Positions 1-64,000 of a stretch of DNA of 64,000 nucleotides are shown here, piece after piece. Source of the DNA: Nitrospinota bacterium. Lineage in GTDB: Bacteria; Nitrospinota_A; UBA7883; JACRGQ01. The notes below the pieces were generated by a model, which saw only the letters and a program-made list of their open reading frames with translations, was not told the DNA's origin and made no database searches. Made by a program: the position numbers and the translations under genes. The DNA lies in assembly GCA_029881495.1 (NCBI GenBank), contig JAOUMJ010000002.1, positions 128,087 to 192,086 of the forward strand, in the 5' to 3' direction. How positions within the stretch are numbered: the stretch's first letter is position 1; the number at the start of each line of letters is the position of its first letter.

Positions 1-453
1 GTCCCTTTCGCGCTCATTGGAGCAGATGAAAAAATCCCCGGAGGAGATCTGCCTCTGCATTACTTCAATGCGGTTTGAGAAATAGGTGGACTTTTCGGCG
101 AGCCCCATCTCGTCGTGCGGGAGGTGTTCCATCTCCTCGAAGTAGAGGAGCGCCAGAAGGTCGACGGCAACCGGTTTGTTCCTTTTTTCGGCCATCTTCA
201 TCACGAGAGGGGCTGGCTGGTTCGTATAGACGGCATCCGCCCAGTTTACTACCTCATCTATCTCTTCCGGGCTGTGGTAGTTCACGCGGTCAATGGGGAA
301 CTTCTCCCTGTGCGTTTCCACAATGTACGGAGTGATAAGCCGGACGTTGAAGGTTTTTGAAAGCACTCTTGCGACCTCAAGTTGCCTTATGCCGAGGCCG
401 CCTATCTTTCCGGTTACAGGTTCGGTCCCGAAAACCGCTATTTTCTTAGTCAT
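1..453 (-). CDS. Glycosyltransferase, family 4-like, N-terminal part (runs off left edge)
   Basis: The reverse strand is open from ATG 453 to the window edge (151 codons). The product begins MTKKIAVFGTEPVTGKIGGL, followed by GIRQLEVARVLSK and a Rossmann-like first half with NWADAVYTNQPAPLVMKMAEK. A glycine-rich GGLG loop followed by an ELAR/QLEVAR helix is typical of the N-terminal domain of GT-B glycosyltransferases (GT4 type), where the loop faces the acceptor. The start overlaps the stop of the upstream GT-C/TPR gene by 8 bases, so the two are probably translationally coupled. The donor-binding C-terminal half lies outside the window, so substrate cannot be inferred. Class is fairly sure, role (cell-surface polysaccharide or glycolipid) is inference. 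Confidence 0.7.
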   Translation of the reverse strand, partial: MTKKIAVFGTEPVTGKIGGLGIRQLEVARVLSKTFNVRLITPYIVETHREKFPIDRVNYHSPEEIDEVVNWADAVYTNQPAPLVMKMAEKRNKPVAVDLLALLYFEEMEHLPHDEMGLAEKSTYFSNRIEVMQRQISSGDFFICSNERERD

Positions 454-2719
454 GGTCATTGTTTAAGGATATCTCTTTCAGCATTTGAGCGGCGGCGGCA
501 TGTCCTGGAAGAATTTTCAGGCATAGCCGGAGCATCGGTTCCCGTTTATTGGCGGGGGAAAGGCGGGCAAGGCGGAACCACGCGGCTCCGACAATCTCGT
601 TCTGTTTTCCATGCCTGGCCAATTCGTCGAAAAACTGATACGCTTCATCTTTTTTTCCGAATGTCTCCTGTTTCGAGGCGACGGCATATTTCAGGTTTTC
701 ATTGCCGGGATTTTCGTTAAGGAACGCAAGGAGGCGTTTAAGGATTTCATTCTCTTTCCGATTCTTCAGTTGCAAAAGATCGAGAACGAGACGGGTCTTA
801 AGCGCGTCGTCTCCGTCCTGCATTGTTAGTGCATTGTTGAAGAAATTTTCTGCTTCGTTAAGGGCGCCCATTGCCCTCGCGAGCGTTCCCCTGTAATAGG
901 CCAATTCCATGCTATTCCCAAATAATTGCTCCTCTTCATCGATCAGTTTTCCGGCAGTATCGGTCTCTTTTGAAAGAATCTTCTGTTTTGCCAGAAGGAG
1001 CCTTGCTCCACGGAAAGAACTTTTAACTTTCAGCAAATCGTCCAGGTAATGTACCGCTTCGCTGTGCCGTCCGGCAAGATCAAGCAGTGTGGAGAGGTAA
1101 AAAAGGCCGTCGACATCATATTTATTGATGCGGCAGAGTTTTTTGCCTTCCTTGATCGCCCTGCGTATCTCGCCCAAATGGAGGTCGGTTTTATCGATGC
1201 CGGGAACCATCTCCCCTTTTGTAAGTTTTTCCATCAGCTCAAGTTTCGTTTTCCAGTAAAAGGCCAGCGGACTCCTTTCATGAATGACCGAGTGAAACCG
1301 GTAGATTGGAAACCTGCAATATGCGGTTTTTATAAGTTCATATCTAAGACCTGTAAGTTCCTGAAGGAGTTCCATGTCGAGGTTTGGGAAAGTCTTTATA
1401 ATGTAAAGGGGCCTGTATTTGCTTATGCCGCCGATGACGGAGTCGAAATAGGTTGCCTTTATGCCTAGATCCCATGGACCTGTGGCGTAATGAATAAGCG
1501 CGTCGGTTGCCGGAAGGCCGGTGTAATAGTATAGCTGTGTAAAGTTTCCCCAAACGAAAATGCGTCCACGTTCATTTCGCATGCGGACCAGCCTTTTGAT
1601 CGCCTTGCCGAGCTTTGGAAGGTATATAAACTGGTCGAACTTCCTGTATTTGGAAAGGGTTTTCATTGCCCTGGGGTGACGGTAGTAAGGGAACTTTATC
1701 AGGAATATTATCAGGGCGGTACCGAATATAACCGCAAACGCCGCATCGGAAAAGAGAGAATCATGCGTGCGAAGGAAATCGAGCGACATGCCGGACGCAA
1801 CCGCCAGTATTGCGATCAAGGGGAGGTAATGATACCTCGAAAAGAATTTCTGCAACACTTGAGCAACGATGGCGGTTACTGTCAGGGATATATACCATAA
1901 CCAGTTATCGTTTTGATATGAAAGCGCAAGTGAAGGGATCCCCGCGAGCCACAGGGGGAGAGTGGACGTAAAAACATCAAAAAAGTCGGCGCGGATACTG
2001 CCGTACTTTTTCTTCAAATTTGCCATGGGGGCCGCGACAGCGATACGCACGGCTACGCCTGTTTTCCCTTCCTTGCCGAGGTATCCAAGTTGGTAGTCGA
2101 GATAGAAGGATATAATAATCGGAATACCTGTCCATAAGGCGAGCGAGTACGCATAGATATCGCCGTAGTAGTAAAGAGTAGATAATAGAAGAGGTAGTAC
2201 AAATATACCTGCCGTAAGTTTCATTATGCACATTGCGGCAAGAAACATTCCTGCATACGGTATATTCTCCGGGCTGTCCAGAAGCAATAAAACCGCAATG
2301 AGCAGTAGAGGTAGATAAAGCTGTTCGTTATTGAAGGAGTTCGTATAAAGAGAAGGCGAGGTGGCAAAATAGGCATATAGAAGACCGGCTACAAGAGAAG
2401 AGTCAGGATTGCTTGTCAGCTCGAAAACAAGCATTGCAACCGCCATGGATGTTGCCGAATGCGCCGCCATGAGCAAAAGCCTTATGCGAACGATTCCGAA
2501 CCTCGGGTCAGTGCCGTATATGGCGTCCTGGATCAGCATTTTCCACTGCGGGAAAAATGCAAAAACATCGCGTTGCCATTTTATTCCCCTGGAAGCAAAC
2601 GCCGCTCTGTAAGTATGGAAGGCGAAATCTTCATCCATCGGAAACCCAAGGAAGGGAATCCTGAATATGGCGGCAAACACGCCGACGATTATCAAGAAAG
2701 GCAAAAGATGCAAGTACAT
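446..2719 (-). CDS. Polytopic GT-C (ArnT/PMT-like) glycosyltransferase with C-terminal TPR region
   Basis: A 757-residue protein with about ten hydrophobic segments in residues 1-350. The first luminal loop carries PMDEDFAFHTY, an acidic pair placed as in GT-C enzymes (GT39/83), which use polyprenyl-linked sugars. Residues about 400-510 form a soluble periplasmic-type region with FVWGNFTQLYYYTGLPATDAL. From about 520 onward there are helical repeats of TPR type (LFYLSTLLDLAGRHSEAVHYLDDLL and later copies). Membrane GT plus TPR architecture is known in surface-glycan loci. It sits between tolB and a GT4-type gene and shares their strand. The specific sugar and acceptor cannot be read from sequence. 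Confidence 0.65.
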   Translation of the reverse strand: MYLHLLPFLIIVGVFAAIFRIPFLGFPMDEDFAFHTYRAAFASRGIKWQRDVFAFFPQWKMLIQDAIYGTDPRFGIVRIRLLLMAAHSATSMAVAMLVFELTSNPDSSLVAGLLYAYFATSPSLYTNSFNNEQLYLPLLLIAVLLLLDSPENIPYAGMFLAAMCIMKLTAGIFVLPLLLSTLYYYGDIYAYSLALWTGIPIIISFYLDYQLGYLGKEGKTGVAVRIAVAAPMANLKKKYGSIRADFFDVFTSTLPLWLAGIPSLALSYQNDNWLWYISLTVTAIVAQVLQKFFSRYHYLPLIAILAVASGMSLDFLRTHDSLFSDAAFAVIFGTALIIFLIKFPYYRHPRAMKTLSKYRKFDQFIYLPKLGKAIKRLVRMRNERGRIFVWGNFTQLYYYTGLPATDALIHYATGPWDLGIKATYFDSVIGGISKYRPLYIIKTFPNLDMELLQELTGLRYELIKTAYCRFPIYRFHSVIHERSPLAFYWKTKLELMEKLTKGEMVPGIDKTDLHLGEIRRAIKEGKKLCRINKYDVDGLFYLSTLLDLAGRHSEAVHYLDDLLKVKSSFRGARLLLAKQKILSKETDTAGKLIDEEEQLFGNSMELAYYRGTLARAMGALNEAENFFNNALTMQDGDDALKTRLVLDLLQLKNRKENEILKRLLAFLNENPGNENLKYAVASKQETFGKKDEAYQFFDELARHGKQNEIVGAAWFRLARLSPANKREPMLRLCLKILPGHAAAAQMLKEISLNNDHD

Positions 2720-2896
2720 TACAAATTAAATTCCGATTTCAAAATACTGAAATTCATAAATAAATCCCTATAACCAAACTAGTTTGTTCACTATACGTCG
2801 ATATGAATTCTGGCTTGGAAGACAGTATATTCCGGCTATTGCAGTAATTTCCAATTGTAAAATTATAAATGCCAAGGTGAGTAGTTTGGCAATTAT

Positions 2897-4252
2897 TTAA
2901 TCCCTGGTCTTTGGAGCCCATGCCGGCCCAAAAGCTTCTCCATTCAAAAAAGTGATTTGTGTCTGGTTTGTTCCGGTAGAGTTGCAGATAAATATCTGCT
3001 GAGTGCCGTTTCTTGTGCTTGTGAAAGCGATGTGCCTTCCATCGGGCGACCATGTGGGGGATTCGTTGCTCCCCTGGTAAATTGTCAGCTGTTTTTCAAA
3101 TCTACCGTCAACCCTTCTGACATGCAGGTTGAAATTGTTATCGAGTATTCCTGAAAAAGCGATCATATCCCCCCTCGGAGACCACGAAGGATCAGCGTTA
3201 TAGTTGCCTATATAAGTGAATCTCTCTTTTTTGTTGCCGTCCGCGTCCATTATATATATTTGCGGCGAACCGGAAATATCGGAAACGTACGCGATCTGTT
3301 TGCCGTCCGGTGAAAAGGTAGGGGAGGTTTCAATGGACCTTGTGGATGTTAGCCGGGAAAGGTTTTTCCCCTTGAAATCGACTGAAAAGAGATCGGAGTT
3401 TCCCCTGGTAGACATGGTGAATACTATTTTTTTACCGTCCGGCGACCAAGTGGCTGAGGTGTTAATCCCTATTTTCTTTGAAATAACGACATGTTCCCCT
3501 TTTTCAATATCCAGCATGTAGAGATCCGGATTGTTCTTGCGGTATGTCGTATACAGTATCCAGTTGGCCGACGGCGACCATGAAGGGAATAGCACTATGC
3601 TCTTGTCGTTCGTGAGCTGGGCGACATTGTGCCCGTCATAATCCGAAACGGCAAGCTCTTTGAACCCTTTTATCCTTGTTGTGAACGCAAGATTTGTTTC
3701 CGCGATGCCTCGTTCCCCGGAGAAGAGGTATACGATCTGGTCCGAAAATCTGTGAACCATTTTCCGAAAAACATTTGGAGTTCCCGTATATTTCGTGCCA
3801 GCGATCTGTTCCTTTCGCTCGACATCGTATACGCGCCCCTCGACAACTATTTCCTTGTTCTGGTTCGCATAATACTCTCCGTAAATTATTGCGTCCGCGC
3901 CCAGATCTTTCCATGCCTGCCAATCGGTTTTCCCCGATTTTATCTCCTTGTCAATGATGTCCTTGATCATCTGCTTGTTGTCAATTATCTCGAAATGTCC
4001 GCTGAAATTGAGGTCAAACGTGACGATCCTCTCGGCAATGACCCCCATTTTTTCAATGTCAGGGATAGCGTTTTCGGTGTTTCTGAGAGTGAAATTAAGA
4101 ATGGCGATCCTCACCGCGGAACCTCTCTGCCTCTCCACGTTTATGAATACTTCGGCGCTGTGGGCGAATCCACCGAACGGAATGAACGCCACAACAAAAA
4201 GGAGTATCGTTAATGCCGGTATCTTAATGTCTTGAAGTGATCTTAAAACCAA
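2897..4252 (-). CDS. tolB: Tol-Pal system beta-propeller protein TolB
   Basis: A 451-residue periplasmic protein of normal TolB length. After a signal peptide (hydrophobic stretch ending FGGFAHSAE) comes the N-terminal TolB domain (VRIAILNFTLRNTE, FSGHFEIIDNKQM) and then five to six PD40 propeller repeats of the form PSWSPxGxxIAFxS (for example TSATWSPDGKKIVFTM and ESPTWSPDGRHIAFTS). TolB links the inner-membrane TolQRA motor to Pal and peptidoglycan during outer-membrane constriction. The start at 4252 overlaps the end of tolA by 29 bases. No pal or ybgF gene follows, since a glycosyltransferase gene takes that place. Confidence 0.93.
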   Translation of the reverse strand: MVLRSLQDIKIPALTILLFVVAFIPFGGFAHSAEVFINVERQRGSAVRIAILNFTLRNTENAIPDIEKMGVIAERIVTFDLNFSGHFEIIDNKQMIKDIIDKEIKSGKTDWQAWKDLGADAIIYGEYYANQNKEIVVEGRVYDVERKEQIAGTKYTGTPNVFRKMVHRFSDQIVYLFSGERGIAETNLAFTTRIKGFKELAVSDYDGHNVAQLTNDKSIVLFPSWSPSANWILYTTYRKNNPDLYMLDIEKGEHVVISKKIGINTSATWSPDGKKIVFTMSTRGNSDLFSVDFKGKNLSRLTSTRSIETSPTFSPDGKQIAYVSDISGSPQIYIMDADGNKKERFTYIGNYNADPSWSPRGDMIAFSGILDNNFNLHVRRVDGRFEKQLTIYQGSNESPTWSPDGRHIAFTSTRNGTQQIFICNSTGTNQTQITFLNGEAFGPAWAPKTRD

Positions 4253-4961
4253 AATGAACCTCCAGAATATCTTCCTTGTAACCGGGCGGCAGCGGGGGGA
4301 AAGGTTCCGACATCTTTACCGCTTCAAGGGCGGATTTGTCGATAAATTCGTCGTTTGACGATTCTTCAACCTTGACGGCTTTCAACTTTCCATTCTTGTC
4401 TATTTGAAAATATATTAAAACCCTGATGGTGGAGCTGGAAAGCGTAGTTACCATCAACGTGTCCCAGTTCCCGTATATTTTAGTTTCCATCGCGATAAGG
4501 TACCACTCGTATGGAAACTTTTTAATATCTATGGTTCCGCCAGTCTTTTGTTTATTTAACTGCGCGGCGGCCGCTTCATCTTCCTTTTTTATCTCCTTTT
4601 CAACGCTCTTCTTCTCTACGGCATCAGCGGTCTTGGTGGATACTTTAGATTCAACAGGCGCTATCTGCTTGGAAGGTATTTTTGACTTGGAGGGAGCTTC
4701 AAATTTATCTGTTTTCCTGTTTGTTTTCTCCTTTACCAGAGTTGTAGTTGCCGTTGAAAGCGGGCCAGGATCTATTAAGTGTACCGCGTATGATTCCTGG
4801 GTGGGTTTCTTTATGAATGCCGGCTTGAAAAGGGATGCGATAATTACTGCAATGATGATTACAACATGCAACGAGAGGGAATATATGCAGGCCTTGATGA
4901 AGGTATCAATGCTGTCTGCCGGGCTTTTTCTGCGTAAAACAGGTTCGGTCTGCAGGTTCAT
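4224..4961 (-). CDS. tolA: TolA/TonB-type energy-transducing protein
   Basis: A 245-residue protein with one N-terminal membrane helix (about residues 28-48), a Lys/Glu/Ala-rich periplasmic linker (about 70-140) and a C-terminal TonB/TolA-type domain containing IRVLIYFQIDKNGKLKAVKVEESSNDEFID followed by ALEAVKMSEPFPPLPPGYKED. The domain form is closer to the TonB family fold, but the position directly after tolQ-tolR and before tolB indicates a TolA role, coupling proton-motive force to TolB/Pal. It lies 3 bases after tolR. A TonB-like C-terminus in a tol operon is common outside Gammaproteobacteria. Confidence 0.85.
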   Translation of the reverse strand: MNLQTEPVLRRKSPADSIDTFIKACIYSLSLHVVIIIAVIIASLFKPAFIKKPTQESYAVHLIDPGPLSTATTTLVKEKTNRKTDKFEAPSKSKIPSKQIAPVESKVSTKTADAVEKKSVEKEIKKEDEAAAAQLNKQKTGGTIDIKKFPYEWYLIAMETKIYGNWDTLMVTTLSSSTIRVLIYFQIDKNGKLKAVKVEESSNDEFIDKSALEAVKMSEPFPPLPPGYKEDILEVHFGFKITSRH

Positions 4962-4964
4962 AAC

Positions 4965-5384
4965 CTACCTCGTGACTGTAAGGGGCTCTGTTATCATGCC
5001 GAGGTTTACCACTCCGGCTCTCCTTACAGTTGCCATTACTTTTACAACATAGCCGTAAGGAAGAGCCTCATCGGCCTTCAGGAAAACATCCACTGACGGA
5101 TTTAGTCCGACGATGTCCTTCAGTTCCTTGCCTAGGTCTACAAGGCTGATAAGTTTGTCGTTGAAATAAATCTGCCTGTTCCTGTAGACGGCGATGGAAT
5201 ATTTCTCTTCCTTTATGATTGAATTCGAATCTACCTTGGGAAGTTTGATCTCCATTCCGTGCATGGCAAGCGGCGCCGTGACCATGAAGATTATAAGAAG
5301 CACAAGCATTACGTCTACGAACGGGGTCACGTTGATATCGGACATCACCGGGTGCGAGCGCTTGAATCTCCTGTGAAAACTCAT
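4965..5384 (-). CDS. tolR: Biopolymer transport protein TolR/ExbD
   Basis: A 139-residue protein with the ExbD/TolR pattern: a short cytoplasmic N-terminus, then one membrane helix that starts INVTPFVDVMLVLLIIFMVT. The Asp in FVDVML is the conserved proton-pathway residue. The periplasmic domain ends with DEALPYGYVVKVMATVRRAGV, the usual family C-terminal motif. It functions with TolQ as the proton-driven stator/rotor unit. Its start overlaps the tolQ stop by 4 bases (ATGA), indicating coupled translation. Confidence 0.93.
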   Translation of the reverse strand: MSFHRRFKRSHPVMSDINVTPFVDVMLVLLIIFMVTAPLAMHGMEIKLPKVDSNSIIKEEKYSIAVYRNRQIYFNDKLISLVDLGKELKDIVGLNPSVDVFLKADEALPYGYVVKVMATVRRAGVVNLGMITEPLTVTR

Positions 5385-6097
5385 CTTTTAACGAAATTTT
5401 TGTCGATGAGTGAAAGGAAGTCGAGGCTGAAGTTGTCCATCTCCGAGGCGAAAACCTTTATCCTGTGCGAGATGTAATTGTAGCCGATGACGGCAGGGAC
5501 TGCGGCGAGAAGCCCAGCGGCGGTGGCTATCAAGGCCTCCGCGATACCAGGGGCGACAACAGCGATGTTGGATGAGCCGGTAAGTCCGACGGACTGGAAC
5601 GCTTTCATGATCCCCCACACGGTCCCGAAAAGGCCGACAAATGGGGCAGTGGAGCCGGTAGTTGCCAGAAAAAACAGGAAGCGCTCCATACGGGTTATCT
5701 CCTCGGCCACAGCACGCTCCAGCGAGCGTCCGATACTGTCGAGCTTGTTCAGGAAAAAACGTTTGTCCCCTTCGGCGGATTCAATTCCGGATGCCTTGAA
5801 CTGGCTGGCGAATTCGGCATACCCCGCAAAAAATACTCTTGCCATGGGGCAGCTCTTCATTCCGCGTGATGTGTTATATATCGATTCCAGGCTCTTCTTT
5901 TTCGAGAATACGTTTACAAATTCGTTGGTTTCTTCCCTTATCCCTTTGAATGAAAAAATCTTGTAGATTATTATTGCCCAGGAAAAAACGGAGAATAGCA
6001 GCAAAAGAGTAAGTACCAGCATTCCAACAGGGCCGGAATTTACGACCATATCCGCTACGCTTCCGGTGTGTGTGGTGGTTATTGGTGCAGGGTTCAC
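5381..6097 (-). CDS. tolQ: Proton channel protein TolQ (MotA/TolQ/ExbB family)
   Basis: A 238-residue protein with the three-helix MotA/TolQ/ExbB layout: the first helix at about 25-50, then a cytoplasmic domain, then two helices containing TTGSTAPFVGLFGTVWGIMKAF and GIAEALIATAAGLLAAVPAVIGYN, the family signature. It forms the pentameric proton channel around TolR. GTG 6097 is chosen because a GGAGG Shine-Dalgarno lies just upstream on the minus strand. It is the first gene of the tolQ-tolR-tolA-tolB operon, behind a good promoter at 6124-6153. Confidence 0.93.
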   Translation of the reverse strand: MNPAPITTTHTGSVADMVVNSGPVGMLVLTLLLLFSVFSWAIIIYKIFSFKGIREETNEFVNVFSKKKSLESIYNTSRGMKSCPMARVFFAGYAEFASQFKASGIESAEGDKRFFLNKLDSIGRSLERAVAEEITRMERFLFFLATTGSTAPFVGLFGTVWGIMKAFQSVGLTGSSNIAVVAPGIAEALIATAAGLLAAVPAVIGYNYISHRIKVFASEMDNFSLDFLSLIDKNFVKR

Positions 6098-6123
6098 TTC
6101 AGCCTCCAGTTAATGCGAAATTC

Positions 6124-6153
6124 ATTATAAAAATAGATATTCTAATGTTTCAA
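6124..6153 (-). promoter_or_regulatory. Sigma-70-type promoter of the tol operon
   Basis: Read on the minus strand, the site is TTGAAA at 6153-6148, an 18-base spacer and TATAAT at 6129-6124. The -10 matches the consensus fully and the -35 matches in four of six positions. The predicted start of transcription near 6117 lies about 20 bases before the tolQ GTG, leaving room for the GGAGG ribosome site. Confidence 0.6.
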
Positions 6154-6214
6154 AGGATATTAGTCTATTCCCTTTTAAAGAGATAAGGGGCCCTCTCTTT
6201 AGTATCATGGAATC

Positions 6215-6466
6215 ATGATAGTTATCCTGCGGCTTATAATTGTCCTGATAATCCTCTGGCTTGCGCTCGGATTCCTCAAAAATATGGCGGTTAAACTACG
6301 CGAGATTCTAAAGAAAAGGGCGTATGGAAAAGGGGGGCAGATCGCCGACATGGTGAAGGATCCGGTCTGCGGTTCCTATGTGGCGGTTGAGCATGCAGTC
6401 AGGGTCACAAAAGACGGGGTCGAATACTATTTTTGTTCAAAGGAATGCAGTGAAAAATATTTGTGA
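6215..6466 (+). CDS. Membrane-anchored YHS/TRASH-type metal-binding protein
   Basis: An 83-residue protein with one N-terminal membrane helix (about residues 2-22), a basic stretch (KLREILKKRAYGKGG) and a C-terminal YHS/TRASH domain: DPVCGSYV, then VEYYFCSKECSEKYL. The cysteines at the DPVCG and FCSKEC motifs are the family's presumed metal ligands, and related domains bind copper or other soft metals. It stands alone and divergent from the tol operon. In a window with a copper enzyme of NosZ type a copper-handling role is attractive, but this is inference. Confidence 0.75.
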   Translation: MIVILRLIIVLIILWLALGFLKNMAVKLREILKKRAYGKGGQIADMVKDPVCGSYVAVEHAVRVTKDGVEYYFCSKECSEKYL

Positions 6467-6593
6467 TTTAGCAGAACATTTTTGAGTGTAAAATAGAGTC
6501 AACATTGGGAGGTCCGGTATTTGCCGGGAGGTCACCTTGTTATGTAGGTCTGTTTTTTTATTGCCGGCAGGATAAAGCTGGAAAGTTTTTGCA

Positions 6594-8369
6594 ATGAAAA
6601 TTCAAGTGGAACCGAGGCTCTCCTTTTCTGTTTTTCCTCTTCTCATCTTGTTCATTTCTATATTAGCAGTACCGAATTCCTCTTTCGCCAAGGAACAAAC
6701 CGTATCGAAAAACATGAAGCCGGACGAACACCTGATAATATCCGGGATGGTCGAGGATCCCCACGGCAAGCCGGTGCCGGAAGCGGTAGTCAGGATATTT
6801 ATAAATGGAAACGAGTATGGCGCCGGTGAGAGCGAAGGGGGAGTGATACATACATCCAACCAGGGTACTTTCCATATAGACCTTCCACTATACAAGGGGG
6901 AGGTTTACGATTCACAAATTGAACTCGAAATATCGAAAAACAGCTTCAGGAAAATCGAGAAATTCCATGTAAAAGATGTACAGATGGCTGGGAAGAGCGA
7001 TGACGAGAAACCCCGCTATCTGTTTGAGAAAACATTCCAAATGACTCATGACGCCGGCCCCGCGTACTTTATTGCGGCAATAATCCTGGTGCTTGTATAT
7101 ATTTTCATAGCCTTCGACATAATCCACAGAACCCTGGCCGCGATGCTTGGTGCTACGCTCCTCCTTTTCATCTCCTATACGCTTGGAACCTTCTTCCCGG
7201 AATATTTTGTCCTGTCATTCGAGAATGCGATAGGTTTTGTAGATTTCAACGTGATATTCCTCCTGATGGGGATGATGATAATTGTAGGGATCATGAAAGA
7301 GACCGGGATTTTCCAGTGGCTAGCCTACAAATCTTTTCAATATTCTAAAGGCTCGGTATTCGGCCTTACAGTGATCCTGATGGCAGTAACGGCAGTTACA
7401 TCGGCATTTCTCGACAATGTCACGACCATGCTCCTGCTGACCCCGGTGACAATTGAGATAGCCCTCGTTATCAATGTTAGCCCGGTCTCGCTCCTTATCC
7501 CTCTTGTCCTTGCCAGCAACATCGGCGGCACAGCAACATTGATAGGCGATCCACCGAACATAATGATCGGTTCCTATGCTCACCTTACCTTCAATGATTT
7601 CCTGATAAACCTCACACCTGTTGTAGTTATTGTTTTTGTGATTCAGGTAGTCATGATGAAGATCATTTACGGCAGGGAGTATGAGAAGGCGAGGATTGTC
7701 GATCTGGAACAGCTCACGGAAAGGCTTTCGAAAGAGTACCGGATAAGGGATAAAAGGCTCCTTTCGATTTCCGGGGTCATACTGGCCGGAGTCATCGCCC
7801 TTTTCATCGCACATGGTGCGCTTCATATGGAGCCGGGGATTGCCGCCATAACCGGCGCGGCCTTCCTTCTGCTCTTCAGCGGAGTGAACATTGTGCATCC
7901 GCTTGAAAAGGACGTTGAATGGTCCACCCTGATATTCTTTATAATGCTCTTCATAATAGTAGGCGCGTGCGAGGAGACCGGACTTATCCAGGCAATTGCC
8001 GACCAGGTAATAGTGATGTCGCAGGGTAGTCTGGTAATAGCAATAATTCTAGTTCTCTGGGTTTCGGCGATAACAAGCGCGCTTATCGATAACATTCCGT
8101 TTACCGCGACAATGTTGCCTGTCGTGGCTCACCTGACGCAGACATTGCCGGGTGCGGACTCCACCATCCTCTGGTGGGCATTGGCATTCGGAGCCTGTTT
8201 TGGCGGTAACGGCTCCTTGATAGGTGCCTCTGCGAACGTGGTAACCGCCGGACTCTCCGAAAAGGCGGGATACCCGATAAGTTTTCTCGGTTTTGCGAAG
8301 ATCGGATTTCCAGTAATGGTAATGTCGATGATAGTGGCAACCTTATGGCTTGTTTTCGTCGAGATGTAG
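6594..8369 (+). CDS. ArsB/NhaD-superfamily ion transporter with N-terminal Ig-like domain
   Basis: A 591-residue protein. A signal or anchor segment (about 10-32) leads to a periplasmic beta-sandwich of the carboxypeptidase-regulatory type (ISGMVEDPHGKPVPEAVVRI, residues about 49-140). About eleven membrane helices of the ion-transporter superfamily follow. Two inverted halves are visible: VTSAFLDNVTTMLLLTPVTI with NIGGTATLIGDPPNIMIG, and ITSALIDNIPFTATMLPVV with GGNGSLIGASANVV. This matches the ArsB/NhaD/P-protein family, Na+/H+ antiporters or oxyanion exporters. An Ig-like domain in front of the transporter is unusual and is reported separately. Ion specificity is unknown. Confidence 0.8.
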   Translation: MKIQVEPRLSFSVFPLLILFISILAVPNSSFAKEQTVSKNMKPDEHLIISGMVEDPHGKPVPEAVVRIFINGNEYGAGESEGGVIHTSNQGTFHIDLPLYKGEVYDSQIELEISKNSFRKIEKFHVKDVQMAGKSDDEKPRYLFEKTFQMTHDAGPAYFIAAIILVLVYIFIAFDIIHRTLAAMLGATLLLFISYTLGTFFPEYFVLSFENAIGFVDFNVIFLLMGMMIIVGIMKETGIFQWLAYKSFQYSKGSVFGLTVILMAVTAVTSAFLDNVTTMLLLTPVTIEIALVINVSPVSLLIPLVLASNIGGTATLIGDPPNIMIGSYAHLTFNDFLINLTPVVVIVFVIQVVMMKIIYGREYEKARIVDLEQLTERLSKEYRIRDKRLLSISGVILAGVIALFIAHGALHMEPGIAAITGAAFLLLFSGVNIVHPLEKDVEWSTLIFFIMLFIIVGACEETGLIQAIADQVIVMSQGSLVIAIILVLWVSAITSALIDNIPFTATMLPVVAHLTQTLPGADSTILWWALAFGACFGGNGSLIGASANVVTAGLSEKAGYPISFLGFAKIGFPVMVMSMIVATLWLVFVEM

Positions 8370-8379
8370 GGAGATAGAT

Positions 8380-8817
8380 GTGGTTTATAAGCATGTTGTC
8401 TGCATAGTGGACGGCTCGAAAGAGAGCGAAAAGGCGGAAACAAGAGCGGCTGAGATCGCCCGGGATAACGGAGCCGAACTCACCTACCTTTTTCTTGAGG
8501 ATACAGGCTTTCTCTCAAGGAGGGCTCCTCTCACAAAGGGGGGTGGTTCCCTTGAAAGGGGGATGGATAATATCGGGAGACTGCTCCTTGGCAAGGCCGG
8601 GGAGAGAGCCAGGAAGGTCGGAATTCCATGCCGTGAAGAGATATTGAAGGGGAATGAAACCAAAATGCTGATAGAAAAACTGCCGGAGATGAAAGCCGAC
8701 CTCCTTGTCGCGAGTATTGCGCACGCCGGTCTCCTTTTTGATATCGACAGGAACGATCTGGATACGAAAATTGAGGAAATACGGGAAAAGACTGGTGTGG
8801 ATACCCTCCTGTTCTGA
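8380..8817 (+). CDS. Universal stress protein (UspA family)
   Basis: A 145-residue single USP domain beginning MVYKHVVCIVDGSKESEKAE and containing the helix AETRAAEIARDNGAELTYL. The GTG at 8380 is preferred over an upstream in-frame ATG at 8350, because AGGGAG lies 6-7 bases before the GTG and the ATG would sit inside the transporter gene. The typical nucleotide-binding GxxGx9GS motif is not evident at the C-terminus (VDTLLF), so ATP binding is doubtful. It follows the transporter by 10 bases, so the two are probably co-transcribed and the USP may modulate it, as USP partners of transporters do. Confidence 0.75.
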   Translation: MVYKHVVCIVDGSKESEKAETRAAEIARDNGAELTYLFLEDTGFLSRRAPLTKGGGSLERGMDNIGRLLLGKAGERARKVGIPCREEILKGNETKMLIEKLPEMKADLLVASIAHAGLLFDIDRNDLDTKIEEIREKTGVDTLLF

Positions 8818-8929
8818 TTTTACGGCATGTTATAAACAGCTCATTTACCCCGTATCCGGTTTTTTTTTGCTCGGGGCAGATTTTTACTTGAAGTTATCTC
8901 ATTTCTTGATAGTATCTCTCCTTTAAATC

Positions 8930-8956
8930 TTGAGGGTGGCAATTACCGGATATAAT
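8930..8956 (+). promoter_or_regulatory. Candidate promoter of the atp operon
   Basis: A perfect TATAAT at 8951-8956 has a TTGAGG 15 bases upstream at 8930-8935. The spacing is short, so the -35 element is uncertain. The leader to the first atp gene would be about 80 bases. Confidence 0.4.
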
Positions 8957-9041
8957 GACGGAATCTGAAGGCAGACAAATAGGGGAAGCCGCCAGGTTAA
9001 TTTGCCGGGATTATTGATTTTATTAAAAGGCATATATTGGA

Positions 9042-9464
9042 ATGATAGAAGTCAACTGGACCTTTTTCCTGCAACTGGCGAATTTTCTCGTCCTTGTTTA
9101 TCTGCTGAACCGCTTCCTTTTCAAGCCGATCATGGAGAATGTGGAAAAGAGGGATGAAAAGCTCAAGGCGTTGAGTGAGGAAACGGCCATCCTGAATGAT
9201 AAAGCCGACAAGCTTCTTGAGGAGTATGAGAAAAGCCTAGAAGAGACCAAGAAATCGACACATGAGATGCTCCACAAGGCAAGGCAGGATGCAAATGCCG
9301 AGCAGGAAAAGATCATAGGCAAGGCAAGAGCGGAGTTTTCGGTCCAGGTGGGGAAGGCCAACGAGGATATTAAGAAGTACGCCCAAACCGCCAGCGAGGA
9401 ACTGAAAAAGGAAGCATCGGCCATTTCAAAAGTAATGATCTCAAAAATTGTAGGGGAAAATTAG
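9042..9464 (+). CDS. ATP synthase F0 subunit b'
   Basis: A 140-residue protein with an N-terminal membrane helix (NWTFFLQLANFLVLVYLLNR) followed by a long charged coiled coil (about 33-135), the standard F0 b-type stalk. It forms the peripheral stalk that holds the F1 head static. A second b-type gene follows directly. Such b'/b pairs are found in photosynthetic bacteria and several deep lineages, where they form a heterodimer. It is the first gene of the atp cluster in this window. Subunits a and c are not in front of it. Confidence 0.88.
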   Translation: MIEVNWTFFLQLANFLVLVYLLNRFLFKPIMENVEKRDEKLKALSEETAILNDKADKLLEEYEKSLEETKKSTHEMLHKARQDANAEQEKIIGKARAEFSVQVGKANEDIKKYAQTASEELKKEASAISKVMISKIVGEN

Positions 9465-9465
9465 G

Positions 9466-10026
9466 GTGAAGCGAGCCGCTGTTTTTCTTTGGGTCATGAT
9501 GCCCTCCATCGCCTCGGCTTCGGGTGGCCTGCATCATGCAGAAGAGTGGATACTGAAAAGGGATGGAGCCTGGATATTCAACTTTCTTATCCTGTTCGCC
9601 GGAATTTACTGGATCATGATCAAATTCATAGTCCCTGCGCTCAAGCAGAGGGCCGATGATATTGCCGATTCCATTACCGATCTGGAGAACGCCAAGAGCA
9701 AGGCGGAAGCAAGGCTTAAGGAGTTCGAAAAGAAGGCAAGCGATTTCGAGATGGAAAAGACAAGGATGAAAAGCGACGCGGCCCATCAGGGGGAGCGGAT
9801 TAAAAGGGATACTATCGACGAAGCCAAGGCCCAAAGCGAGAGAATTCTGAAAAAGGCGAAGGAAGAGATAAATTCCGAGATCGCCCGTGTGAAGCTTCGC
9901 CTGAAACACGAAACGGTCGAATTGGCGGTCAGTGTCGCCAGGGACGCGCTTTCAAAGAGCGTCAAGGAGAAAGACCATAAGAAAATAGTAAAAGAGTATC
10001 TCGCCGAGATCGAGGGGGGGAGATGA
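9466..10026 (+). CDS. atpF: ATP synthase F0 subunit b
   Basis: A 186-residue second b-type stalk subunit. A cleavable-looking N-terminal segment (AVFLWVMMPSIASASGG) precedes the true anchor helix (WIFNFLILFAGIYWIMIKF) and a long Lys/Glu-rich coiled coil. The extra N-terminal hydrophobic segment is seen in b subunits of Deltaproteobacteria-like and Nitrospirota-like genomes. The GTG start lies 1 base after the stop of the previous gene, and the stop overlaps the delta gene start by 4 bases. It pairs with the upstream b' subunit. Confidence 0.88.
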   Translation: MKRAAVFLWVMMPSIASASGGLHHAEEWILKRDGAWIFNFLILFAGIYWIMIKFIVPALKQRADDIADSITDLENAKSKAEARLKEFEKKASDFEMEKTRMKSDAAHQGERIKRDTIDEAKAQSERILKKAKEEINSEIARVKLRLKHETVELAVSVARDALSKSVKEKDHKKIVKEYLAEIEGGR

Positions 10027-10568
10027 AAGATAAAGGAACAGCCCGAAGGTACGCGTCGGCAATTCTTTCCTGCGCCGACAACGACAAGGAGATAAGGGGT
10101 TTTGGAAGCGAGTTGGCCCAGTTCTCGGACGCTTACAGAGAAAATTCCGACCTGAAGAAGATCCTGTTGCACCCAGGCATACAGATAGATTCAAAGAAAA
10201 ACGTATTGGCTGACATCTGCAAGAAGCTCAAATTCTCAAAAACAGTTGGTCAAGCTCTTATTGTAATACTTGAGAACGGGCGGATGAACCTGATAGTTCA
10301 GATATCCGAAATATACACTGAGATGTCCGCTGAAAAACTTGGCGAAGTGGCGGTGCATGTGTCATCGGCGCATCCCCTTTCAAGCGCGGAAAATGCCGAA
10401 GTGGAAAAACTGTTTTCTTCCATCACCGGCAAAAAGGCGAAGGTAGAAGTAAAGGTCGACGAATTGCTTATTGGGGGTATCGTCGCCCGTGTAGGTAGCA
10501 AGGTGTACGACGGCAGCGTCAGCAACCAGCTGAAGTTGATGGGAATTAAACTAAGACAGGAGGCTTAG
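10023..10568 (+). CDS. atpH: ATP synthase F1 subunit delta
   Basis: A 181-residue OSCP/delta protein of usual length. The N-terminal helical domain begins [15 protein letters not shown]. The C-terminal part contains [31 protein letters not shown], the family signature. It joins the b stalk to the top of the F1 head. It overlaps the b gene by 4 bases and is followed 4 bases later by atpA. Confidence 0.93.
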
Positions 10569-10572
10569 AAAC

Positions 10573-12075
10573 GTGGCTATAAGTGCGCAGGAAATAAGTG
10601 GAATAATCAAGAAGCAGATCGAAGGCTTCGAAAAGGAAGTAGAGCTAAAAGAGGTAGGTACGGTCATATCCGTCGGTGACGGTGTTGCGAGGATCTACGG
10701 CATGGAAACCGCCATGGCCGGCGAGCTGGTCGAATTCTCGGGCGGCGTTACCGGAATGGTGATGAACCTTGAGGAAGATTCGGTAGGCGTTGTTCTTTTC
10801 GGCAATGACACCGGCGTTAAAGAAGGGGACGAGGTAAAAAGAACGGGCAGGGTTGCGGAAGTGCCGGTTGGCCCCGAGCTTTTGGGCCGCGTTGTGGATG
10901 CACTTGGCCGACCGATTGACGGCAAAGGGCCGATAAAGACTGACAAATTCGGGGCGGTTGAAAAGATAGCCCCTGGCGTTATCGAGAGGAAATCGGTGCA
11001 TGAGCCGCTTCAGACAGGAATTATGGCGATAGACTCCATGATCCCAGTCGGAAGAGGACAAAGGGAGCTGATAATCGGCGACCGTCAGACAGGAAAGACA
11101 GCTATTGCCATTGACACGATAATCAACCAGAAGGGTCTGGATGTTAAATGTATTTATGTCGGTATTGGTCAGAAAAGATCGACGATAGCCCAGGTGCATA
11201 AGAAGCTTGAGGAGTCGGGCGCGATGGAGTACACGACCATCGTTTCCGCTACAGCCTCCGAGCCGGCGCCGCTCCTTTACATAGCCCCTTTCGCGGGTTG
11301 CGCGATAGGCGAATGGTTCATGGAAAACGGCCAGCATGCGCTAATCATTTACGATGATCTTTCAAAGCAGGCTGCCGCTTATCGCCAGCTTTCACTCCTC
11401 CTGAGGAGACCGCCCGGACGCGAAGCGTACCCTGGAGACGTTTTCTATCTCCATTCGAGGCTCCTCGAAAGGGCGGCGAAACTGAACGATGCGAAAGGGG
11501 CAGGTTCGCTTACCGCGTTGCCGATCATCGAAACGCAGGCAGGCGACGTTTCAGCCTACATCCCGACAAACGTAATATCGATCACCGACGGGCAGATATA
11601 CCTTGAAACCGACCTCTTCTTCTCGGGCGTAAGACCTGCGGTTAACGTGGGCCTTTCTGTTTCGCGCGTAGGTGGTGCGGCTCAGATAAAAGCGATGAAA
11701 AAGGTCGCGGGTACACTCAGGATGAGCCTCGCGCAGTACCGTGAGCTTGCGGCATTTGCGCAGTTCGGCTCCGACCTCGATGCGGCGACACAGTCTCAGT
11801 TGAACAGGGGTGAACGTCTGGTGGAGATACTGAAACAGAAGCAGTATTCCCCGTATCCTGTTGAACGGCAGGTTGCTGTCATTTACGTGGCAAGCAAGGG
11901 GTTCCTCGACGATGTGGCAACGGATAAGATTCAGGAGTTTTCAGCAGGGTTTCTTGATTTCCTCGTGAACAGGTTCAAAACAGTGCTCGACGATATTCGC
12001 GAGAAGAAGGAAATTTCTCCTGATTCCGAAGCGAGTCTCAAAAAGGCCGTCGAGGAGTTTAAATCCAGGTTTTAA
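10573..12075 (+). CDS. atpA: ATP synthase F1 subunit alpha
   Basis: A 500-residue alpha subunit of standard length, starting at GTG 10573 ([20 protein letters not shown]). It has the P-loop GDRQTGKTA, the alpha-type sequence [20 protein letters not shown] and the conserved [23 protein letters not shown]. It carries the non-catalytic nucleotide sites of the F1 hexamer. The gene lies inside the atp operon between delta and gamma, with 3-4 base gaps. Confidence 0.97.
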
Positions 12076-12078
12076 ACT

Positions 12079-12969
12079 ATGCCAAATTTAAAAGACCTTA
12101 AACGAAGAATCAAATCTGTCAAGAATACCCGGCAGATAACAAAGGCGATGAAGCTTGTTGCCGCCGCGAAGATGCGGAAGGCACAGGAGAACGTTATCGC
12201 CTCGCGCCCGTATCATGACAAGATGTTCCAGGTTCTGCACTCCCTGGCCGACCGTTCGCAGGAATCATCACATCCTCTGATGGAGGAGAGGGAGGAGAAG
12301 AACATTCTTGTTCTCCTTATATCGTCGGATAAAGGGCTGTGCGGAGGTTTCAATACCAATCTCATCAAAAGGACGGAACAGCTGGTGCATGACAACGAAG
12401 GGAAGGGTATTTACCTGAATGTCGCCGGCAAGAAGGGGCGGGACTACTTCGCTACCAGGAACATTATCAAGAATAAGGACTATCCCGATTATTTCAGGCA
12501 TATAGGCTATGAATTTGCGGCGGAGATAGCAGCCGACGCTATTGAGATATTTCTTAGCGGAAAGGTGGACAGGGTTTACCTTGTCTACAACAAGTTCGTA
12601 TCGGTGGCAACCCAGAAGGTGATCATATCCCCGATACTTCCCCTTTCAGCAGACAGGCGAAGACGAAAGCGCCCGGACCTGAAAATAGAGGATGAAGAGT
12701 ACAAGCTGGTAGATTACGTTTACGAGCCGTCCGTCGGGGAGATACTTACCGACATAATCAAGAAATATGTCGAAGTAGAGGTCTACCAGGCGTTGCTGGA
12801 ATCATGGGCGAGCGAGAACGGCGCCAGGATGGCGGCGATGGATAACGCTACTCGCAACGCAGGAGAGATGATCTCCAAACTTACACTGAAGTACAACCGC
12901 GCAAGGCAGGCGGCGATTACCACGGAAATAATAGAAATTGTATCAGGAGCTGATGCCCTGGAAGGGTAG
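12079..12969 (+). CDS. atpG: ATP synthase F1 subunit gamma
   Basis: A 296-residue gamma subunit, the central rotor shaft. The N-terminus LKDLKRRIKSVKNTRQITKAMKLVAAAKMRK and the C-terminus ASENGARMAAMDNATRNAGEMI are the conserved coiled-coil ends. The core shows SSDKGLCGGFNTNLIKR. It lies 3 bases after atpA and 12 bases before atpD. Confidence 0.96.
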   Translation: MPNLKDLKRRIKSVKNTRQITKAMKLVAAAKMRKAQENVIASRPYHDKMFQVLHSLADRSQESSHPLMEEREEKNILVLLISSDKGLCGGFNTNLIKRTEQLVHDNEGKGIYLNVAGKKGRDYFATRNIIKNKDYPDYFRHIGYEFAAEIAADAIEIFLSGKVDRVYLVYNKFVSVATQKVIISPILPLSADRRRRKRPDLKIEDEEYKLVDYVYEPSVGEILTDIIKKYVEVEVYQALLESWASENGARMAAMDNATRNAGEMISKLTLKYNRARQAAITTEIIEIVSGADALEG

Positions 12970-12981
12970 ATGGAGGAGTAA

Positions 12982-14382
<1,401 letters not shown>

Positions 14383-14393
14383 ACGGAGAAATT

Positions 14394-14813
14394 ATGGAAG
14401 CGGAAAAGTTCCAGCTCGTTGTAGTCACACCGGCGAGCAAACCTGCGGATGTCGAGGTTACTTTCGTGTCCGCCCCCGGAAGCGAGGGGGAGTTTGGGGT
14501 GTTAAAAGGGCATACGGAGTTCCTTACGACCTTGAAACCCGGCGTGATCAGGTATGAAACCGAGGATGGTGAATTTTTCCTTTCGGTGAGCTGGGGTTAC
14601 GCCGAGGTAAAGGGCGAGTCAGTCACGATACTTGCAGAAACCTCTGAGCGTGCGGAAGACATAGATATGGACCGCGCTAAAAAGGATTTGGAACATTGGC
14701 AGAAGGAGCTTTCCGCGCTTTCTCCCGATGATGAGAATTACCAGAAATACCAGTTGAAATTGGAGCGCGCTCAGGCAAGATTGGATACAGTAAACCAGCT
14801 ACAGAGCAAGTAA
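14394..14813 (+). CDS. atpC: ATP synthase F1 subunit epsilon
   Basis: A 139-residue epsilon subunit. The N-terminal beta-sandwich contains FVSAPGSEGEFGVLKGHTEFLTTLKPGVI, a family signature. The C-terminal helical hairpin (about 88-138) can extend to inhibit ATP hydrolysis. It is the last atp gene in this cluster. A gene for an Omp85-family protein follows 25 bases later and may be read from the same message. Confidence 0.93.
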   Translation: MEAEKFQLVVVTPASKPADVEVTFVSAPGSEGEFGVLKGHTEFLTTLKPGVIRYETEDGEFFLSVSWGYAEVKGESVTILAETSERAEDIDMDRAKKDLEHWQKELSALSPDDENYQKYQLKLERAQARLDTVNQLQSK

Positions 14814-14838
14814 AGCATTTACCGGGGGAGGTATCACC

Positions 14839-16398
14839 GTTAAAAGGGTACTGGTTTGGCTTACTACAGTCGCTCTAATCCTCTGTTCCGGATCGGCCCA
14901 CTCGCAGGAAAACCCTGCGCCGCCGGAGGATTTCCCCGATTACATTATTCGCGAGATTATTTTCAAAAGAGATAACGTATTCGATCTCAATGATCCGAAT
15001 GAGAGCGGTTGGCTCGGTCGAGGCGGTAACGCATTTCACATAGTTACCAGGGAAAATGTTCTTCGTAGCGAGATACTTTTCAAAGAAGGGGACACCTATA
15101 ACAGGCTTCTAAAGGAAGAATCTGCCCGTATTCTGAGGAAACATGATTTCCTTACGGATGTAAGGATAATCACCATTCCCGATCACGCAAAAAAGACGGT
15201 CGATATATATATCCATACGCGGGATCAGTGGTCCTTTATTGCTGGAGGGACATATGGCGGAACTTCCGAAAACCAGGAGTTTGGATTGGATATCGGCGAA
15301 AAGAATCTGTTCGGCCGAGGCCAGACACTGAATTACTCGATACGTCGCTCAAATGAAGGTTATAGCCATACCATAGGCTTCACGGATTCTACCGTGATGA
15401 ATACCAGGTATAACTTCGGGTTGGCGCATAATATTTTTCAGGATGAACTACAGTATGAGGCGAAATTTGAAAAACCTTTTTACTCCATCTCTACCAAAAA
15501 AGCCCACGGAATAAAATATTTCTTCAAGGATCACAGCGAGCCGAGATTCGATTTCAGGAATTACCGCCTGGAAGCATTTTACGGGCAGAGCGTGGAACTT
15601 CGAGGAGATGATATTTTGAGGGCGCAACTGATACTCTCTCTCGGTGAACAGGTGGTGAAAAGGGATGACAGGAGGATCGTTACCAACCGCGACAACAAGG
15701 CTGTCGCCGCCATAGATTTTCACCTGGATCCTTTCAATTATGAAAAAACCACCTACCTTGAAAAATACAGGGAGGTAGAGGATGTACGAATTGGTCCTTT
15801 GATAGAGCTAAAACTTGGCAAAAGATTTGAAACGCTAGGCTCCACATCCCCGGAGGCCGCAGGAGAGATATCGATCGAGAAAAATTTCAAGCTGAACAGG
15901 CGCGATTTTTTCACCTCAACATTTATTTCAAGGTGGTTCGACAGGGAATTCAACCAGGAATATTATGAGCTCGACCTGAAATATTATTGGCGTGACTTTA
16001 AATACCAGTCGATAGTTTTTCATTTGTCCACCGCAAGACTGGAGAGTGATACCAACAGTTTTCAGATAGGGGGAACCACGGGGCTTCGGGGATTCAAAAA
16101 GGATCAGTTTGAAGGCAAGGAAAAACTGATCATAAACATTGAAGACCGGATATTTACATACAAATCATTTTATTACGGGATATTCGAACCTGGATTTGTT
16201 CTGTTCATGGACTTGGGGAATACCTGGGATAAGGGGAAAGGGGACAAGTTCGATTACCTCTACCGCTCGGTTGGAGCCGGTTTCAGGCTAGCACTTTTGA
16301 AAGCGCCCGGTATCAGCTTGATACGGGTCGATTTTGGCATACCGCTTGGTTCCGATAATTCGCCGATAATAACAGTCGGCGTGGACGGCTTTTTCTGA
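14839..16398 (+). CDS. Omp85/BamA-family outer-membrane barrel protein with POTRA-like N-terminus
   Basis: About 519 residues. The product begins xKRVLVWLTTVALILCSGSA (a Sec signal peptide), then one POTRA-like module (LRSEILFKEGDTYNRLLKEESARILRKHDFLTDVRIIT) and a C-terminal barrel with FQIGGTTGLRGFKKDQFEGK, a Gly-Leu-Arg-Gly-Phe motif that is the Omp85 L6 signature. No ATG, GTG or TTG precedes the signal peptide in frame. The GGGGGAGG at 14824-14831 points to GTT 14839 as the start codon. The first usual start is TTG 15286, which would delete the signal peptide and POTRA. With one POTRA it is shorter than BamA, so it may be a TamA-like or lineage-specific surface protein exporter. Confidence 0.75.
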   Translation, partial: VKRVLVWLTTVALILCSGSAHSQENPAPPEDFPDYIIREIIFKRDNVFDLNDPNESGWLGRGGNAFHIVTRENVLRSEILFKEGDTYNRLLKEESARILRKHDFLTDVRIITIPDHAKKTVDIYIHTRDQWSFIAGGTYGGTSENQEFGLDIGEKNLFGRGQTLNYSIRRSNEGYSHTIGFTDSTVMNTRYNFGLAHNIFQDELQYEAKFEKPFYSISTKKAHGIKYFFKDHSEPRFDFRNYRLEAFYGQSVELRGDDILRAQLILSLGEQVVKRDDRRIVTNRDNKAVAAIDFHLDPFNYEKTTYLEKYREVEDVRIGPLIELKLGKRFETLGSTSPEAAGEISIEKNFKLNRRDFFTSTFISRWFDREFNQEYYELDLKYYWRDFKYQSIVFHLSTARLESDTNSFQIGGTTGLRGFKKDQFEGKEKLIINIEDRIFTYKSFYYGIFEPGFVLFMDLGNTWDKGKGDKFDYLYRSVGAGFRLALLKAPGISLIRVDFGIPLGSDNSPIITVGVDGFF

Positions 16399-16425
16399 TA
16401 CGGGAAAAGCGCAGTGTACGCGCTA

Positions 16426-18333
16426 TTAATGGTGAAGAGTGGAGGAGTCGCCAGTCGAAGTTGACGGTGACTCAGAGAGGGAATCCCTCATGAGATTGTA
16501 TGCCTGATCAGGTTTTTCCATGCATATGGCAAGTATTTGATCGGCCAGCCTTGAAATTTCAAACCTCCTTTTATGTCTGCTTTTAAGCACGGAAATTTTG
16601 GGATGCGTGGTGTTCTCAAGTTTTTCCGAAGATGTCATAAGCTCCTCGTGAAGTTTTTCACCAGGCCGAAGTCCCGTATATGTAATGCTTATTTCCTTTC
16701 CTGGGGTGAAGCCGGCGAGTTTTATCACATCTTCCGCGAGGTCCGCTATCCTTACCGGTTTGCCCATATCGAGGATCATTGTATCGCCATCCTCGCCTAT
16801 GAGCGTGGATTGTAGGATTAGGAGCACAGCCTCCGGTATTGTCATGAAGTAGCGGGTGATATCCCGGTGCGTAACTTTCACAGGCCCACCGTTCTTTATC
16901 TGATTTTTAAAGATCGGAATTACGCTCCCATTACTCCCAAGCACGTTGCCGAATCTGACCGAGAGAAACTTCGTATCGCTTTTTTCAGAGAGGTATGTCG
17001 TATATATCTCTCCGAGTCTTTTTGTCCATCCCATCACATTGGCAGGATTCACGGCCTTGTCGGTAGAGATGAATACAAAAGCTTCCGCCGAGTTATCGTG
17101 GGCCATATCCCCTACGTTCTTGATGCCGGCGACATTGTTATGAATAACTTCGTCCACGTTCATTTCCATAAGCGGTACATGTTTCAGCGCCGCCGCGTGG
17201 TAAACCATGTGAGGTTTGTGCTTTGCGAATATTTTTTCAACCTTTGTCCTGTCGGTAACATCCGAGCAGTAAAAGGTGGCTGGAATGTTCGGTGCTAGCT
17301 CCTTCAGTTCCTGTTGCAGGTAGAAGAGCGGTGTTTCCCCGATGTCCACGCAGATGAGTTCGGATGGTTTGAACTCGATTACCTGTTTGCAAAGCTGGCT
17401 TCCTATGGACCCTGCCGCGCCGGTAACGAGCACCCTCTTGCCGATAAACATCCCCTCGATCATCGTATAGTCTATCTTTACAGGCTCTCTTCCAAGGAGA
17501 TCATCGATTGAAATATCCTTTAGCTGTGAAACGCCGACATTTTGATGAAGCACATCAAGATAGTTCGGGATAGTCCTGCACTGTACGCCGAGTCTCTGGC
17601 AGGTCATGTATGCTTTCGTTAGAGAGTCCTTGTCGGGATTGGAGGCTATCATCAGTTCGTCTATATGGAACCGGCTAATTAGCGCCTCAAGGTCGTCAAG
17701 GTTTCCAAGGTGGTGTACATCGTGAATTATGATGCCATTGTAGTTGGGGTCGTTATCAATGAGGCCGACTATATGGAATGGGTTTCCGGACTGGGAAGAG
17801 AGTATGGAACGTACCAGCATCTCACCCCTCACGTCAGCGCCGTAGATCAATACCCGTTTTGAATTCTTTGAGTATTTCGTTTTCCAGAGGCGATTTCCGA
17901 ACATTCCGGCGAATACGCTGTGAAGCAGCTGTTTGGAATAAAAGATCCTTATCAGGATCCTGAATGCGCCTACAAAGGAGATGGCAAGGAAAGTATCAAT
18001 CAGGAGCACCGCGCGCGAAATCGATTGGCCAGGGTAGAGGAAAGCAAATCCGCCTACGATGAGCAGGAGCGAGAGTAACGATGCCCTTATGATCTTCGCC
18101 ATGTCGATGATGCCTGTATATCTCCATGGGCCGGTATGCAAACCGACCGATGCGAAAACGAGTATCTTTATCAGGATTATCGGAATTATGGTCGATCGAT
18201 AGATTGAAATCGCAAACGGGTTCATCCCTTCGAAACGGAGTAGATATGCGCAGGTGTATGAAGAGAAAAGGAGTATAAGATCGCCAAGGAGAATAATGAC
18301 CCTGTTTAGAGTAAAGATGTTTGCGAATTTCAT
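16426..18333 (-). CDS. FlaA1/CapD/WbpM-type nucleotide-sugar 4,6-dehydratase, membrane-anchored
   Basis: A 635-residue protein. Four N-terminal membrane helices (about 10-125) are followed by a CoA-binding-like Rossmann domain (RVLIYGADVRGEMLVRSIL, about 165-285) and a C-terminal SDR domain with TGAAGSIGSQLCKQVI and AALKHVPLMEMNVDEV. The characteristic FISTDKAVNPANVMGWTKR is the modified active site of UDP-GlcNAc 4,6-dehydratases of this long class. It feeds deoxy-sugars to surface polysaccharide or O-antigen synthesis. It converges on the Omp85 gene with only 27 bases between them, which hold a 5-bp GC hairpin (16408-16424). Confidence 0.85.
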   Translation of the reverse strand: MKFANIFTLNRVIILLGDLILLFSSYTCAYLLRFEGMNPFAISIYRSTIIPIILIKILVFASVGLHTGPWRYTGIIDMAKIIRASLLSLLLIVGGFAFLYPGQSISRAVLLIDTFLAISFVGAFRILIRIFYSKQLLHSVFAGMFGNRLWKTKYSKNSKRVLIYGADVRGEMLVRSILSSQSGNPFHIVGLIDNDPNYNGIIIHDVHHLGNLDDLEALISRFHIDELMIASNPDKDSLTKAYMTCQRLGVQCRTIPNYLDVLHQNVGVSQLKDISIDDLLGREPVKIDYTMIEGMFIGKRVLVTGAAGSIGSQLCKQVIEFKPSELICVDIGETPLFYLQQELKELAPNIPATFYCSDVTDRTKVEKIFAKHKPHMVYHAAALKHVPLMEMNVDEVIHNNVAGIKNVGDMAHDNSAEAFVFISTDKAVNPANVMGWTKRLGEIYTTYLSEKSDTKFLSVRFGNVLGSNGSVIPIFKNQIKNGGPVKVTHRDITRYFMTIPEAVLLILQSTLIGEDGDTMILDMGKPVRIADLAEDVIKLAGFTPGKEISITYTGLRPGEKLHEELMTSSEKLENTTHPKISVLKSRHKRRFEISRLADQILAICMEKPDQAYNLMRDSLSESPSTSTGDSSTLHH

Positions 18334-18479
18334 ATGTCCGATATTATATAGCAGTATATCTTTCTATGCATCGGGCAAAAATGACGGGCATGAGGCTGGA
18401 AAATCGATGGCCGACAAATATCCGGGCAAGGATGGACGACCATTATTTAGTGAACTTGGATGCTAAAAGGTTTTGATGC

Positions 18480-18887
18480 TCAAGAAACCTTGGTGCCGCA
18501 ACTGCTGCAGAATTTCGCCGATGTCTCAAGTTTATTCCCGCAGGCGGAGCAGAATTTTTTCACGGCTGATTCAGATTTCATAGCGGTGACCTTTGCCCCT
18601 TCTGATTCGGAAGCCTTTTTGTATGAATCTATCTCCTTCATCAGTTTTATCGCGTCGGCTTCGTATCTGTTTTTCAGCTGTAAATAATCCTCTTCATCTA
18701 TTTTTCCGGTCTCGAATTCAAATTCAAGGTCCTTTATGGTCAGAAGAGATGTATCTTTGCGATAAAGGAGCTTATGGTATTCATCCCCCTCAAGTATCCC
18801 TGTATAGAGTGCAGATTCCGGCCTGTAAATAGGATATCCAAGGTAAGCGATAAGCGCGACAAGTATCAATAATTCAATAGCTAGCAT
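18480..18887 (-). CDS. CcmI-like/zinc-ribbon membrane protein
   Basis: A 135-residue protein: one N-terminal helix (about 3-20), a region with LLTIKDLEFEFETGKIDEEDYLQLKNRYEADA that resembles the N-terminal part of CcmI (cytochrome c maturation chaperone anchor), and a C-terminal zinc ribbon FCSACGNKLETSAKFCSSCG. It overlaps the ccmH-like stop by one base, so the two are coupled. In the Ccm pathway CcmI and CcmH present apocytochromes for heme attachment. The zinc ribbon replaces the usual TPR half, which is uncommon. The CcmI relation is moderately sure. Confidence 0.6.
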   Translation of the reverse strand: MLAIELLILVALIAYLGYPIYRPESALYTGILEGDEYHKLLYRKDTSLLTIKDLEFEFETGKIDEEDYLQLKNRYEADAIKLMKEIDSYKKASESEGAKVTAMKSESAVKKFCSACGNKLETSAKFCSSCGTKVS

Positions 18888-19378
18888 TATGTGTCCAAAT
18901 TCCTTAATTCTTCTTTCAGTTTATCTGCATAGGGGTCGTTCACATCTTTTCCCCCCGCAATAGCGATAGAACTCTTGGATGTTATCCTCTTTGTCCATGT
19001 TTTCAAAACTAAAACTATCAGGAGGCCTACCACGAGAATGGCGAGAAACGGGGTAATCCACGCAAAGATATTGAAACCCTTGAAAGAGGGGCTGGCCATT
19101 ATCGCCTCACCCTTCAGAGAAACGAGTTTGGCAATAACCTCCTCGCGGCTTAGGCCGGAAACGACTGATTCACGAACCTCCTGCCGTACCGGAATGGCGA
19201 AACCGCAGTTTTCGTGGGGGCAGGTCTTTATGGTGGTTCCGCACCCGCAGAGACACGACATATTTGAGCATAGATCCTGAAAGAGAGCTTCGTTCTCAGC
19301 AGCAGTTCTTGGTATTTCAGTTACGCCCCAGGCGGAGGTTGATAGCAGTGCCACAAGTAATAATGCCAATTTATTCAT
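18887..19378 (-). CDS. ccmH: CcmH/CycL-like cytochrome c maturation protein
   Basis: A 163-residue protein with a signal peptide (residues 1-18), a periplasmic CcmH domain and a C-terminal membrane helix (about 105-130). The redox site region reads LCSNMSCLCGCGTTIKTC, a Cys-rich variant of the usual LRCxxCQ motif, followed by REEVIAKLVSLKGEAIMASP, which matches the helix-forming end of the CcmH domain. It would keep apocytochrome CXXCH thiols reduced. This fits the twelve CXXCH motifs found later in the window. The other ccm genes are not here. Confidence 0.75.
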   Translation of the reverse strand: MNKLALLLVALLSTSAWGVTEIPRTAAENEALFQDLCSNMSCLCGCGTTIKTCPHENCGFAIPVRQEVRESVVSGLSREEVIAKLVSLKGEAIMASPSFKGFNIFAWITPFLAILVVGLLIVLVLKTWTKRITSKSSIAIAGGKDVNDPYADKLKEELRNLDT

Positions 19379-19474
19379 CGGGGTAGTTTAGCATACGTAA
19401 CCGCCGGTAAAACTCTTTTTTCAGCAATATTGAACGGTTTATTACATTTTACTAAAACCCTGGGGGACTATTTA

Positions 19475-19503
19475 TTGACCCCGGCGACGGCAGGGCTTAA
19501 TAT
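19475..19503 (+). promoter_or_regulatory. Sigma-70-type promoter upstream of the DUF420/USP/radical SAM genes
   Basis: TTGACC at 19475-19480, a 17-base spacer and TAATAT at 19498-19503: both hexamers match four or five consensus positions at ideal spacing. The predicted start near 19510 gives a leader of about 40 bases. That leader holds a small CCCGT-ATA-ACGGG hairpin (about 19520-19532). Confidence 0.6.
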
Positions 19504-19550
19504 ATCCCCCTGACTTTTACCCGTATAACGGGATTTTTGGGAGAGACATT

Positions 19551-20246
19551 GTGAATTATTTTGACCGACTAGGGTTTATATCATCCCGCTCTACAATGGG
19601 ATCTGATATCAGCCTTGTTTTGGCGGTTGTTTTTACATCCATGTTCATTTATGCGGGCTACCTGGCGAGGCAGGGGGACGGCATGGTGCATAGAAGGGTG
19701 ATATTCGGCTCGATGACCGCGATGTTCGGCTATTTTATTTATTACTATAAAATCAGGCGGCTCGGGTATGTCAGCTTTTCGGATCAGCTTGGGATGAGCG
19801 GTGAAAATTCGCTAAGGTCGGCATTATTCAAACCGGTCTTATTGCTCCACTTTACGATTGTCTCCCTTTCCACCTTTGCCTCTTTTTACACGGTAATTTC
19901 CGGCATCAGAGGCGCTGTGTCAAGAGGTGGCAAACTCATACTGGAAAAAACAAGGTTACCGCTGTCGAGACCGCTCTGGATAGCGGGGCTCGTTTGGCTC
20001 GGCTTGTTGTTGTGGTGGGTCTTTTACTGGTGGGGAGGGGTTCACCGCGGCGACCTCGGCCTCACCTACAAGTTGATGTTCGTAATGCTTGGATATGCCA
20101 TCCCTGCCGCAATAGCCTTGACGATTCATAAAGTATTTCCATTTGCCGAGGAGAGACACAGGTTCATGGGGAGGCTAACCGTGGGACTTTTCATCACGCT
20201 GCTCTTCACCAGTATTGCGACCTATTCGCTCCTTTATGTATTTTGA
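19551..20246 (+). CDS. DUF420-like multi-pass membrane protein
   Basis: A 231-residue protein starting at GTG 19551 with five or six hydrophobic segments. VLLLHFTIVSLSTFASFYTVISG and the pattern of conserved His (LLHFTI, VHRRV, TIHKVF) resemble the DUF420/CtaM family, membrane proteins involved in heme A or oxidase maturation in other bacteria. It is the first gene of an operon with a USP and a radical SAM gene, behind a good promoter. The family call is moderate. A link to heme or quinol chemistry is inference from the neighbours. Confidence 0.55.
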   Translation: MNYFDRLGFISSRSTMGSDISLVLAVVFTSMFIYAGYLARQGDGMVHRRVIFGSMTAMFGYFIYYYKIRRLGYVSFSDQLGMSGENSLRSALFKPVLLLHFTIVSLSTFASFYTVISGIRGAVSRGGKLILEKTRLPLSRPLWIAGLVWLGLLLWWVFYWWGGVHRGDLGLTYKLMFVMLGYAIPAAIALTIHKVFPFAEERHRFMGRLTVGLFITLLFTSIATYSLLYVF

Positions 20247-20270
20247 CATGTTTTTTTGAGAGGGTTTTAA

Positions 20271-21458
20271 ATTGTAAAGAACATATATGTCCTTCTGGAC
20301 AATTCAAAATATTCGCTTTGGAGCCTCGATTTTGCGATAGAACTAGCGAAGGAATCGGGGGGAACTCTTATAGGTAATCATGCCTACGCCGCGAAACTTC
20401 ACGAGGACAGGTTCATTCAGATGGAGCCCGGCCTCCCCGAAAAGTACCAGGAACCGACAGAGCTTCAGAAACAGAGGGATATTCACGGTTCGCTGATAGA
20501 GAAGGGGCTTGAGCTTATTTCCGATTCCTATCTCGATGTGTTCCAGAAGAGATGCGATGAGAATGGCGTAACCTGTCAAAGAAAGATGTCTGAAGGAAAG
20601 AATTACTCGGAGCTTGTGAAAGATATCCAGGGGTCAAATTACGACCTGGTTGCGATGGGGGCGCGAGGCCTCGGCTCGGTGAAAACCACACAGCTCGGCT
20701 CCGTCTGCGAGAGGGTAACGAGAAGGATAAAGGTAGATACCCTGATAATGAAAAACAGCATTAAGGTCCGGGGGGGGCATATTGTGGTCGGCATCGATGG
20801 AAGCGAGGAGTCGTTCTCGGCCATGCGGACAGCTATCCAATTGAACAAGATTATGGGGTGCCGGATATCGGCGCTGGCGGTCTTCGATCCCGATTTCCAT
20901 TACACGGTATTCAACAGCATTGCCAAGGTGCTGTCGGAAGAGGCAGGCAAGGTTTTCAAATTCAAGGAGCAGGAGAAGCTCCATGAGGAGATAATCGATT
21001 CCGGTCTGGAAAAAATATATAAGGACCACCTTGACCAGGCAGTGGCGATGGCCAAAGCCGAAGGGGTTGAGGTCGAAGCCGAAGTCCTTTCAGGAAAGGC
21101 GTTCGATGCTCTGCTTGACTGGATAGAGGGGAAGGAGATCGCCCTCCTTCTTCTTGGAAGGGTCGGCGTACATTGCGATAACGGCCTCGATATAGGTTCA
21201 AACGCCGAGAACCTTCTTAGGAACGCGGATTGCAACATCATGCTTTTCAGCAGCAAGGTGAAGCCGGAATCAAAGGACTATGAAAAGGGGGAACGCATTG
21301 AATGGGAAGCGGGCGCCCTGAAGATGCTGGAGCGGGTCCCATCTTTCGTAAGGAACATGGTGAAAGGGCATATAGAGGCCAATGCGCGGAAAAAGGGGAT
21401 GGATAAAATAACCGAAGAGTACGTTGTAGAACAGCGCAAGAAAATGATGGGGCGGTAA
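20271..21458 (+). CDS. Tandem universal stress protein with C-terminal PCP_red domain; ATT start
   Basis: A 395-residue protein. The first USP domain begins VKNIYVLLDNSKYSLWSLDF and ends near VKTTQLGSVCERVTRRI. The second begins GGHIVVGIDGSEESFSAM (about 165-320). The tail WEAGALKMLERVPSFVRNMVK (about 344-395) is a PCP_red domain, the small helical module of light-independent protochlorophyllide reductase subunits. An in-frame TAA at 20268-20270 directly precedes ATT 20271. No ATG, GTG or TTG follows before ATG 20421, which would remove the first USP strand and helix. GAGAGGG at 20258-20264 is well placed for ATT. The radical SAM gene next door carries the same PCP_red module. Confidence 0.8.
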   Translation: MVKNIYVLLDNSKYSLWSLDFAIELAKESGGTLIGNHAYAAKLHEDRFIQMEPGLPEKYQEPTELQKQRDIHGSLIEKGLELISDSYLDVFQKRCDENGVTCQRKMSEGKNYSELVKDIQGSNYDLVAMGARGLGSVKTTQLGSVCERVTRRIKVDTLIMKNSIKVRGGHIVVGIDGSEESFSAMRTAIQLNKIMGCRISALAVFDPDFHYTVFNSIAKVLSEEAGKVFKFKEQEKLHEEIIDSGLEKIYKDHLDQAVAMAKAEGVEVEAEVLSGKAFDALLDWIEGKEIALLLLGRVGVHCDNGLDIGSNAENLLRNADCNIMLFSSKVKPESKDYEKGERIEWEAGALKMLERVPSFVRNMVKGHIEANARKKGMDKITEEYVVEQRKKMMGR

Positions 21459-21459
21459 A

Positions 21460-23295
21460 GTGTCGTTCATACCTTACGCGGTATCCTGGAACCTTACAAA
21501 AAGCTGTAACCTCGCCTGCAAACACTGCTATATAGACGCAACCGTCCGCGGGACAGGTGGGGACGATGAGCTTTCGACGGAAGAGACATACAAGATACTC
21601 GAACAGATAGCCGGTGTGAATCCCGGCGTGGTGCTGATACTCACCGGCGGCGAACCCCTCATGAGAAGGGACATTTACGACATATGTAAAAAGGCCTCCT
21701 CCCTCGGAATGATGGTTGTTCTCGGAACGAACGGGACGATGATCACAAAAGAAGCTGTCGCGAAGCTGAAGGCGTCAGGCGTTTCCGGCATCGGGATAAG
21801 CATAGACTCCCTAAAGGCCGAAGTGCACGATGCGTTCCGAGGAAGCCCCGGCTCCCTGGCAAAGGGGATGGAGGGGCTAAAACTGGCGCGCGATGGCGGG
21901 CTGGAGATACAGGTGCAGACTTCGGTCTCACATGAAAATGCCGAAGAGATACCGCTCATCGCCGAATGGGCGCACAGACTCGGGGCGAGGGTGTTCAATC
22001 TCTTCTTTCTCGTATGCACAGGAAGAGGGGAGACCGTCACCGATATCTCGCCGGAGGGTTATGAAAAGATACTGAAATGGTCAGCCGACAACCAGGGTTC
22101 CTTTGAAGGGATGATGATAAGGCCGAAATGCGCCCCGCACTTCAAGCGAATACTCTACCAGGCCGACAAGGAGAACCCCCTGCTGAATACATATATCGCC
22201 GCATGCAGGGCCGGAACGCATTACTGCCGGATTACGCCGGAGGGGAAGGTTTCCCCCTGTCCGTACATGCCGGATGTGGCGGGGGACCTTAAAAGCGACG
22301 ATTTCGGCAAAATATGGGGCTCATCGGAGGAGTTTGTCCGGCTCAGAACCCCTGAGTACGGCGGTAAATGCGGAATCTGTCAGTACCGTCTTATGTGCGG
22401 CGGATGCAGGGCGAGGGCGCACGCAACGCTTGGCGATATCATGGCAGAGGATCAGTGGTGCGTGTATGAGCCGCTCTCCGAGGAAGAGGCGATAAGGAAC
22501 GTAGATACGGAATCGAAGTTCGATTCAAGCGCAACCCCGACGCCTTTAAGCGATAAATGGAGCGATGAGGCGAAAGAGAAAATGGGGAAAATGCCGGTAT
22601 TCGCCCGGGCCATAGTACAGAAAACGGTCGAGAAATATGCAGATGAGAAAGGGATAAATGAAATTACGGTCGAGGTGATGAGAACAGCCGCCCCGGCGCC
22701 GGGTCCTTTCGCAAAAAGCATCGAGGAGGCGAAGAAGAGTGAGCCGGTCACTGGCGAACTGGAGTGGGACGACGACGCACGGGAGAGGGTAAAGAACTCC
22801 CCCGATTTCGTGAGGCCCGGCATACTGAAGCTGATGCAGAAGCGGGGGAAAGAGCGGGGGCAGAAGAGAATCACATCCGAATTCCTCACTGAGATACGAA
22901 ACGAGTCGATGATGCTTGTCACCCGTAGGATGAAGAAGCTCGGATTCAGCGAGCTGGACATGAAATCGTGGGACGCGGCAAAGGAGAAGTTCAGCAAGGT
23001 TCCCCACAAACTGAGCGTGATAGACAGGATAACGGGCGCCTTGAAAAGCCGGGAGAAGCCGAATGAGATGATACTGGAAAAATTCGGAACATATTTCGAG
23101 GATGATTCCGAGAAGATCGGCTGGACGAAAGAGGCGCGAGAGAGGCTCGATAAGACCCCTTTCTTCGTAAGGAAAAAGGCGAAAGATTTTATCGAAAATT
23201 ACGCGAAGGAGCATGGCTACAAGTACATCACCGATACAGCGGTAAATGAAGCGATGGAAAAGCTCCCCTTTGCCAAAATGATGAAACGGTCATGA
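21460..23295 (+). CDS. Radical SAM/SPASM protein (NirJ/AhbC/AhbD-like) with three C-terminal PCP_red repeats
   Basis: A 611-residue protein starting at GTG 21460, 1 base after the USP stop. The radical SAM domain has C16-x3-C20-x2-C23 (SCNLACKHCYID) and LTGGEPLMRRD. The C-terminal cluster domain has CRITPEGKVSPCPYMP and CGICQYRLMCGGCRARAHA, as in the heme-pathway enzymes NirJ, AhbC and AhbD. Three PCP_red modules follow: WSDEAKEKMGKMPVFARAI (from about 367), WDDDARERVKNSPDFVRPG (from 436) and WTKEARERLDKTPFFVRKK (from 554). A degenerate fourth may start near 505. The chemistry is probably on a tetrapyrrole or a peptide. Substrate is not readable from sequence. Confidence 0.82.
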   Translation: MSFIPYAVSWNLTKSCNLACKHCYIDATVRGTGGDDELSTEETYKILEQIAGVNPGVVLILTGGEPLMRRDIYDICKKASSLGMMVVLGTNGTMITKEAVAKLKASGVSGIGISIDSLKAEVHDAFRGSPGSLAKGMEGLKLARDGGLEIQVQTSVSHENAEEIPLIAEWAHRLGARVFNLFFLVCTGRGETVTDISPEGYEKILKWSADNQGSFEGMMIRPKCAPHFKRILYQADKENPLLNTYIAACRAGTHYCRITPEGKVSPCPYMPDVAGDLKSDDFGKIWGSSEEFVRLRTPEYGGKCGICQYRLMCGGCRARAHATLGDIMAEDQWCVYEPLSEEEAIRNVDTESKFDSSATPTPLSDKWSDEAKEKMGKMPVFARAIVQKTVEKYADEKGINEITVEVMRTAAPAPGPFAKSIEEAKKSEPVTGELEWDDDARERVKNSPDFVRPGILKLMQKRGKERGQKRITSEFLTEIRNESMMLVTRRMKKLGFSELDMKSWDAAKEKFSKVPHKLSVIDRITGALKSREKPNEMILEKFGTYFEDDSEKIGWTKEARERLDKTPFFVRKKAKDFIENYAKEHGYKYITDTAVNEAMEKLPFAKMMKRS

Positions 23296-23330
23296 AGGAA
23301 TATCTGAAACAGGGGTCGGCAACTTCACTG

Positions 23331-23360
23331 TCATCCCCGCGAATGCGGGAATCCAGGTGC
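23331..23360. repeat. Short palindromic repeat of dRS3/REP type
   Basis: The segment contains CCCGC-GAAT-GCGGG (23336-23349) within the longer motif TCATCCCCGC...GCGGGAATCCAGG. This arrangement is a very common dispersed palindrome in bacterial genomes. Only one copy was seen in this window. It lies between the radical SAM gene and the HmuY-like gene, just before a second, weaker inverted repeat (GCCTCCTG ... CAGGC) at about 23370-23391. Confidence 0.6.
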
Positions 23361-23439
23361 CCATCTGTTGCCTCCTGTTCGAAAGCAGGCGCAAACACCA
23401 TCTGCATTTGGCAGGATTTTCAGGAAGGTTATTAAAACT

Positions 23440-24144
23440 ATGGACAACAACGAAACGCAACAGCCATTTTTCGGAAAGTCGCTGAAGATAATAGGGGGGC
23501 TTTTCTTTTTCATGCTTGTCGGGGTGATGCTCATCGCCTATTCCACTCCGCATAACGTGACGGAAGCGGATATTCAGCGCGCCAAGGATAAGGATCACGC
23601 CACCATTAAGGAGGCAACCGATAAAAATCCCTCCCCGCAGAAGATGGACGGCAAGCTCGGCCCGGTGATCGTATACACTCTCAACGCGACGGAAGAGGGG
23701 AAGTGGGCGCACTTCAGTTTTGAGACAGGTGAATTCTCCTCAGACGAGAAAATAAAGCGGGATACCCTGGACTGGGATATCGCCTTCAGCAGGGCAAAGA
23801 TAGTCACAAACGGCGGCATCACGAATCCGAAGGGGAAGGCCGGGTTGGCGCTGGCAAAGAGTTTTGACTTCGCGTCGGTTGTTGAAGCCCCCAAAGATGG
23901 ATATCTCCCCGACCAGCCGGCGGAGAACGTCACAAGGGCGAGAAATCCGATAATAGAAAAATGGTATGACTACAACTTCTGGAAGCACCGCCTTTCTCCG
24001 CTAGGGACCGTGTACATAATGAGGACGGCAAACGGCGGATACGCGAAATTCCAGATTCTTGATTACTACTGCGAAAAAATTCCAGCCTGCTACACGATAA
24101 AGTACCAGTACGACGGAAGAGGCAAAGCCTCCTTCAAAGAGTGA
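23440..24144 (+). CDS. HmuY-like membrane-anchored protein
   Basis: A 234-residue protein with one N-terminal membrane helix (GGLFFFMLVGVMLIAYS) and a periplasmic domain whose LDWDIAFSRAKIVTNGG and YYDYNFWKHRLSP-like segments match the HmuY family, heme-binding proteins of Bacteroidota also found in other phyla. ATG 23440 is taken as start because AGGAAGG precedes it. An upstream in-frame ATG at 23368 lies in the palindromic repeat region and lacks a signal. In Porphyromonas HmuY takes heme with two His. Comparable ligands are not evident here, so heme binding is unproven. Confidence 0.65.
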   Translation: MDNNETQQPFFGKSLKIIGGLFFFMLVGVMLIAYSTPHNVTEADIQRAKDKDHATIKEATDKNPSPQKMDGKLGPVIVYTLNATEEGKWAHFSFETGEFSSDEKIKRDTLDWDIAFSRAKIVTNGGITNPKGKAGLALAKSFDFASVVEAPKDGYLPDQPAENVTRARNPIIEKWYDYNFWKHRLSPLGTVYIMRTANGGYAKFQILDYYCEKIPACYTIKYQYDGRGKASFKE

Positions 24145-24299
24145 TTTGTTGACCAGTAATTTGCTGTAAGCGATCATTCGATTATCCGGCATAGCCGAAA
24201 TAACAGTCGTGCAATCGTCATGCTGTGTCTATTTCGATGATATTTACCTACTCATCGGATGCAAATTAAAAGATACTGTAAATATCCGTGGAAAAGGTT

Positions 24300-24343
24300 G
24301 GGACCCGGCCTGAGGTTGGGGTAATGGTGAATGGCCGGGTCCC
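24300..24343. terminator. Long GC-rich hairpin between convergent genes
   Basis: GGGACCCGGCC at 24300-24310 and GGCCGGGTCCC at 24333-24343 are perfect 11-base inverted repeats with a 22-base loop. It lies between the HmuY-like gene (plus) and the phosphate-type binding protein gene (minus). No U-tract follows on either strand, so it may stop transcription weakly, protect mRNA ends, or be a protein-binding dyad. Confidence 0.5.
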
Positions 24344-24392
24344 GTCAAGTATCCAGTGCAATAAGGGGTGAGCTTTTGCCTGTTACTATCCT

Positions 24393-25202
24393 TTAGTTAC
24401 TTTTTGCAGGAACATGTTTCATCGAAACGACGATTTGTCTCCCTTTCGGCGAATTGGCGAAATCGATGAACTCCTTCACGGAGCCGGTCGGTTCCCCTTT
24501 GGTTATGATGTTGTAATCTTCGTAGTATCCGTATTTTCCGGGGAGCGTCTCCTCCGTAGGGAGAACACCGTCAATAGTGAGAACCTTCACATCGGGAGTA
24601 TCGTATCCGTATAACTGCATTCCGATGGCGTCGACGTTCTCGCTTACCAGGACGTTTGTGCCGGTAACAGGATTCCCCTTGGTCTGCGGAATTATCCTGT
24701 TTACTTTCGGGCCGGGCGAGGCAGCCTGATAAGACATCGTTTCTGTCACGCAGGGGGGGAGCATTACATTGCGGATGGCGCTATCGGTTCCCCCCACCTC
24801 TTTCCAATTTGTTATCTGGCCGCTTAGTATCCCTTCAAGCTGTTCCTTTGAGAGGCCGTTTACAGGATTGGCTTTGTTCACCACCATGACTATAGGGGCC
24901 TTGGCAATTACGCTGCTTTCTACCCCCTTCGGGAGGGTATGGCTGGAGAAGTTGAATGTGCTTACCCCGATGTTCACTTCTCCGTCGCTCGCTTTTACCA
25001 CTCCGCTCCTGCACGATCCGGTGGAGACAATGACCTCTGTGCCTGTCTCCGCCTTGAAAGCCTCGCCAAGTTTTGTGGCAAGCGGCGCCGAACATGGATC
25101 GCCGTGGATCGTAAGCTTCCCGGCGGCTTTTCCGTATGCCGGGACCGATATTGAAAAAATAGAAACCGCGAGAATCAGTTTTCCTACAGTTTTCTTGCTC
25201 AT
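24393..25202 (-). CDS. PstS-like phosphate/oxyanion-binding periplasmic protein
   Basis: A 269-residue protein with signal peptide (residues 1-26) and the type 2 periplasmic-binding fold: LTIHGDPCSAPLATKLGEAF, then IGVSTFNFSSHTLPKGVESS, APIVMVVNKANPVNGLSKEQLEGILSGQITNWKEVGG, the last being the classic PstS-like signature. It is shorter than canonical PstS and lacks transporter genes nearby, so it may be a stand-alone PBP_like sensor or scavenger of phosphate or another oxyanion. It is followed on the same strand by a porin gene upstream, consistent with outer-membrane uptake. Confidence 0.78.
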   Translation of the reverse strand: MSKKTVGKLILAVSIFSISVPAYGKAAGKLTIHGDPCSAPLATKLGEAFKAETGTEVIVSTGSCRSGVVKASDGEVNIGVSTFNFSSHTLPKGVESSVIAKAPIVMVVNKANPVNGLSKEQLEGILSGQITNWKEVGGTDSAIRNVMLPPCVTETMSYQAASPGPKVNRIIPQTKGNPVTGTNVLVSENVDAIGMQLYGYDTPDVKVLTIDGVLPTEETLPGKYGYYEDYNIITKGEPTGSVKEFIDFANSPKGRQIVVSMKHVPAKSN

Positions 25203-25226
25203 GCTGTCACTCCATTTGAAATATTG

Positions 25227-26378
25227 TTAAAAAGCAACATTGACGTTTACCTGTGTCCTTGAGATCTTGGTTTTCCCGCTTAGGGCGTTGGTGTTTTCAT
25301 CCGTGGTGATCAACTCGTTCTTTGTTTTGTGCTCATACAGCCGGATATCGATAGTCGCCCCTTGCTGGGTGTAAATGTCGAACTGTATCTTCGAGCCGGT
25401 GAAGTTCGACGAATTCGGAAAATCGTCCTGCGCCCATGTCCCCATGAGTGGAACGGAGGCGTAGCCGATATCGTAGTAGCAGTACCTGATCCCGAAAGAT
25501 TCCATCAGCCTCAGGTTGATGAAGGCGACAAGGCCGGAGGTGTCGGGGCTCTTCGCGTTATCCCCCCCTCTCTCTTCCACCTTTACATCCGAAAGCATGT
25601 ACTCAATCCCGACTTTTGCCAGACCGATCTTTACCTCTGTACCGAGATAGTTGTAGGTGGCGTCTCCACCAGGAATGTCGGTCAGTGTTTCAGCCGGATC
25701 CCTGTCCGTTTCGTCCGCTATCAGCGAGGCAACAGTAAGTTTAATTCCCGCATTTCCGATCTTTCTGCCGTGGTCCATGGTTATTAGCGAAGCGATATCA
25801 TTTGACGCCTTATGGTCGTTGTTAGCTACGGTAAACCTTCCAACCGAAAACCCCGATCTGGCCTCGTTGTATACTGCGTTGTAGCCGAGCGCTATTCCAC
25901 CTGGATTGAAATCGCCGTCTATCCATGTTTCCAATATTTGCTTGGTTGGTAATGAATTCTTTCCCGCCCAGGTCCAGAATCCGCCACTTTTGAATTTAAC
26001 GTATGCCTTGTCCGTGCCGAAGTTGGCATTGCCTAGCGCTTTTGCCTCTCCCGGTCCGTCGCTAAGTGTCTGGTGGGGGGAGTGGAGGTCGTTTGAACCT
26101 GTTGCCAGCCTGAATCCTGCTTCCACATTGGGGCCACCGCTGTATACCCCCCCGATGCGGAGCCTGACTCTTTCGCGGGTTCTCTGCATTGAGTTGTCCC
26201 CTGTTTTTGATTCGTTGTTGTCCACTTCATAGCGGAAACGGAGATCGCCGAGGAGATCCAGCTTTTTATCGCCATCCTTCCAGACGGTTTTCTCCGCGAA
26301 AGAGTTCCCCGCCCCCGCAAGGAGAGCAAACATCATTACGAAAGCAAAAACATGAATTCTGAAATGTAAATTTAGCAC
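25227..26378 (-). CDS. Outer-membrane porin (putative porin family)
   Basis: About 383 residues. GTG 26378 is chosen as start because AGGGGA lies about 9 bases upstream and the product then opens with a normal signal peptide ending AGAGNSFAEK. The mature part begins KLDLLGDLRFRYEVDNNES and shows repeated amphipathic beta strands with aromatic girdles and a terminal Phe (VNVNVAF), as in 16-strand putative porins. LKGDLRFR-type openings are typical for this family. It is probably co-transcribed with the PstS-like gene 24 bases downstream, suggesting uptake of an anionic substrate. Confidence 0.75.
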   Translation of the reverse strand: MLNLHFRIHVFAFVMMFALLAGAGNSFAEKTVWKDGDKKLDLLGDLRFRYEVDNNESKTGDNSMQRTRERVRLRIGGVYSGGPNVEAGFRLATGSNDLHSPHQTLSDGPGEAKALGNANFGTDKAYVKFKSGGFWTWAGKNSLPTKQILETWIDGDFNPGGIALGYNAVYNEARSGFSVGRFTVANNDHKASNDIASLITMDHGRKIGNAGIKLTVASLIADETDRDPAETLTDIPGGDATYNYLGTEVKIGLAKVGIEYMLSDVKVEERGGDNAKSPDTSGLVAFINLRLMESFGIRYCYYDIGYASVPLMGTWAQDDFPNSSNFTGSKIQFDIYTQQGATIDIRLYEHKTKNELITTDENTNALSGKTKISRTQVNVNVAF

Positions 26379-26464
26379 GCAGTAATTTCCCCTATGAAAT
26401 AATTGATAACCTTTACGGCCGAACCGTGTCCCCCCTGTTGCATATATCTGCAAACCTTTTGCAT

Positions 26465-27505
26465 CTATTTTGTGTCCTTATATGCTACCAGCCGTTCAAA
26501 ATTATTGAAAGGCTTGCCGTCGGCCTCAATATACGGATCGGGTCCGAAGTAGTTTAGAGGCACCCCAGCCTGCGCCGGGGAGAGGATGATATCCCGCCCT
26601 ACGCTGAAGGTGATCCGATTTTCGCATATTGATCCCCAGAAGTAATCCTTCTTTGATAGATCCTTTCGCGCTTCGGAGATGTCAACGGGAATCCAGCCGT
26701 AACCGGCGATGAAGAATTTCGCCCAGCAGTGGTAACCCCCTTTTTTCAAGTCGGCCTGGGATTTTCCGGGGGTGAGCGGGTAGCCCATTTCGAATTTTAC
26801 CGGTATTCCTTCAGAGCGCATCATCGAGGCAAATAGTGAGTGGAAATCGGTGCAGTTGCCGTAGCCTTCCCCTTTTCCTTCAATCGACAGGCAGACGCGG
26901 TTTACGTCACCTTGTCCCCAGCCCGGGATCTCTTTGTTGTAGTTCATCTTCGCCAGAATGTACTGGTAAATGGCGTTGGCCTTTTCAATCTCGGTATTTT
27001 TACCGGCCGTCGCCTCTTTTGCCATTTTTCTTATAGAGTCGTTGATTATCTCCATCCGTGAGGATTCCATATACGGAGACATTGCTTCGGGATCGGTCGG
27101 TATGCCGCTCGTATATGAAAGATCTATCTTCTTTGCGGTTCTTTCCAGCCTTTTTACCATGTATGAAGCCTTGAAGCTGAAACCTTTAGGGTCGGGGTCC
27201 TTTATCGCCATGTAAAGCATGCCGTTGCCGTACTTCGTTTCGTAGCTGACTTTTACCTGTGAAGGGGCGTCGATTGTGACCCCTGATATCTCCTGATCCT
27301 CGTTTGTAGGCGGATAGGGGATCCACATATTGATCTCTTTGGTTCCCTTGGCGACTTCAGGCACGTTTACGACGTATTCCAGCGTGAAGGATCTGCTGTT
27401 TCCGTTTTCAACTGTGTGGCTGTTCGTTTTGGCAATGGTGACAGCCGGTATCGACACCAGAATCACTATTGCAAGTATAATCGCCAAACCTTTTATAATC
27501 TTCAT
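26465..27505 (-). CDS. Secreted transglutaminase-like (papain-fold) protein
   Basis: A 346-residue protein with signal peptide (about 1-25) and a transglutaminase core. The catalytic triad is visible: Cys in GYGNCTDFHSLFASMMRS, His in GGYHCWAKFF and Asp in WIPVDISEARKD. The N-terminal half is a beta-rich domain (FTLEYVVNVPEVAKGTKEINMWIPYP). Proteins of this type are periplasmic proteases or amidases of unknown substrate. It lies upstream of the porin on the same strand, separated by about 85 bases. Confidence 0.78.
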   Translation of the reverse strand: MKIIKGLAIILAIVILVSIPAVTIAKTNSHTVENGNSRSFTLEYVVNVPEVAKGTKEINMWIPYPPTNEDQEISGVTIDAPSQVKVSYETKYGNGMLYMAIKDPDPKGFSFKASYMVKRLERTAKKIDLSYTSGIPTDPEAMSPYMESSRMEIINDSIRKMAKEATAGKNTEIEKANAIYQYILAKMNYNKEIPGWGQGDVNRVCLSIEGKGEGYGNCTDFHSLFASMMRSEGIPVKFEMGYPLTPGKSQADLKKGGYHCWAKFFIAGYGWIPVDISEARKDLSKKDYFWGSICENRITFSVGRDIILSPAQAGVPLNYFGPDPYIEADGKPFNNFERLVAYKDTK

Positions 27506-27560
27506 TTTCCAAACACCTCAATCTTTCAAGTAAATTAAACATCTGTCGCGCAAAACATTG

Positions 27561-27686
27561 AGAAGAGGGAAGGAGTCGTGATGGCTGAATGTGAGCATCT
27601 GAAAATATCAGAATTTCACGCGCACAACCTTCTCAAAAGCGGGGCCGTGAGGCCTCGAATGAAAAAGAGGGTTCCTTCCCCTTCTT
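27561..27686 (-). repeat. Long-range inverted repeat with internal hairpins
   Basis: AGAAGAGGGAAGGA at 27561-27574 pairs with TCCTTCCCCTTCT near 27673-27685, with one extra base. The 100 bases between hold a GGCC-N4-GGCC hairpin and a CTGA-N5-TCAG hairpin on the minus strand. It lies between a secreted unknown gene, whose stop it touches, and the transglutaminase gene on the same strand. It matches no riboswitch class I recognise. Confidence 0.45.
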
Positions 27687-28188
27687 AGGAGGTGAAGGAT
27701 GGAGGGGGGCGGATCCTGAAGGATCGAGATTCACCGGATTTTCCGGCTATGGTCTGATATGTAATTACAATTTCATGATTGATAACCGCTGTAACTTCAA
27801 GCTCGGCTTCAAAAAGATAGTCGACCCTCTTAAGAAGCCCAAGCTCAATGACCGGGCTATTCTGGTCTTGTGAAAGGAAGTTTTTCTCGCCACTTTTTAA
27901 AGGGAAAAGGAACGGGGTAGCCGAATGTATGTTCGGTTTGACTTCGAGAGTTGCCAAATGCAGCGTAGGCTGGAGAAAAGTTTCAAAAACAACACCCTGC
28001 TGTTCGGTAACATCTTCAAGCGTAATCCAGTAGTTGTTGCCGGAACGGCCTGTGGCGTCCTTATCGGCTCCAGCGAGGACAAGCTCGAAATGGATAATAT
28101 CTCCCGTATGGTCGGCATTGGCCGTAGCAGGAAATAGAAATCCCGCCAGGGCAACAAGGAGCATTCCAAATCTGAAAGGTTTATTCAT
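27685..28188 (-). CDS. Secreted protein of unknown function
   Basis: A 167-residue protein with a clear signal peptide (MNKPFRFGMLLVALAGFLFP, then ATANA). The mature part is beta-rich (DIIHFELVLAGADKDATGRSGNNYWITLEDVTEQQG) and ends in a basic, Ser-rich tail. No cysteine pair, heme motif or lipobox is seen. I do not recognise a family. It precedes a structured intercistronic segment and the transglutaminase gene on the same strand, so joint expression is likely. Confidence 0.55.
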   Translation of the reverse strand: MNKPFRFGMLLVALAGFLFPATANADHTGDIIHFELVLAGADKDATGRSGNNYWITLEDVTEQQGVVFETFLQPTLHLATLEVKPNIHSATPFLFPLKSGEKNFLSQDQNSPVIELGLLKRVDYLFEAELEVTAVINHEIVITYQTIAGKSGESRSFRIRPPPSFTS

Positions 28189-28357
28189 ACCCTAAAAAGT
28201 ATGAGCATATTTGCCGGGAATATCAAGGGGGAATATTATAACCATCTGAATGTAATGGACTAATTCACTCCGGGGTTACTTGCTTTTTGATAAATAGTCG
28301 GTGAATTTTCGGAGCTACCGGTGTAAAATTCAATTTTCAATATAGGGGAGCGCAGAT

Positions 28358-31300
28358 TTGAAATTCATGACACGACGCTATATCCTCGCCCTGGGGATAA
28401 TTGCGCTCCTTGCCGTTTTGATGAGTTTCTTCCTTAACCGGGTAATAACATCCCAACAAACAACCGCCGCCGTAATAAATATCAGCGGCGGGCAGAGGAT
28501 GCTTTCCCAAAGGATAATCTACTACTCCGTGATGCTGGTCAATTCCAAGGCGGGAGCCGAGAGGGAAGAGTACCGCGTTGAGCTAAAGAGAATGATAAAC
28601 AAGATGAAGGCCGCCCACTATGGCCTGCTGAATGGAGACAAAGAACTCGGTCTGCCGGGAAATCCTTCGCAACGGGTAAGGGATATATATTTTGCTCCCC
28701 CTTTAATGCTTGACAGGCAGGTGATGGAATTTACCACACATGCCATGGACCTCGCGGAATCACCTGACGGAGAGATGGCGCCCGAAAATTTTCACTTCTA
28801 CCACGTCAACAAAGAGGCTCCAACAAGACTTTTGAAATCGCTTGATGAAGCTGTAAAGGCTTACCAGGAAGAGAGCGAATCCGAGATAGAGAAGTTGCAT
28901 ACCGCGGTTGACTCGATAGTCGGAATTATCATTTTTGCTCTGGTCCTAATAGGGCGATTCATGTTTCGCCCGATGGTAAAGAGCGTCGAAGAAGAGACCG
29001 AAAAGCTGATGCTGGCTGAGGAGAGAACAAGGTTAATAGTGAAATCCATCGGCGAAGGGATAGTTACCATAGATTCAAACAGGACGATCCTTTTTGTGAA
29101 CGAAGAGCTTTGCAGGAATTTCGGGTACGAAGAACATGAGCTTCTGGGAGAAGATATGGAAATTCTATTTTGCCAGGATCCCAAGCTGAATAATGACGAT
29201 GAGGAGCTGATAAAGTCGGTATTGAACATTTCCAGGGAGAATATGCACAAGTGGGTAGCTTTGACCGGGAGAAGAAAGAATGGGACCTGCTTCGATATAG
29301 AAATCCGTATTGAGGAAACGAAAATGCGTATGGGGGGGAGTACCTACTTTACAGCGGCGATAAGGGACATTACCGAGAGGGTTAAATCCGAAAGCACCCA
29401 GCGCAAGCTGAAGAACGCCATCGAAAAGATGGGTGAAATGGTTTTGATAACCGACTCGGAAGGGATTATCGAGTATGTAAATCCGGCATTCGAAAGGATC
29501 ACCGGGTATTCGCGCGACGAAGTGCTGGGAAAGAATCCGCGAATCTTGAAATCAGGCACACATCCGGCAACATTCTATAAGGATCTATGGGCTACCGTTA
29601 AATCGGGGAAAATCTGGAAAAACGAGCTCGTCAACAAGCGGAAATCCGGGGAACTTTACCATGAGGAGATGACGATATCTCCTATTATGGACAATAGGAA
29701 CAGGGTGATGAATTTTGTCGCCAACAAAAGGGATATAACCAATCGCAAAAAGGCGGAGAATGCGCTGAAGCAGACGGCAGAGTATGTAAAGCTGATGCAC
29801 GATATCACAATTACATGCAATGAATATTTCACCGTGAACGAAGCGATGAAGGTGTTTCTAGACAAGATATGCGAATATACCGGCTGGCCGGTGGGGCATG
29901 TGTTTTTCCCGAATGCCGAAGGGAAACTTGTTTCCTCCGGAGTGTGGCATATGAATAATCCGGCAGAGTTCGATTACCTGAGAAAGATATCGGAAGCATT
30001 GGTTTTCGAGCCGGGATTTGGGATACCGGGGAGGGTATTGGAAACACGTGAGCTTGAATGGGTTGAGGATTTGTCGGTAGCAGATGAAAAATATCCCAGG
30101 GGACATCAGGCGAATATTGAAAACATCAAACTTGGCGTCAAAGGGGCGTTTGCGTTTCCGGTTATTGAAGGGGACAGGGTAGTTGCCGTTCTCGAATTCT
30201 TCTCAAGGGAGACAAAAAAACCGGATCCCCTTCTCCTTGAGGTGATTGCCAACCTTGCCTATCAGCTTGGCAGGGTTACGGAGAGGAAACGGATTGAGGA
30301 AGAGCTGGGGAATTATACAAATAAGCTGGAAAAGGCGCTTTACCGGGCTGAAGATGTGCTGAACTCCCTTGCCAAAAGGCCAAGCCTGATGCCGTATTTC
30401 GAAGTCTCGCCGATGTACCTCTACAGGCGCACTATCGGCGGAGGAGACAACCTGAGGTGGGTGATGTTCCCTTCCAGGTATGCAGGTCTCTTCCTGCACG
30501 ATGTTTCCGGCCATGACATAGAAGAGACCCTTCTCAATATACTTACTACGGCGATAGTAGACGACCACAAGGTGAACAGGAAGAGGAATGCCGTGAGCGA
30601 ACCATCCATGCTTTTAAACAGTATGAATGAACACCTTCTTCGCTACTGCGAAGGGACCAGCCATTTTGTAACAGCGGTATATCTGTTGATGGATTACGAA
30701 AACCGCCAGGTGAAATTTTCCCTGGCTGGTCATCCGAAGCCGTGGCTGATAGATGCAGACGGTTCTTCCCGGCAAATCGGGGAAAACGCCTACTTTCTTG
30801 GACAGCTCAAGGTCAGTCAGAACGCTGACGGCAGATTCAAGGATGTTACCGTGAACTTGAAACCGGGGCAGACGATTCTGCTGTGCAGTGACGGTTTGAT
30901 GGAGCAGAAAAACGATGAAGGGATCATGTTCTCCGAAATATTTGTCTCTTCAATACTCAAAAACCTGTCCGGGAAATCTCCCACCGAGGCATGGAGATAC
31001 ATCAAGGATGAATTTCAAAGTCATGCTGGCGGAGTGTCTGTTGAGGATGATGTTTCCTTTATAGTAATAGGTGCGAGACCGGAAGAGAGTTACCGCAAGA
31101 GCAGCTTTATGCCGGGAAAGGTCTTGCTGGAGATCATCAGGAAAAGCGTTTTATCCCAAAAAATACTTGTACTGGATGATGCGGATAAACTTCATTTAAC
31201 GAAAAAGAAATTGCCGCATGGAAAAGCAAAAGTTATTAACGATATTTCAGAATCGTACAAGCATATTATTGAAGAACTTTTTGCCGAGGAATGGCCAAAG

Positions 31301-31645
31301 CAGAAAATAAATCATATTTCGATGGCGGTAAGCGAAATGGTAATGAACGCCATCCTGCATGGCAATCTGTGCCAGGAAAATTATGAGATAGACATTTCAT
31401 ACATACTTAACGGGGAATTGCTTGAAATATGCGTATCCGATGAGGGGCTGGGATTTGATGGGAACAAGGTAGCGCAAAGCATAAGAGAGGAAGACGTTTT
31501 ACAACCGCATGGCAGAGGACTTCACATGGTGGAGCTTTTCGCGGAAGAGATGTATTTCAGCCAGTCCGGCAATAAGTGCTGGGCGATTTTCAGAAAAGAG
31601 GGGAAATCTTTGGGCGCAGAGATCCAGGGGAATGTTATTTTTTAG
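28358..31645 (+). CDS. PilJ/NarX-type sensor with PAS-PAS-GAF, PP2C (SpoIIE) and HATPase domains
   Basis: A 1095-residue regulator starting at TTG 28358 (GGGGAG upstream). Order: membrane helix (8-28); a PilJ/NarX-type periplasmic sensor with INISGGQRMLSQRIIYYS (about 35-185); second helix (about 188-205); PAS (about 225-345) and PAS (about 350-470); GAF (about 490-650); SpoIIE-type phosphatase with LHDVSGHDIEET, LCSDGLMEQKND and EDDVSFIVIG (about 700-910); and an RsbW-like HATPase with SEMVMNAILHGN, SDEGLGFDGN and GRGLHMVELF (about 960-1090). Having both phosphatase and kinase outputs implies control of an anti-sigma-antagonist (STAS) switch. No STAS gene is adjacent. Confidence 0.87.
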   Translation: MKFMTRRYILALGIIALLAVLMSFFLNRVITSQQTTAAVINISGGQRMLSQRIIYYSVMLVNSKAGAEREEYRVELKRMINKMKAAHYGLLNGDKELGLPGNPSQRVRDIYFAPPLMLDRQVMEFTTHAMDLAESPDGEMAPENFHFYHVNKEAPTRLLKSLDEAVKAYQEESESEIEKLHTAVDSIVGIIIFALVLIGRFMFRPMVKSVEEETEKLMLAEERTRLIVKSIGEGIVTIDSNRTILFVNEELCRNFGYEEHELLGEDMEILFCQDPKLNNDDEELIKSVLNISRENMHKWVALTGRRKNGTCFDIEIRIEETKMRMGGSTYFTAAIRDITERVKSESTQRKLKNAIEKMGEMVLITDSEGIIEYVNPAFERITGYSRDEVLGKNPRILKSGTHPATFYKDLWATVKSGKIWKNELVNKRKSGELYHEEMTISPIMDNRNRVMNFVANKRDITNRKKAENALKQTAEYVKLMHDITITCNEYFTVNEAMKVFLDKICEYTGWPVGHVFFPNAEGKLVSSGVWHMNNPAEFDYLRKISEALVFEPGFGIPGRVLETRELEWVEDLSVADEKYPRGHQANIENIKLGVKGAFAFPVIEGDRVVAVLEFFSRETKKPDPLLLEVIANLAYQLGRVTERKRIEEELGNYTNKLEKALYRAEDVLNSLAKRPSLMPYFEVSPMYLYRRTIGGGDNLRWVMFPSRYAGLFLHDVSGHDIEETLLNILTTAIVDDHKVNRKRNAVSEPSMLLNSMNEHLLRYCEGTSHFVTAVYLLMDYENRQVKFSLAGHPKPWLIDADGSSRQIGENAYFLGQLKVSQNADGRFKDVTVNLKPGQTILLCSDGLMEQKNDEGIMFSEIFVSSILKNLSGKSPTEAWRYIKDEFQSHAGGVSVEDDVSFIVIGARPEESYRKSSFMPGKVLLEIIRKSVLSQKILVLDDADKLHLTKKKLPHGKAKVINDISESYKHIIEELFAEEWPKQKINHISMAVSEMVMNAILHGNLCQENYEIDISYILNGELLEICVSDEGLGFDGNKVAQSIREEDVLQPHGRGLHMVELFAEEMYFSQSGNKCWAIFRKEGKSLGAEIQGNVIF

Positions 31646-31932
31646 CTGATGCTGGCCTGTTGAGAGTCTTTATAAACCCGGAAGAGAGGCTGAAGGTGCT
31701 AGGCGCACAAATCATGAGGAATAAGATGTTATTAGTCCATAAATAAAACAGCTCTTCTGCTGTAACCAAATGTTTATGAACAGGTTACAATTATTCCCCG
31801 CTTACGGTATGAACATTTGAAAATATATCAGGGTGTTCTGGTTAAAACGAATAAGAATTTATTGAACGACATGTTTAAATATTTCGTTTGTTTTTTGTAA
31901 TTGCCCGGTACAGGGTGTTTACTTTCGTCATT

Positions 31933-31965
31933 AGGCAAATTTTAAAATATTTCTCGAATTTGCCT
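31933..31965. promoter_or_regulatory. Inverted repeat, candidate operator of the oxidase cluster
   Basis: Perfect 9-base arms AGGCAAATT and AATTTGCCT flank a 15-base AT-rich loop. A third direct copy of AGGCAAA follows about 18 bases later. The dyad lies about 65 bases upstream of the predicted -35, a position suited to an activator. The regulator is unknown. Confidence 0.45.
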
Positions 31966-32028
31966 TGTTTTACCGTTAAATCAGGCAAAGTTTTCGTTAT
32001 CGGATGCAAAAAAAATTGTTCAAAATGA

Positions 32029-32058
32029 TTTACGGTATGGAATGTGTAGTGGTATACT
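32029..32058 (+). promoter_or_regulatory. Promoter of the CydA-like oxidase/cytochrome operon
   Basis: TTTACG at 32029-32034, an 18-base spacer and TATACT at 32053-32058, with an upstream TGG giving an extended -10. Transcription would start near 32065, about 110 bases before the first small gene. Confidence 0.45.
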
Positions 32059-32173
32059 CCTTCAAACGTGCGGATAGTGGGGAGTACAGTTTTTTCTCTT
32101 CCGCAAGAATTTGAAAAGGACTTTATTTAACATTAACCTTTTAAGGGGGTAGCTTAGCATATGGGGGTAGCAA

Positions 32174-32296
32174 TTGGATAAAATCAAGACAATAGTCATT
32201 TCAGTCGTGGCATTTGCCGTGATATTTTTCATCCTGGATTACGCCTTACAGGCTTATCAGGGATTGGAACTTTTTCCTTCGCAGGAAGGGCACTAG
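32174..32296 (+). CDS. 40-residue single-TM peptide, possible CydX-like oxidase subunit
   Basis: TTG 32174 to TAG 32296 encodes MDKIKTIVISVVAFAVIFFI followed by LDYALQAYQGLELFPSQEGH. It is one membrane helix with a short Lys-rich N-terminus and a polar C-terminus. GGGGG at 32163-32167 serves as ribosome site. Length and topology match CydX-type subunits (about 37 residues) of cytochrome bd, although sequence identity to CydX is not evident. It is the first gene of the cluster, 39 bases before the CydA-like gene. It was found by reading the leader and is too short for most gene finders. Confidence 0.6.
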   Translation: MDKIKTIVISVVAFAVIFFILDYALQAYQGLELFPSQEGH

Positions 32297-32335
32297 GATG
32301 AAATCAGCTTCTATTGTATATAAGGGGAATTCATA

Positions 32336-34222
32336 GTGGGGAAGAGCAAAATATTTCACAAGTTTTTTTATCGGGTTCGTCTGGAAACCCTTGCCGTCCT
32401 TTTCGTGCTGTCCATAGCCGGATTGGCCGTATCGGGTCCATTTAGCGATAACTTGGCAACACCGGTTTACGCCAGCGAAGAGGCTGACGCGGGAGCCGGA
32501 GCGGATGCCGCAACAGCTGAGGGCGAGGCCGAAGCAGAGGATGACACAGTCTGGAAGCCGATGGCTGCTCCAATACTTGAAGCGAAGGATTATCCGGTAG
32601 TCAAGGGATGGAACAACCGCATTAGCGTCTGGATAGTCGCGCAACTTCATCTCTTTTTTGCCGCCTTTGTTCTTGGCGTTCCGATTTTCGTGTGGGTTAT
32701 CGAATTTATCGGAGTTACCACCAAGGATAAGCGGTACGACAACATGGCTCACGAGTTCATGAAGGTCGCAATGACGGGGTTCTCCCTGACGGCGAGCTTC
32801 GGCGGTGTTCTCGCGCTGATGCTTTTCAGCTTCTACCCTGATTTCATGGAATACATGACAAGCATATTCGGCAAGGTAATGATCTGGTACGGCCTTATGT
32901 TCTTTGCCGAGAGCTTCTTCGTTTATACCTACTATTACGGCTGGGATTCGATGCAGGACGAGAAGGGGAAAAAGATCCACCTCGTGCTTGGCCTTTTCCT
33001 TAATCTCTCAGGTATGACCCTTATGGTTATGTCCAATTCATGGGCTTCCTTCATGATGGCTCCGTCCGGAATTGAAGCCGACGGCACCTTCCAGGGGGAT
33101 GTGTGGGCAGTAATAACAGGACATCTCTGGAATCCGCTCAACCTTCACCGCTTCATCGCGAATATCGCTTACGGCGGTTCGCTTACGGCGGCGTACGCGG
33201 CATACAAGTATATTGCTACCAACAACCAGGAAGAGCGGGCGCATTATGACTGGATGGGCTACACCTCCTTCATTATCGCCATCATCGGGCTGCTTCCGCT
33301 CCCTTTCGCAGGCTACTGGCTTACGAAAGAGGTTTACGATTACTCTCAGCAGATGGGTATCACCCTGATGGGGGGCGTGTTCGCATGGCTCTTCATTATC
33401 CAGGCGGTTCTTATCGGCGCCATATTCCTGTCGGCAAACTACTACCTCTGGTGTAGCCTTTGCAGATCAAGCGGCTCACACAGGTATACAAAGCTTATAC
33501 AGCCGCTTGGTTTAATAATCGTATTCTCATTCCTGATCTGGTTTACGCCGCATACACTGGTTATGACCTCTACAGAACTGAGCCAGATAGGCGGTGCGCA
33601 TCACCCGGTACTTGGACCTCTTGGAGTTATGGCCGCGAAGAACGGAGCGGTTAACCTCCTTATTCTGGCGACTTTCGTAAGTTTCCAGATATTCAGAAGG
33701 AGTAACATCAAGGTAGTCGGGGACGACTACTGGGCGAAGAACGGAACCGCGATTCAGATAGGGCTTTACATCGCCGGCGCCGGAAATGTTCTCATACTGA
33801 GTGTTTACAGCTACTTTATTCCAGCCGCTACCCGTATCGGTCTTTCGATACCGCAGGTAGTTACAACTCTTATAGTCGTCATTGTGGCGATGATAATTGA
33901 CGGCAAGATGTTCAAAAAGACTGAAGATGTAGGAGAGGTTAGATGGGGCACAATGCCAATCCGCTCCCAATATGCGCTCTTCATGCTGGCGGCATCCTTC
34001 ACATGGCTGATGGGCCTGATGGGATATTGCCGGTCGGCTATTCGCCAACACTGGCACGTGTACACGATATTCAGGGATAACTCCCCGGATGCGTTTACCC
34101 CTACTCTGCCTTACGCGGCAGGTATGGTTACCGTAATATGCTGCATATTTATAGCATTGGTACTCTTTATGTTCTGGATGCCTATCCTTGCTTCGAAGAA
34201 AGGAGGGGCAAAACATGGTTAA
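32336..34222 (+). CDS. CydA-like membrane oxidase subunit ('bd-like oxidase')
   Basis: A 628-residue protein starting at GTG 32336, with an N-terminal helix, an acidic low-complexity loop (EEADAGAGADAATAEGEAEA, about 50-70) and about 12-14 membrane helices. CydA-like landmarks: QLHLFFAAFVLGVPIF near the first core helix, SNSWASFMMAPSG (the W..xPxG segment) and NLHRFIANIAYGGSL (heme His helix). CydB is absent. A later PHTLVMT and GGAHHPVLG (His422-His423) are unusual for CydA. This matches the bd-like oxidase described in Nitrospira, proposed to combine bd and heme-copper features. Five c-type cytochromes follow directly, so it may accept electrons from cytochrome c rather than quinol. Confidence 0.78.
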   Translation: MGKSKIFHKFFYRVRLETLAVLFVLSIAGLAVSGPFSDNLATPVYASEEADAGAGADAATAEGEAEAEDDTVWKPMAAPILEAKDYPVVKGWNNRISVWIVAQLHLFFAAFVLGVPIFVWVIEFIGVTTKDKRYDNMAHEFMKVAMTGFSLTASFGGVLALMLFSFYPDFMEYMTSIFGKVMIWYGLMFFAESFFVYTYYYGWDSMQDEKGKKIHLVLGLFLNLSGMTLMVMSNSWASFMMAPSGIEADGTFQGDVWAVITGHLWNPLNLHRFIANIAYGGSLTAAYAAYKYIATNNQEERAHYDWMGYTSFIIAIIGLLPLPFAGYWLTKEVYDYSQQMGITLMGGVFAWLFIIQAVLIGAIFLSANYYLWCSLCRSSGSHRYTKLIQPLGLIIVFSFLIWFTPHTLVMTSTELSQIGGAHHPVLGPLGVMAAKNGAVNLLILATFVSFQIFRRSNIKVVGDDYWAKNGTAIQIGLYIAGAGNVLILSVYSYFIPAATRIGLSIPQVVTTLIVVIVAMIIDGKMFKKTEDVGEVRWGTMPIRSQYALFMLAASFTWLMGLMGYCRSAIRQHWHVYTIFRDNSPDAFTPTLPYAAGMVTVICCIFIALVLFMFWMPILASKKGGAKHG

Positions 34223-35060
34223 TATACTTAAGATCGTAGCGTTCATGGTAGCGGTAATGGTCGCTTTCTCCGGGTACACAACCTATGGAATACCATTGAT
34301 CATTCCCGCTCCACCTCCAGTAGAGGAGAAGATAAGCGGCGATATGACGATGGATCAGTTCATAGCTCTTGGCGAAAAGATCTATAACGGAAAAGGCACA
34401 TGCACACTCTGCCACAACTCGCTCGGCAGGGCGCCGTTGCTCGAGCCGGTAGGAAGCGTTGCTACTGAGAGAATGGCGGATCCCAATTACAAGGGTAAGT
34501 CGAAGACCGTTGAGGAATATCTGCGTGAGTCGTTTGTTGATCCTTCCGCGTATGTCGTACCGGGATTTGGTAAAAAAGGGACGAACGATACGGTAAGCCC
34601 GATGCCGGACGTAAGCAAGGGCGCTATCAGTCTTTCCAATGTTGAAATGGACGCTGTCATCGGATACCTGCAGTCTATTGCCGGGGTTGAAGTAACCGTC
34701 AAGCTCCCGACAGGAGAAGACACAGCTGCAGCCGGTGGCGAGGATGAAGGTGGCGGTGAGATCAAACTCGCGGCCAATGCCAAGGAGGCATTCTCCAAGT
34801 TCGGTTGTGATGCCTGCCACATGGGGCCTGGAATAGCAGAAGGTGGCGACATGGGTCCTGACCTCTCAACGATGGGTAAGTCGGCAGGCACAAGGAAGAA
34901 GGGGATGTCAGCCGAGCAGTTCATCATCGAATCGATCATCGATCCCAATGCGGTTATTGCCGACGGGTTTGATGGAGAAATGATGCCCGACGATTTCGGG
35001 GACCAGATGACGGTCACGGAGCTTAACATGATGGTCAATGCCATACTGGGCAAGAAATAG
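34215..35060 (+). CDS. Membrane-anchored diheme cytochrome c
   Basis: A 281-residue protein. ATG 34215 has GGAGGGG 8 bases upstream and overlaps the oxidase stop by 8 bases. One N-terminal helix (about 5-30) anchors two cytochrome c domains: C63-TLCH67 with axial Met likely in VSPMPDVSKG, and C198-DACH202 with DGEMMPDDFG. A linker rich in Gly/Glu (ATAAGGEDEGGGE type) separates them. It likely passes electrons to or from the CydA-like subunit with which it is translationally coupled. Confidence 0.85.
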   Translation: MVNILKIVAFMVAVMVAFSGYTTYGIPLIIPAPPPVEEKISGDMTMDQFIALGEKIYNGKGTCTLCHNSLGRAPLLEPVGSVATERMADPNYKGKSKTVEEYLRESFVDPSAYVVPGFGKKGTNDTVSPMPDVSKGAISLSNVEMDAVIGYLQSIAGVEVTVKLPTGEDTAAAGGEDEGGGEIKLAANAKEAFSKFGCDACHMGPGIAEGGDMGPDLSTMGKSAGTRKKGMSAEQFIIESIIDPNAVIADGFDGEMMPDDFGDQMTVTELNMMVNAILGKK

Positions 35061-35077
35061 CGGGGGAGTAGACGAAA

Positions 35078-35857
35078 ATGAAATTTGTTAAGCCTTTGAT
35101 TGTAATTGTTGTCTGTTACTTGTTACTGAAAATAGGAATCCCGTTTATAGGTTCAATCCTTCATCCGGGAACATGGCCTGTGGTGCCGACCAGTGTCATG
35201 AAGATGTTCATGTTCTTCGTGGTTACCGGTACCCTCCTGATGTACAGTTTTGATGAGGAGGGTTACGCGGCCTTTGCAGATCCGATCCAGGATCTCTACT
35301 CGAATCCTGAAAAAACGAACGCAAAGTATGCCGTTATAGCAATAATCGGCATATTCGGCGCATACATCACTTACCAGTATGTAAAGCCGACGTTCGATGC
35401 TCCAGTTGAGCTTCGCTCCGTTCACCCCGCGCCTCCAGCTAACGCTAAGGCCTGGGGCAAGAGCTATGCTCTCCAGACTCTCAAAAATCCGTTAAGAGGG
35501 GATAAGGAGAATTTTGCCAAGAATATTGAAGCTGGCGGAGTAGTTTACTACCAGAACTGCTACTATTGCCACGGTGACAGGATGCTTGGGAAAGGGCCCT
35601 TTTTCTCAGGGTTCAATCCACTGCCGGCAAATTTTGTCGACATTGGTACGATCGCTCAGCTCACGGAATCTTTCGTGTTCTGGCGAATTGCCACGGGTGG
35701 ACCTGGCCTCCCTTCCGAGGGTGCGCCTTGGATATCGGCTATGCCGATATGGCATGATCTCCTGAGCGAAGAGGAAGTTTGGCAGGTTATTATGTTCATT
35801 TACGATTATACTGGTCACAATCCGCGCGTTACCACAGCAGTTGCGGAACATAAATGA
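35078..35857 (+). CDS. Membrane-anchored monoheme cytochrome c
   Basis: A 259-residue protein with two or three hydrophobic segments in residues 1-110 (VKPLIVIVVCYLLLKIGIPF; MKMFMFFVVTGTLLMYS; KYAVIAIIGIFGAYITY) and one heme c site C161-YYCH165 in a periplasmic C-terminal domain with ISAMPIWHDLLSEEEVWQVI, which supplies the axial Met. The topology resembles subunit FixO/CcoP-like or Nitrospira bd-like partner cytochromes. A GGGGGAG ribosome site precedes ATG 35078. Confidence 0.83.
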   Translation: MKFVKPLIVIVVCYLLLKIGIPFIGSILHPGTWPVVPTSVMKMFMFFVVTGTLLMYSFDEEGYAAFADPIQDLYSNPEKTNAKYAVIAIIGIFGAYITYQYVKPTFDAPVELRSVHPAPPANAKAWGKSYALQTLKNPLRGDKENFAKNIEAGGVVYYQNCYYCHGDRMLGKGPFFSGFNPLPANFVDIGTIAQLTESFVFWRIATGGPGLPSEGAPWISAMPIWHDLLSEEEVWQVIMFIYDYTGHNPRVTTAVAEHK

Positions 35858-35870
35858 TGGGTGAGGGAAG

Positions 35871-37418
35871 ATGATGTTGAATAGGATTAAAAAGATGAGA
35901 TTAAAGGAAGTCGTTTTATTTCTTGCGGCATTCATGTATTTTGCCGCGTCTTCCGCCTCTGCCGCTCCGGGTAACGCAGAAAACGGCAAGACGATATACA
36001 TGAAGAAATGCTGGTGGTGCCATGGAAAAGAGGGCGAGGCCGACGGTCCAGGCGCGGAATTCATGATTCCGCCACCGCGTGATTTCAGCCTTGGAATGTA
36101 CAAGTACAAGACAAGCACCGTAGACAGGGTAGTGGTCAGGGACGAAGATATCTTCGATATGATCACATACGGTATGCCTGGCACATCGATGCCGTCATGG
36201 AAAGAAGTTCTGAACGATCAGGAGAGGTGGGACCTCGTTGCGTTCGTCAAGTCGCTTACCGACATGTTCGAAGGCGCGGATAATCCCCCAGCACTCGACC
36301 TGAGCAAGAAAGTATCAAGCTCGGCAGACAGCATCGAAAAAGGGAAGAAGGCCTACGATGATGCGAAATGCTGGGAGTGTCACGGTAAAGAGGGAAAAGG
36401 CGACCTCATGAAAAAGCTGAAAGAGGATTCCGGTTCGCGCGTATGGCCTAGGAACTTAGCAAAACCTTGGACATTCCGCGTTAGCAACAATCCCGAGGAT
36501 ATATACGCCAGAGTGACGAACGGTATTCCGGGTACGCCGATGACATCCTTTGCCGCAGAGACAACCGGAAACGGAAAGCTCTCGGAAGAGGACAGGTGGC
36601 ACGTCTCCAACTACGTCGCTTCGCTTGCGGACCCGAACAGGGCTACAAAGCAGGGGCAGATAGTTGTAAAGGCTATCCAGACAGAAGCTCTCCCTGCGGA
36701 TGAGAATGATCCGGCATGGGAAGGCTTTGAAGGGACCGCTTATTTCCTCGTTCCGCAGATAATCGCTGCAGAGAGGTTCTTCATTCCTTCGAACGACCTC
36801 GTGATCGTAAAAGCCGCGTTTACCGAAAACGAGATAGCTTTCCTTCTTGAGATCGACGACAGGACAAAGAGCGTTCCCGGCAATTCGGACGCCGCTGCGA
36901 TAGCTTGGGGCAACCTGACGCCGGACGCGCTTGCGATACAGACTCCGGTCGTAATTCCGGATTCGGCTGAAAAACCGTATTTCGGACATGGCGATGCTTC
37001 GCACCCGGTTTCGATGCTCTACTGGAACAGCGGTTCCACTGAAAGCGGACAGATAGCAAAGATGATGACCACTACAGGCCTTGGCAAAATGGAAGCGAGC
37101 GATGTAGCCGCCGCAGGATTCACCGCCACCTCCACATATAATGCTGGAACCTGGAAGGTCATGATGAAGAGGAGCCTCGCTACGAATAATCCTGAAAAGG
37201 ATACTCAGTTCGTCGCCGGCAAGTACATCCCGATAGCGTTTGCGAACTGGGACGGCTCGAACGGCGAAGCAGGCTCGAAGCACACCATGACCACATGGTA
37301 CTGGCTGTTGCTCAAGCCCCAGACCGGAAGCTCGGTAGTCCTTCTTCCACTTGCAGTACTCTTGGTGCTGGTTGGCGGACAGGTCTGGATTTCCGGGCGT
37401 ATGAAGAATAAGGCGTAA
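35871..37418 (+). CDS. Diheme cytochrome c fused to an ethylbenzene-dehydrogenase-type heme b domain (NxrC-like)
   Basis: A 515-residue protein with signal peptide (to about residue 33). Two c-type domains carry C47-WWCH51 and C167-WECH171 with Met-bearing YGMPGTSMPSW and GIPGTPMTSF. Residues about 265-480 form an EB_dh domain like the gamma subunit of DMSO-reductase family type II enzymes (NxrC, EbdC, ClrC), which binds one heme b. AERFFIPSNDLVIVKAAFTENEIAFLLEI and YWLLLKPQTGSS lie in this part. A C-terminal helix (VVLLPLAVLLVLVGGQVWIS) anchors it. No alpha or beta molybdo-subunit is nearby, so it works here as an electron carrier with the oxidase cluster. Confidence 0.8.
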   Translation: MMLNRIKKMRLKEVVLFLAAFMYFAASSASAAPGNAENGKTIYMKKCWWCHGKEGEADGPGAEFMIPPPRDFSLGMYKYKTSTVDRVVVRDEDIFDMITYGMPGTSMPSWKEVLNDQERWDLVAFVKSLTDMFEGADNPPALDLSKKVSSSADSIEKGKKAYDDAKCWECHGKEGKGDLMKKLKEDSGSRVWPRNLAKPWTFRVSNNPEDIYARVTNGIPGTPMTSFAAETTGNGKLSEEDRWHVSNYVASLADPNRATKQGQIVVKAIQTEALPADENDPAWEGFEGTAYFLVPQIIAAERFFIPSNDLVIVKAAFTENEIAFLLEIDDRTKSVPGNSDAAAIAWGNLTPDALAIQTPVVIPDSAEKPYFGHGDASHPVSMLYWNSGSTESGQIAKMMTTTGLGKMEASDVAAAGFTATSTYNAGTWKVMMKRSLATNNPEKDTQFVAGKYIPIAFANWDGSNGEAGSKHTMTTWYWLLLKPQTGSSVVLLPLAVLLVLVGGQVWISGRMKNKA

Positions 37419-37454
37419 ATTAATTTTAAAAACGTGAAAGAGGAGGTTACTCGA

Positions 37455-38129
37455 GTGAACAGAATGATTGTTTTGTGCTGTCTCATGCTGGCAGTAATGT
37501 TCGGTACGTCAGCAATGGCGGCGGATGGAAAAGGCATCGTGGACAAGAACAAGTGTGGAAGCTGCCATAAAATGTCCGGCCCGGCTGTAAAGACCATCGC
37601 TGAAGTAATGAAAAGGAAAGCGCCGGATCTCTTTTATGCAGGTAGCAAGTTCAACAAGGATTGGCTGGTAGGATACCTCCAGAACCCGACCACTTTAAGG
37701 CCGGCTGGAACGGTTTACCTCAACAACATCACAACCGAAGGGGATACCGACAAGGTGAAAGGGGCGCCTGACAAATGCGCTTCCAAACTGAGCGCAGGCG
37801 ACGCAGCAGCAGCTGCCGACTACCTCATGACCCTCAAGGACAAGTCGATGAAGACCGGTGTTGCGAAGATCGGTGATTTTTCATCGGCAAGGGCGAAACT
37901 CCTTATGACAAAGGATAACGCCTGCAACGCGTGCCACGAACTTCCGAAAAAGGGGGGCGGTCTTTCCTGTCCGACATTCGACGGAATCGGCGCAAGGCTG
38001 AATCCCGACTGGATGTACAGCTTCATTCAGGACCCCACACACTGGGATCCGAGGGTATGGATGGCAAAAGGGACATTTGACGATGCCCAGTTGCAGTTGA
38101 TGGTCAATTACCTCTCCTCGCTTAAATAG
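37455..38129 (+). CDS. Periplasmic diheme cytochrome c
   Basis: A 224-residue protein. GTG 37455 is preferred over GTG 37434 because AGGAGG (37441-37446) lies 8 bases before it. The signal peptide ends near GTSAMAADGKG. Heme sites are C34-GSCH38 and C157-NACH161. The first domain shows AEVMKRKAPDLFYAGSKFNKDWLVGYLQNPTTLRPAG, a pattern of cytochromes of oxidase subunit II type. No membrane helix beyond the signal is seen, so it is soluble. It is the fourth cytochrome of the run. Confidence 0.83.
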   Translation: MNRMIVLCCLMLAVMFGTSAMAADGKGIVDKNKCGSCHKMSGPAVKTIAEVMKRKAPDLFYAGSKFNKDWLVGYLQNPTTLRPAGTVYLNNITTEGDTDKVKGAPDKCASKLSAGDAAAAADYLMTLKDKSMKTGVAKIGDFSSARAKLLMTKDNACNACHELPKKGGGLSCPTFDGIGARLNPDWMYSFIQDPTHWDPRVWMAKGTFDDAQLQLMVNYLSSLK

Positions 38130-38147
38130 AAAGGGGAAATAGAAGAG

Positions 38148-38531
38148 ATGAATAGAATGGATATTTCAAGGAAATTGGTTATTGGATTTCTTTTTGCTGC
38201 TTCCCTTTTCGCCATGTCGGCTATGAAGGCAGAGGCGGCGGAAAAAGCGGTTGACAACTACAACCTCCATTGCGTGCAGTGCCACGGTTCTGCCGGAACG
38301 GGGAAGGGGATCAACGCTCCGTTTCTCGCAGTTCAGCCGAGAAACCACACAAGTGATAAGGATATGAGTTCCTTGACTGACAGCAACGTATTCAAGGCTA
38401 TCAAGGAAGGCGGAATCGCAGTCGGTAAATCGACCCAGATGCCACCGTTCGGAGGCGTTTTGACCGATGCTGAGATCAATGATCTTGTAAAGCATCTGCG
38501 CGCCATGTGCAAATGCAAAGGACCAGCTTAA
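38148..38531 (+). CDS. Small periplasmic monoheme cytochrome c
   Basis: A 127-residue class I cytochrome c with signal peptide (to about residue 27, FAMSAMKAEA), heme site C42-VQCH46 in HCVQCHGSAGTGKGINAPFL, and axial Met in STQMPPFGGVLTDAEINDLVKHL. It is the last gene before a strong terminator, closing the oxidase operon that begins with the 40-residue peptide. It is probably the mobile carrier of the set. Confidence 0.87.
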   Translation: MNRMDISRKLVIGFLFAASLFAMSAMKAEAAEKAVDNYNLHCVQCHGSAGTGKGINAPFLAVQPRNHTSDKDMSSLTDSNVFKAIKEGGIAVGKSTQMPPFGGVLTDAEINDLVKHLRAMCKCKGPA

Positions 38532-38595
38532 TTTAACTGAACGGTTTTTATTTGCCGGATTAATCTGGTAAAATTCGAGCTAGTGTTTGGTTTGT

Positions 38596-38625
38596 GGCTC
38601 CGCCGGAAGGCGGAGCCTCTTTTTA
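38596..38625 (+). terminator. Rho-independent terminator of the oxidase/cytochrome operon
   Basis: A perfect 9-base stem GGCTCCGCC/GGCGGAGCC with GGAA loop (38596-38617) is followed by TCTTTTTAT. It stands 65 bases after the last cytochrome gene. Confidence 0.9.
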
Positions 38626-38691
38626 TAATCAACCAGTGCAAAATATCGGCATTGCCTGCTCCTATTGATGCATTTTCCAGGAGGAACGCAT

Positions 38692-39270
38692 ATGACAAAC
38701 GAGATAACAAAAACCGTTAAAATCAAAGTTTCAACACTCTCCTACATTCTGGCAATATTAGTTCCCCTTGTTTTCAGTCTTTCAAACGCAAATGCCGCGA
38801 AATTATCGGATCACTTTGCGATGAATATTGATCCCTATTCGGAAAAGATGGTAGGCAAGGATGTGACAAAGAGCGTGACGGAGTTCTTTCACGCCGCAGA
38901 AAAGGCTATCGAATCGGAGGATATCGAATCCTTGATGGGGTTGTATTCAGACAACTACAAGAACGGCGAGCACGACAAGGCCTCCGTTAAAAAAATCTGG
39001 CAAAGGATTTTCGGTAGGTTCAACAGCATGGCGACTCTTCACAATATGCGCTTTATCACGACCTCTCCAGAAAGTGAAACCATGATTATCAGGTGTAGCG
39101 GGCTTCTCGTTGGCGTTCCGGAAGGTGAAAAAAACAGAATGACGATAGACAACTGGACTGACGCCGACCATATACTCGTGATGGAAAAAGGGAAATGGAA
39201 ACTTATCGGTACAGCCGGCAAAAGCAATGAAAGACTATGGTTTGACAAGCCGATGCACCCGCTCTTTTAG
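38692..39270 (+). CDS. Exported NTF2-like accessory protein
   Basis: A 192-residue protein. ATG 38692 follows a strong AGGAGG. A signal or anchor helix (about 14-34, SYILAILVPLVFSLSNANAA) leads to a compact alpha/beta domain with VTEFFHAAEKAIESEDIESLMGLYSDNYKN and ILVMEKGKWKLIGTAG, the typical start helices and final strand of NTF2/SnoaL-like folds. It lies between the oxidase operon terminator and the fused cytochrome b/c gene. Function is unknown. Two other NTF2-like exported proteins sit next to b/c modules in this window, which suggests an assembly or stabilising role. Confidence 0.6.
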   Translation: MTNEITKTVKIKVSTLSYILAILVPLVFSLSNANAAKLSDHFAMNIDPYSEKMVGKDVTKSVTEFFHAAEKAIESEDIESLMGLYSDNYKNGEHDKASVKKIWQRIFGRFNSMATLHNMRFITTSPESETMIIRCSGLLVGVPEGEKNRMTIDNWTDADHILVMEKGKWKLIGTAGKSNERLWFDKPMHPLF

Positions 39271-39419
39271 CCCGAAACAGGTACCCCAATACAGTTTATG
39301 GAACTAAAAATATAATTTATTTGCACGGTATTGTTTCAATCTGCTCTAATTAGAAGACCGAATGGACTTCCTCATAAGAATCATGGTCAAAAAGAATTAT
39401 TGCAAATGGAGAAAGCAAC

Positions 39420-40568
39420 TTGACGAAACAAATATTTGACTTGAACAAAAAGGAACTATGGGAAAGCGTTAAACCAAAAAAAATGACCTTCCGCCACTAC
39501 TTTGGCGGATTCGCACTTCTCCTCCTCATATCACAGCTGGTTACAGGGCTTTATATGATCTTCTATTACGAGCCATCGCTTCGTGAGACCTATAAAACGG
39601 TACAGTATTTCGACAATGTCGCCTTCCTCGGAGCCCTTACGAGGAACATTCATCGTTATGGAGCCTTTTTCCTGACATTGGCGGTAGCTATACACCTTTG
39701 GCGCGGGTACATGAGGCGCGACTATCAGGGGGGGAGGAAATGGAACTGGATAACAGGCGTTTTGCTGAGTCTTATAATAGTGGCGTTTCTCATTAGCGGA
39801 ACGATATTGCCCTGGGAATGGAAGGGCTACTGGATGATGGAGATGTTCAATAACTGGCTCAAGACTATCCCTATCTTCGGCACGACTTTCTACGATTTTT
39901 TCATGCAGAGCTATACCCCGACGCGTAACTTTGTAATTCACGATATCGTTCTCCCGTTACTGACCTATATCCTCCTGCAGATCCACTGCCTTTCCAGACT
40001 ACGAAAGAGAGGATACGGAGATTTCTTTTTACGACAAACGGTTGCGACGATCCCGCTGATTATAGCGATAATCGCGTACAGCGTTGCGTTTCCGGTTCCA
40101 ACAGAGGATCCGGAAATGATCCCTTTTCCGATGGATGGACAGTACATACCTGCTCCTGAATGGTTTTTCGTCACTTTCCTTTTGCCGTACTGGTATTTCC
40201 CTCCGCGCGAATGGTCGCTCTATCTGTTTTGGGTCCCATTTATCATCCTTGTAGTATTCTTCCTTCTGCCGTATCTGAATAAAAGGAAGAAAAAGGATGA
40301 GCTGGAGAAAATTCCCGAAAAGAGAAGGATATGGATGGGGAAAGCCTACACTTGGGCCGGCATTATTGGGGGAGCGCTATTTGTATTTACGTTGCTTTGG
40401 GGGAGCGTCGATTCCCCCTGGATGGGGTGTAACAGCTGCCACAATGTTTCCATGGGGGACAGGATGGGAATACCCCCTGTAACCTATAAGGATGTGGAGC
40501 GAAACCCGCTTCTTCTTGATAACCGCTGGATGATGAGGCACTGGTATGAACCGCAAGTTGTTTGGTAA
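39420..40568 (+). CDS. Fused cytochrome b / subunit IV / monoheme cytochrome c protein
   Basis: A 382-residue protein starting at TTG 39420. Residues about 25-200 form a cytochrome b core of four helices with His pairs in RNIHRYGAFFLTLAVAIHLWRG and NFVIHDIVLPLLTYILLQIHCL. Residues about 210-300 are subunit IV-like with PAPEWFFVTFLLPYWYFPP, a variant of the PEWY quinol-site motif. A last helix and C337-NSCH341 add heme c near the C-terminus. The end reads MRHWYEPQVVW, almost the same as in the split module near 63 kb. No Rieske gene is in the window. It likely oxidises menaquinol and hands electrons to cytochrome c. Confidence 0.85.
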   Translation: MTKQIFDLNKKELWESVKPKKMTFRHYFGGFALLLLISQLVTGLYMIFYYEPSLRETYKTVQYFDNVAFLGALTRNIHRYGAFFLTLAVAIHLWRGYMRRDYQGGRKWNWITGVLLSLIIVAFLISGTILPWEWKGYWMMEMFNNWLKTIPIFGTTFYDFFMQSYTPTRNFVIHDIVLPLLTYILLQIHCLSRLRKRGYGDFFLRQTVATIPLIIAIIAYSVAFPVPTEDPEMIPFPMDGQYIPAPEWFFVTFLLPYWYFPPREWSLYLFWVPFIILVVFFLLPYLNKRKKKDELEKIPEKRRIWMGKAYTWAGIIGGALFVFTLLWGSVDSPWMGCNSCHNVSMGDRMGIPPVTYKDVERNPLLLDNRWMMRHWYEPQVVW

Positions 40569-41169
40569 TACTCATATGATAAAGAAAGCGCTACTTGTTA
40601 TTGCCCTGCTGACTTTGAATTCCTGCTCCGAATCAATTCCCGGGAATCCTGAGAAGGTGGCGGAAAACTATGTGGAAGCCATCCGGGCAGATGATTTCGC
40701 GCAGATTTACGAATTAAACTTCCTTACGGTGCGGCAGAAAAGACTGTTGCTTAGGGAAGAGAGTGACGCCGGTCAGAAGCTCCTGGAAGAGAACTTCAAA
40801 AAACATAAAGGGGATTATGAATCGGTCGATGTGAAATTGACCGATAGAGGTATCTGGCATGAGAAATCATACTTCCCCAAGTCAGCCAAGGTCACTTTCG
40901 GAAAGGCAAGTTATCCAAAAGCGGCCGCGGATGACCCGGTAAATGCCGAATACGAAAAGGCTCAGAACGTTTATGTGAAAATAAAGAGTGTATACAGTTC
41001 CCCTGAAGAAGCTCCAGTTTATGATGATAAAAAGATAAAAGAAGTTTCTTTCGACTGTTTCCTGAAAAAAGTGCGGAAAGAAGGGAACGTTCGCATATAT
41101 TCCCATGACGAGCAGTGGTTCGTTGCCGACATTGTCCCTGATGTTTCAACAGCAATATATTTCGAATAG
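40546..41169 (+). CDS. NTF2/DUF4878-like lipoprotein
   Basis: A 207-residue protein with the lipobox LTLNSC after a short signal. Two starts are possible: ATG 40546, with GAGG 7 bases before it inside the cytochrome gene (23-base overlap), and ATG 40576, which gives a tidier signal peptide but has no clear ribosome site. The mature part opens VAENYVEAIRADDFAQIYEL, as in NTF2-like accessory lipoproteins, and ends in a strand (EQWFVADIVPDVSTAIYF). It is coupled to the cytochrome b/c gene. Function is unknown, perhaps a chaperone of the complex. Confidence 0.65.
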   Translation: MNRKLFGNTHMIKKALLVIALLTLNSCSESIPGNPEKVAENYVEAIRADDFAQIYELNFLTVRQKRLLLREESDAGQKLLEENFKKHKGDYESVDVKLTDRGIWHEKSYFPKSAKVTFGKASYPKAAADDPVNAEYEKAQNVYVKIKSVYSSPEEAPVYDDKKIKEVSFDCFLKKVRKEGNVRIYSHDEQWFVADIVPDVSTAIYFE

Positions 41170-41181
41170 ATTTCCAGAAGC

Positions 41182-41203
41182 GATGTAACAGATGTGATAC
41201 ATC
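41182..41203. promoter_or_regulatory. Candidate operator, copy 1 (GATGTA...TACATC dyad)
   Basis: GATGTAACAGATGTGATAC is followed by ATC, giving a 22-base dyad with nine of eleven base pairs matched. The same 19-base sequence, with one change, recurs at 41417. The repeat and dyad symmetry indicate a dimeric regulator. The half-site GTAWCA matches no family I can name with confidence. Confidence 0.55.
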
Positions 41204-41416
41204 GCATAAAATCCCAGCCTCATTCCGTGCAAATATTACAAAACGATTAAACGAAATGTACGATATGGCAGGAAGAATATCTAAATACAACGGTTATCTC
41301 TTGTTTTACAACTAAATATCCAGTTCATGCAAAAAATGACAAAAAATGTCACTACGCAGATATCCTGATGTTAAAAACGATATTCATTGGCGAATAGTTA
41401 CAATATCTGGAGAGTG

Positions 41417-41438
41417 GATGTAACATATGTGATACGGT
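41417..41438. promoter_or_regulatory. Candidate operator, copy 2
   Basis: GATGTAACATATGTGATAC at 41417-41435 differs from copy 1 in one of 19 bases. The outer arm is lost here, but the core GTAACA-N-AT-N-TGATAC is kept. It lies 134 bases before the cytochrome c start, 235 bases after copy 1. Confidence 0.55.
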
Positions 41439-41568
41439 AGCAGGTATCTAAGGATTACCCCTCTTTTTCTCCAGATTAGGCATGTAGGTTGCTTTGTATA
41501 AGCCTCAATGGGGAGTTTTTTCCAGATAGTTTTTATTAAATTTTTTTTATTTATTGGGAGGATAGTTA

Positions 41569-42684
41569 ATGAGGAAAGTCACGAAACTTGTTTTCTTGAT
41601 GTTTCTGGCTCTTTCCGTAGGTGCGCTTGTCGCAACCGATGCGGATGCCAGGGAGAAGAAATCAGCGGCTGATTTGGAAAAGGCCAAAAAAGAGGGTGAT
41701 GCCTCTCAGGCTGAAGCCGACAAAGCCCGCGAATCATTCGGTCGCGAAGCAGACGAGTACAATATTGAGTCTTTCGAGACCAAGACCGACAAGAAGGGTT
41801 CCAGTGCGTCAACATACGGCGTTGCCGGGTTCGACTATCTTACAGGTGTAGGTAAAGTTGCATCTGACCCTGACAAAATCGGCGCAGATCTTCCAGCTGC
41901 TCTCGGCGGCGGAAAGCTCAAAGCAAAGCTAGACACACCTTTGAAAAAAATGATGTCAAAGCGCTTTAAGAACAAATGGACTGGCCAGCTTGGCGACACT
42001 GAATCTGGTCTTACAGAGAAATCAGGTGTTACCGAGGTTTGGTTCCGATCTGACAGCTCTTCCGAGCTTGGTGCAGGTTACAACGACTGGGTTAACCAGT
42101 GGAACGACATCACAAGGCCTAATACCAACGGTGTAACACTTGTTGCGGGTGCAGACCCGGATCAGGGCGCTCACTGGTTCTCGGTATACTGCGTCCATTG
42201 CCATGGCTGGACCGGTAAAGGTGACGGCCCAACGGCTGCTCCTCTTGATCCCCGCCCAAGGAACCTGACAAACGGTAAATACTCAAACTTCATTTCTAAC
42301 GTAGATATGTTCCAGGTAATCAAAGGCGGCGGCGCTGCAAGGAACCTTTCGGAAGCTATGCCTCCTTGGGGTAACATCATGCAGGATCAGGATATTTGGA
42401 ACACAGTTGCATTTATCAGGTCCCTTGCTGATAAACCTGCATTTGCTCCGGATCCAAGCGACGTAACAGCCGCTAACGCAAAGGACAGCGATGAGTTCAA
42501 GGAAATGAACGAAATGCTCGAACTTGCCGGCGCAATGGCTGGACGCGGTGGCGCAATGAAAGGTGGATACGACTCAATCGGTGGCGGACGCTTCTCTTCA
42601 AAGAAAGTCGGTATCGGCGGTGTTAAAACCTCCGGTCACGGCGGCGGTACTGCAAACACTGGTGACTGGGCTCTCGACAAGTAA
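41569..42684 (+). CDS. Large monoheme cytochrome c, probably abundant
   Basis: A 371-residue periplasmic protein: signal peptide to about residue 27 (ATDADA), a Lys/Glu/Ala-rich helical segment (about 28-62), an unknown middle domain (about 75-195), and a class I cytochrome c domain with C208-VHCH212 and axial Met in LSEAMPPWGNIMQDQ (about 195-290). The C-terminal 70 residues are Gly-rich and low complexity. Codon choice is clearly biased to a preferred set, and its own regulatory region and strong terminator surround it, so high single-gene expression is inferred. It may be the main periplasmic electron carrier. Confidence 0.83.
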   Translation: MRKVTKLVFLMFLALSVGALVATDADAREKKSAADLEKAKKEGDASQAEADKARESFGREADEYNIESFETKTDKKGSSASTYGVAGFDYLTGVGKVASDPDKIGADLPAALGGGKLKAKLDTPLKKMMSKRFKNKWTGQLGDTESGLTEKSGVTEVWFRSDSSSELGAGYNDWVNQWNDITRPNTNGVTLVAGADPDQGAHWFSVYCVHCHGWTGKGDGPTAAPLDPRPRNLTNGKYSNFISNVDMFQVIKGGGAARNLSEAMPPWGNIMQDQDIWNTVAFIRSLADKPAFAPDPSDVTAANAKDSDEFKEMNEMLELAGAMAGRGGAMKGGYDSIGGGRFSSKKVGIGGVKTSGHGGGTANTGDWALDK

Positions 42685-42710
42685 TTTAGCCCAATCTAAG
42701 CTTCAGATAT

Positions 42711-42744
42711 GGCTCCCCCTCTTAAGAGGGGGGGCCTTTTTTTT
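42711..42744 (+). terminator. Strong rho-independent terminator
   Basis: GGCTCCCCCTCTT and AAGAGGGGGGGCC form an almost perfect stem at 42711-42736, followed by eight T. It stands 27 bases after the cytochrome c stop. Confidence 0.92.
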
Positions 42745-42899
42745 GCTCAAATCACGGTTTTCCCCTGTTTGGTCAGATTTTTGCTTATTTTTAACACCTA
42801 TCTTGCAATTGTGTATCAACTGTTAGACAATGGTGCACTCTCAATTAGGGTAGGGGTTCAAATACTTGGTAGATTTTAAAAAGGGTAGGATGTTGAGTA

Positions 42900-43847
42900 A
42901 TGATTGAAGTAGAAAAGCTAACAAAAACCTACGGCGAGGCGCGGGGGATAAACGATGTCTCCTTTAATGTCGAAAAGGGTGAGATTGTCGGCTTTCTTGG
43001 ACCAAACGGAGCCGGGAAGACAACGACAATGCGAATCCTTACATGTTTTATGCCTGCCACAAGCGGTACGGCCCGCATTGCGGGTTACGATGTTTTCGAG
43101 GACTCCCTGAGCGTAAGGCGGAAGATAGGGTATCTGCCGGAAACGGTTCCTCTCTACACGGACATGCAGGTGCCCGACTACCTCCGGTTTGTCGCCGGTT
43201 TGAAGGGGATTCCCTGGAAAAGCATAAGTATGCGCGTTGCTGAGGTAATGGAGCAGGTAGGATTAACCCATATGGCTCACAAATTCATCGGTGAGCTTTC
43301 CAAGGGGTATCGGCAGAGGGTAGGCCTGGCACAGGCGCTTCTGAACGACCCGGAAGTGCTGATACTCGATGAGCCGACCATTGGCCTTGATCCAAGGCAG
43401 ATCATTGAAATCCGTTCACTGATAGGTGAACTGGGTAAACAGAGGACGATCATATTAAGCAGTCATATTCTCCCCGAGGTTAGCATGCTTTGCCAGAGGG
43501 TTATTATCATAGATGAAGGTCGCATCAAGGCGATGGATACGCCGGACAACCTGACATCACAGATGCACGCGGCAACAAGGGTGCAGACGAGGATTGCCGG
43601 TCCGCAAGAGAAAGTATTGGACGCCCTCAGGAAGCTGGGAGGCGTAAAGGTTGCCCAAATGTTAAGCGGAGGACCGGGAATAACCAACAACTATGTTGTC
43701 GAATTCAATAACGGCTTCGAGGGGGCCCATCTGATTGCAAAGCTGACAGCCGAGCAGAAGTGGGATCTCTACGAGCTTTCACCAATGAAAATGAGCCTTG
43801 AGGATATATTCATCCATATAGTCACTGAAGAAGGGGGGAAGCAGTGA
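42900..43847 (+). CDS. ABC transporter ATPase, GldA/NatA type
   Basis: A 315-residue ABC-2-type ATPase. P-loop GPNGAGKTTTMRIL, signature LSKGYRQRVGLAQALL, Walker B VLILDEPTIGLD and switch His in ILSSHILPE are all intact. The C-terminal extension (about 225-315) is typical for ABC-2 exporters. It is followed by a GldF-like permease (4-base overlap), a GldG-like protein and a DUF4340 protein. This four-gene set is found in many phyla and is best known from Bacteroidota gliding loci. The substrate is unknown. Confidence 0.88.
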   Translation: MIEVEKLTKTYGEARGINDVSFNVEKGEIVGFLGPNGAGKTTTMRILTCFMPATSGTARIAGYDVFEDSLSVRRKIGYLPETVPLYTDMQVPDYLRFVAGLKGIPWKSISMRVAEVMEQVGLTHMAHKFIGELSKGYRQRVGLAQALLNDPEVLILDEPTIGLDPRQIIEIRSLIGELGKQRTIILSSHILPEVSMLCQRVIIIDEGRIKAMDTPDNLTSQMHAATRVQTRIAGPQEKVLDALRKLGGVKVAQMLSGGPGITNNYVVEFNNGFEGAHLIAKLTAEQKWDLYELSPMKMSLEDIFIHIVTEEGGKQ

Positions 43848-44623
43848 GAAACTTCTTTTTCATACTCATGAAGGAGATCAGATCGTATTTCAATTCTCCG
43901 ATAGCCTTTGTGGTGATCACCATTTTTTCGATACTCACAGGGTACTACTTCTACAACATTTTCGCGTCATTCAGCACATTGAGTTTTCAGGCGCAGACAG
44001 ATCCGATGGTGGCAAATCAGTATGGGGCGCTGAACGTAACGGAATTTGTTATCCGGCCGTTCATCGGCACATTGAGCGGGGTCATGCTGATCATGTTGCC
44101 GATGCTTACCATGCGTGTTTTCTCGGAGGAGAAAAAGGCGGGAACGATTGAGCTACTCCTCACATTCCCGGTGAAGGATATTGAGGCGATAATGGGGAAA
44201 TTCATGGGTTGCATGGGGATCTTCATGATAATGCTGGTTCTTTCATTCCCAAGCATTTTGCTGGTCGAGTTCTTTGGTGATCCGGAATGGGGTGTGATAA
44301 TCACCGGGTATATCGGTCTTATACTGATGGGTTCGGCTTTCATTTCCCTTGGCGTTTTCATGTCTACTCTCACGGAAAACCAGATAATCGCCGCTGTGCT
44401 TACATTCTCGGCGCTGATGATCTTCTACGTGGTCAGTTATTCGACCAGCCTGGTTGGCGAGAGCTTGAGCAGAATACTTGAGTACCTGTCGTTCAATTAC
44501 CACATTGCGAATTTCGCAAAAGGGGTAATCGATACTTCAGACGTCGTCTACTATATCCTGTTCACCTTTTTCTTCCTTTTCCTCAGCATGCGTTCGCTTG
44601 AATCGAAAAGGTGGAGGGCATAA
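43844..44623 (+). CDS. ABC-2 permease, GldF-like
   Basis: A 259-residue permease with six membrane helices, starting at GTG 43844 with a 4-base overlap with the ATPase gene. The opening FILMKEIRSYFNSPIAFVVIT and MLTMRVFSEEKKAGTIELLLTFPV, the latter the ABC-2 cytoplasmic loop signature, mark the GldF/CcmB-like ABC-2 family. It is followed 2 bases later by the GldG-like gene. It forms the membrane part of the transporter with the upstream ATPase. Confidence 0.87.
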   Translation: MRNFFFILMKEIRSYFNSPIAFVVITIFSILTGYYFYNIFASFSTLSFQAQTDPMVANQYGALNVTEFVIRPFIGTLSGVMLIMLPMLTMRVFSEEKKAGTIELLLTFPVKDIEAIMGKFMGCMGIFMIMLVLSFPSILLVEFFGDPEWGVIITGYIGLILMGSAFISLGVFMSTLTENQIIAAVLTFSALMIFYVVSYSTSLVGESLSRILEYLSFNYHIANFAKGVIDTSDVVYYILFTFFFLFLSMRSLESKRWRA

Positions 44624-44625
44624 TC

Positions 44626-46197
44626 ATGAAAATACCGGCAGTACTGATACTTGGTTTACTTGGAATCGTATTTATAGCCACCGGGTTTGGAATTTACGCG
44701 ATAGGCGGAGCCATGAGCATTACAGCAGCCGGCCTTATCTGGGTCGGACTGATGCTTACGCTCTTTATCCTCTATGTCCGTTTCAATGAAGTAAAGAACA
44801 TCCTTGGCAGCAAGAGCACTAAATACGGCGCGAACATGGTTGTGATGGTTGCGGTTTTCGCGGCGGTGACGGTTTTTGCCGCGGTGCTGGGCGAGACGCA
44901 CAAGAAGAGGGTTGATCTTACAAAAACCGGAAGGTTCACTCTTTCCACACAAACCAAAAAGATACTTCAATCGCTGAGCACCCCTGTGAAGGCGGTTGCG
45001 TTTTACCGAAATGAATCGGGTTCTCAGCATGCGCAACAGAGGTTGAAGATGCGCGACATACTTGAGGAGTACGCAAGCATTTCAGACAATTTCACATTCA
45101 CCTTTATCGACCCGGACAGAAACCCGGGGCTTGCATCAAAATACGGGGTGTCCGAATACCGGATAACGCTCCTTATGTCAGGCGATAAACAGATAAAGAT
45201 AGGAAATGAGCAGGAGGAGAAGCTGACAAACGGACTCATCAAGCTTTTGAGAGAAAAGCGGAAGGTAGTCTATTTTGTAAAGGGCCACGGCGAAAAGGAT
45301 ATAAGCTCTCCCGGTAAGGAGGGGTACCGTGCCGCCGCGGAAGCGATTATCAATGACAATTATGAAGTGAAGGATATCATGCTTCTCAGGCAGGATGAGG
45401 TTCCGGATGACGCCTCTGTGGTCGTTATCGCAAGTCCTGACAGGGATATGGCGGAGCCTGAACTTGAAAAGCTGACGAGATATTACCAAAGAGGTGGCGC
45501 GATTCTCGCCGAGGTTGATCCCGGGCATCCGCCAGGATACAGGACATGGCTAGAGAGCTTTGGTTTCAAGCTCCAGACCGATGTAATTATCGACCAGCAG
45601 AGCCAGCTGTATGGCGCGAACCACCTTACACCTGTTGTTTATGCCTATCACATCAAACATCCACTCACCAAGGACTTCAAGCTCGCTTCGTATTTCCCGA
45701 TAGCGAATTCGGTATATATAGAGGAAGACCCGAAGCTCGGAAGGTATCAATTGGCTCTTACAGGCCCGAACTCATGGACAGAGACGGACAAGAACCAGCT
45801 TGAATCGGGACAGGCGGAATATGACGAGGACAGGGAGAAGCGCGGTCCTATACCGGTGATGTCCGTAGCCACATTTGCCGCAAAGGGGGAAGTGGATGAG
45901 GAAGGCAACACTAGGGACAAGTACGGCAAAATTATAGCGATCGGCGATTCCGATTTCGCGAATAACACGAACATCAATCTTGCCGGAAATGGCGACCTCT
46001 TTTTGAATACCATTAGCTGGCTGGCGGAAGAAGCCGACCTGATAGCAGTCCGCGCAAAGAAATCCACCATGACGCCGGTTGTGCTGACGGCCGCGCAGGG
46101 GAGGGCGATTTTCTGGATACCGACGATTATGGTCCCTTCGATCGTATTGATGGCCGGATTGGGTATATATAGCCGCAGACGATGGTTCAGGCAATGA
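44626..46197 (+). CDS. GldG-like ABC auxiliary protein (DUF4350/ABC_transp_aux)
   Basis: A 523-residue protein. ATG 44626 is preferred over ATG 44611, since GGAGGG (44612-44617) lies 8 bases before it. Three N-terminal helices (about 5-95) precede a large periplasmic region with FTLSTQTKKILQSLSTPVKAVAFYRNESGS and the glutamine-amidotransferase-like KVVYFVKGHGEKDISSP. A C-terminal helix ends the protein (IPTIMVPSIVLMAGLGIY). This is the GldG auxiliary subunit that accompanies GldA and GldF. Its exact role is unknown. Confidence 0.85.
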   Translation: MKIPAVLILGLLGIVFIATGFGIYAIGGAMSITAAGLIWVGLMLTLFILYVRFNEVKNILGSKSTKYGANMVVMVAVFAAVTVFAAVLGETHKKRVDLTKTGRFTLSTQTKKILQSLSTPVKAVAFYRNESGSQHAQQRLKMRDILEEYASISDNFTFTFIDPDRNPGLASKYGVSEYRITLLMSGDKQIKIGNEQEEKLTNGLIKLLREKRKVVYFVKGHGEKDISSPGKEGYRAAAEAIINDNYEVKDIMLLRQDEVPDDASVVVIASPDRDMAEPELEKLTRYYQRGGAILAEVDPGHPPGYRTWLESFGFKLQTDVIIDQQSQLYGANHLTPVVYAYHIKHPLTKDFKLASYFPIANSVYIEEDPKLGRYQLALTGPNSWTETDKNQLESGQAEYDEDREKRGPIPVMSVATFAAKGEVDEEGNTRDKYGKIIAIGDSDFANNTNINLAGNGDLFLNTISWLAEEADLIAVRAKKSTMTPVVLTAAQGRAIFWIPTIMVPSIVLMAGLGIYSRRRWFRQ

Positions 46198-46226
46198 GCG
46201 TCGATAAAGATGGGCGGTGCGGCTAA

Positions 46227-47588
46227 ATGAGATATTTCAAGAATACGTTTATCTGGATAATTATCCTTGTCGGTATTGCGGGTTATAGCTTCATCGATAA
46301 GGAGCGGTTAAGGATGGAGGAAGTGGCAAAAGACGAGGCTACCAGGCTCTTGCCATTCGAACCGATTGAGGTTTTGGCCGCTGAAATTCGTAAGGAGGGA
46401 GAAGTTTCGTTAGAATTGGAGAGATGGGAAGACGGCTGGAAGATAGTAAAGCCTATAGAAGCCAAGGCTGATAACGAAGCTGTAGAAAAGTTCCTCGACA
46501 ACGTGCTCGAATCGAGGAACGACGCTGATTATGTGATGGACACGGATCCTTCTCCTGAAAGGCTGGCGGAATTCGGCTTGTCAAATCCGAAACTTTTTCT
46601 CACACTCAAGGTTGGCAAGGAATTAACTCCTCATACTGTGGTTTTTGGCGACAGGGCTCCATCGATGGGTGTCGCTTTTGCCCAGCTGGAAGGGGAAAAA
46701 CCTGTTTACAGGGTGCTTGCAAACACCAGGGCCGAAGCCGACAAGGACGAGCACTACTTCCGGGACAAGTCGGTGTTGCGCATAAATCCGATAATGGTTG
46801 ACCAGTTGGCAATCAATACGCCGAAAATGAATTTAAGAGTGAAACTTCCAGACGAAGGGAAATGGGTACTTGAGAAACCTTTAAAGGCTCGCGCCGACCA
46901 AAACAGCATTTTTGAGATCATGTCGGCATTTGCCAATACCGATGTGAAGGAATTTATCGAGGAAACAAAGGAAAACAAGGGGAAATACGGTCTGGATAAT
47001 CCTTCGACAGAATTGATGTTCTGGATAAGCGGTGATTCCAATCCGACTGTCAGGATACAGGTAGGCAAAAGAAGTCCGGAGAAACGCGGATATTTTGTTT
47101 CCATGTCCGACAGGGAAAACATTTTCCTTCTTGAAGAAGAAGTCATTAACGCGATTCCCAGGAATCCAAATGAATTGAGAAGCAAAGAGCTGTTTTTCAT
47201 CGAACAGGAAAACATAAAACGCATTGAGATCAAAAACGCAAAGAAGACTATCGTCCTCTTGAAGGATGTGGATAAAGAGTGGAAGAGAGATAAGCAGGGT
47301 GGCGAGATAGTAGATTTTAAAATGGTTAAGGAATTCCTGGATGACCTTGCTGAAGTAAAGATAGAGGATTTTCTGCAGGTAGATTCTAAAGGTCTGGCTG
47401 AATACGGATTGAACTCTCCCAGCATTCAGTTATTTCTCTGGGAAGAGGGTCGCACGGTTCCTTTCAGCCTCAGCGTTGGGAAAAAGACGCCGACAGGAAA
47501 CCAGGTTTATGCTTCATCCGGCTTGAGCAGCGAGGTATTGGTATTAAATGATTACATTCAACAAGTTCTTAAAACTTACTTTTTTTAA
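46227..47588 (+). CDS. DUF4340-family membrane-anchored protein
   Basis: A 453-residue protein with one N-terminal helix (about 8-20) and three internal repeats of the DUF4340 type, for example LSNPKLFLTLKVGKELTPHTVVFGDRAPSMG, LDNPSTELMFWISGDSNPTVRIQVGKRSPEKRGYF and LNSPSIQLFLWEEGRTVPFSLSVGKKTPTGNQVYA. It always travels with GldA/F/G-type transporter genes. It has no catalytic motif and is probably a periplasmic partner of the transporter. It lies 30 bases after the GldG-like gene. Confidence 0.83.
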   Translation: MRYFKNTFIWIIILVGIAGYSFIDKERLRMEEVAKDEATRLLPFEPIEVLAAEIRKEGEVSLELERWEDGWKIVKPIEAKADNEAVEKFLDNVLESRNDADYVMDTDPSPERLAEFGLSNPKLFLTLKVGKELTPHTVVFGDRAPSMGVAFAQLEGEKPVYRVLANTRAEADKDEHYFRDKSVLRINPIMVDQLAINTPKMNLRVKLPDEGKWVLEKPLKARADQNSIFEIMSAFANTDVKEFIEETKENKGKYGLDNPSTELMFWISGDSNPTVRIQVGKRSPEKRGYFVSMSDRENIFLLEEEVINAIPRNPNELRSKELFFIEQENIKRIEIKNAKKTIVLLKDVDKEWKRDKQGGEIVDFKMVKEFLDDLAEVKIEDFLQVDSKGLAEYGLNSPSIQLFLWEEGRTVPFSLSVGKKTPTGNQVYASSGLSSEVLVLNDYIQQVLKTYFF

Positions 47589-47599
47589 CGGGGGTTGTA

Positions 47600-48247
47600 A
47601 TGGTCAAAATATATAAGGCCAAAATTTTACTGAGCGGGTTCCTGATGCTCGCCTTCGCTTTGGGTCAAGTTCCAGCTTTTGGGGAAGAGCAGTCGGTAGG
47701 GAACCTGTTCATCGAAGCCTACGACAGGGGCAACAAGGCGGAAATGAATAAAATCATACAGGATCGCGCAGATGAAGTGCCGCAGGAAGTGAAGGAGATG
47801 GTTGAGTACGCGATGTCTCCTGATGCCTCGCCACAGGAACAGGATTTTCTATTCAATATAGCGGGCACAATGGCGATGCTTTATGGGCAGGTAACCGGAG
47901 ATAACAGGCTCCTTGAGGCTGTAAAAGGGAACTTTAAAACCTTGAAGGCAAGCAGGGAAGAGAACTCTATCCCTGCGGAAACTGTTGCAAAGATAAAGAA
48001 GGAACTTACCGATCTGGGCAAGGGGTCTTGGAAAATAGTCAACTTCTCCATGGATCAGGAGAGCGGCTTGGTAATTGATATCGATGTGATGGATAAAAAT
48101 GACAAAGAAGGATTCTCTCCAAAGATTGATATCAAAACCAGCAACTTGGCTAGAGATATAGTTAAAAAGCATCTCCCGAACGTGAAAAAGGGGAAGATCG
48201 GATGGAGCAGTATTGGTGTCGGTTTGAAAATGGTATTTTTGGAATAG
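47600..48247 (+). CDS. Exported protein of unknown function
   Basis: A 215-residue protein with signal peptide (to about residue 28, VPAFGEE). Residues 30-140 are mainly helical. The second half is strand-rich (WKIVNFSMDQESGLVIDIDVMDKNDKEGFSP) and ends GWSSIGVGLKMVFLE. It has no Cys, so it is neither a lipoprotein nor a cytochrome. A GGGGGTT ribosome site precedes it. It is 11 bases after the DUF4340 gene and 12 before a cytochrome c gene, hence in the same operon. Confidence 0.55.
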   Translation: MVKIYKAKILLSGFLMLAFALGQVPAFGEEQSVGNLFIEAYDRGNKAEMNKIIQDRADEVPQEVKEMVEYAMSPDASPQEQDFLFNIAGTMAMLYGQVTGDNRLLEAVKGNFKTLKASREENSIPAETVAKIKKELTDLGKGSWKIVNFSMDQESGLVIDIDVMDKNDKEGFSPKIDIKTSNLARDIVKKHLPNVKKGKIGWSSIGVGLKMVFLE

Positions 48248-48259
48248 GCAAAAGCAAAG

Positions 48260-48616
48260 GTGAAAATGGCAAGGATTATGTGTTCGGTTGTTTTGTTGGT
48301 TGGTATTGCCTTGCCTGCAATCGCCGGGAATTTGAAAAACGGTGAAAATCTGTTTAAAAAGCATTGCAAAAGCTGTCACAGACTTACGGAAGGAGTTCTG
48401 ATGGGTCCCAGTCTTAAAGGGGTGACCATGAGGCTCTCAGACGAATGGCTTGATAAATGGATTAAAGATCCAAAAGGGGTGTTCGATAGCGGCGATCCTT
48501 ATGCGGTTGAGATCTTAGAAAAATTTAAGAAAATGATGCCGAAGAAATCTGCAATGTCAAAAAAGGAAAACAGGGAAGACGTAATCCTGTTTTTAAAGGA
48601 GAACGACAAAAAATAG
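48260..48616 (+). CDS. Small periplasmic cytochrome c
   Basis: A 118-residue class I cytochrome c starting at GTG 48260 (or ATG 48266). Signal peptide to about residue 22; heme site C36-KSCH40 in HCKSCHRLTEGVLMGPSLKGV, with conserved GPSLKG; an axial Met is probable in KKMMPKKSAMSKKE. It closes the Gld-type operon, an unusual company for a cytochrome. Confidence 0.83.
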   Translation: MKMARIMCSVVLLVGIALPAIAGNLKNGENLFKKHCKSCHRLTEGVLMGPSLKGVTMRLSDEWLDKWIKDPKGVFDSGDPYAVEILEKFKKMMPKKSAMSKKENREDVILFLKENDKK

Positions 48617-48656
48617 CAGATGATTTGTCGATATTATTAATGGAGGAGGTAATGTT

Positions 48657-48989
48657 ATGCGAAAAATACAAAAGCTGTCGATATTTATACTTGTTTTAGG
48701 TGTAATGTCTTTGGCGGCATGCACATCCGGCGGAGGCGGTTTTGAAGGTGATCTAGCTGATGCGTTGAAGAAAATGGATGAATCGTGGGAACTCTATGAG
48801 ATCAGGGAAACTCAAAATGGCCCTGTCGTGATGATTGAAGTGAACGACAACGTCACATTTAAACAGGGCGAAGAAGCGAAAGCGGAAGTTACAAAACTGA
48901 ATCCAGAGTTCAAGGGGATGCTGGAGTTTTACAACAGCGAAGTTGGAATGACAATCAGAAGAGTAGATATTTTCCCGGGATCTATTTAG
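48657..48989 (+). CDS. Small lipoprotein of unknown function
   Basis: A 110-residue lipoprotein with lipobox LAACTSGG after a signal peptide. A strong GGAGGAGG precedes ATG 48657. The mature part (ELYEIRETQNGPVVMIEVNDNVTFKQGEEAKAEV) is an alpha/beta mini-domain. It overlaps the convergent lipoprotein gene by 8 bases at the C-terminal ends. I recognise no family. Confidence 0.6.
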   Translation: MRKIQKLSIFILVLGVMSLAACTSGGGGFEGDLADALKKMDESWELYEIRETQNGPVVMIEVNDNVTFKQGEEAKAEVTKLNPEFKGMLEFYNSEVGMTIRRVDIFPGSI

Positions 48990-49428
48990 CGTAATAGGGG
49001 TTCTTGTGAGCGGATACGGGGATAGTGGAGGCCAACTCTACCTCCTTGTATTTGCCAAGAATCTCAAGGCGGAGGTTTTCAATTGTTTGTAAATCGGAGC
49101 CTGGAAAACGTATTTGGTAATACTTTACGGATTTGTCATAGCCGACAACTTCGCCGTTTATTGAGGATAGGATGTTTTTCATGGTTTCATCATCCGTTTT
49201 TGAGCTGAACGTGATACTGATGACATCTTTCATTGTCATAAGGCCTGTGAATTCATCCATTACGAGACCATCTTCCGCAGGTGTAAAGAACTTGACTCCT
49301 GAGTTTTCAGTGTTGTTGGAACAGCCTGAGGCTGACAAAAAAATAGATATGAAAAGCGCGGCCGCCATATATGGAAAAGCCGTTAATGGGGTATTCAGCT
49401 TATTCAAATACGCTCTCATTAACGGCAT
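48982..49428 (-). CDS. Lipoprotein with protease-prodomain-like fold
   Basis: A 148-residue lipoprotein with lipobox LSASGCSNN at about residues 32-40. The long N-terminus suggests that the start may lie downstream at a later Met. The mature part contains ISSINGEVVGYDKSVKYYQIRFPGSDLQTIENLRLEILGKYKEVELAS, the beta-alpha-beta pattern of subtilase N-terminal prodomains (fervidolysin type). No protease gene is adjacent, so a stand-alone inhibitor or chaperone role is possible but unproven. It is co-oriented with the SUMF-like gene 22 bases upstream. Confidence 0.5.
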   Translation of the reverse strand: MPLMRAYLNKLNTPLTAFPYMAAALFISIFLSASGCSNNTENSGVKFFTPAEDGLVMDEFTGLMTMKDVISITFSSKTDDETMKNILSSINGEVVGYDKSVKYYQIRFPGSDLQTIENLRLEILGKYKEVELASTIPVSAHKNPYYAK

Positions 49429-49450
49429 GTCCTATATATATTCCTGTTGT

Positions 49451-50104
49451 CTACTTGGCGCAACGAAATCCGCTGTAGGGATGGATATCGTCAGGTATGC
49501 TTTTGAGAGTGGAAGTAGTAGTAACGCCGGAGGCGTCATCAAAATACGATCCACCCAGAAGAATGCGATATTTTTTCTGAGCGCTATCCCAGCTGTCAAC
49601 CCATTCGGAAATATTGCCGCTCATATTAAAAACACCGTAAGGGCTTTTGCCTTTTGGATTGCTGTTGATAGGCGCGGAACCGCCAATACCGGCTTCCTGG
49701 GAGTTGACGTTTTCAGCTTCAAATGTGTCGCCCCATGGATAGGTTCTTCCATCTTCCCCTCTGGCGGCCTTTTCCCATTCAAGAGCGGTAGGGAGTCTTT
49801 TTCCGACAGCCTTGCAGTATTTTTCAGCATCTTCATAAGAAACATCGGCAACTGGATGGTTTTCCATCCCGGCAGGGATTTCCATGGTCTTATCAACCTT
49901 GCGATATTCAGAATAAGAGACTTCATATTTGTCTATTTGGAACTCTTTTACATTTTCACTCTTTTTATCCTGTCCGGATTTAAATTTTCCACCAGGAACT
50001 TTTATCATCTCTCCGCCGGCTGCGATAGCAGAACCAATCCCAAACATGAAAACCATTAGAAAGGATATGTATATGAATAATTTGGATTTCTTCTCACTTA
50101 ACAA
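49451..50104 (-). CDS. Formylglycine-generating-enzyme-like (SUMF1) protein, short form
   Basis: A 217-residue exported protein. TTG 50104 is chosen since AAGGAG lies 7 bases upstream on the minus strand. After the signal peptide (to GSAIAAGG) comes a SUMF1/FGE domain: [57 protein letters not shown] and GGSYFDD ... YSGFRCAK. The final Cys of FRCAK is kept, but other family copper-site cysteines are not clear. Many family members are not FGE enzymes but ligand-binding or structural modules. A second SUMF protein lies at 51.5 kb on the opposite strand. Confidence 0.78.
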
Positions 50105-50123
50105 TTTGAAACTCCTTAATAAA

Positions 50124-51545
50124 ATGAAAGTGCAATCAACTTTTCCCCGTGGAATATATCAGAATAATAGGTCTATTGCCATAAAAGCACAATATTATTT
50201 TGTTTCAGTGCTCGTAGCGGCCTCTTTGATAACAGGGTGCTCTAAAAGCGGGGTGGAGCAGAAAGCGAAAGACGGCGAGAGCCAGACTGAAGCCGCTCAA
50301 ACAGCTCAAACCGATAATATGGAGGACATCACAAAGGGGCCGATGACTGCTCCTGTTATTGACAAAAACTTTAAGTTGGCAAAAATGTCCAATGATGGGG
50401 ATATGGCGGCTCCTGTTGCCGGATTTGGACAAAAATCCGAACAGGAGATAATGCAGGAAAAACCGAGAAAACCGTCAATCGCTGTAATAGGACCGCTGAA
50501 CGGTGAACTTGATATTTACGGAATTGAGACCTCAAACGGAGCTGAAATGGCTTCGGATGCCGTTGATGCCATGGGGGGCATTAACGGACAGGAATTTGAA
50601 CTATTGGTGATAGACACCAAAGGGGAGATAATCCAGGCCAGAATGGCGTTTGAAGCCGCCGTATCACGGGAAGTTCTCGCCATTGTAGGGGCGGCGACCT
50701 CGGAAGTGAGTTTTTCTTCCACAAAACTGATAAATGATAACCAGGTAATAATGGTTTCAGCAGGCTCCCGCCGACGATTAGGCGACAGCGGACCATATAA
50801 CTTCAGGATCACCTTGAATGAAAAGTCGGCCGTAAGATCGCTGATCGATTACATCAAGACCAGCAAGAAATGGAAGAAGGTCGCGATTTTCAGCACTGTC
50901 GCAAACGATTACTCCATTCAGCTTTCCGCGGCATTCAAAATTGAAGCCTTGGAACAGGAGATGGATATAACCCACGAAATACATCTCTGGCCCACAACAA
51001 TGACGCATCTCGCGGAAGGTGACAGCTCCATTCCCGACCAGATAGCAAAACTGAAATCGAATATGCCGGACGCCCTGTTCTTTTCGGGGGAAGGCGCTGA
51101 GGCAAATGAGATAGTAAAAGAGATGAGAAAACAGGGGGTAAAGATCCCGCTAATTGGTTCGGAAGACCTTATGGTTCCCGAGTATCTTGCCCTTGGCGAG
51201 GAGATAAACGGAACAGTGACCTATGGCGGGTTCAATCCGCACTCGGAAAAGTACAATGTTAAGAAATTTGTAAAGGAATACACCGACAGGTTTGGTCATG
51301 AACCGACCAGGATGGCGGCATTGAGCTTTGACGCCTATAACCTTCTATATGAGGCTATCAAGAAATCCCCCTCACTGCGTCCAAGCCATGTTCGCAATGC
51401 TCTCGTTGCCATTAAAAATTATAACGGCGTCACGGGAAGGATCACTTTCGATGAAACCGGAGAAGCCATAAAGGAGCCGTTTATTTTTGAAGTGCAAAAG
51501 AAAAATAAAGGTTTTGAATTTGTTGGAGTAAGGGAGCCGAGTTGA
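50124..51545 (+). CDS. LivK-type substrate-binding lipoprotein
   Basis: A 473-residue protein. ATG 50124 gives the lipobox [10 protein letters not shown] at about residues 31-40. An upstream in-frame ATG (49929) would run through the divergent gene and is rejected. The mature part has an acidic linker (about 45-110), then the type 1 periplasmic-binding fold: [50 protein letters not shown] and FSFNRLINDNQV-like segments, ending with [22 protein letters not shown]-like sequence. No permease genes lie nearby, so it may act as the sensory partner of the histidine kinase two genes on. Confidence 0.8.
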
Positions 51546-51546
51546 A

Positions 51547-52359
51547 ATGTCCAGAACACTCTTTAGGATTGTTGTATTCAATTTATTTTTGTTGTCCTGT
51601 CTTTTAGGGAAGATCGACCATGCGTCGGCAGGGAGTAATCCCAAGGATATGGTACTTGTGCCGGAGGGTGAGTTTGTAAAGGGGAGCACCGATGATGAGG
51701 TCAGTAAACTGAAAAAAATGTATGGCGAAAGGGAAATTTACAAACTATACCCCTTCGACAAAGAGGTGCCGGCAAAAAAGGTATACCTGAAATCGTTCTA
51801 TATTGACAGGCATGAAGTTACAAACAGGGAATATGAAAAGTTCGTAAAGGAAACGAACTATCCCCCACCCTTGAACTGGGAAGAGGGAACATTTGCATCC
51901 GGTAAAGGGGATTTTCCCGTTCTATACGTTTCGCGGACAGACGCCATGAAATATGCAAAATGGGCAGGGAAGAGACTCCCTACTGAAGATGAATGGGAAA
52001 AAGCATCGCGGGGCACCGATGGACGCGTCTACCCATGGGGCAATACTTTTGATCCGTACAAATCCGTGACTGCCGAATCAGATTTGAAATTTCTCCTTGG
52101 AGCGCTTTGTGAATTTGGGACCGCAAACAAGATCGAACTTGCGCCTGGGGATGTCAGTCCGTTCGGAGTTCATGATATGGCCGGAAACGTGAGGGAATGG
52201 ACCGCCACATTGGAGATGGCTGATTCCGAAAAGGCCGTTGTAAAAGGGGGTTCCTGGCTGGATTTGTCGGTTAACGCGAGAGCCGCTCACAGGGAAATAA
52301 TTCCCGGCGACTCGGTCAGTCATATTATAGGGTTCAGGTGCGCGAAGGATGTTGAATAG
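51547..52359 (+). CDS. SUMF1/FGE-like exported protein, second copy
   Basis: A 270-residue protein with signal peptide (to about residue 28). The SUMF1 domain is complete: MVLVPEGEFVKGSTDDE, KSFYIDRHEVTNREYEKFV, DFPVLYVSRTDAMKYAKWAGKRLPTEDEWEKASRG, YPWGNTFDP, FGVHDMAGNVREWT, VKGGSWLDL, GFRCAKD. It lies 1 base after the LivK-type gene, so the two form one operon. It may bind a ligand or modify a partner, rather than act on sulfatases, since none is present. Confidence 0.83.
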   Translation: MSRTLFRIVVFNLFLLSCLLGKIDHASAGSNPKDMVLVPEGEFVKGSTDDEVSKLKKMYGEREIYKLYPFDKEVPAKKVYLKSFYIDRHEVTNREYEKFVKETNYPPPLNWEEGTFASGKGDFPVLYVSRTDAMKYAKWAGKRLPTEDEWEKASRGTDGRVYPWGNTFDPYKSVTAESDLKFLLGALCEFGTANKIELAPGDVSPFGVHDMAGNVREWTATLEMADSEKAVVKGGSWLDLSVNARAAHREIIPGDSVSHIIGFRCAKDVE

Positions 52360-52398
52360 TTGTCTTGTTCATTAATGAAGAAAGGCTAGCAGGAGCGG

Positions 52399-54354
52399 AT
52401 GTTTAATCGCATTTGGAAGAAATTCGCTTTCGTGCTTCTGGTGGTTTCGATACTTCCAATCGGGTATTTCGGCTACCAGAATCTCAAGGATGCCCGCTCG
52501 TCCGTAATCGAGGATACCCTTAAGACCATTTTCCTCAACTGCGTTACCAGGGGAAAGGATATTGAAAGGTCGTTCTTAAACGCATATTCGGATATCAACT
52601 ACCTGCGATCCAATCTGGTCATGCAGTTCTATACCGACAACGAAAAAAAAGGGGAGGGGGTAAAGGATTACTGGAAAGTCTTCCTGGAGCAGGAATTCAT
52701 GATATTCCTTTCATTAAAACCTGGTTATTCCCGCATCGGTTTTCTCGATGAATACGGGATGGAGGTTGTTGTCGTTTTTAGAAGCGGGAAAAACATGATT
52801 GCTTTAAGCGAAGACAAAAAGAGGAACAGGCTCACCTCGGCTTACTATGAACAGGCCGCAATACAGGATAAGTTCGGAATCGCGGCTATACCGATGAGAA
52901 GTTCGGTGGATCCCGGTCTTGACCTGAAATCCATTACACTCATACGTTACGCAACCAAGGTGTTCGACAGGGAGGGAAGGCCACAGGGGGTCATTTTCCT
53001 CGATCTCGACGGTAGCGAAATATCAAATTCCCTCAGCAACACGACATTCAAGAAAAGGCGGCCGGCGGCTATGATAACGAGCGCCGGAAATTTCATATAT
53101 AACCCTTTTGCCGAAGAAGAGGAAAATATATCCCGCGTACAGTACGACTACAACATAAACACAAAGTTTCCAAGCGACGTTGTTGCCCAGATACTCTCAG
53201 GAAGGCCGGGAATCATTGCGGATAATCCCGATTATCTCTTCGCTTTCAGCCCGGTCTTTCCAAAGGCCAATGACCACAAATATTTTTACGTCATCTTCGA
53301 CCGGTATGCGCATGACCGGTTCAATCCTATGCTCGATACGATAAAAAGGAAATATATTCTCGCTTCCATATTGGTCATGATTTTCTGCATAGGAGCCGCT
53401 CTCTTAGTCGCGCAGGCGCTTACGCGAAACATCGAAAAATTGCAGGAAGGGACGAAAAACCTCAAAGATAACCGGTTCAACTTCAGACTCGATATAAGAT
53501 CTGGCGATGAGATCGAGGCTCTGGCAAAAGCCTATAATCTGATGGCTGACGCTCTGCAGGATTACAGTGAGTCGCTGGAAAGCAAGGTGGAAGAGCGCTC
53601 CCGCCACATACAGAAAGTGGAAAGCAGGCTTATGCAGGCGGAGAAGCTGGCGGCTGTCGGGTTCCTTGCCGCCGGCGTGGCCCACGAGATAAACAATCCG
53701 ATATCAATAATCATCACAAGGCTAGAATTGATGATGAAAGCCTTCGATAAGGGGAAATTGGACGGTATACGGGATGATCTCAATGTCCTGCATAATCACG
53801 CTATAAGGATCGGGCGTATTACGAGCGACCTCCTGACATTCTCAAGAATGAAGTCAAACGTCTGCGAATCGGTTGACCTGAATGCCGTAATAACGCGCGT
53901 GGTAAATCTTGTGGAGATGCCGCTAAATAAAAAGAAAATTTCCCTGAAGCTGGAGCTCGAAGAAAAACTTCCTGAAGTATGGGCGAACACCCAGGGTATA
54001 GACCAGGTCGTATACAACATTGTTTATAACGCGTTCCAGGCAACGGATGTAGGCGGGAACATCTGGATATCTACCGCACGGCACGACGATGACAACATAG
54101 AAATAAAAATAAGGGACAACGGGAAGGGGATATCAAAGGATTCCATCGAGCGGGTTTTCGAGCCGTTTTACACGACAAAGGAGGTAGGGCAGGGCACCGG
54201 TCTGGGCCTATCCATCAGTTACGGACTGATCCAGGATTTTGGCGGTTCGATCAGCGTTGAGAGTGAAATTGGTGTTGGTACTCTTTTTACGATTATTCTT
54301 GCGGCGGCTTCTTCAAAAAGTGGAAAAACCAGGAAAGAGATGATAACCGGGTAG
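52399..54354 (+). CDS. Membrane histidine kinase (dCache-like sensor, HAMP)
   Basis: A 651-residue kinase. Helix 1 at about 8-28, a large periplasmic Cache-like sensor (about 30-315), helix 2 (about 318-338), HAMP (about 340-390), a coiled linker, HisKA with phospho-acceptor His429 in GVAHEINNPISI, and HATPase with VVYNIVYNAFQA (N box), IRDNGKGI (G1), FEPFYTTKEVGQGTGLGLSI (F/G2). All catalytic boxes are intact. Directly before an NtrC-like response-regulator gene (6-base gap), which is its probable partner. The LivK-type protein upstream may supply the signal. Confidence 0.9.
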   Translation: MFNRIWKKFAFVLLVVSILPIGYFGYQNLKDARSSVIEDTLKTIFLNCVTRGKDIERSFLNAYSDINYLRSNLVMQFYTDNEKKGEGVKDYWKVFLEQEFMIFLSLKPGYSRIGFLDEYGMEVVVVFRSGKNMIALSEDKKRNRLTSAYYEQAAIQDKFGIAAIPMRSSVDPGLDLKSITLIRYATKVFDREGRPQGVIFLDLDGSEISNSLSNTTFKKRRPAAMITSAGNFIYNPFAEEEENISRVQYDYNINTKFPSDVVAQILSGRPGIIADNPDYLFAFSPVFPKANDHKYFYVIFDRYAHDRFNPMLDTIKRKYILASILVMIFCIGAALLVAQALTRNIEKLQEGTKNLKDNRFNFRLDIRSGDEIEALAKAYNLMADALQDYSESLESKVEERSRHIQKVESRLMQAEKLAAVGFLAAGVAHEINNPISIIITRLELMMKAFDKGKLDGIRDDLNVLHNHAIRIGRITSDLLTFSRMKSNVCESVDLNAVITRVVNLVEMPLNKKKISLKLELEEKLPEVWANTQGIDQVVYNIVYNAFQATDVGGNIWISTARHDDDNIEIKIRDNGKGISKDSIERVFEPFYTTKEVGQGTGLGLSISYGLIQDFGGSISVESEIGVGTLFTIILAAASSKSGKTRKEMITG

Positions 54355-54360
54355 GGGCCA

Positions 54361-55782
54361 ATGGAAAACAACATAAAAAAACTGGTGCTGCTGATCGACG
54401 ATGAGGCCGATCTGCTGGAAAACTGCGCAAGAATCCTGGATGAGGAGAATTATTCATGCATCACGACAACGGACAGCACAAAGGCTCTTGAGCTTGCGAG
54501 GCTTCATAATCCGCAGGTTGTTATTACCGATTTCCTCATGCCCGAAAAAAACGGGATGGAGGTATTAAGGGATATTCATGCGGTGTTCCCGCAAATACCG
54601 ATAATAATGTTCTCCGCCTTTGCCACGATAGACGGCGTCGTGGAGGCTGTGAAGTCAGGAGCATTCGACTATCTAACGAAACCGTTTACATCAGATCAGC
54701 TGATAATCACGGTCGAGAGGGCTTTTGCGCAATATCGGCTGAAGGAAGAGAATAAGAACCTCAAGGAAAAACTTCAGGCTGATTTTTTTAATCATTTCTT
54801 TGTGGGAAAACATCCCAGATTCCTGAAAACCGTTGAGATGATAAGAAAAGTAGCCCAGTCGAAATCAAACGCGCTCATTTACGGGGAGACGGGGACCGGC
54901 AAAGAGCTTGCCGCACGGGCGATCCATATGCTTAGTGACAGGGCGAACGGTCCGTTTCATGTTGTCGATTGCACTACCGTGACAAAAGAAATGATCGAAC
55001 CCCCTACTTCAACAAGCGCCGGCAATAGCGACAACGCCGTAGAAAATATTTTCGACGCATCCGAAGGGGGGACGCTCTACCTGGAGCATGTGGACGAGCT
55101 AGACCCGACAAAACAGGCAAAACTTGTCCGGGTATTGCAGGACAGGAAGGTGCCATACGATATGGGCTGGAAAGCTATCAAAATGAATGTCCGGCTCATC
55201 GCTTCCACGACTACGGATCTTTACACAGCTGTTACAAACAATATGTTCCGCGAAAATCTTTACTATTTCCTAAATGTAGTTAAGATAGATATCCCGCCGC
55301 TCAGGGAGCGCCTGGAGGATATCGGGATTCTGTGCGACCATTTCTTCAAGGATCTGGCCGACGGGAACGGCATGGAAGTTCCTTCCCTGCATCCGGATGC
55401 ACTGGTGAAGATGATGGAGTACCGCTGGCCGGGCAACGTACGGCAGTTGAGGAACGTTCTGGAAGGGGCTGTCTCATTGGCGGAGGGGAGGGTAATTTTG
55501 GTGAAAAGTCTCCCGAAGGAGATAAGGTCCTCCGTAAGCCATAACGATCTCCCTCTTAAGGAAGCGAGGACAAAATGGCTGGAGCAGTTTGAGAGGTATT
55601 ACCTTGAGAACCTCCTCCTTGCGACAAGGGGGAACATGTCCAAGGCTTCGGAGAAAGCGGGTATAGCAAGGATGTCCCTTTACAGGATGGTTAAAAGAAC
55701 CGGTTTGCATGAGCTTGTTATGCATGAGCGATCGGCAGAAAAACAGAACACAAACGAAGAAAAAAACAGATCGGAGGAGTAG
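54361..55782 (+). CDS. NtrC-like response regulator with degenerate AAA+ domain
   Basis: A 473-residue protein with receiver (LLIDDEADLLEN; phospho-Asp in VVITDFLMPEKNG; Lys in YLTKPFTSDQL), AAA+ domain and Fis-type HTH (NMSKASEKAGIARMSLYRMVKRTGL). The P-loop IYGETGTGKELAAR is intact, but the segment between CTTVTKEMIEPPTSTS and GGTLYLEHVDEL lacks the FGHEKGAFTGA loop that contacts sigma-54. Walker B reads LYLEHVDE instead of LFLDEI. The second arginine-finger position reads LYYFLN instead of LYYRLN. It probably binds DNA without remodelling sigma-54 polymerase. The gene lies 6 bases after the kinase gene. Confidence 0.88.
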   Translation: MENNIKKLVLLIDDEADLLENCARILDEENYSCITTTDSTKALELARLHNPQVVITDFLMPEKNGMEVLRDIHAVFPQIPIIMFSAFATIDGVVEAVKSGAFDYLTKPFTSDQLIITVERAFAQYRLKEENKNLKEKLQADFFNHFFVGKHPRFLKTVEMIRKVAQSKSNALIYGETGTGKELAARAIHMLSDRANGPFHVVDCTTVTKEMIEPPTSTSAGNSDNAVENIFDASEGGTLYLEHVDELDPTKQAKLVRVLQDRKVPYDMGWKAIKMNVRLIASTTTDLYTAVTNNMFRENLYYFLNVVKIDIPPLRERLEDIGILCDHFFKDLADGNGMEVPSLHPDALVKMMEYRWPGNVRQLRNVLEGAVSLAEGRVILVKSLPKEIRSSVSHNDLPLKEARTKWLEQFERYYLENLLLATRGNMSKASEKAGIARMSLYRMVKRTGLHELVMHERSAEKQNTNEEKNRSEE

Positions 55783-55788
55783 GACAAA

Positions 55789-58593
55789 ATGGGTCGTGCA
55801 AAAGATGATGAGATATCCTTGCCCGGAAATATAAATTCAAGGACTGGAAACATACTGCTCGCATGCTTTTTCATGTCGGGTGCGGCGGGGCTTGTATATC
55901 AGGTTGCGTGGGTTCGCATACTTTCACTCGTCTTTGGCAATACCATATACGCGGTATCCATCGTAGTTGCGGGATTCATGACCGGGCTTGCTCTTGGAAG
56001 CCATGTCTGGGGGAAGTGGATCGACAAGATCAAGGTTCCTCTGAATACATACATTAAACTGGAGATCGGGATTGCGCTAGCATCTTTGGCAATTACACTC
56101 CTTATATTTCTGCTTGACGATGTCATCGTGAGCCTTATGTCGGTTGACTCCATTTCGTCAGGCGGATGGCTGATAGTAAGATATATCCTCGTTTTCATCC
56201 TTCTTCTTGCTCCTACTTTCCTGATGGGCGGTACCACACCGGTGATGAGCAAGTTTTATGTGAATGATTTTGAAAAGGTAGGGGAGGGGATAGGATCCAT
56301 TTACGCGGCGAATACATACGGCGCAATGTTTGGCTGTTTCTTCACAGGGTTTCTGCTTGTCCCGTTCATAGGAGTAAATGCAACGATCGCGTTTGCGGCG
56401 TTCCTTAACATGCTCGTGGCATGGATACTTACTCTTCTCGGCAAAAATTTTGCGATGGACAGCGGCGAAAAGAGCCTCGCGATAAACAGCGCTGAAAAGA
56501 AGAGCAGGAAAAAGGAGAAGAAAGCGGTTCAGGAGTCTGCCGGCGTATCTGTCGAAAGATACCGGGGATCCGTAAATACCGCGCTTGCGCTCATCCTCAT
56601 CTCAGGTTTCAGCATGTTGGCATTTGAGGTATTGTGGACCCGCGGTTTTATTGTCTCCTTCAAATCAACTGTCTATCTCTTCAGCAATCTCCTTACAGTA
56701 TTCCTTCTCGGCATGGCGTTCGGGAGCCATCTTTCAAGCAGATGGATCGACAGGCTGGAAGACCCATTAAAGATTTTCGGACTTGTTCAGGTGGGCATAG
56801 GACTCTTCGGGATACTTAGCGTTGTATTCTTCTCCTATTCGGAAAGCCTTGCGTCCAGTCTGGGGATGATGCTTGGGCAGATAACCTGGGTGAAAGATAT
56901 AATAGTGATGTTTATTCTGATGCTCTTTACATTCTTCCTCCCCGCAACCCTGATGGGAATCTCCTACCCGGTCATCTGTCGTGTTGCCACGGATTCGCTC
57001 AGTTCAATAGGAAAAGACGTCGGCCTCGTTTATGCGGTTGGTACCGCAGGCGGAATTGCCGGCTCGCTTTTCGCAGGTTTCCTTCTGATACCCTCCTTCG
57101 GTTTGCAGTATGGAATCTTTATTGTCTCTGCGATCTCTCTCATAAACGGCTATGCCGGCCTTTTTAACTCCAATTCGCGAAAAACTCTTGGGCCGGTTCT
57201 TCCAATAACGGCGGTACTGGCTATTATGACCGTAATAGGCTTCAAAATATCAGGTACCGATATCGGCATCGGGACGAGGTCGGATGGCAGGCTGATTTTC
57301 AGCAAGGAAGACGTTATGGGGACGGTCAAGGTCGAGGAGAAGTGGGAAAATGGGCCTTTGACCCTTATGGTAAACAACTACCAGCTGGCGACAAGCGGCG
57401 ATATCGCCGTTCGTTTCGGGCATATCCCGCTCCTGCTAAAACCGGATTCAAAAGATGTCCTTGTGATATCACTTGGCTCCGGAATAACGTCAGGTTCGGT
57501 CGGTGATCATCCGGTCGAAAGCATTGAGTCGGTAGAAATAGTGCCGGCGCTACTTGATATCCAGCCTCTGTTCAAGGAGTACAACCATAATATAATCGCA
57601 GACAAGCGTTTTCACCTTACTTTCTGGGATGGAAGGCATTATATAAAGGTTACCAGGAAGAGTTACGACCTCGTCATCTCGGACCTGTTCCAGCCTGACA
57701 GCGCCGGTGTTGGGAACCTGTACAGTCTGGAGCATTTCCGGAATGTGAAGAAAAAGCTGAAGAGCGGTGGAGCAATGGCCCAGTGGCTCCCACTCTATCA
57801 GATCTCGCCCGAAAGCCTGAAAGTGGTTATGCGCACCTTCGCCTCCGTTTTCGAGCATGTCGTCGTATGGTCGGGCGATGTAAACAGCGAGTTTCCGACG
57901 CTGATGCTTCTTGGCTCTTCCGAACCGATCTTGATAAATCCGGCAATGCTTCATGAGCGGATGGATACAGAGTCCGTAACGATGGACATGATCGAGTACG
58001 CTGATCCGCTCTCTTTTCTCAGCTTTTATGTCATGGATCGTGATGGTGTGATGAAGTTCACGGAAGGATCGCCGATAAACAGCGATAACAGGCCGGTAAT
58101 AGAGTACACGGAACCGCGCAAAATATGGAACCGGAAGGAAAACGCGGTGTTCAACTTCGCTTCGCTTGTTTCGGCGCGACAACTCTCCACTAAACTTCTC
58201 CCTGGCGCGGATGAAGACGCCGAATTGTACACAGCGATAAAGAAATATTTTGATGCCCGCACAAAACTTCTGGAAGGGAAGGTGGAACATGCAAAAAGAA
58301 ACTACAATCTGGAAGTCGAGAAGTATAAAGAGGCGGCAGCGCTCGCTCCAATTGATCCCTATCTTGCGCTTTCGGTGTTTGATCTCGGATATCTCTACTA
58401 CAACAGGGGAGATCTCAAAACCGCAATTAAACTTTTTGAATGGACAAAGGTGATAAATTCGGATTTACCAGAAGTTCATTTCTATTTGGCGAAAACATAC
58501 CAGAAATTGGGGATGCCGGAAAAATCGGAGAATTCATTCAAGGAACTGGCGCGATTGCGTCCTCAATTGGCCGAAAAACTGGTGGTCAAATAA
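55789..58593 (+). CDS. Fused membrane transporter/spermidine-synthase-like protein with C-terminal TPR
   Basis: A 934-residue protein. Two sets of membrane helices (about 20-225 and 265-500) each carry MFS-like LGS(H)xWG/SRW-I-DR loops: GLALGSHVWGKWIDKI and MAFGSHLSSRWIDRLED. Residues about 515-780 form a spermidine-synthase-like Rossmann domain (VLVISLGSGITSGSVGDHPVESIESVEIVPALLDI; SYDLVISDLFQP; NLYSLEHFRNVKKKL). C-terminal TPR repeats follow (about 830-930). The GxGxG is GSGITSGSV, close to the family form. Such fused proteins are widespread and their substrate is unproven. It lies 6 bases after the NtrC-like gene. Confidence 0.83.
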   Translation: MGRAKDDEISLPGNINSRTGNILLACFFMSGAAGLVYQVAWVRILSLVFGNTIYAVSIVVAGFMTGLALGSHVWGKWIDKIKVPLNTYIKLEIGIALASLAITLLIFLLDDVIVSLMSVDSISSGGWLIVRYILVFILLLAPTFLMGGTTPVMSKFYVNDFEKVGEGIGSIYAANTYGAMFGCFFTGFLLVPFIGVNATIAFAAFLNMLVAWILTLLGKNFAMDSGEKSLAINSAEKKSRKKEKKAVQESAGVSVERYRGSVNTALALILISGFSMLAFEVLWTRGFIVSFKSTVYLFSNLLTVFLLGMAFGSHLSSRWIDRLEDPLKIFGLVQVGIGLFGILSVVFFSYSESLASSLGMMLGQITWVKDIIVMFILMLFTFFLPATLMGISYPVICRVATDSLSSIGKDVGLVYAVGTAGGIAGSLFAGFLLIPSFGLQYGIFIVSAISLINGYAGLFNSNSRKTLGPVLPITAVLAIMTVIGFKISGTDIGIGTRSDGRLIFSKEDVMGTVKVEEKWENGPLTLMVNNYQLATSGDIAVRFGHIPLLLKPDSKDVLVISLGSGITSGSVGDHPVESIESVEIVPALLDIQPLFKEYNHNIIADKRFHLTFWDGRHYIKVTRKSYDLVISDLFQPDSAGVGNLYSLEHFRNVKKKLKSGGAMAQWLPLYQISPESLKVVMRTFASVFEHVVVWSGDVNSEFPTLMLLGSSEPILINPAMLHERMDTESVTMDMIEYADPLSFLSFYVMDRDGVMKFTEGSPINSDNRPVIEYTEPRKIWNRKENAVFNFASLVSARQLSTKLLPGADEDAELYTAIKKYFDARTKLLEGKVEHAKRNYNLEVEKYKEAAALAPIDPYLALSVFDLGYLYYNRGDLKTAIKLFEWTKVINSDLPEVHFYLAKTYQKLGMPEKSENSFKELARLRPQLAEKLVVK

Positions 58594-58636
58594 AAATCAG
58601 ACTTGCTAGTTTAACGTAACGTTGAATGATGAAAAG

Positions 58637-58659
58637 ATAACGATACGATAAATCGTTAT
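58637..58659. promoter_or_regulatory. Perfect 8-base dyad, candidate operator
   Basis: ATAACGAT (58637-58644) and ATCGTTAT (58652-58659) are exact inverted repeats with a 7-base spacer. It lies about 220 bases before the predicted transcription start of the NosZ-like locus and about 45 bases after the spermidine-synthase-like gene. Confidence 0.4.
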
Positions 58660-58847
58660 ATGGGGAAGCCAGGGCGACACAATATAAGGTATTGAAAAAA
58701 CAAGCATGCTTTTCCAGCTGCGTAGTTGAAAAAAAATGGTGTTTAACGTTACATTAGGCTGAATCCAGTTTGGAGAAATAGGTGGCAAACGTTTGAAATT
58801 GCAGACAAAAATAATAAAAAAAAAGATGGAGTTATAGGGTTTACGTT

Positions 58848-58893
58848 TGGTATATTATTCCCACTTCACCTCATCTTCTTGAGGTAGGAAGTG
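58848..58893 (+). promoter_or_regulatory. Extended -10 promoter with 5'-end mRNA hairpin
   Basis: TGG-TATATT at 58848-58856 is an extended -10. The expected start lies near 58863. Right there a hairpin begins: CACTTCACCTCA (58862-58873), a 6-base loop, TGAGGT, a 2-base bulge and GAAGTG (to 58893). A stem at the very 5' end can protect mRNA from decay, as known for ompA of Escherichia coli. No good -35 was found. Confidence 0.5.
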
Positions 58894-58952
58894 TCTTTAA
58901 GGGAACACAGTACTAGTAGTGAAAAAAGTTAACTTAAAAAGGGGGTGAGATG

Positions 58953-59381
58953 GTGAAAAAATTAAGTATTCTTGGTGCAATGGTTTTTGCAGTTACTTTA
59001 GCTGTAACAGCTTTTGCCGCAAAACCAGCTATAGCTAGGGTTCTTGGTGGTGGTTCAGCCATAACAGATACTCTGCAGATAGGTGAGATTACAAGCATCG
59101 GAAACAAGCAGTTGACGATAGCTACCCAGTTCGAAGAGAAATCAAAAACCTATACTTTGGACCTGTTACCGAATTGTTATGTTATGACCGCTTCACGAGG
59201 CGAGTTCAAGAAATTCTCTGAGCTCAAAAAGGGTGACCTTGTTGCTGCGTACGGATGGTACAAAGGTGGCAAGTGGAACGCTGTAAGGATAGACATTCTT
59301 GATAAGAATGACTACCTCGTAAAGAGATTGGCTGCTGATGCGAAAGCAAAAGTGTATTACAAACATGAGAACGTAAAATAA
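58953..59381 (+). CDS. Small exported protein preceding the NosZ-like gene
   Basis: A 142-residue protein. GTG 58953 (MKKLSILGAMVFAVTLAVTA) is favoured over ATG 58950, as GGGGGTG at 58941-58947 is too near the ATG. The mature part is small and beta-rich: LQIGEITSIGNKQLTIATQFEEKSKTYTLDLLPNCYVM then FKKFSELKKGDLVAAYGWYKGGKWNAVRIDIL, an OB-like pattern as in DUF5666-type proteins. It has one Cys, no heme site, and no lipobox. It lies 22 bases before the NosZ-like gene and shares its biased codon use, so it is probably made in quantity with it and may serve as its partner or metal carrier. Confidence 0.6.
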   Translation: MKKLSILGAMVFAVTLAVTAFAAKPAIARVLGGGSAITDTLQIGEITSIGNKQLTIATQFEEKSKTYTLDLLPNCYVMTASRGEFKKFSELKKGDLVAAYGWYKGGKWNAVRIDILDKNDYLVKRLAADAKAKVYYKHENVK

Positions 59382-59403
59382 AAATTTGAGGGGGTGAGTG
59401 ACT

Positions 59404-61203
59404 TTGAAAAAATATGTTGCCTATTTTATGGCGATAGCTGTTGCGTCCGTGTTTTCATGGAGCACAACGGCAGAAGCTAAAAAAGTAGTGCTGACCGAGT
59501 TTGATAAACGCGATTGGCACGTAACAGAAGGCCAGGATAACGACTCCCCGTTACGCGACTACGCAATTCTTTATGATGCGGGTGGTGTTGACGGTGCTCT
59601 GGGCGTTATCGGTATACCTTCAATGAGGACCTACAGGCACATCAGGTGTGGTGTTGACTTGCACAACTTCCCATTTTCGGGATCAAACGCAGGTAACAAC
59701 AACGGTACTCCGGACGGTAAATATCTCTATGTTTCCGATAAGGGTTCCGACACAATTGCCGAGGTAAACCTGCAGACAGGTTGGGTTGAGAGAATTTTCG
59801 CTCTGCCGAAACCTTTTGGTATCCATCACAGTGCGGCTCTTGCACCGAACGGTAAATACCTCTTCGCAACTGGAGAGCTTACCGGTAAAATGCTCAAGCT
59901 TCGCCTTGAAGATGGCGCTACCACAGTTCTTGATATTCCGCCTGCACCTAGCGCACCGGACTATCCTGACACCAGCAAAGATGGTAAATACGTTTTCTCC
60001 GGAAACTATTATCACTCGGCTATTATGGTGTTCAGCCAGGATCCCTTTAAGCTTATTAAAGAGATTCCAGTTGGTAAGAACCCACACGGTACGAACGTAA
60101 GCCCGACAAACAGGATCGTAGCAGTCTGCGATAAACTCTCAGCTACCATTTCGGTTATCGACGTGGAACAGCTCAGGGTCGCAAAAGTTATTCCTGTTGG
60201 TGCGGGTCCGCTTCACAACCAGTTCGACACGCTTGGAAAGTACGACTACATTTCCTGCTTCGTGTCTGACTCTACTTCGAAACTCGATATGCAGAGAATG
60301 CAGTTGGTTGACGAGTTCCCGATTCACTACCGCGTTGGTCACAACTCAATAGCTCCTGACAACGGGTACTATGTTTCGCAGAACAAGTTCTCCACCGGTC
60401 TCTTTACTCCGACCGGTATCGTTTTCGCAGTTAACTTCGAGCTTCAGGATATCGACGAGTCTTCCGACACATACGGTAAGTCCGTTAAGATCATCCCTGT
60501 TGACGGCGAGCCGCATGAAGGAAGGATGATTTTCGCATCCTACATTCAGAGGTGGAACACCGGTAAGGGCGAAGAGCTCTTCTCGAAAGGTTATAACCTT
60601 GGTGACTACCATGTAAGCTTTGATGTTGGACCTGGTGTCAACAGCAAAACAAGGCCTCAGCTTGAGCCTGCTCACTGGAAAAACACCAAGAAATACTGGA
60701 TCGCAAGGGATAACGGTAAACCTGGTATAACAAAAGAAGGCGATGTTCATGTTATTCGCATAAAAGCCTTCTCATACGGTTATGTTCCAAGGTTTATCCA
60801 CGTTCCTCAGGGCGCGAAAGTCCGCATAATCTTCACAAACATCGACAAAGCGGCCGGTCTTACAAAGAACCCGGACGTTACGATGGGTATGGCAATATAC
60901 GGTCACTACGGCTTCAGGACCATGATCATTGGTCCTCGCGGTATGTCGGCTGTTGCCGAGTTTGAAGCAGATAGAGCGGGCGAGTACGAGTTCTACTGCC
61001 AGCACTTCTGTGGTCCGTTGCACCTTGAGATGCGCGGTACCTTCTTCGTTGATCCGAAAGGAAAACAGGCTTCTCTTGCAGTTGGTGACTACGACCGCGT
61101 AGCACAGCAGGAACAGCTGGTAGACGAGGGAGAGCGCGAGTGGCTTGTTGGTACAAACAGGCTCCTTAACAAGCTCAAAGAGGGTAACGAACCCACCATA
61201 TAG
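59404..61203 (+). CDS. Divergent nitrous-oxide-reductase-like copper protein (beta-propeller plus CuA cupredoxin)
   Basis: A 599-residue protein with a Sec signal (to about residue 24, TTAEAKK; no twin Arg). TTG 59404 fits the GAGGGGGTG ribosome site better than GTG 59398. Residues about 60-440 form a YVTN/lactonase-like propeller (DGKYLYVSDKGSDTIAEVNLQTG). Histidines match NosZ CuZ positions: H87 in DLHNF, H141 in GIHHSA, H228 in NPHGTNVSP, H271 in GPLHNQFD, H313 in VGHNS, H371 in GEPHEG. The C-terminal cupredoxin has CuA ligands H501, C532, C536, H540, M543 (C-x3-C-x3-H-x2-M). The usual His-His pair is His-Asn at 87-88, though H142 could supply a seventh ligand. It is about 40 residues shorter than common NosZ. 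Probably reduces N2O, but another substrate is possible. Confidence 0.75.
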   Translation: MKKYVAYFMAIAVASVFSWSTTAEAKKVVLTEFDKRDWHVTEGQDNDSPLRDYAILYDAGGVDGALGVIGIPSMRTYRHIRCGVDLHNFPFSGSNAGNNNGTPDGKYLYVSDKGSDTIAEVNLQTGWVERIFALPKPFGIHHSAALAPNGKYLFATGELTGKMLKLRLEDGATTVLDIPPAPSAPDYPDTSKDGKYVFSGNYYHSAIMVFSQDPFKLIKEIPVGKNPHGTNVSPTNRIVAVCDKLSATISVIDVEQLRVAKVIPVGAGPLHNQFDTLGKYDYISCFVSDSTSKLDMQRMQLVDEFPIHYRVGHNSIAPDNGYYVSQNKFSTGLFTPTGIVFAVNFELQDIDESSDTYGKSVKIIPVDGEPHEGRMIFASYIQRWNTGKGEELFSKGYNLGDYHVSFDVGPGVNSKTRPQLEPAHWKNTKKYWIARDNGKPGITKEGDVHVIRIKAFSYGYVPRFIHVPQGAKVRIIFTNIDKAAGLTKNPDVTMGMAIYGHYGFRTMIIGPRGMSAVAEFEADRAGEYEFYCQHFCGPLHLEMRGTFFVDPKGKQASLAVGDYDRVAQQEQLVDEGEREWLVGTNRLLNKLKEGNEPTI

Positions 61204-61244
61204 GCTGATGTCTCAATATTATTGAGATGTATTGGACTTATAAC

Positions 61245-61278
61245 GAGACCGGGTGTAACAGCCCGGTCTCTTTTTTTT
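61245..61278 (+). terminator. Strong terminator directly after the NosZ-like gene
   Basis: GAGACCGGG (61245-61253) and CCCGGTCTC (61262-61270) form a perfect 9-base stem with an 8-base loop, followed by eight T. A smaller hairpin TCTCAAT-ATT-ATTGAGA lies just before it (61211-61227). The next gene starts only 12 bases later, so downstream genes depend on read-through or a hidden promoter. Confidence 0.92.
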
Positions 61279-61289
61279 ATTGAGGAATA

Positions 61290-61793
61290 ATGAAATCTTC
61301 GGTACGGATAATTTGCGCGATCCTGATGGTCGCGGTGTATATAGGATGCTCCGGCAAAAAAGCCAGTTCCATGCCTGCAACTCCGCCAGATCAGGTTGTA
61401 CTGCATTTTTATGACCTGTTAAAGGATGGTGGCAAGATCGCGAACAGGGAGGCCTTCAATATGGTCAGCACCAAGTACCGAGGGCTTGATCCGAATGATT
61501 TCAGGAAGTGGACCGATACCTACAACAGGGATTCAAAAATCTCTATTATGGAGACCGTTGTCCCGGTTGCTCCGGATTCAAAAGGGGATATGGTCGCAAA
61601 GGTTATTATGGAAGTACAGACGCCATCAACTTTTGGCGATTACTTTTCCACTACGAGTAATGTCAATCTCATACTTGACAAGGATTCAAACGAATGGAAG
61701 ATAGACTTCATGGCGGATACCATCGATGAATCCGAATATCTGAATGCGCCCGCAGAGGCGAATTCCCCGGATGGGGAGAACCAGGAACAATAA
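61290..61793 (+). CDS. NTF2/DUF4878-like lipoprotein of the b/c module
   Basis: A 167-residue lipoprotein with lipobox VYIGCSGKK. The mature part PPDQVVLHFYDLLKDGGKIANREAFNMVSTKY and NVNLILDKDSNEWKIDFMAD has the long first helix and final beta strands of NTF2-like/DUF4878 lipoproteins. It stands in the same position relative to cytochrome b as the NTF2-like gene at 38.7 kb does to its fused relative. Its stop is 1 base before the cytochrome b ATG. Function is unknown; likely helps build or link the complex. Confidence 0.65.
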   Translation: MKSSVRIICAILMVAVYIGCSGKKASSMPATPPDQVVLHFYDLLKDGGKIANREAFNMVSTKYRGLDPNDFRKWTDTYNRDSKISIMETVVPVAPDSKGDMVAKVIMEVQTPSTFGDYFSTTSNVNLILDKDSNEWKIDFMADTIDESEYLNAPAEANSPDGENQEQ

Positions 61794-61794
61794 A

Positions 61795-62430
61795 ATGATG
61801 AATAAAGTTATTGATTGGCTGGATGTAAGACTTGGAGTAAAGGGATTCTATAAAGAACATATCGAATACTCTTTGCCTGAGAGCGCCAGCTTTTGGCACC
61901 TGTTCGGCGGACTAACGATCGGCTGTATTATAATTCAGGTTATTACCGGTTTTTACATGACAATGTACTACGTTCCGGTTCCAGAACTGGCTCATGAGAG
62001 CATAAAAACCATGTGCAATACCACAACATTTGGCGCGCTGTTTCGTAACGTGCATCGATACAGTTCTACTGCGGGGATATTCTTTCTGTTTATCCATGCG
62101 ATACACGTTATGTCACGTCGCGCTTACCGCGCTCCACGCGAGCTTACATGGTGGGTTGGGATCATTCTTGCCGGCCTCTTTATTCTTCTCCTTATTTCCG
62201 GGATCATCGTTCCCTGGGATTGGAGAAGCTACTGGGAACTTATCATCTGGGCAGACTGGATCGACAGCATTCCGCTTATTGGCGACAGCCTTAAGGGATT
62301 GGTCCTCTCAAGCTTTACACTTGGCAGAAACTACGCCGTCCATATCATTTTATTGCCGGTGGTGCTGTTTTTCTTTCTGCTGATCCACATAGTGCTTGTC
62401 CGCAAACTGGGGTTGTCAGATCGCGCGTAA
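61795..62430 (+). CDS. Cytochrome b (split form, N-terminal part of bc-type complex)
   Basis: A 211-residue cytochrome b6-type protein. ATG 61795 (or 61798) follows CAGGAAC; an upstream in-frame ATG (61744) lies in the lipoprotein gene. An amphipathic start WLDVRLGVKGFYKEHIEYSLPESASFWHLFGGL leads to four helices. Heme ligands are in NVHRYSSTAGIFFLFIHAIHV and NYAVHIILLPVVLFFFLLIH. GWxxSGIIxPWDW-like LLLISGIIVPWDWRSYWEL is typical. It pairs with the next gene, which supplies subunit IV and heme c. It probably oxidises quinol for the copper enzyme upstream. Confidence 0.9.
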   Translation: MMNKVIDWLDVRLGVKGFYKEHIEYSLPESASFWHLFGGLTIGCIIIQVITGFYMTMYYVPVPELAHESIKTMCNTTTFGALFRNVHRYSSTAGIFFLFIHAIHVMSRRAYRAPRELTWWVGIILAGLFILLLISGIIVPWDWRSYWELIIWADWIDSIPLIGDSLKGLVLSSFTLGRNYAVHIILLPVVLFFFLLIHIVLVRKLGLSDRA

Positions 62431-62470
62431 ACGCGCTTGTTAATCTGAAAAAAATGGAGATTGTAAGATA

Positions 62471-63193
62471 ATGTTTTGGGGAAGAAAAGATGCAAAATGG
62501 TGGCCGCACTATCTGCTGACGCTGTCAGGAGTGATGGTTGTGGTGCTCATCATAGTCAGCTTGCTTGCGACTTTATATCCGGTGCCGGATGATGCTCCTA
62601 TGGTCATACCTATGCCGGATGACGGGGAAAATGTTCCAGGGCCTGAATGGGTTTTCCTCCTTTTCTGGATGCCGTTCTGGTATTTCAAGGGGAGGATGAA
62701 AAAGTACCTCGTGTTCATGACAGTAATACCGATTCTAGCTCTTATTTTCTTTATTCTACTTCCATATCTGGACAAGCTTCCGCTTGCGAAATATTTAGGG
62801 AAAATTCCGAAGTTGAACAGTTTTATGGAAAGTGCCAAACAGCTTCCAAAAGGGATAAAGAGAAGCTTTATTTACGGGATCCCGGCGTTGGCGTTTGCCC
62901 TCGTCCTTGGATTCAGTTTTGTTGCTACGGGACATCAGGCGAAGATACTTGGTTGTGATTCGTGCCACAATCCCGCCATGGGACACAGAATGGCGATACC
63001 GCCAATTGATGTTTTCAACTACTATATGGTCGATAGAGCGAGGCAGATCGGCGTCGGCAAATACAGGGCCGGCAAGGAAAGTCTCGAAGGGAATTCAGGA
63101 AGATTTTTTCAGGATACTGGAGACACCGAGGGTGGGTACAAGGACGCAAACTGGCAAATGAGGCATATGTATGAACCAACCTTCACCTGGTAG
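62471..63193 (+). CDS. Subunit IV-like/monoheme cytochrome c protein of the b/c complex
   Basis: A 240-residue protein with three membrane helices (about 14-36, 80-97, 138-155). The first periplasmic loop has PGPEWVFLLFWMPFWYF, a PEWY-type quinol-site motif with V for Y. After the last helix comes C162-DSCH166 in GCDSCHNPAMGHRMAIPP, a short heme c site with likely His or Met ligand near by. The C-terminus MRHMYEPTFTW repeats that of the fused protein at 39.4 kb. Together with the upstream cytochrome b it forms a Rieske-less b/c module. Confidence 0.85.
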   Translation: MFWGRKDAKWWPHYLLTLSGVMVVVLIIVSLLATLYPVPDDAPMVIPMPDDGENVPGPEWVFLLFWMPFWYFKGRMKKYLVFMTVIPILALIFFILLPYLDKLPLAKYLGKIPKLNSFMESAKQLPKGIKRSFIYGIPALAFALVLGFSFVATGHQAKILGCDSCHNPAMGHRMAIPPIDVFNYYMVDRARQIGVGKYRAGKESLEGNSGRFFQDTGDTEGGYKDANWQMRHMYEPTFTW

Positions 63194-64000
63194 CAGGGTG
63201 GGACGAATCGCAAAAACTGTTATTGCTCAGGCTCTTCTGGTTTTGTTATTGGTCTCCGTGCCAACGGCACACAGCGCGAATAATGACAATGAGAGGTTGA
63301 GCGGAGTTGTTGCGCCCAAAATCACTATTGTTGAACCGTCAAAATCGTCTACGGCGCCTGATGTTTTCGAGTACCGTATTCCCACAAAATACAGCATGCC
63401 GACAGGTCTTGCCGTTGATTCCAAAGACAGGGTATGGTTTACCGAAATGGCAGGAAATTCCGTAGGGGTGCTAACTCCCGGAACAAATGAGATCAAGGAG
63501 TACAGGATACCTTCCACGAAGGATCTCCCTTCTTCGGAGTGGGAATACAATCAGGAGGTGAAAGATTCTCCAATTGAATCTCTTAATGTATACAGTGTCG
63601 GAAGCCCCGGCAATCTGATTGTCGGCAAGAACGATATAATCTGGTTTGTTACTCATCTCGGCAACAGCATTGTTCGTTTCGAGCCGGACAAGGAGGAGTT
63701 TACCGAGTTTATTCTCCCTACTGAAGACGCTAGACCGTATGACCTTGCCGAAGATTCAAAGGGGAATATCTGGTTCGTTGAGAAGAATGGGGGAAAACTC
63801 GCCCGCCTTGATTTTGAAAAGAAAAAGATCGTCGAGATTAGGCTTGAGCAAGGGGTCAATCTCATGGGGATGGTAATAGACAAGGACGACAACGTATGGA
63901 TTGGCGACGTTTCCGGGAACTATCTGGCGCGATATAATCCAACAGAAAAAAAGCTGAGGAGATTCCCGATCGGCATTCCTCAGGCACAGCCCGGAAATAT
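63171..64000 (+). CDS. Vgb/NHL-like periplasmic beta-propeller (runs off right edge)
   Basis: The frame is open from ATG 63171 to the edge (276 codons). ATG 63171 overlaps the cytochrome gene by 23 bases, with AGG 7 bases upstream; GTG 63198 is the alternative. A signal peptide (VIAQALLVLLLVSVPTAHSA) is followed by propeller repeats PTGLAVDSKDRVWFTEMAGNS, PYDLAEDSKGNIWFVEKNGGK and MGMVIDKDDNVWIGDVSGNY. They resemble virginiamycin B lyase, but the export signal and place after a cytochrome b/c module make antibiotic inactivation unlikely. It may be a docking or accessory protein of the N2O/b-c system. Confidence 0.72.
   Translation, partial: MNQPSPGSRVGRIAKTVIAQALLVLLLVSVPTAHSANNDNERLSGVVAPKITIVEPSKSSTAPDVFEYRIPTKYSMPTGLAVDSKDRVWFTEMAGNSVGVLTPGTNEIKEYRIPSTKDLPSSEWEYNQEVKDSPIESLNVYSVGSPGNLIVGKNDIIWFVTHLGNSIVRFEPDKEEFTEFILPTEDARPYDLAEDSKGNIWFVEKNGGKLARLDFEKKKIVEIRLEQGVNLMGMVIDKDDNVWIGDVSGNYLARYNPTEKKLRRFPIGIPQAQPGN

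Follow-up and report, generated by a model that had tools for sequence, protein, structure and literature searches.

The window analysed here is a stretch of 64,000 nucleotides from a draft Nitrospinota genome (2.82 Mb, with a computed completeness of 97%). Two adjacent genes on its forward strand form the subject of this study. The first (20271..21458, + strand) encodes a protein of 395 residues in which a tandem universal stress protein (USP) is followed by a C-terminal PCP_red domain. The second (21460..23295, + strand) starts with GTG and encodes a radical SAM/SPASM protein of 611 residues that ends in three PCP_red copies. As originally predicted, the genes are one base apart, since the stop codon of the USP gene ends at 21458 and the next start lies at 21460.

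The Usp profile of Pfam matched the first protein in two copies (109.3 bits), and PCP_red was found at residues 345-385 (21303..21425, + strand; 44.9 bits against a cut-off of 32.5). The ATP motif GX2GX9G(S/T) was conserved in both USP domains (G130, G133, G143 and S144; G296, G299, G309 and S310). Profile and motif together indicate a universal stress protein of the predicted ATP-binding type. The histidine and methionine residues H37, H44, M51, H72, H210, H238 and H301 were found to be invariant in the family. The AlphaFold2 model (pLDDT 90.0, pTM 0.79) gave the ATP-bound tandem USP TTHA0350 (3ab8) as its top PDB match in Foldseek. In the alignment with relatives, the ATT at 20271 coincides with their methionine; the gene apparently opens with this rare start codon, and GAGAGG lies a few bases upstream.

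The second protein displayed Radical_SAM (95.1 bits) and SPASM (31.7 bits) matches in Pfam. Its PCP_red score of 130.5 bits was spread over three stretches on the + strand, 22558..22689 (57.4 bits), 22765..22896 (35.5 bits) and 23122..23253 (59.4 bits), the same cut-off of 32.5 applying. The matches cover model positions 1-41 to 1-44 of the 45 in PF08369 and are thus near full length, so the proposed PCP_red identity was borne out for both proteins. The CX3CX2C cysteines (C16, C20 and C23) were conserved, as were the SPASM cysteines C249, C267, C304, C307, C313, C316 and C334, and on these motifs the protein is assigned to the radical SAM/SPASM family. For its AlphaFold2 model (pLDDT 86.9, pTM 0.66), the top PDB match in Foldseek was PqqE (6c8v).

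The original prediction allowed for three, perhaps four, PCP_red copies on the radical SAM protein. The three were confirmed, while the suspected fourth (residues 494-548; 22939..23103, + strand) was ruled out. It scored -3.6 bits with the profile, and its profile-profile probability was 18% in local and 0.4% in global mode, compared with 97-99% among the three true copies. In the AlphaFold2 model the segment is helical, and the tail of a Nitrospirota protein in which PCP_red stands alone is homologous to it; we describe it as a helical spacer. A genome scan recovered the same four copies, all of them in the pair, and no BchB-type copy was found by it in the source genome.

In Manganitrophus, the radical SAM gene has a single PCP_red copy, and next to it comes a separate protein with four copies. 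The C-terminal part of the latter is homologous to the C-terminal half of the window radical SAM protein (E = 1e-19), and another Nitrospirota protein matches with E = 1e-22. Based on these homologies, the window gene appears to have arisen by the joining of a single-PCP radical SAM gene to a multi-copy PCP_red gene.

Directly upstream of the pair lies a DUF420-like membrane protein gene (19551..20246, + strand), whose Pfam score of 30.5 bits is exactly at the cut-off; such a protein also precedes the pair at four other loci (L040, L042, L044 and L057). Downstream, a gene of the HmuY-like family of heme-binding lipoproteins was found (23440..24144, + strand; 65.8 bits in Pfam), with counterparts near the pair at L052 and L057. 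A short palindromic element, CCCCGCGAATGCGGGA, occupies positions 23331-23358 in the interval that separates the radical SAM gene from the HmuY-like gene, and is of a kind often repeated in bacterial genomes.

A cytochrome bd-like oxidase cluster (32336-38129) is located 9 kb downstream of the pair. It comprises a CydA-like subunit (32336..34222, + strand; PF01654, 87.8 bits), c-type cytochromes (34188..35060, 35078..35857 and 37434..38129, all on the + strand), and a diheme cytochrome c with a heme b (EB_dh) domain that resembles the "alternative NxrC" (35871..37418, + strand; Pfam Cytochrom_C and EB_dh). The latter matched the NCBIfam type II DMSO reductase gamma model below its cut-off. The CydA-like gene was the sole CydA-family match in the source genome, and PF01654 aligned to its product over positions 3-242 of 418 only. 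It is probably an oxidase of the OR-N CydAA' type, for which a CydA-like N-terminal part, accompanying c-type cytochrome genes and distinctness from the quinol-oxidising CydA serve as criteria. The defining paper for the OR-N oxidase families is reportedly Murali 2021.

Distribution of the pair and its association with a bd-like oxidase

Of 24 Nitrospinota genomes, 23 contained PCP_red, and most of these had the USP/radical SAM pair, the two genes being separated by a few bases or overlapping slightly. When the radical SAM protein was used as a single query against genome contigs, it gave no match. A profile search with the USP alignment yielded 455 candidates, the best 80 of which came from Nitrospinota, Nitrospirota (including Manganitrophus), Beta- and Gammaproteobacteria, Deltaproteobacteria, Chloroflexi, Tectomicrobia, Rokubacteria and Bacteroidota. 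For 48 loci the sequence extended far enough downstream, and at 36 of them a radical SAM gene with PCP_red followed on the same strand within 3 kb. The number of PCP_red copies per USP protein ranged from none (in split or cut-off frames) to five. A third partner recurred, a zinc-ribbon-like protein of 130-250 residues that starts with CxxC...CxxC and carries PCP_red (for example at L177), in which Pfam names the PCP_red copies only. The conservation of the pair, on which the original prediction depended, thus extends to many phyla. It is a widespread module and apparently an undescribed one; a search of one collection of open-access papers for PCP_red together with USP or radical SAM proteins returned nothing relevant.

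In other phyla, the neighbours of the pair were CydA-like proteins, EB_dh cytochromes c, HemY, an Mrp/NUBPL protein and SCO1/DUF420 proteins. HemY stood beside the pair at 14 of the 65 non-Nitrospinota loci, as judged from protein cluster membership, and two members were confirmed with 288 and 240 bits to TIGR00562 of NCBIfam (cut-off 97.85). A profile built from the CydA-like proteins near the pair (A3) separated the bd-like oxidase from canonical CydA by hundreds of bits.

Among 274 gammaproteobacterial genomes, the pair was present in ten and the oxidase, at more than 100 bits, in twelve, including all ten. The status of the pair was set here by open-frame lengths and the clustering of copies, and not every protein was read. 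The oxidase therefore accompanied 10 of 10 genomes with the pair and 2 of 264 without it (Fisher p of about 1e-16). The genomes within each phylum are related, so that the counts made within a phylum are inflated and p-values such as this one overstate the evidence. The two exceptions (G148 and G249) lie on contigs shorter than 9 kb, and incomplete assembly may possibly account for them. Canonical CydA matches (25-56 bits) were present in none of the ten genomes with the pair and showed no association.

Similar results were obtained elsewhere. In 118 Nitrospirota genomes, PCP_red occurred in all 41 with the oxidase, and the oxidase in 39 of the 40 with at least two PCP_red copies against 2 of the 78 others; three genomes with the oxidase (G387, G408 and G424) carried only a small PCP_red protein. 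Among 161 Chloroflexota genomes, the oxidase exceeded 100 bits in 12 of the 15 non-phototrophic ones with multiple PCP_red copies against 0 of the 146 others, and the remaining three had weaker CydA-like genes beside their PCP_red genes. All 32 pair-bearing genomes of other groups gave an A3 match. The pair is associated with a non-canonical bd-like oxidase, and it was this main lead that the original prediction left out.

The distance between pair and oxidase was mostly 5-15 kb in Gammaproteobacteria; in Nitrospinota and Nitrospirota the two were not always close. The scattered presence, together with the linkage, argues for transfer of pair and oxidase as a unit, and hence for a shared task.

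Relationship to tetrapyrrole enzymes

The best family profiles for the radical SAM protein were NirJ2 (TIGR04055, 330 bits) and AhbD heme b synthase (TIGR04545, 327.5 bits), in agreement with the NirJ/AhbD-like character that had been predicted. Both scores are well below the equivalog cut-offs of 500, and the score with NirJ (TIGR04051) was 177 bits against a cut-off of 515; none of these identities was accepted. BchB/ChlB (TIGR01278) was rejected as well, the match being confined to the C-terminal 50-60 positions, with the nitrogenase-like catalytic part missing.

The source genome contains separate AhbC (526-578 bits) and AhbD (478 bits) genes that adjoin each other, this AhbD itself scoring just under the cut-off of 500, and a NirJ-like protein (469 bits) in another cluster. 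A tree was built without experimentally characterised references, and in it the radical SAM proteins with PCP_red from all phyla formed one clade (45 members, support 0.90), apart from AhbD and from the AhbC and NirJ of the same genomes. The distinct clade and the separate AhbC gene led us to reject AhbC as an identity. A clade of its own, together with the presence of AhbC, AhbD and NirJ in the source genome, suggests that the radical SAM protein does a different job.

Ferrochelatase (PF00762) was absent from the source genome and from 23 of the 24 Nitrospinota genomes, and AhbD-like genes were present in nearly all of the 24, which is consistent with heme being made by the AhbC/AhbD route in Nitrospinota. 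The pair was considered as a substitute for the missing heme enzyme, and this was rejected because AhbC and AhbD are present. The contig also carries, about 40 kb upstream of the window, a NirJ-like gene flanked on either side by a beta-propeller-like protein, one of which has heme c motifs; the arrangement resembles a heme d1 cluster (L167:968-5063). Within the window, positions 59398-61203 encode a beta-propeller protein that gave weak matches of cytochrome d1-like and cupredoxin-like type.

Solved PCP_red domains comprise 2kru and 2l09 as well as BchB chains. In order of phylum, further fusions were found in a deep-branching member of Nitrospinota, where an AhbD-like protein (471 bits to AhbD) ends in PCP_red (L036:3848-5236; 44.5 bits); in Nitrospirota, where PCP_red is joined to the Cld/HemQ family (chlorite dismutase, PF06778; L173:2036-3061 and L174:1240-2256; 69 and 59 bits); and in Chloroflexota, where it is joined to a NIR_SIR (siroheme-reductase-like) and ferredoxin-type protein (L175:2022-3017; 77 bits). 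The two Nitrospirota genomes have this single PCP_red gene and no match to the bd-like oxidase. The AhbD-like, Cld/HemQ-like and NIR_SIR partners are all tetrapyrrole enzymes or relatives of them. These fusions, together with the HemY genes near the pair, support a link of PCP_red to tetrapyrroles.

Other contexts do not point the same way. In several Nitrospinota, a stand-alone PCP_red gene of 56-61 codons adjoins a MoaA-like gene (L055:5310-6489, L058:3481-4694, L060:5324-6573, L064:7189-8859, L065:6912-8093 and L066:1918-3095), with MoaA confirmed by NCBIfam at L055, L060 and L064; this does not fit a tetrapyrrole role. A rubredoxin-like domain was found with three PCP_red copies in a stand-alone Nitrospinota protein (L033:3309-4160) and, slightly below the Pfam cut-off, with three copies inside a Nitrospirota USP protein (L179:853-2976). 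The moaA neighbours and the rubredoxin-like and zinc-ribbon-like combinations count against a module strictly for tetrapyrrole binding. Of the predicted role for PCP_red, a recognition module for a tetrapyrrole or a common partner, the tetrapyrrole link is supported, while a strict form is disfavoured; the original interpretation as a whole is partly supported.

Proposed role of the pair

The likeliest role of the pair is to make, carry or insert a tetrapyrrole for the bd-like oxidase. A more specific version, to which we give an even chance, is that it constitutes a maturation module for the tetrapyrrole cofactor of this non-canonical oxidase, the radical SAM protein acting on an iron porphyrin and the USP serving as carrier or gate. 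The two proteins would be cytosolic partners. The radical SAM protein, which is paralogous to AhbD and NirJ, would modify side chains of heme or coproheme; AhbD and NirJ work on propionate side chains (PMC7242693), and side-chain modification is for this reason the favoured reaction. The PCP_red domains on both proteins may retain or transfer the tetrapyrrole, or dock one protein to the other. With the help of ATP, the USP domains would then supply the product to the presumptive clients, the oxidase or its heme partners, into which it would be inserted.

Among the alternatives, the likeliest is that PCP_red is a general domain for partner binding or for electron-transfer docking on iron-sulfur enzymes, although we consider this improbable. 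The small genes beside moaA and the rubredoxin-like and zinc-ribbon-like segments speak for it, and BchB, the radical SAM proteins and the NIR_SIR protein are all Fe-S enzymes. The Cld/HemQ-like partner, however, belongs to a family that to our knowledge has no Fe-S cluster, and, leaving aside moaA as a neighbour, the catalytic partners that turned up all bind tetrapyrroles or have them as substrates.

The top match to PqqE counts against an iron porphyrin as substrate. The nearest solved folds in Foldseek (PqqE, SkfB and SuiB) are all peptide modifiers and the set of SPASM cysteines is complete, so the radical SAM protein could instead modify a polypeptide, such as an oxidase subunit or one of the oxidase's cytochromes c, with PCP_red as a docking domain for the client. 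This is judged unlikely. The family profiles favour tetrapyrrole enzymes, for which there was no solved structure among the matches, and the adjacency of HemY and the fusions of PCP_red to heme enzymes point away from a peptide.

Equally unlikely, in our estimate, is a role in heme sensing or detoxification, with the USP as a sensor of ATP, heme or redox state, and with excess heme degraded or remodelled by the radical SAM enzyme. The USP fold, its strictly conserved His and Met residues and the HmuY-like neighbour would suit such a role, but a general heme-stress system would be expected neither to track a single family of oxidases this tightly nor to be missing from almost all other gammaproteobacteria. 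That the radical SAM protein is a second AhbD, or a NirJ for heme d1, has the poorest prospects of all: it belongs to the same family, and without ferrochelatase heme must come by an AhbC/AhbD-type route, but the genome's own AhbC, AhbD and NirJ, the low scores, the separate clade and its occurrence beside HemY stand against it.

If the pair is a maturation module, there should be a specific reaction of the radical SAM protein and a USP that carries heme, and expression of the oxidase in another host should require the pair. This reading can be extended, rather doubtfully, to a broader proposal. The pair, in many genomes with the zinc-ribbon-like PCP_red protein, would make an undescribed heme and supply it to the bd-like oxidases, those of nitrite-oxidising and manganese-oxidising bacteria among others, and PCP_red would be a general tetrapyrrole hand-over domain common to chlorophyll, heme, heme-decarboxylase-like and siroheme enzymes. 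These oxidases may be the terminal oxidases of the major nitrite oxidisers, or may run in reverse electron flow. A dedicated maturation module would offer a handle on their cofactors and a testable route, and a domain known from chlorophyll synthesis would gain a wider role.

Comparison with known systems

The bd-like/alternative NxrC cluster has been described in Nitrospina, Nitrospira and anammox bacteria (PMC3578206, PMC8026999, PMC6606698) and has the same make-up as the one in the window. The passages on the cluster make no mention of the USP/radical SAM pair, and the first of these papers calls the function of the oxidase enigmatic (PMC3578206).

The window USP protein shares two ATP-motif domains with the tandem-type universal stress proteins TTHA0350, UspE and Rv2623, from which it differs by its PCP_red tail and by many family-specific invariant residues, namely the His and Met positions given above. 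With BchB/ChlB, a subunit of the dark-operative protochlorophyllide reductase, both proteins have the C-terminal PCP_red in common (PDB 2kru, 3aek, 2xdq and 2ynm), whereas the nitrogenase-like catalytic part is found only in BchB/ChlB. The radical SAM protein belongs to the same radical SAM/SPASM family as AhbD and NirJ, scoring 328-330 bits with the models of AhbD and NirJ2, yet it falls below the family cut-offs, bears PCP_red and occupies its own clade. The component families are known, and their combination, their spread and their tie to the oxidase appear to be new.

Follow-up and report, generated by a model that had tools for sequence, protein, structure and literature searches.

Gene content and gene order

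The window, as we call the whole stretch of DNA analysed here, comprises 64,000 nucleotides (contig C2, positions 128087-192086) of a Nitrospinota genome that is 2.82 Mb in size and 97% complete. Its right end harbors a block of genes encoding a NosZ-like protein, a small OB-fold protein, a lipoprotein, a cytochrome b/heme c module and a Vgb-like propeller. ORF and domain calls confirmed the open reading frames predicted at 58950-64000, in the same order as in a preliminary description of this DNA. For this locus we computed the family relationship of the NosZ-like protein, motif conservation, gene order, co-occurrence of genes, the absence of canonical genes and the presence of a separate Rieske-bc complex. 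The features are listed below, where L-nosZ and L-NosZ denote the gene and protein of the lactonase-type (clade III) nitrous oxide (N2O) reductase.

41569-42684, plus strand: monoheme cytochrome c of 371 aa; its relatives adjoin L-nosZ in most non-Nitrospinota loci; candidate electron carrier
42900-47588, plus strand: GldA/GldF/GldG-like ABC-2 transporter and DUF4340 protein; neighbors of L-nosZ in other phyla; candidate stand-in for NosFY
52399-54354, plus strand: sensor histidine kinase, upstream of the block and conserved in relatives
54361-55782, plus strand: NtrC-type sigma-54 response regulator, upstream of the block and conserved in relatives
55789-58593, plus strand: fused MFS-like / spermidine-synthase-like / TPR protein, upstream of the block and conserved in relatives
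58848-58863, plus strand: sigma-54-type promoter-like site, TGGTATATTATTCCCA, found by comparison with relatives
58950-59381, plus strand: small exported OB-fold protein; NCBIfam NF052405, 'NOV5WD8W family nitrogen cycling protein', 218.6 bits (cut-off 170)
59398-61203, plus strand: NosZ-like protein of 601 aa with a Sec-type signal, a seven-bladed lactonase-type propeller and a CuA-type cupredoxin
61290-61793, plus strand: NTF2-fold lipoprotein with lipobox ...YIGC, kept with L-NosZ across phyla
61795-62430, plus strand: split cytochrome b (b6-like) with four invariant heme-ligand histidines
62471-63193, plus strand: subunit-IV-like protein with a PEW motif and a fused C-terminal CxxCH heme c domain (IV/c protein), invariant C-terminal tail NWQMRHMYEPTFTW
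63171-64000 in the window, ending at 64511 beyond it, plus strand: first Vgb-like propeller, 446 aa, with a Vgb_lyase domain

The longest open reading frame of the cytochrome b starts at 61744; the ATG at 61795 is the likelier start. Calls of Cytochrome_B and Vgb_lyase domains agree with what the preliminary description had named these proteins. To the right of the window the contig completes the first Vgb propeller and encodes three more proteins before it ends: a second Vgb propeller, an MFS/spermidine-synthase fusion of 978 aa and a TPR protein. None of the nosDFYL genes occurs in this stretch up to the contig end, in line with the preliminary description. In Nitrospinota, two fused MFS-like / spermidine-synthase-like / TPR proteins (55789-58593 of the window; L002:13630-16566) bracket the operon.

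We found the NosZ-like gene in 16 of the 24 Nitrospinota genomes searched, and the OB family NF052405 in exactly the same 16. The order OB protein, NosZ-like protein, lipoprotein, cytochrome b is found in all 15 Nitrospinota relatives examined, and is followed by the IV/c gene and both propellers wherever the contig extends far enough. In a second comparison, covering 45 named loci with relatives of the NosZ-like gene, mostly from Nitrospinota MAGs, the order NosZ, lipoprotein, cytochrome b was seen in 17 Nitrospinota loci. The assignment of the window to Nitrospinota is based on these relatives. The core block of NosZ, lipoprotein, cytochrome b, IV/c and propellers was found in 14 non-Nitrospinota loci, belonging to Nitrospirota, 'Deltaproteobacteria' MAGs, Gammaproteobacteria and one Rhodospirillales MAG (Alphaproteobacteria). 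Outside Nitrospinota the core block generally lacks the OB gene and is located beside genes that score above the L-NosZ cut-off given below. In several of the 'Deltaproteobacteria' and Nitrospirota loci, cytochrome b and IV/c are separated, either by a cytochrome c or by a NosD-like beta-helix with a fused cytochrome c. Four further loci keep the lipoprotein, with the propellers present or absent and cytochrome b undetected. Five beta- and gammaproteobacterial L-NosZ loci have no lipoprotein, cytochrome b module or propellers, and the module is thus not obligatory. The conservation of gene order among relatives exceeds chance by far. The operon is real and conserved, as the preliminary description had expected of this gene set.

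Loci L035, L040, L042 and L043 are titled 'Nitrospirae bacterium'. They encode NosZ-like proteins 79-84% identical to that of the window, in a Nitrospinota-type block, and the titles are probably outdated or wrong labels.

The NosZ-like protein

The NosZ-like protein matches NCBIfam NF052460, 'clade III lactonase-type nitrous-oxide reductase', over its full length (residues 55-552 to positions 2-479 of the 480 in the profile) with an E value of 4e-183. The score of 609.3 bits does not reach the curated equivalog cut-off of 700 bits. The models for clade II and clade I NosZ gave only 178 and 131 bits. The protein is composed of a lactonase/YNCE propeller, which also matches nos_propeller, and a cupredoxin domain, with PF10282 and PF13473 above cut-off, and it matches canonical N2O reductase structures along both propeller and cupredoxin. 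Of ten non-Nitrospinota homologues scored, eight clear the NF052460 cut-off (724-803 bits), while L058 (682 bits) and L050 (659 bits) fall below it.

In a maximum-likelihood tree with midpoint root, the seven Nitrospinota rows form one fully supported group on a stem of 0.83 changes per site. L050, from Nitrospirota, is nearest to this group (support 99/97), and the rest lie beyond. Within the closest fifteen Nitrospinota genomes, identity to the protein of the window is 78-84%. Judged by the NF052460 scores and the tree, the NosZ-like protein is a deep-branching, divergent relative of L-NosZ and is formally below the equivalog cut-off. The kind of enzyme is known, and is found here in a divergent form.

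Copper sites

We aligned 31 homologues to compare the copper sites. Histidines 81, 89, 143, 144, 206, 230, 273, 310, 315 and 373 are invariant. Five of these, H143, H230, H273, H315 and H373, align with canonical His178, His326, His382, His433 and His494, respectively, and K295, also kept and invariant, is the equivalent of Lys397. Canonical numbering is that of Pseudomonas stutzeri, and we take the numbered residues to have the ligand roles commonly assigned to them. The pair H89-N90 was matched to His129-His130 by motif (CHHPHIS against LHNFPFS) and not by the HMM path. With H89 included, six of the seven CuZ histidine positions correspond to those of canonical NosZ. The seventh, His130, is N90 in the protein of the window and Glu in most other groups (Glu or Asn in 31/31). 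Hence the second ligand of the HH pair is not conserved, and the full canonical set of seven CuZ histidines is absent from the protein. H144, H206, H81 or H310, which are likewise invariant, could replace His130 in a CuZ-type cluster.

The CuA residues C534, C538, H542 and M545 are invariant in the 31 homologues. The canonical ligand set of His583, Cys618, Cys622, His626 and Met629 is nevertheless incomplete, with Met (M496) at the position of His583 in all 31. His583 gates electron transfer to CuA. The structures 1FWX and 2IWF carry THG at this first CuA histidine. In the PDB chains with the best scores, the position is occupied by Phe, Trp or Tyr, and these chains for this reason appear to be engineered His583 variants.

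In brief, the protein shares its overall architecture, the six CuZ histidine positions, Lys397 and most CuA ligands with canonical NosZ of clades I and II, whose genes occur with nosDFYL and nosR or nosB/G/H. It differs from them in the Asn or Glu at His130, the Met at His583 and the lack of NosD, NosL and NosR genes. With L-NosZ it has in common the lactonase-type propeller and CuA cupredoxin, all invariant histidines and the gene neighbors of the loci above cut-off. It differs from L-NosZ in its score (609 bits against the cut-off of 700), its separate, long-stemmed branch and the extra OB partner, as well as in changes next to most of the CuZ histidines (N90 for Glu, E374 for Asn and an insertion after H144). 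These changes and the long stem are compatible with a changed function.

We suggest that the locus is probably a respiratory N2O reductase operon of the lactonase type (clade III), in a deep branch carried by Nitrospinota. One alternative is that the Nitrospinota branch has been recruited elsewhere, as an L-NosZ-derived CuA-propeller oxidoreductase that acts on another substrate, or only carries electrons, and is fed by the b/c module. The score below the L-NosZ cut-off would fit this, as would the long stem, found together with about 80% identity inside the phylum, the systematic changes beside the CuZ histidines and the private OB partner. However, every propeller histidine that is invariant in L-NosZ proper has been kept, along with the Lys397 equivalent and the CuA cysteines, and loci that score above the cut-off have the same partner module. 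L050 is moreover intermediate in score (659 bits) and has an OB-family gene. We regard recruitment as unlikely.

Electron transfer module

The split cytochrome b and the IV/c protein were compared in 31-32 sequences. Histidines H104, H118, H200 and H215 of cytochrome b are invariant or nearly so, as are the PEW motif, the CxxCH motif and the C-terminal tail YKDANWQMRHMYEPTFTW of the IV/c protein. The diheme cytochrome b ligands and the PEW motif are shared with cytochrome b6/bc complexes and the ExtP b-type cytochrome. The nos module differs from both in having a covalent C-terminal heme c followed by a conserved tail, and in having no Rieske gene in the operon.

The Rieske gene of the genome is located on contig C44 (G000:C44; L109:2530-5330) together with its own cytochrome b6, a subunit IV (PEWYF, no heme c) and a pentaheme protein. 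A complete separate complex thus exists. The preliminary description had proposed that the locus has a Rieske-less b/c module of its own, and this view holds: the module is conserved across phyla and the Rieske protein belongs to a separate, complete bc complex.

If the operon's cytochrome b and IV/c protein shared the Rieske protein of that complex, transfer to CuA would be of the ordinary bc type. The genome does encode Rieske proteins and the module retains the PEW motif of the Qo site, but the Rieske gene is part of a complete Rieske-cytb6-IV set, a covalent heme c with an invariant tail belongs to the L-nos module itself, and the window encodes a second fused b/c protein with no adjacent Rieske gene. 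Sharing of this kind seems improbable to us. There is likewise little to be said for the b/c module, propellers and lipoprotein being an independent quinol:cytochrome c oxidoreductase that is merely beside nosZ, since in five taxonomic groups they form a single run with nosZ, always in the same order, even if paralogous fused b/c proteins occur away from nosZ (39420-40568 of the window; 1662-2837 of L058) and some L-NosZ loci have no module.

The second Rieske-less fused cytochrome b/heme c protein of the window (39420-40568, 382 aa) has a similar tail, NRWMMRHWYEPQVVW, and is followed by a putative lipoprotein of 207 aa (40546-41169). Pairs of a fused b/c protein and a putative lipoprotein resembling those at 39420-41169 are found near L-nosZ in L058, L063 and L075. 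We do not claim homology between the nos-operon lipoprotein and the 207-aa protein, for which hhalign gave a probability of 56%.

Accessory genes

Gene absence was tested by profile family searches of genomes, alongside control genomes that responded. No match to PF05573, PF05048 or TIGR04247 was found in the genome of the window (G000), indicating that NosL and NosD are missing from it, and PF04205 for FMN-binding, NosR-type proteins gave no match in eight genomes including G000. Nor were NosD, NosL or NosR-type genes found beside the locus in close relatives, as far as each was searched. The preliminary description was right in stating that nosD, nosL and nosR are missing. NosL is likewise missing from 35 of 39 L-NosZ host genomes, and short, sub-threshold NosD-like proteins are present in other L-NosZ hosts.

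NosD-like beta-helix proteins with a cytochrome c domain are encoded inside 'Deltaproteobacteria' L-nos operons (L052:9975-11309, L058:12582-14051, L074:4708-6051). The cytochrome c domain was called on the protein of L052 and assigned by similarity in L058 and L074.

The 371-aa cytochrome c has 55% identity to the cytochrome located beside L-nosZ in L050. In L-nosZ loci of Delta-, Gamma- and Alphaproteobacteria, this cytochrome is likewise followed by an ABC-2 transporter and a DUF4340 protein; in the window a GldA/GldF/GldG-like ABC-2 set is found at 42900-46197. This cytochrome c/ABC-2 cluster is located approximately 17 kb upstream of the NosZ-like gene in the window, and the distance is also about 17 kb in G015, G017, G019 and G022. 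The cytochrome c is kept in G009 and G021, Nitrospinota genomes where the NosZ-like gene was not found, and it is therefore not exclusive to that gene. On account of these gene neighborhoods, the GldAFG-type ABC-2 transporter is a candidate stand-in for NosFY. The earlier statement that the locus is without nosF and nosY is only literally true, since this exporter, linked to L-nosZ in other phyla, is encoded 17 kb upstream. The accompaniment of the NosZ-like gene also extends beyond the genes that the preliminary description had counted, with the cytochrome c and ABC-2 transporter at 41569-47588 as L-nosZ neighbors in other phyla. CcmH/thioredoxin-type maturation genes flank L-nosZ in L058, L059, L061 and L063, and do not adjoin the NosZ-like gene in the window.

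OB protein and lipoprotein

An AlphaFold model of the small OB protein (pLDDT 84.8) has CusF OB folds as its top PDB matches, with a TM score of 0.72 by target, and the name 'OB-like' given to it earlier was thus appropriate. CusF is a periplasmic Cu(I)/Ag(I) chaperone with a metal site of His, Met and Trp. The model shares the OB fold of CusF, whereas the 18 OB homologues in our alignment have no His, Met, Cys or Trp that is invariant or close to it, and the OB profile finds no CusF sequence. A role as copper chaperone was considered for the CusF-like fold and rejected for the lack of conserved metal-binding residues and of a CusF sequence match. PADLOC gave no match for the OB protein. What is conserved is a C-terminal helix, YLxKRLxxDAK, which looks more like an interaction surface. 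Among the loci compared, the OB gene is restricted to Nitrospinota and a single Nitrospirota locus (L050, an OB-family gene). Because of the lack of conserved His, Met and Cys and the near-confinement to Nitrospinota, we find a structural or interaction role likelier than the copper role that had been proposed for this protein, and do not retain it as a copper partner.

The best matches of the lipoprotein model (pLDDT 86.3) are weak and include NTF2-like folds, and half of the lipoprotein homologues match the NTF2-like MecA_N model of Pfam, weakly. Both observations support its designation as NTF2-like in the preliminary description.

Regulation

In the window, and in relatives with long enough contigs, the genes of the histidine kinase and the NtrC-type regulator come before the block. 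Most relatives carry TGGTATAT-N3-TTGCA, or a near variant, roughly 70-130 b upstream of the OB gene. The sigma-54-type site of the window has the -24 half and is degenerate in the -12 half; a site score of at least 9 is reached by 5% of shuffled sequences. We infer that the operon is probably controlled by the adjacent histidine kinase and sigma-54 response regulator.

Proposed function

Under our preferred reading, that of a lactonase-type N2O reductase operon, the NosZ-like protein would be exported by Sec and reduce N2O to N2. Its propeller would hold a CuZ-type site and its cupredoxin domain one of the CuA type. Electrons from quinol would enter the split cytochrome b, with its two b hemes, and the subunit-IV/heme c protein, with no Rieske partner involved. 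They would then be transferred to heme c and, probably with the 371-aa cytochrome c, further to CuA. A role in assembly or docking is predicted for the NTF2 lipoprotein and both Vgb-like propellers, and in Nitrospinota also for the OB protein. NosD, NosL and NosR would be dispensable, and maturation of the copper sites might conceivably use the linked GldAFG-like ABC-2 exporter.

More tentatively, we speculate that the clade III N2O reductases form a separate class of copper enzymes. Such a class would be defined by a native Met at the place of the CuA ligand His583, rearranged CuZ ligands, maturation free of NosD and NosL, and direct reduction by quinol via a Rieske-less cytochrome b/heme c module docked through the NTF2 lipoprotein and two Vgb propellers, and the Nitrospinota enzyme would be its most diverged version, with its own OB subunit. 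We see this broader proposal as possible, though doubtful.

We know of no biological sink for N2O other than N2O reductase. If the function is as we suggest, groundwater and marine sediment harbor an N2O sink that has been overlooked, because clade I and II profiles score the NosZ-like protein far below their cut-offs. The Met that occurs naturally in place of His583 would, together with the lack of NosD, NosL and NosR, serve as a test of what is essential in the canonical N2O reductase model.

Earlier reports of the protein group

The preliminary description had taken the locus for an N2O reductase locus of a new kind. The gene is a deep-branching relative of L-NosZ, a family reported by He et al. 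(Nature 2025;646:152-160), as cited in PMC13122619, and expressed Nitrospinota copies are already noted in PMC9562985. After normalisation, no other nosZ in that aquifer study was transcriptionally as active per genome as that of Nitrospinota MAGs nzgw266-267. PMC11033732 describes lactonase proteins of Nitrospirota that are NosZ-like, together with a Nitrospinota member, and called for experiments. The Nitrospirota proteins of PMC11033732 and the Nitrospinota transcripts of PMC9562985 represent the same protein group as that of the window. The passages on these proteins report a NosZ-like or novel Sec-dependent clade, and contain no discussion of the b/c module, the propellers, the OB protein or the copper-site differences. 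Among our loci, nzgw271 corresponds to L072, nzgw266/267 to L045/L049 and DRJW01 to L040.

A comparison of Nitrospinota genomes from 2024 (PMC10839748) reported norBC and nosZ to be absent from all genomes analysed. For clade III this absence is amended by the L-NosZ-like gene, present in a fixed operon in 16 of 24 Nitrospinota genomes. The locus matters for this reason, as a survey had reported no nosZ in a phylum where two thirds of the genomes searched carry it.

Other respiratory genes

In a check for a NO reductase, five COX1-family proteins over cut-off were found in the genome. Two are aa3-like, one is a cbb3 CcoN and two have no label; none is named NorB by NCBIfam. The region 32336-38531 of the window encodes a weakly CydA-like membrane protein (628 aa), an EB_dh/DMSO-reductase-type heme protein and several cytochromes c, and a counterpart of this cluster is located upstream of L-nosZ in L056 and L070.

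Follow-up and report, generated by a model that had tools for sequence, protein, structure and literature searches.

Does the phylum Nitrospinota encode a nitrous oxide reductase? This enzyme is the only one known to reduce N2O to N2 (PMC13122619), and a 2024 comparative study reported nosZ to be absent from all its Nitrospinota genomes (PMC10839748). The literature now includes a clade III, or lactonase-type, NosZ, for which PMC13122619 cites He et al. 2025. The question is raised by a gene in a 64,000-nucleotide stretch of a Nitrospinota genome (the window), in which a first-pass annotation, made from the letters alone, recognized a highly divergent N2O reductase with an altered set of CuZ histidines.

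Gene and domain architecture

The gene of interest lies near the end of the window:

59398..61203, + strand: L-NosZ-like gene, 601 aa, with signal peptide, lactonase-type propeller and C-terminal cupredoxin domain (NF052460, nos_propeller, tree, dN/dS)

Two starts are possible, GTG at 59398 and TTG at 59404, and a ribosome-site-like sequence just 5' of the reading frame, GGGGGTGA, fits either. Residues are counted here from the GTG; the first-pass annotation counted from the TTG, so 2 must be added to its numbers. The protein carries a Sec-type signal and no twin-arginine signal. Pfam matches to Lactonase (1.5e-18), nos_propeller (36.4 bits, cut-off 30) and Cupredoxin_1 confirm the proposed fusion of a lactonase-like propeller to a cupredoxin domain, and CoxB matches the CuA loop (E 8e-4).

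Among the nitrous oxide reductase models, NF052460 (L-NosZ, the clade III lactonase-type enzyme) gives the highest score, with 609 bits and an E-value of 4.1e-183, below its curated equivalog cut-off of 700 bits. TIGR04246 (clade II) and TIGR04244 (clade I) reach 178 and 131 bits, both below their cut-off of 625. Between close relatives, dN/dS is 0.07-0.11, so the gene is maintained by purifying selection. An AlphaFold2 model built with 22 Nitrospinota sequences has a mean pLDDT of 53.6 and is of low confidence across much of the ligand region; the top 50 Foldseek matches to this low-confidence model are all NosZ, with a TM-score of about 0.38.

Phylogeny and distribution

Clade III lactonase-type N2O reductase (L-NosZ) is reportedly the subject of He et al., Nature 2025;646:152-160. 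In a tree of 53 proteins, the window protein groups with proteins over the 700-bit cut-off, and this clade III is split from clades I and II with 100/100 support on a branch of 3.35. The Nitrospinota proteins form one clade (100/99), and L-NosZ of another phylum (96/95) is its sister, a term that holds relative to the sample since the tree was midpoint-rooted; the tree is read here for these groups and gives no order among clades I, II and III. Branches within clades I and II are long, and certain joins that involve clade III members were flagged as well. Mean identity between the Nitrospinota and other-phylum members of clade III is 54%, and that of clade III to clades I and II about 28%. The first-pass annotation had suggested such a tree and had proposed that the protein belongs to the lactonase-type N2O reductases or represents a further branch. 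Each of the two proposals is supported: the protein is clade III by phylogeny and belongs to a Nitrospinota branch of its own that scores below the naming cut-off.

Of 24 Nitrospinota genomes, 16 carry full-length homologs, which score 576-614 bits against NF052460. Beyond this phylum, about 265 genomes were sampled throughout the domain, and a single one gave a full-length match. In the class reached from that match (the class of genome G304), 14 of 63 genomes carry the gene; 13 of the encoded proteins are full-length, at 658-779 bits, and one is a fragment. Five of these members pass 700 bits and nine, the fragment included, fall below; locus L055 of this other phylum, at 779 bits, is over the cut-off. 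Because other-phylum members also fall below it, 700 bits marks neither a natural gap nor a sharp functional line. Annotation based on this cut-off would miss the gene in all 16 Nitrospinota genomes and nine of the 14 matches in the other class (related loci, L054-L068). Among viral contigs, no relative was found. The plasmids searched hold no close relative; the matches listed are about 25% identical, and the annotated ones are TAT-dependent NosZ.

The source genome is 2.8 Mb in size and 97% complete. Its 72 contigs and estimated contamination of 2.7% would allow for a gene brought in by contamination or misassembly of the metagenome-assembled genome. This explanation is vanishingly improbable, for the gene sits on a 197 kb contig and recurs with its neighbors in 16 of the 24 Nitrospinota genomes, as well as in named MAGs of the phylum from several projects. 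Six MAGs named in PMC10839748, matched here by MAG name, carry it: NC_59_16 (L053), nNGHbin12 (L037), NC_41_11 (L045), NC_50_18 (L046), NC_39_30 (L049) and UBA9963 (L050). That study placed MAG NC_..._59_16 (L053) in class UBA7883 (PMC10839748). The source genome probably belongs to this class too, as L008, a locus from a member of its family, equals L053 in score and length. In our reading, the gene went unrecognized before clade III was described. The published absence of nosZ, set beside the gene in six of the named MAGs, means that the role of Nitrospinota in N2O turnover needs re-examination.

Copper-ligand positions

The ligand alignment comprised 23 Nitrospinota proteins, 15 other clade III proteins and 15 of clades I and II. 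The relevant positions are as follows:

59662..59667, + strand: H89-N90, CuZ His129 kept and second histidine of the pair replaced by Asn (alignment)
59824..59829, + strand: H143-H144, equivalent of CuZ His178 plus an extra histidine (alignment)
60085..60087, + strand: H230, CuZ ligand, His326 equivalent (invariant, 53/53)
60214..60216, + strand: H273, CuZ ligand, His382 equivalent (invariant, 53/53)
60340..60342, + strand: H315, CuZ ligand, His433 equivalent (invariant, 53/53)
60514..60516, + strand: H373, CuZ ligand, His494 equivalent (invariant, 53/53)
60883..60885, + strand: M496, which aligns with the CuA gate histidine His583 (alignment and hhalign)
60997..61032, + strand: CuA loop C534, C538, H542, M545 (CQHFCGPLHLEM), with Cys, Cys, His and Met invariant in 53/53

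Residues H89, H143, H230, H273, H315 and H373 occupy columns that are histidine in all 53 proteins. Profile-profile alignment of clade III against clades I and II (hhalign, 100%, E 1.5e-62, 450 columns) also brings these six positions and the CuA loop into register, in agreement with the first-pass claim of six propeller histidines in the order of the NosZ CuZ ligands. Such agreement goes well past what chance would give. The alignment to ligand columns would fit a meeting of these histidines in one pocket. Seven CuZ histidines characterize the NosZ superfamily, two of them consecutive in blade II, and only six are kept here. The predicted His-Asn at the N-terminal pair and His-His at the next site are found at 89-90 and 143-144. 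Column 90 is Asn in 23/23 Nitrospinota proteins, Glu in 15/15 other clade III proteins and His in 15/15 of clades I and II, and column 144, which is His in all 38 clade III proteins, holds Gly, Ala or Ser in those of clades I and II. The altered histidine set is therefore real but not peculiar to this protein: with H144 fixed in 38/38 and column 90 never histidine, it marks the sampled clade III. Asn90 alone is particular to the Nitrospinota branch. The large insert between the second and third ligands is indeed missing, with 87 residues in this stretch versus 143 to 170 in clade I and II examples.

At the CuA site, with its two Cys, two His and one Met, four of the five side-chain ligands are kept, and the first histidine is Met496. 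The column of P. stutzeri His583 is Met in 38/38 clade III proteins and His in 15/15 of clades I and II, an assignment also given by the separate hhalign comparison. This CuA histidine flips in and out and is a proposed gatekeeper (PMC11573801). The exact CuA spacing that had been claimed is correct for C534, C538, H542 and M545; the histidine assigned to the site, H501 (H503 in the present numbering), is not conserved, being Tyr in 19 of 23 Nitrospinota proteins and Pro in all 15 other clade III proteins, and was rejected as a ligand. A histidine does occupy the CuA Trp position. It is not diagnostic and was set aside as a special feature, because the position is mostly Asp, Glu or Asn in clade II and His, Gln or Thr in clade III. 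Cytochrome c oxidase subunit II has the same CuA loop in its CuA domain; the present protein differs in its fusion to a propeller and in the change of the first CuA His to Met.

Generic propeller models, namely Lactonase, YNCE, Cytochrom_D1 and hydrazine synthase beta, score on the same blades, as they would on a cupredoxin-propeller fusion outside the N2O reductases that merely resembles NosZ. Such an origin was already disfavored and is very improbable given the six CuZ histidine columns, the CuA loop and the hhalign match over 450 columns, together with a nos_propeller score above its cut-off and the placement in the tree.

Gene neighborhood

The flanking genes of the window are:

58950..59381, + strand: NF052405, 'NOV5WD8W family nitrogen cycling protein', a small protein with export signal, encoded immediately 5' of L-NosZ (218.6 bits, cut-off 170)
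61290..61793, + strand: small putative lipoprotein (homolog just downstream of L-NosZ in relatives)
61744..62430, + strand: membrane protein of the cytochrome b6 type, whose real start is probably close to 61795 (Pfam Cytochrome_B 3.8e-33; conserved neighbor)
62471..63193, + strand: membrane protein with one CXXCH heme motif, likely a subunit IV-like partner of the cytochrome b (from sequence; neighbor in both phyla)
63171..64000, + strand: Vgb-like propeller protein with C-terminal membrane anchor, continuing beyond the window end (Vgb_lyase 3.9e-27)

The order NF052405, L-NosZ, lipoprotein, cytochrome b is seen in 19 Nitrospinota loci, followed, where the contig reaches, by a cytochrome c-type subunit, two Vgb-like propellers and an MFS/spermidine-synthase-like protein. 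Just 3' of L-NosZ, the lipoprotein gene is present in 19/19 Nitrospinota and 14/15 other-phylum loci, and a cytochrome b gene also follows L-NosZ in nine of the 15 latter loci. A second Vgb-like gene follows in locus L032, and paired Vgb-like genes also stand 3' of other-phylum L-NosZ. Lipoprotein, cytochrome b, cytochrome c and Vgb-like genes are thus common to both phyla and define the conserved neighborhood of clade III. NF052405 adjoins L-NosZ in all 16 Nitrospinota genomes that carry the latter and is found in exactly these 16 of the 24. It was not found in the 63 genomes of the G304 class, where the model had no control match, though it matched the 16 Nitrospinota genomes.

Two further groups of genes, roughly 13-27 kb upstream of L-NosZ, are possible members of the cluster:

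41569..46197, + strand: c-type cytochrome, ABC ATPase, ABC permease and GldG-like protein (homologs 3' of L-NosZ in L088)
32336..38129, + strand: cytochrome bd-like protein, c-type cytochromes and type II DMSO-reductase gamma-like protein (Cyt_bd_oxida_I, Cytochrome_CBB3, TIGR03477)

Homologs of both groups surround L-NosZ at locus L088 of G304, where cytochrome bd-like, c-type cytochrome and DMSO-reductase gamma-like genes precede it and a GldA/GldF/GldG-like ABC system follows. The matches to L088 reach 174 bits for the c-type cytochrome, 386 for the ABC ATPase, 319 for the permease and 290 for the GldG-like protein. GldG is matched by the window protein, and the L088 ATPase and permease resemble GldA and GldF below cut-off.

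FNR-like matches, examined for a site upstream of L-NosZ, number 40 in the window versus 43 expected, which is no more than background. Large fused MFS/spermidine-synthase-like proteins (55789-58593 in the window and 7630-10566 in L032) flank the operon in many Nitrospinota.

Genes of copper-site assembly and denitrification were also searched for. NosL was found in none of the 24 Nitrospinota genomes by a family search whose positive controls matched. NosD over cut-off was likewise found in none of the 24, a weaker result as no control genome passed the cut-off either. Copper-site assembly would then depend on factors other than these two. For the earlier denitrification genes, a search with NirK at E 1e-30 gave no match in the source genome and matches in eight of the 24 genomes of the phylum. 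norBC is reported to be absent in Nitrospinota (PMC10839748). Taken together, these NirK and norBC findings suggest that the organism may be a non-denitrifying N2O scavenger, which would reduce N2O without the preceding steps of denitrification.

Relation to known systems

The protein resembles clade III L-NosZ (NF052460) in its full-length alignment, six CuZ histidines, extra histidine by the second ligand site, Met at the CuA gate position and downstream genes in common with L055. It differs from other clade III proteins in having Asn, not Glu, after the first CuZ histidine, and from those over the cut-off in the 576-614 bits of its branch versus 700 bits and in the private upstream NF052405. 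With the Sec-dependent NosZ of clade II (TIGR04246), it shares six of seven CuZ histidines, the Cys-Cys-His-Met CuA loop, Sec-type export and a non-Trp residue at the CuA Trp position. Differences from clade II include an identity of 28%, loss of the His-His pair, Met for His583, a shorter stretch between the second and third ligands, and a locus in a phylum without NosL and with no NosD over cut-off. The TAT-dependent NosZ of clade I (TIGR04244) has the same two-domain plan and ligand order; relative to it, identity is 27.5%, the twin-arginine signal is lacking and the ligand losses are those seen against clade II.

Proposed function and mechanism

On this evidence, the gene product is probably exported to the periplasm and an enzyme within the clade III (lactonase-type) lineage of N2O reductases, on a branch found here only in Nitrospinota. 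The phylum may therefore be an overlooked sink for the greenhouse gas nitrous oxide. The evidence for family, neighborhood and ligand pattern is good, and the activity we infer. Quinol electrons would pass to the co-encoded cytochrome b and c proteins and from these cytochromes to the cupredoxin domain, with its predicted dinuclear site of the CuA kind. They would then reach the hub of the propeller, whose predicted CuZ-like copper-sulfide cluster would reduce N2O to N2 and water. H144 may substitute for the second blade II histidine, which is lost; the gate His583 may have been replaced by Met496 or by no side chain at all. The GldA/GldF/GldG-like ABC system may have a role in assembly.

Several observations count against this assignment. 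The proteins of all 16 Nitrospinota genomes fall below the curated L-NosZ cut-off, the CuA gate histidine is Met, NosL is absent, NosD is not over cut-off and the structural model is of low confidence. P. stutzeri NosZ was no longer metalated when any one of six of its seven CuZ histidines was replaced (PMC11573801), and one of the seven is missing from clade III. Given this loss and the Met in place of the gate histidine, the sites of clade III are either rebuilt or different in their chemistry. We prefer the former, in which the CuZ and CuA sites would have been rebuilt.

The Nitrospinota branch could instead represent a NosZ-derived copper-sulfide enzyme that no longer reduces N2O and has another role, such as turnover of NO or of sulfur compounds, or the handling of copper, with Asn90 as the mark of the change. 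The fixed Asn90 in 23/23 Nitrospinota proteins versus Glu in 15/15 others, scores that are all below the equivalog cut-off, and the private partner gene NF052405 would fit such a shift. The remaining ligand positions, the neighborhood and the propeller/CuA architecture nevertheless match those of other-phylum L-NosZ, whose members also fall below 700 bits, a cut-off that draws no sharp functional line. We therefore regard a changed function as unlikely and retain N2O reduction as the preferred assignment.

A bolder proposal, to which we give rather less than an even chance, is that clade III, and Nitrospinota most of all, reduces N2O with re-engineered copper sites, in which a histidine elsewhere replaces the blade II pair and CuA works without its gate histidine. 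If so, features held essential in textbook NosZ would be dispensable, and the non-nitrifying Nitrospinota would be N2O sinks. The ligand positions given above make it testable how CuZ- and CuA-type sites work when each is without a histidine that is invariant in the sampled clades I and II.

Additional features of the window

The gene at 39420-40568 encodes another cytochrome b6-like protein, in fusion with a part that is subunit IV-like and carries CXXCH. It is paralogous in plan to the genes at 61744-63193, and homologs lie near four other-phylum L-NosZ loci. The radical SAM protein at 21460-23295 resembles the heme enzymes NirJ2/AhbD, and its C-terminus matches the end of protochlorophyllide-reductase subunit B. 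By eye, the proteins at 49451-50104 and 51547-52359 are SUMF1/formylglycine-enzyme-like, and they adjoin a branched-chain amino-acid binding-like protein.
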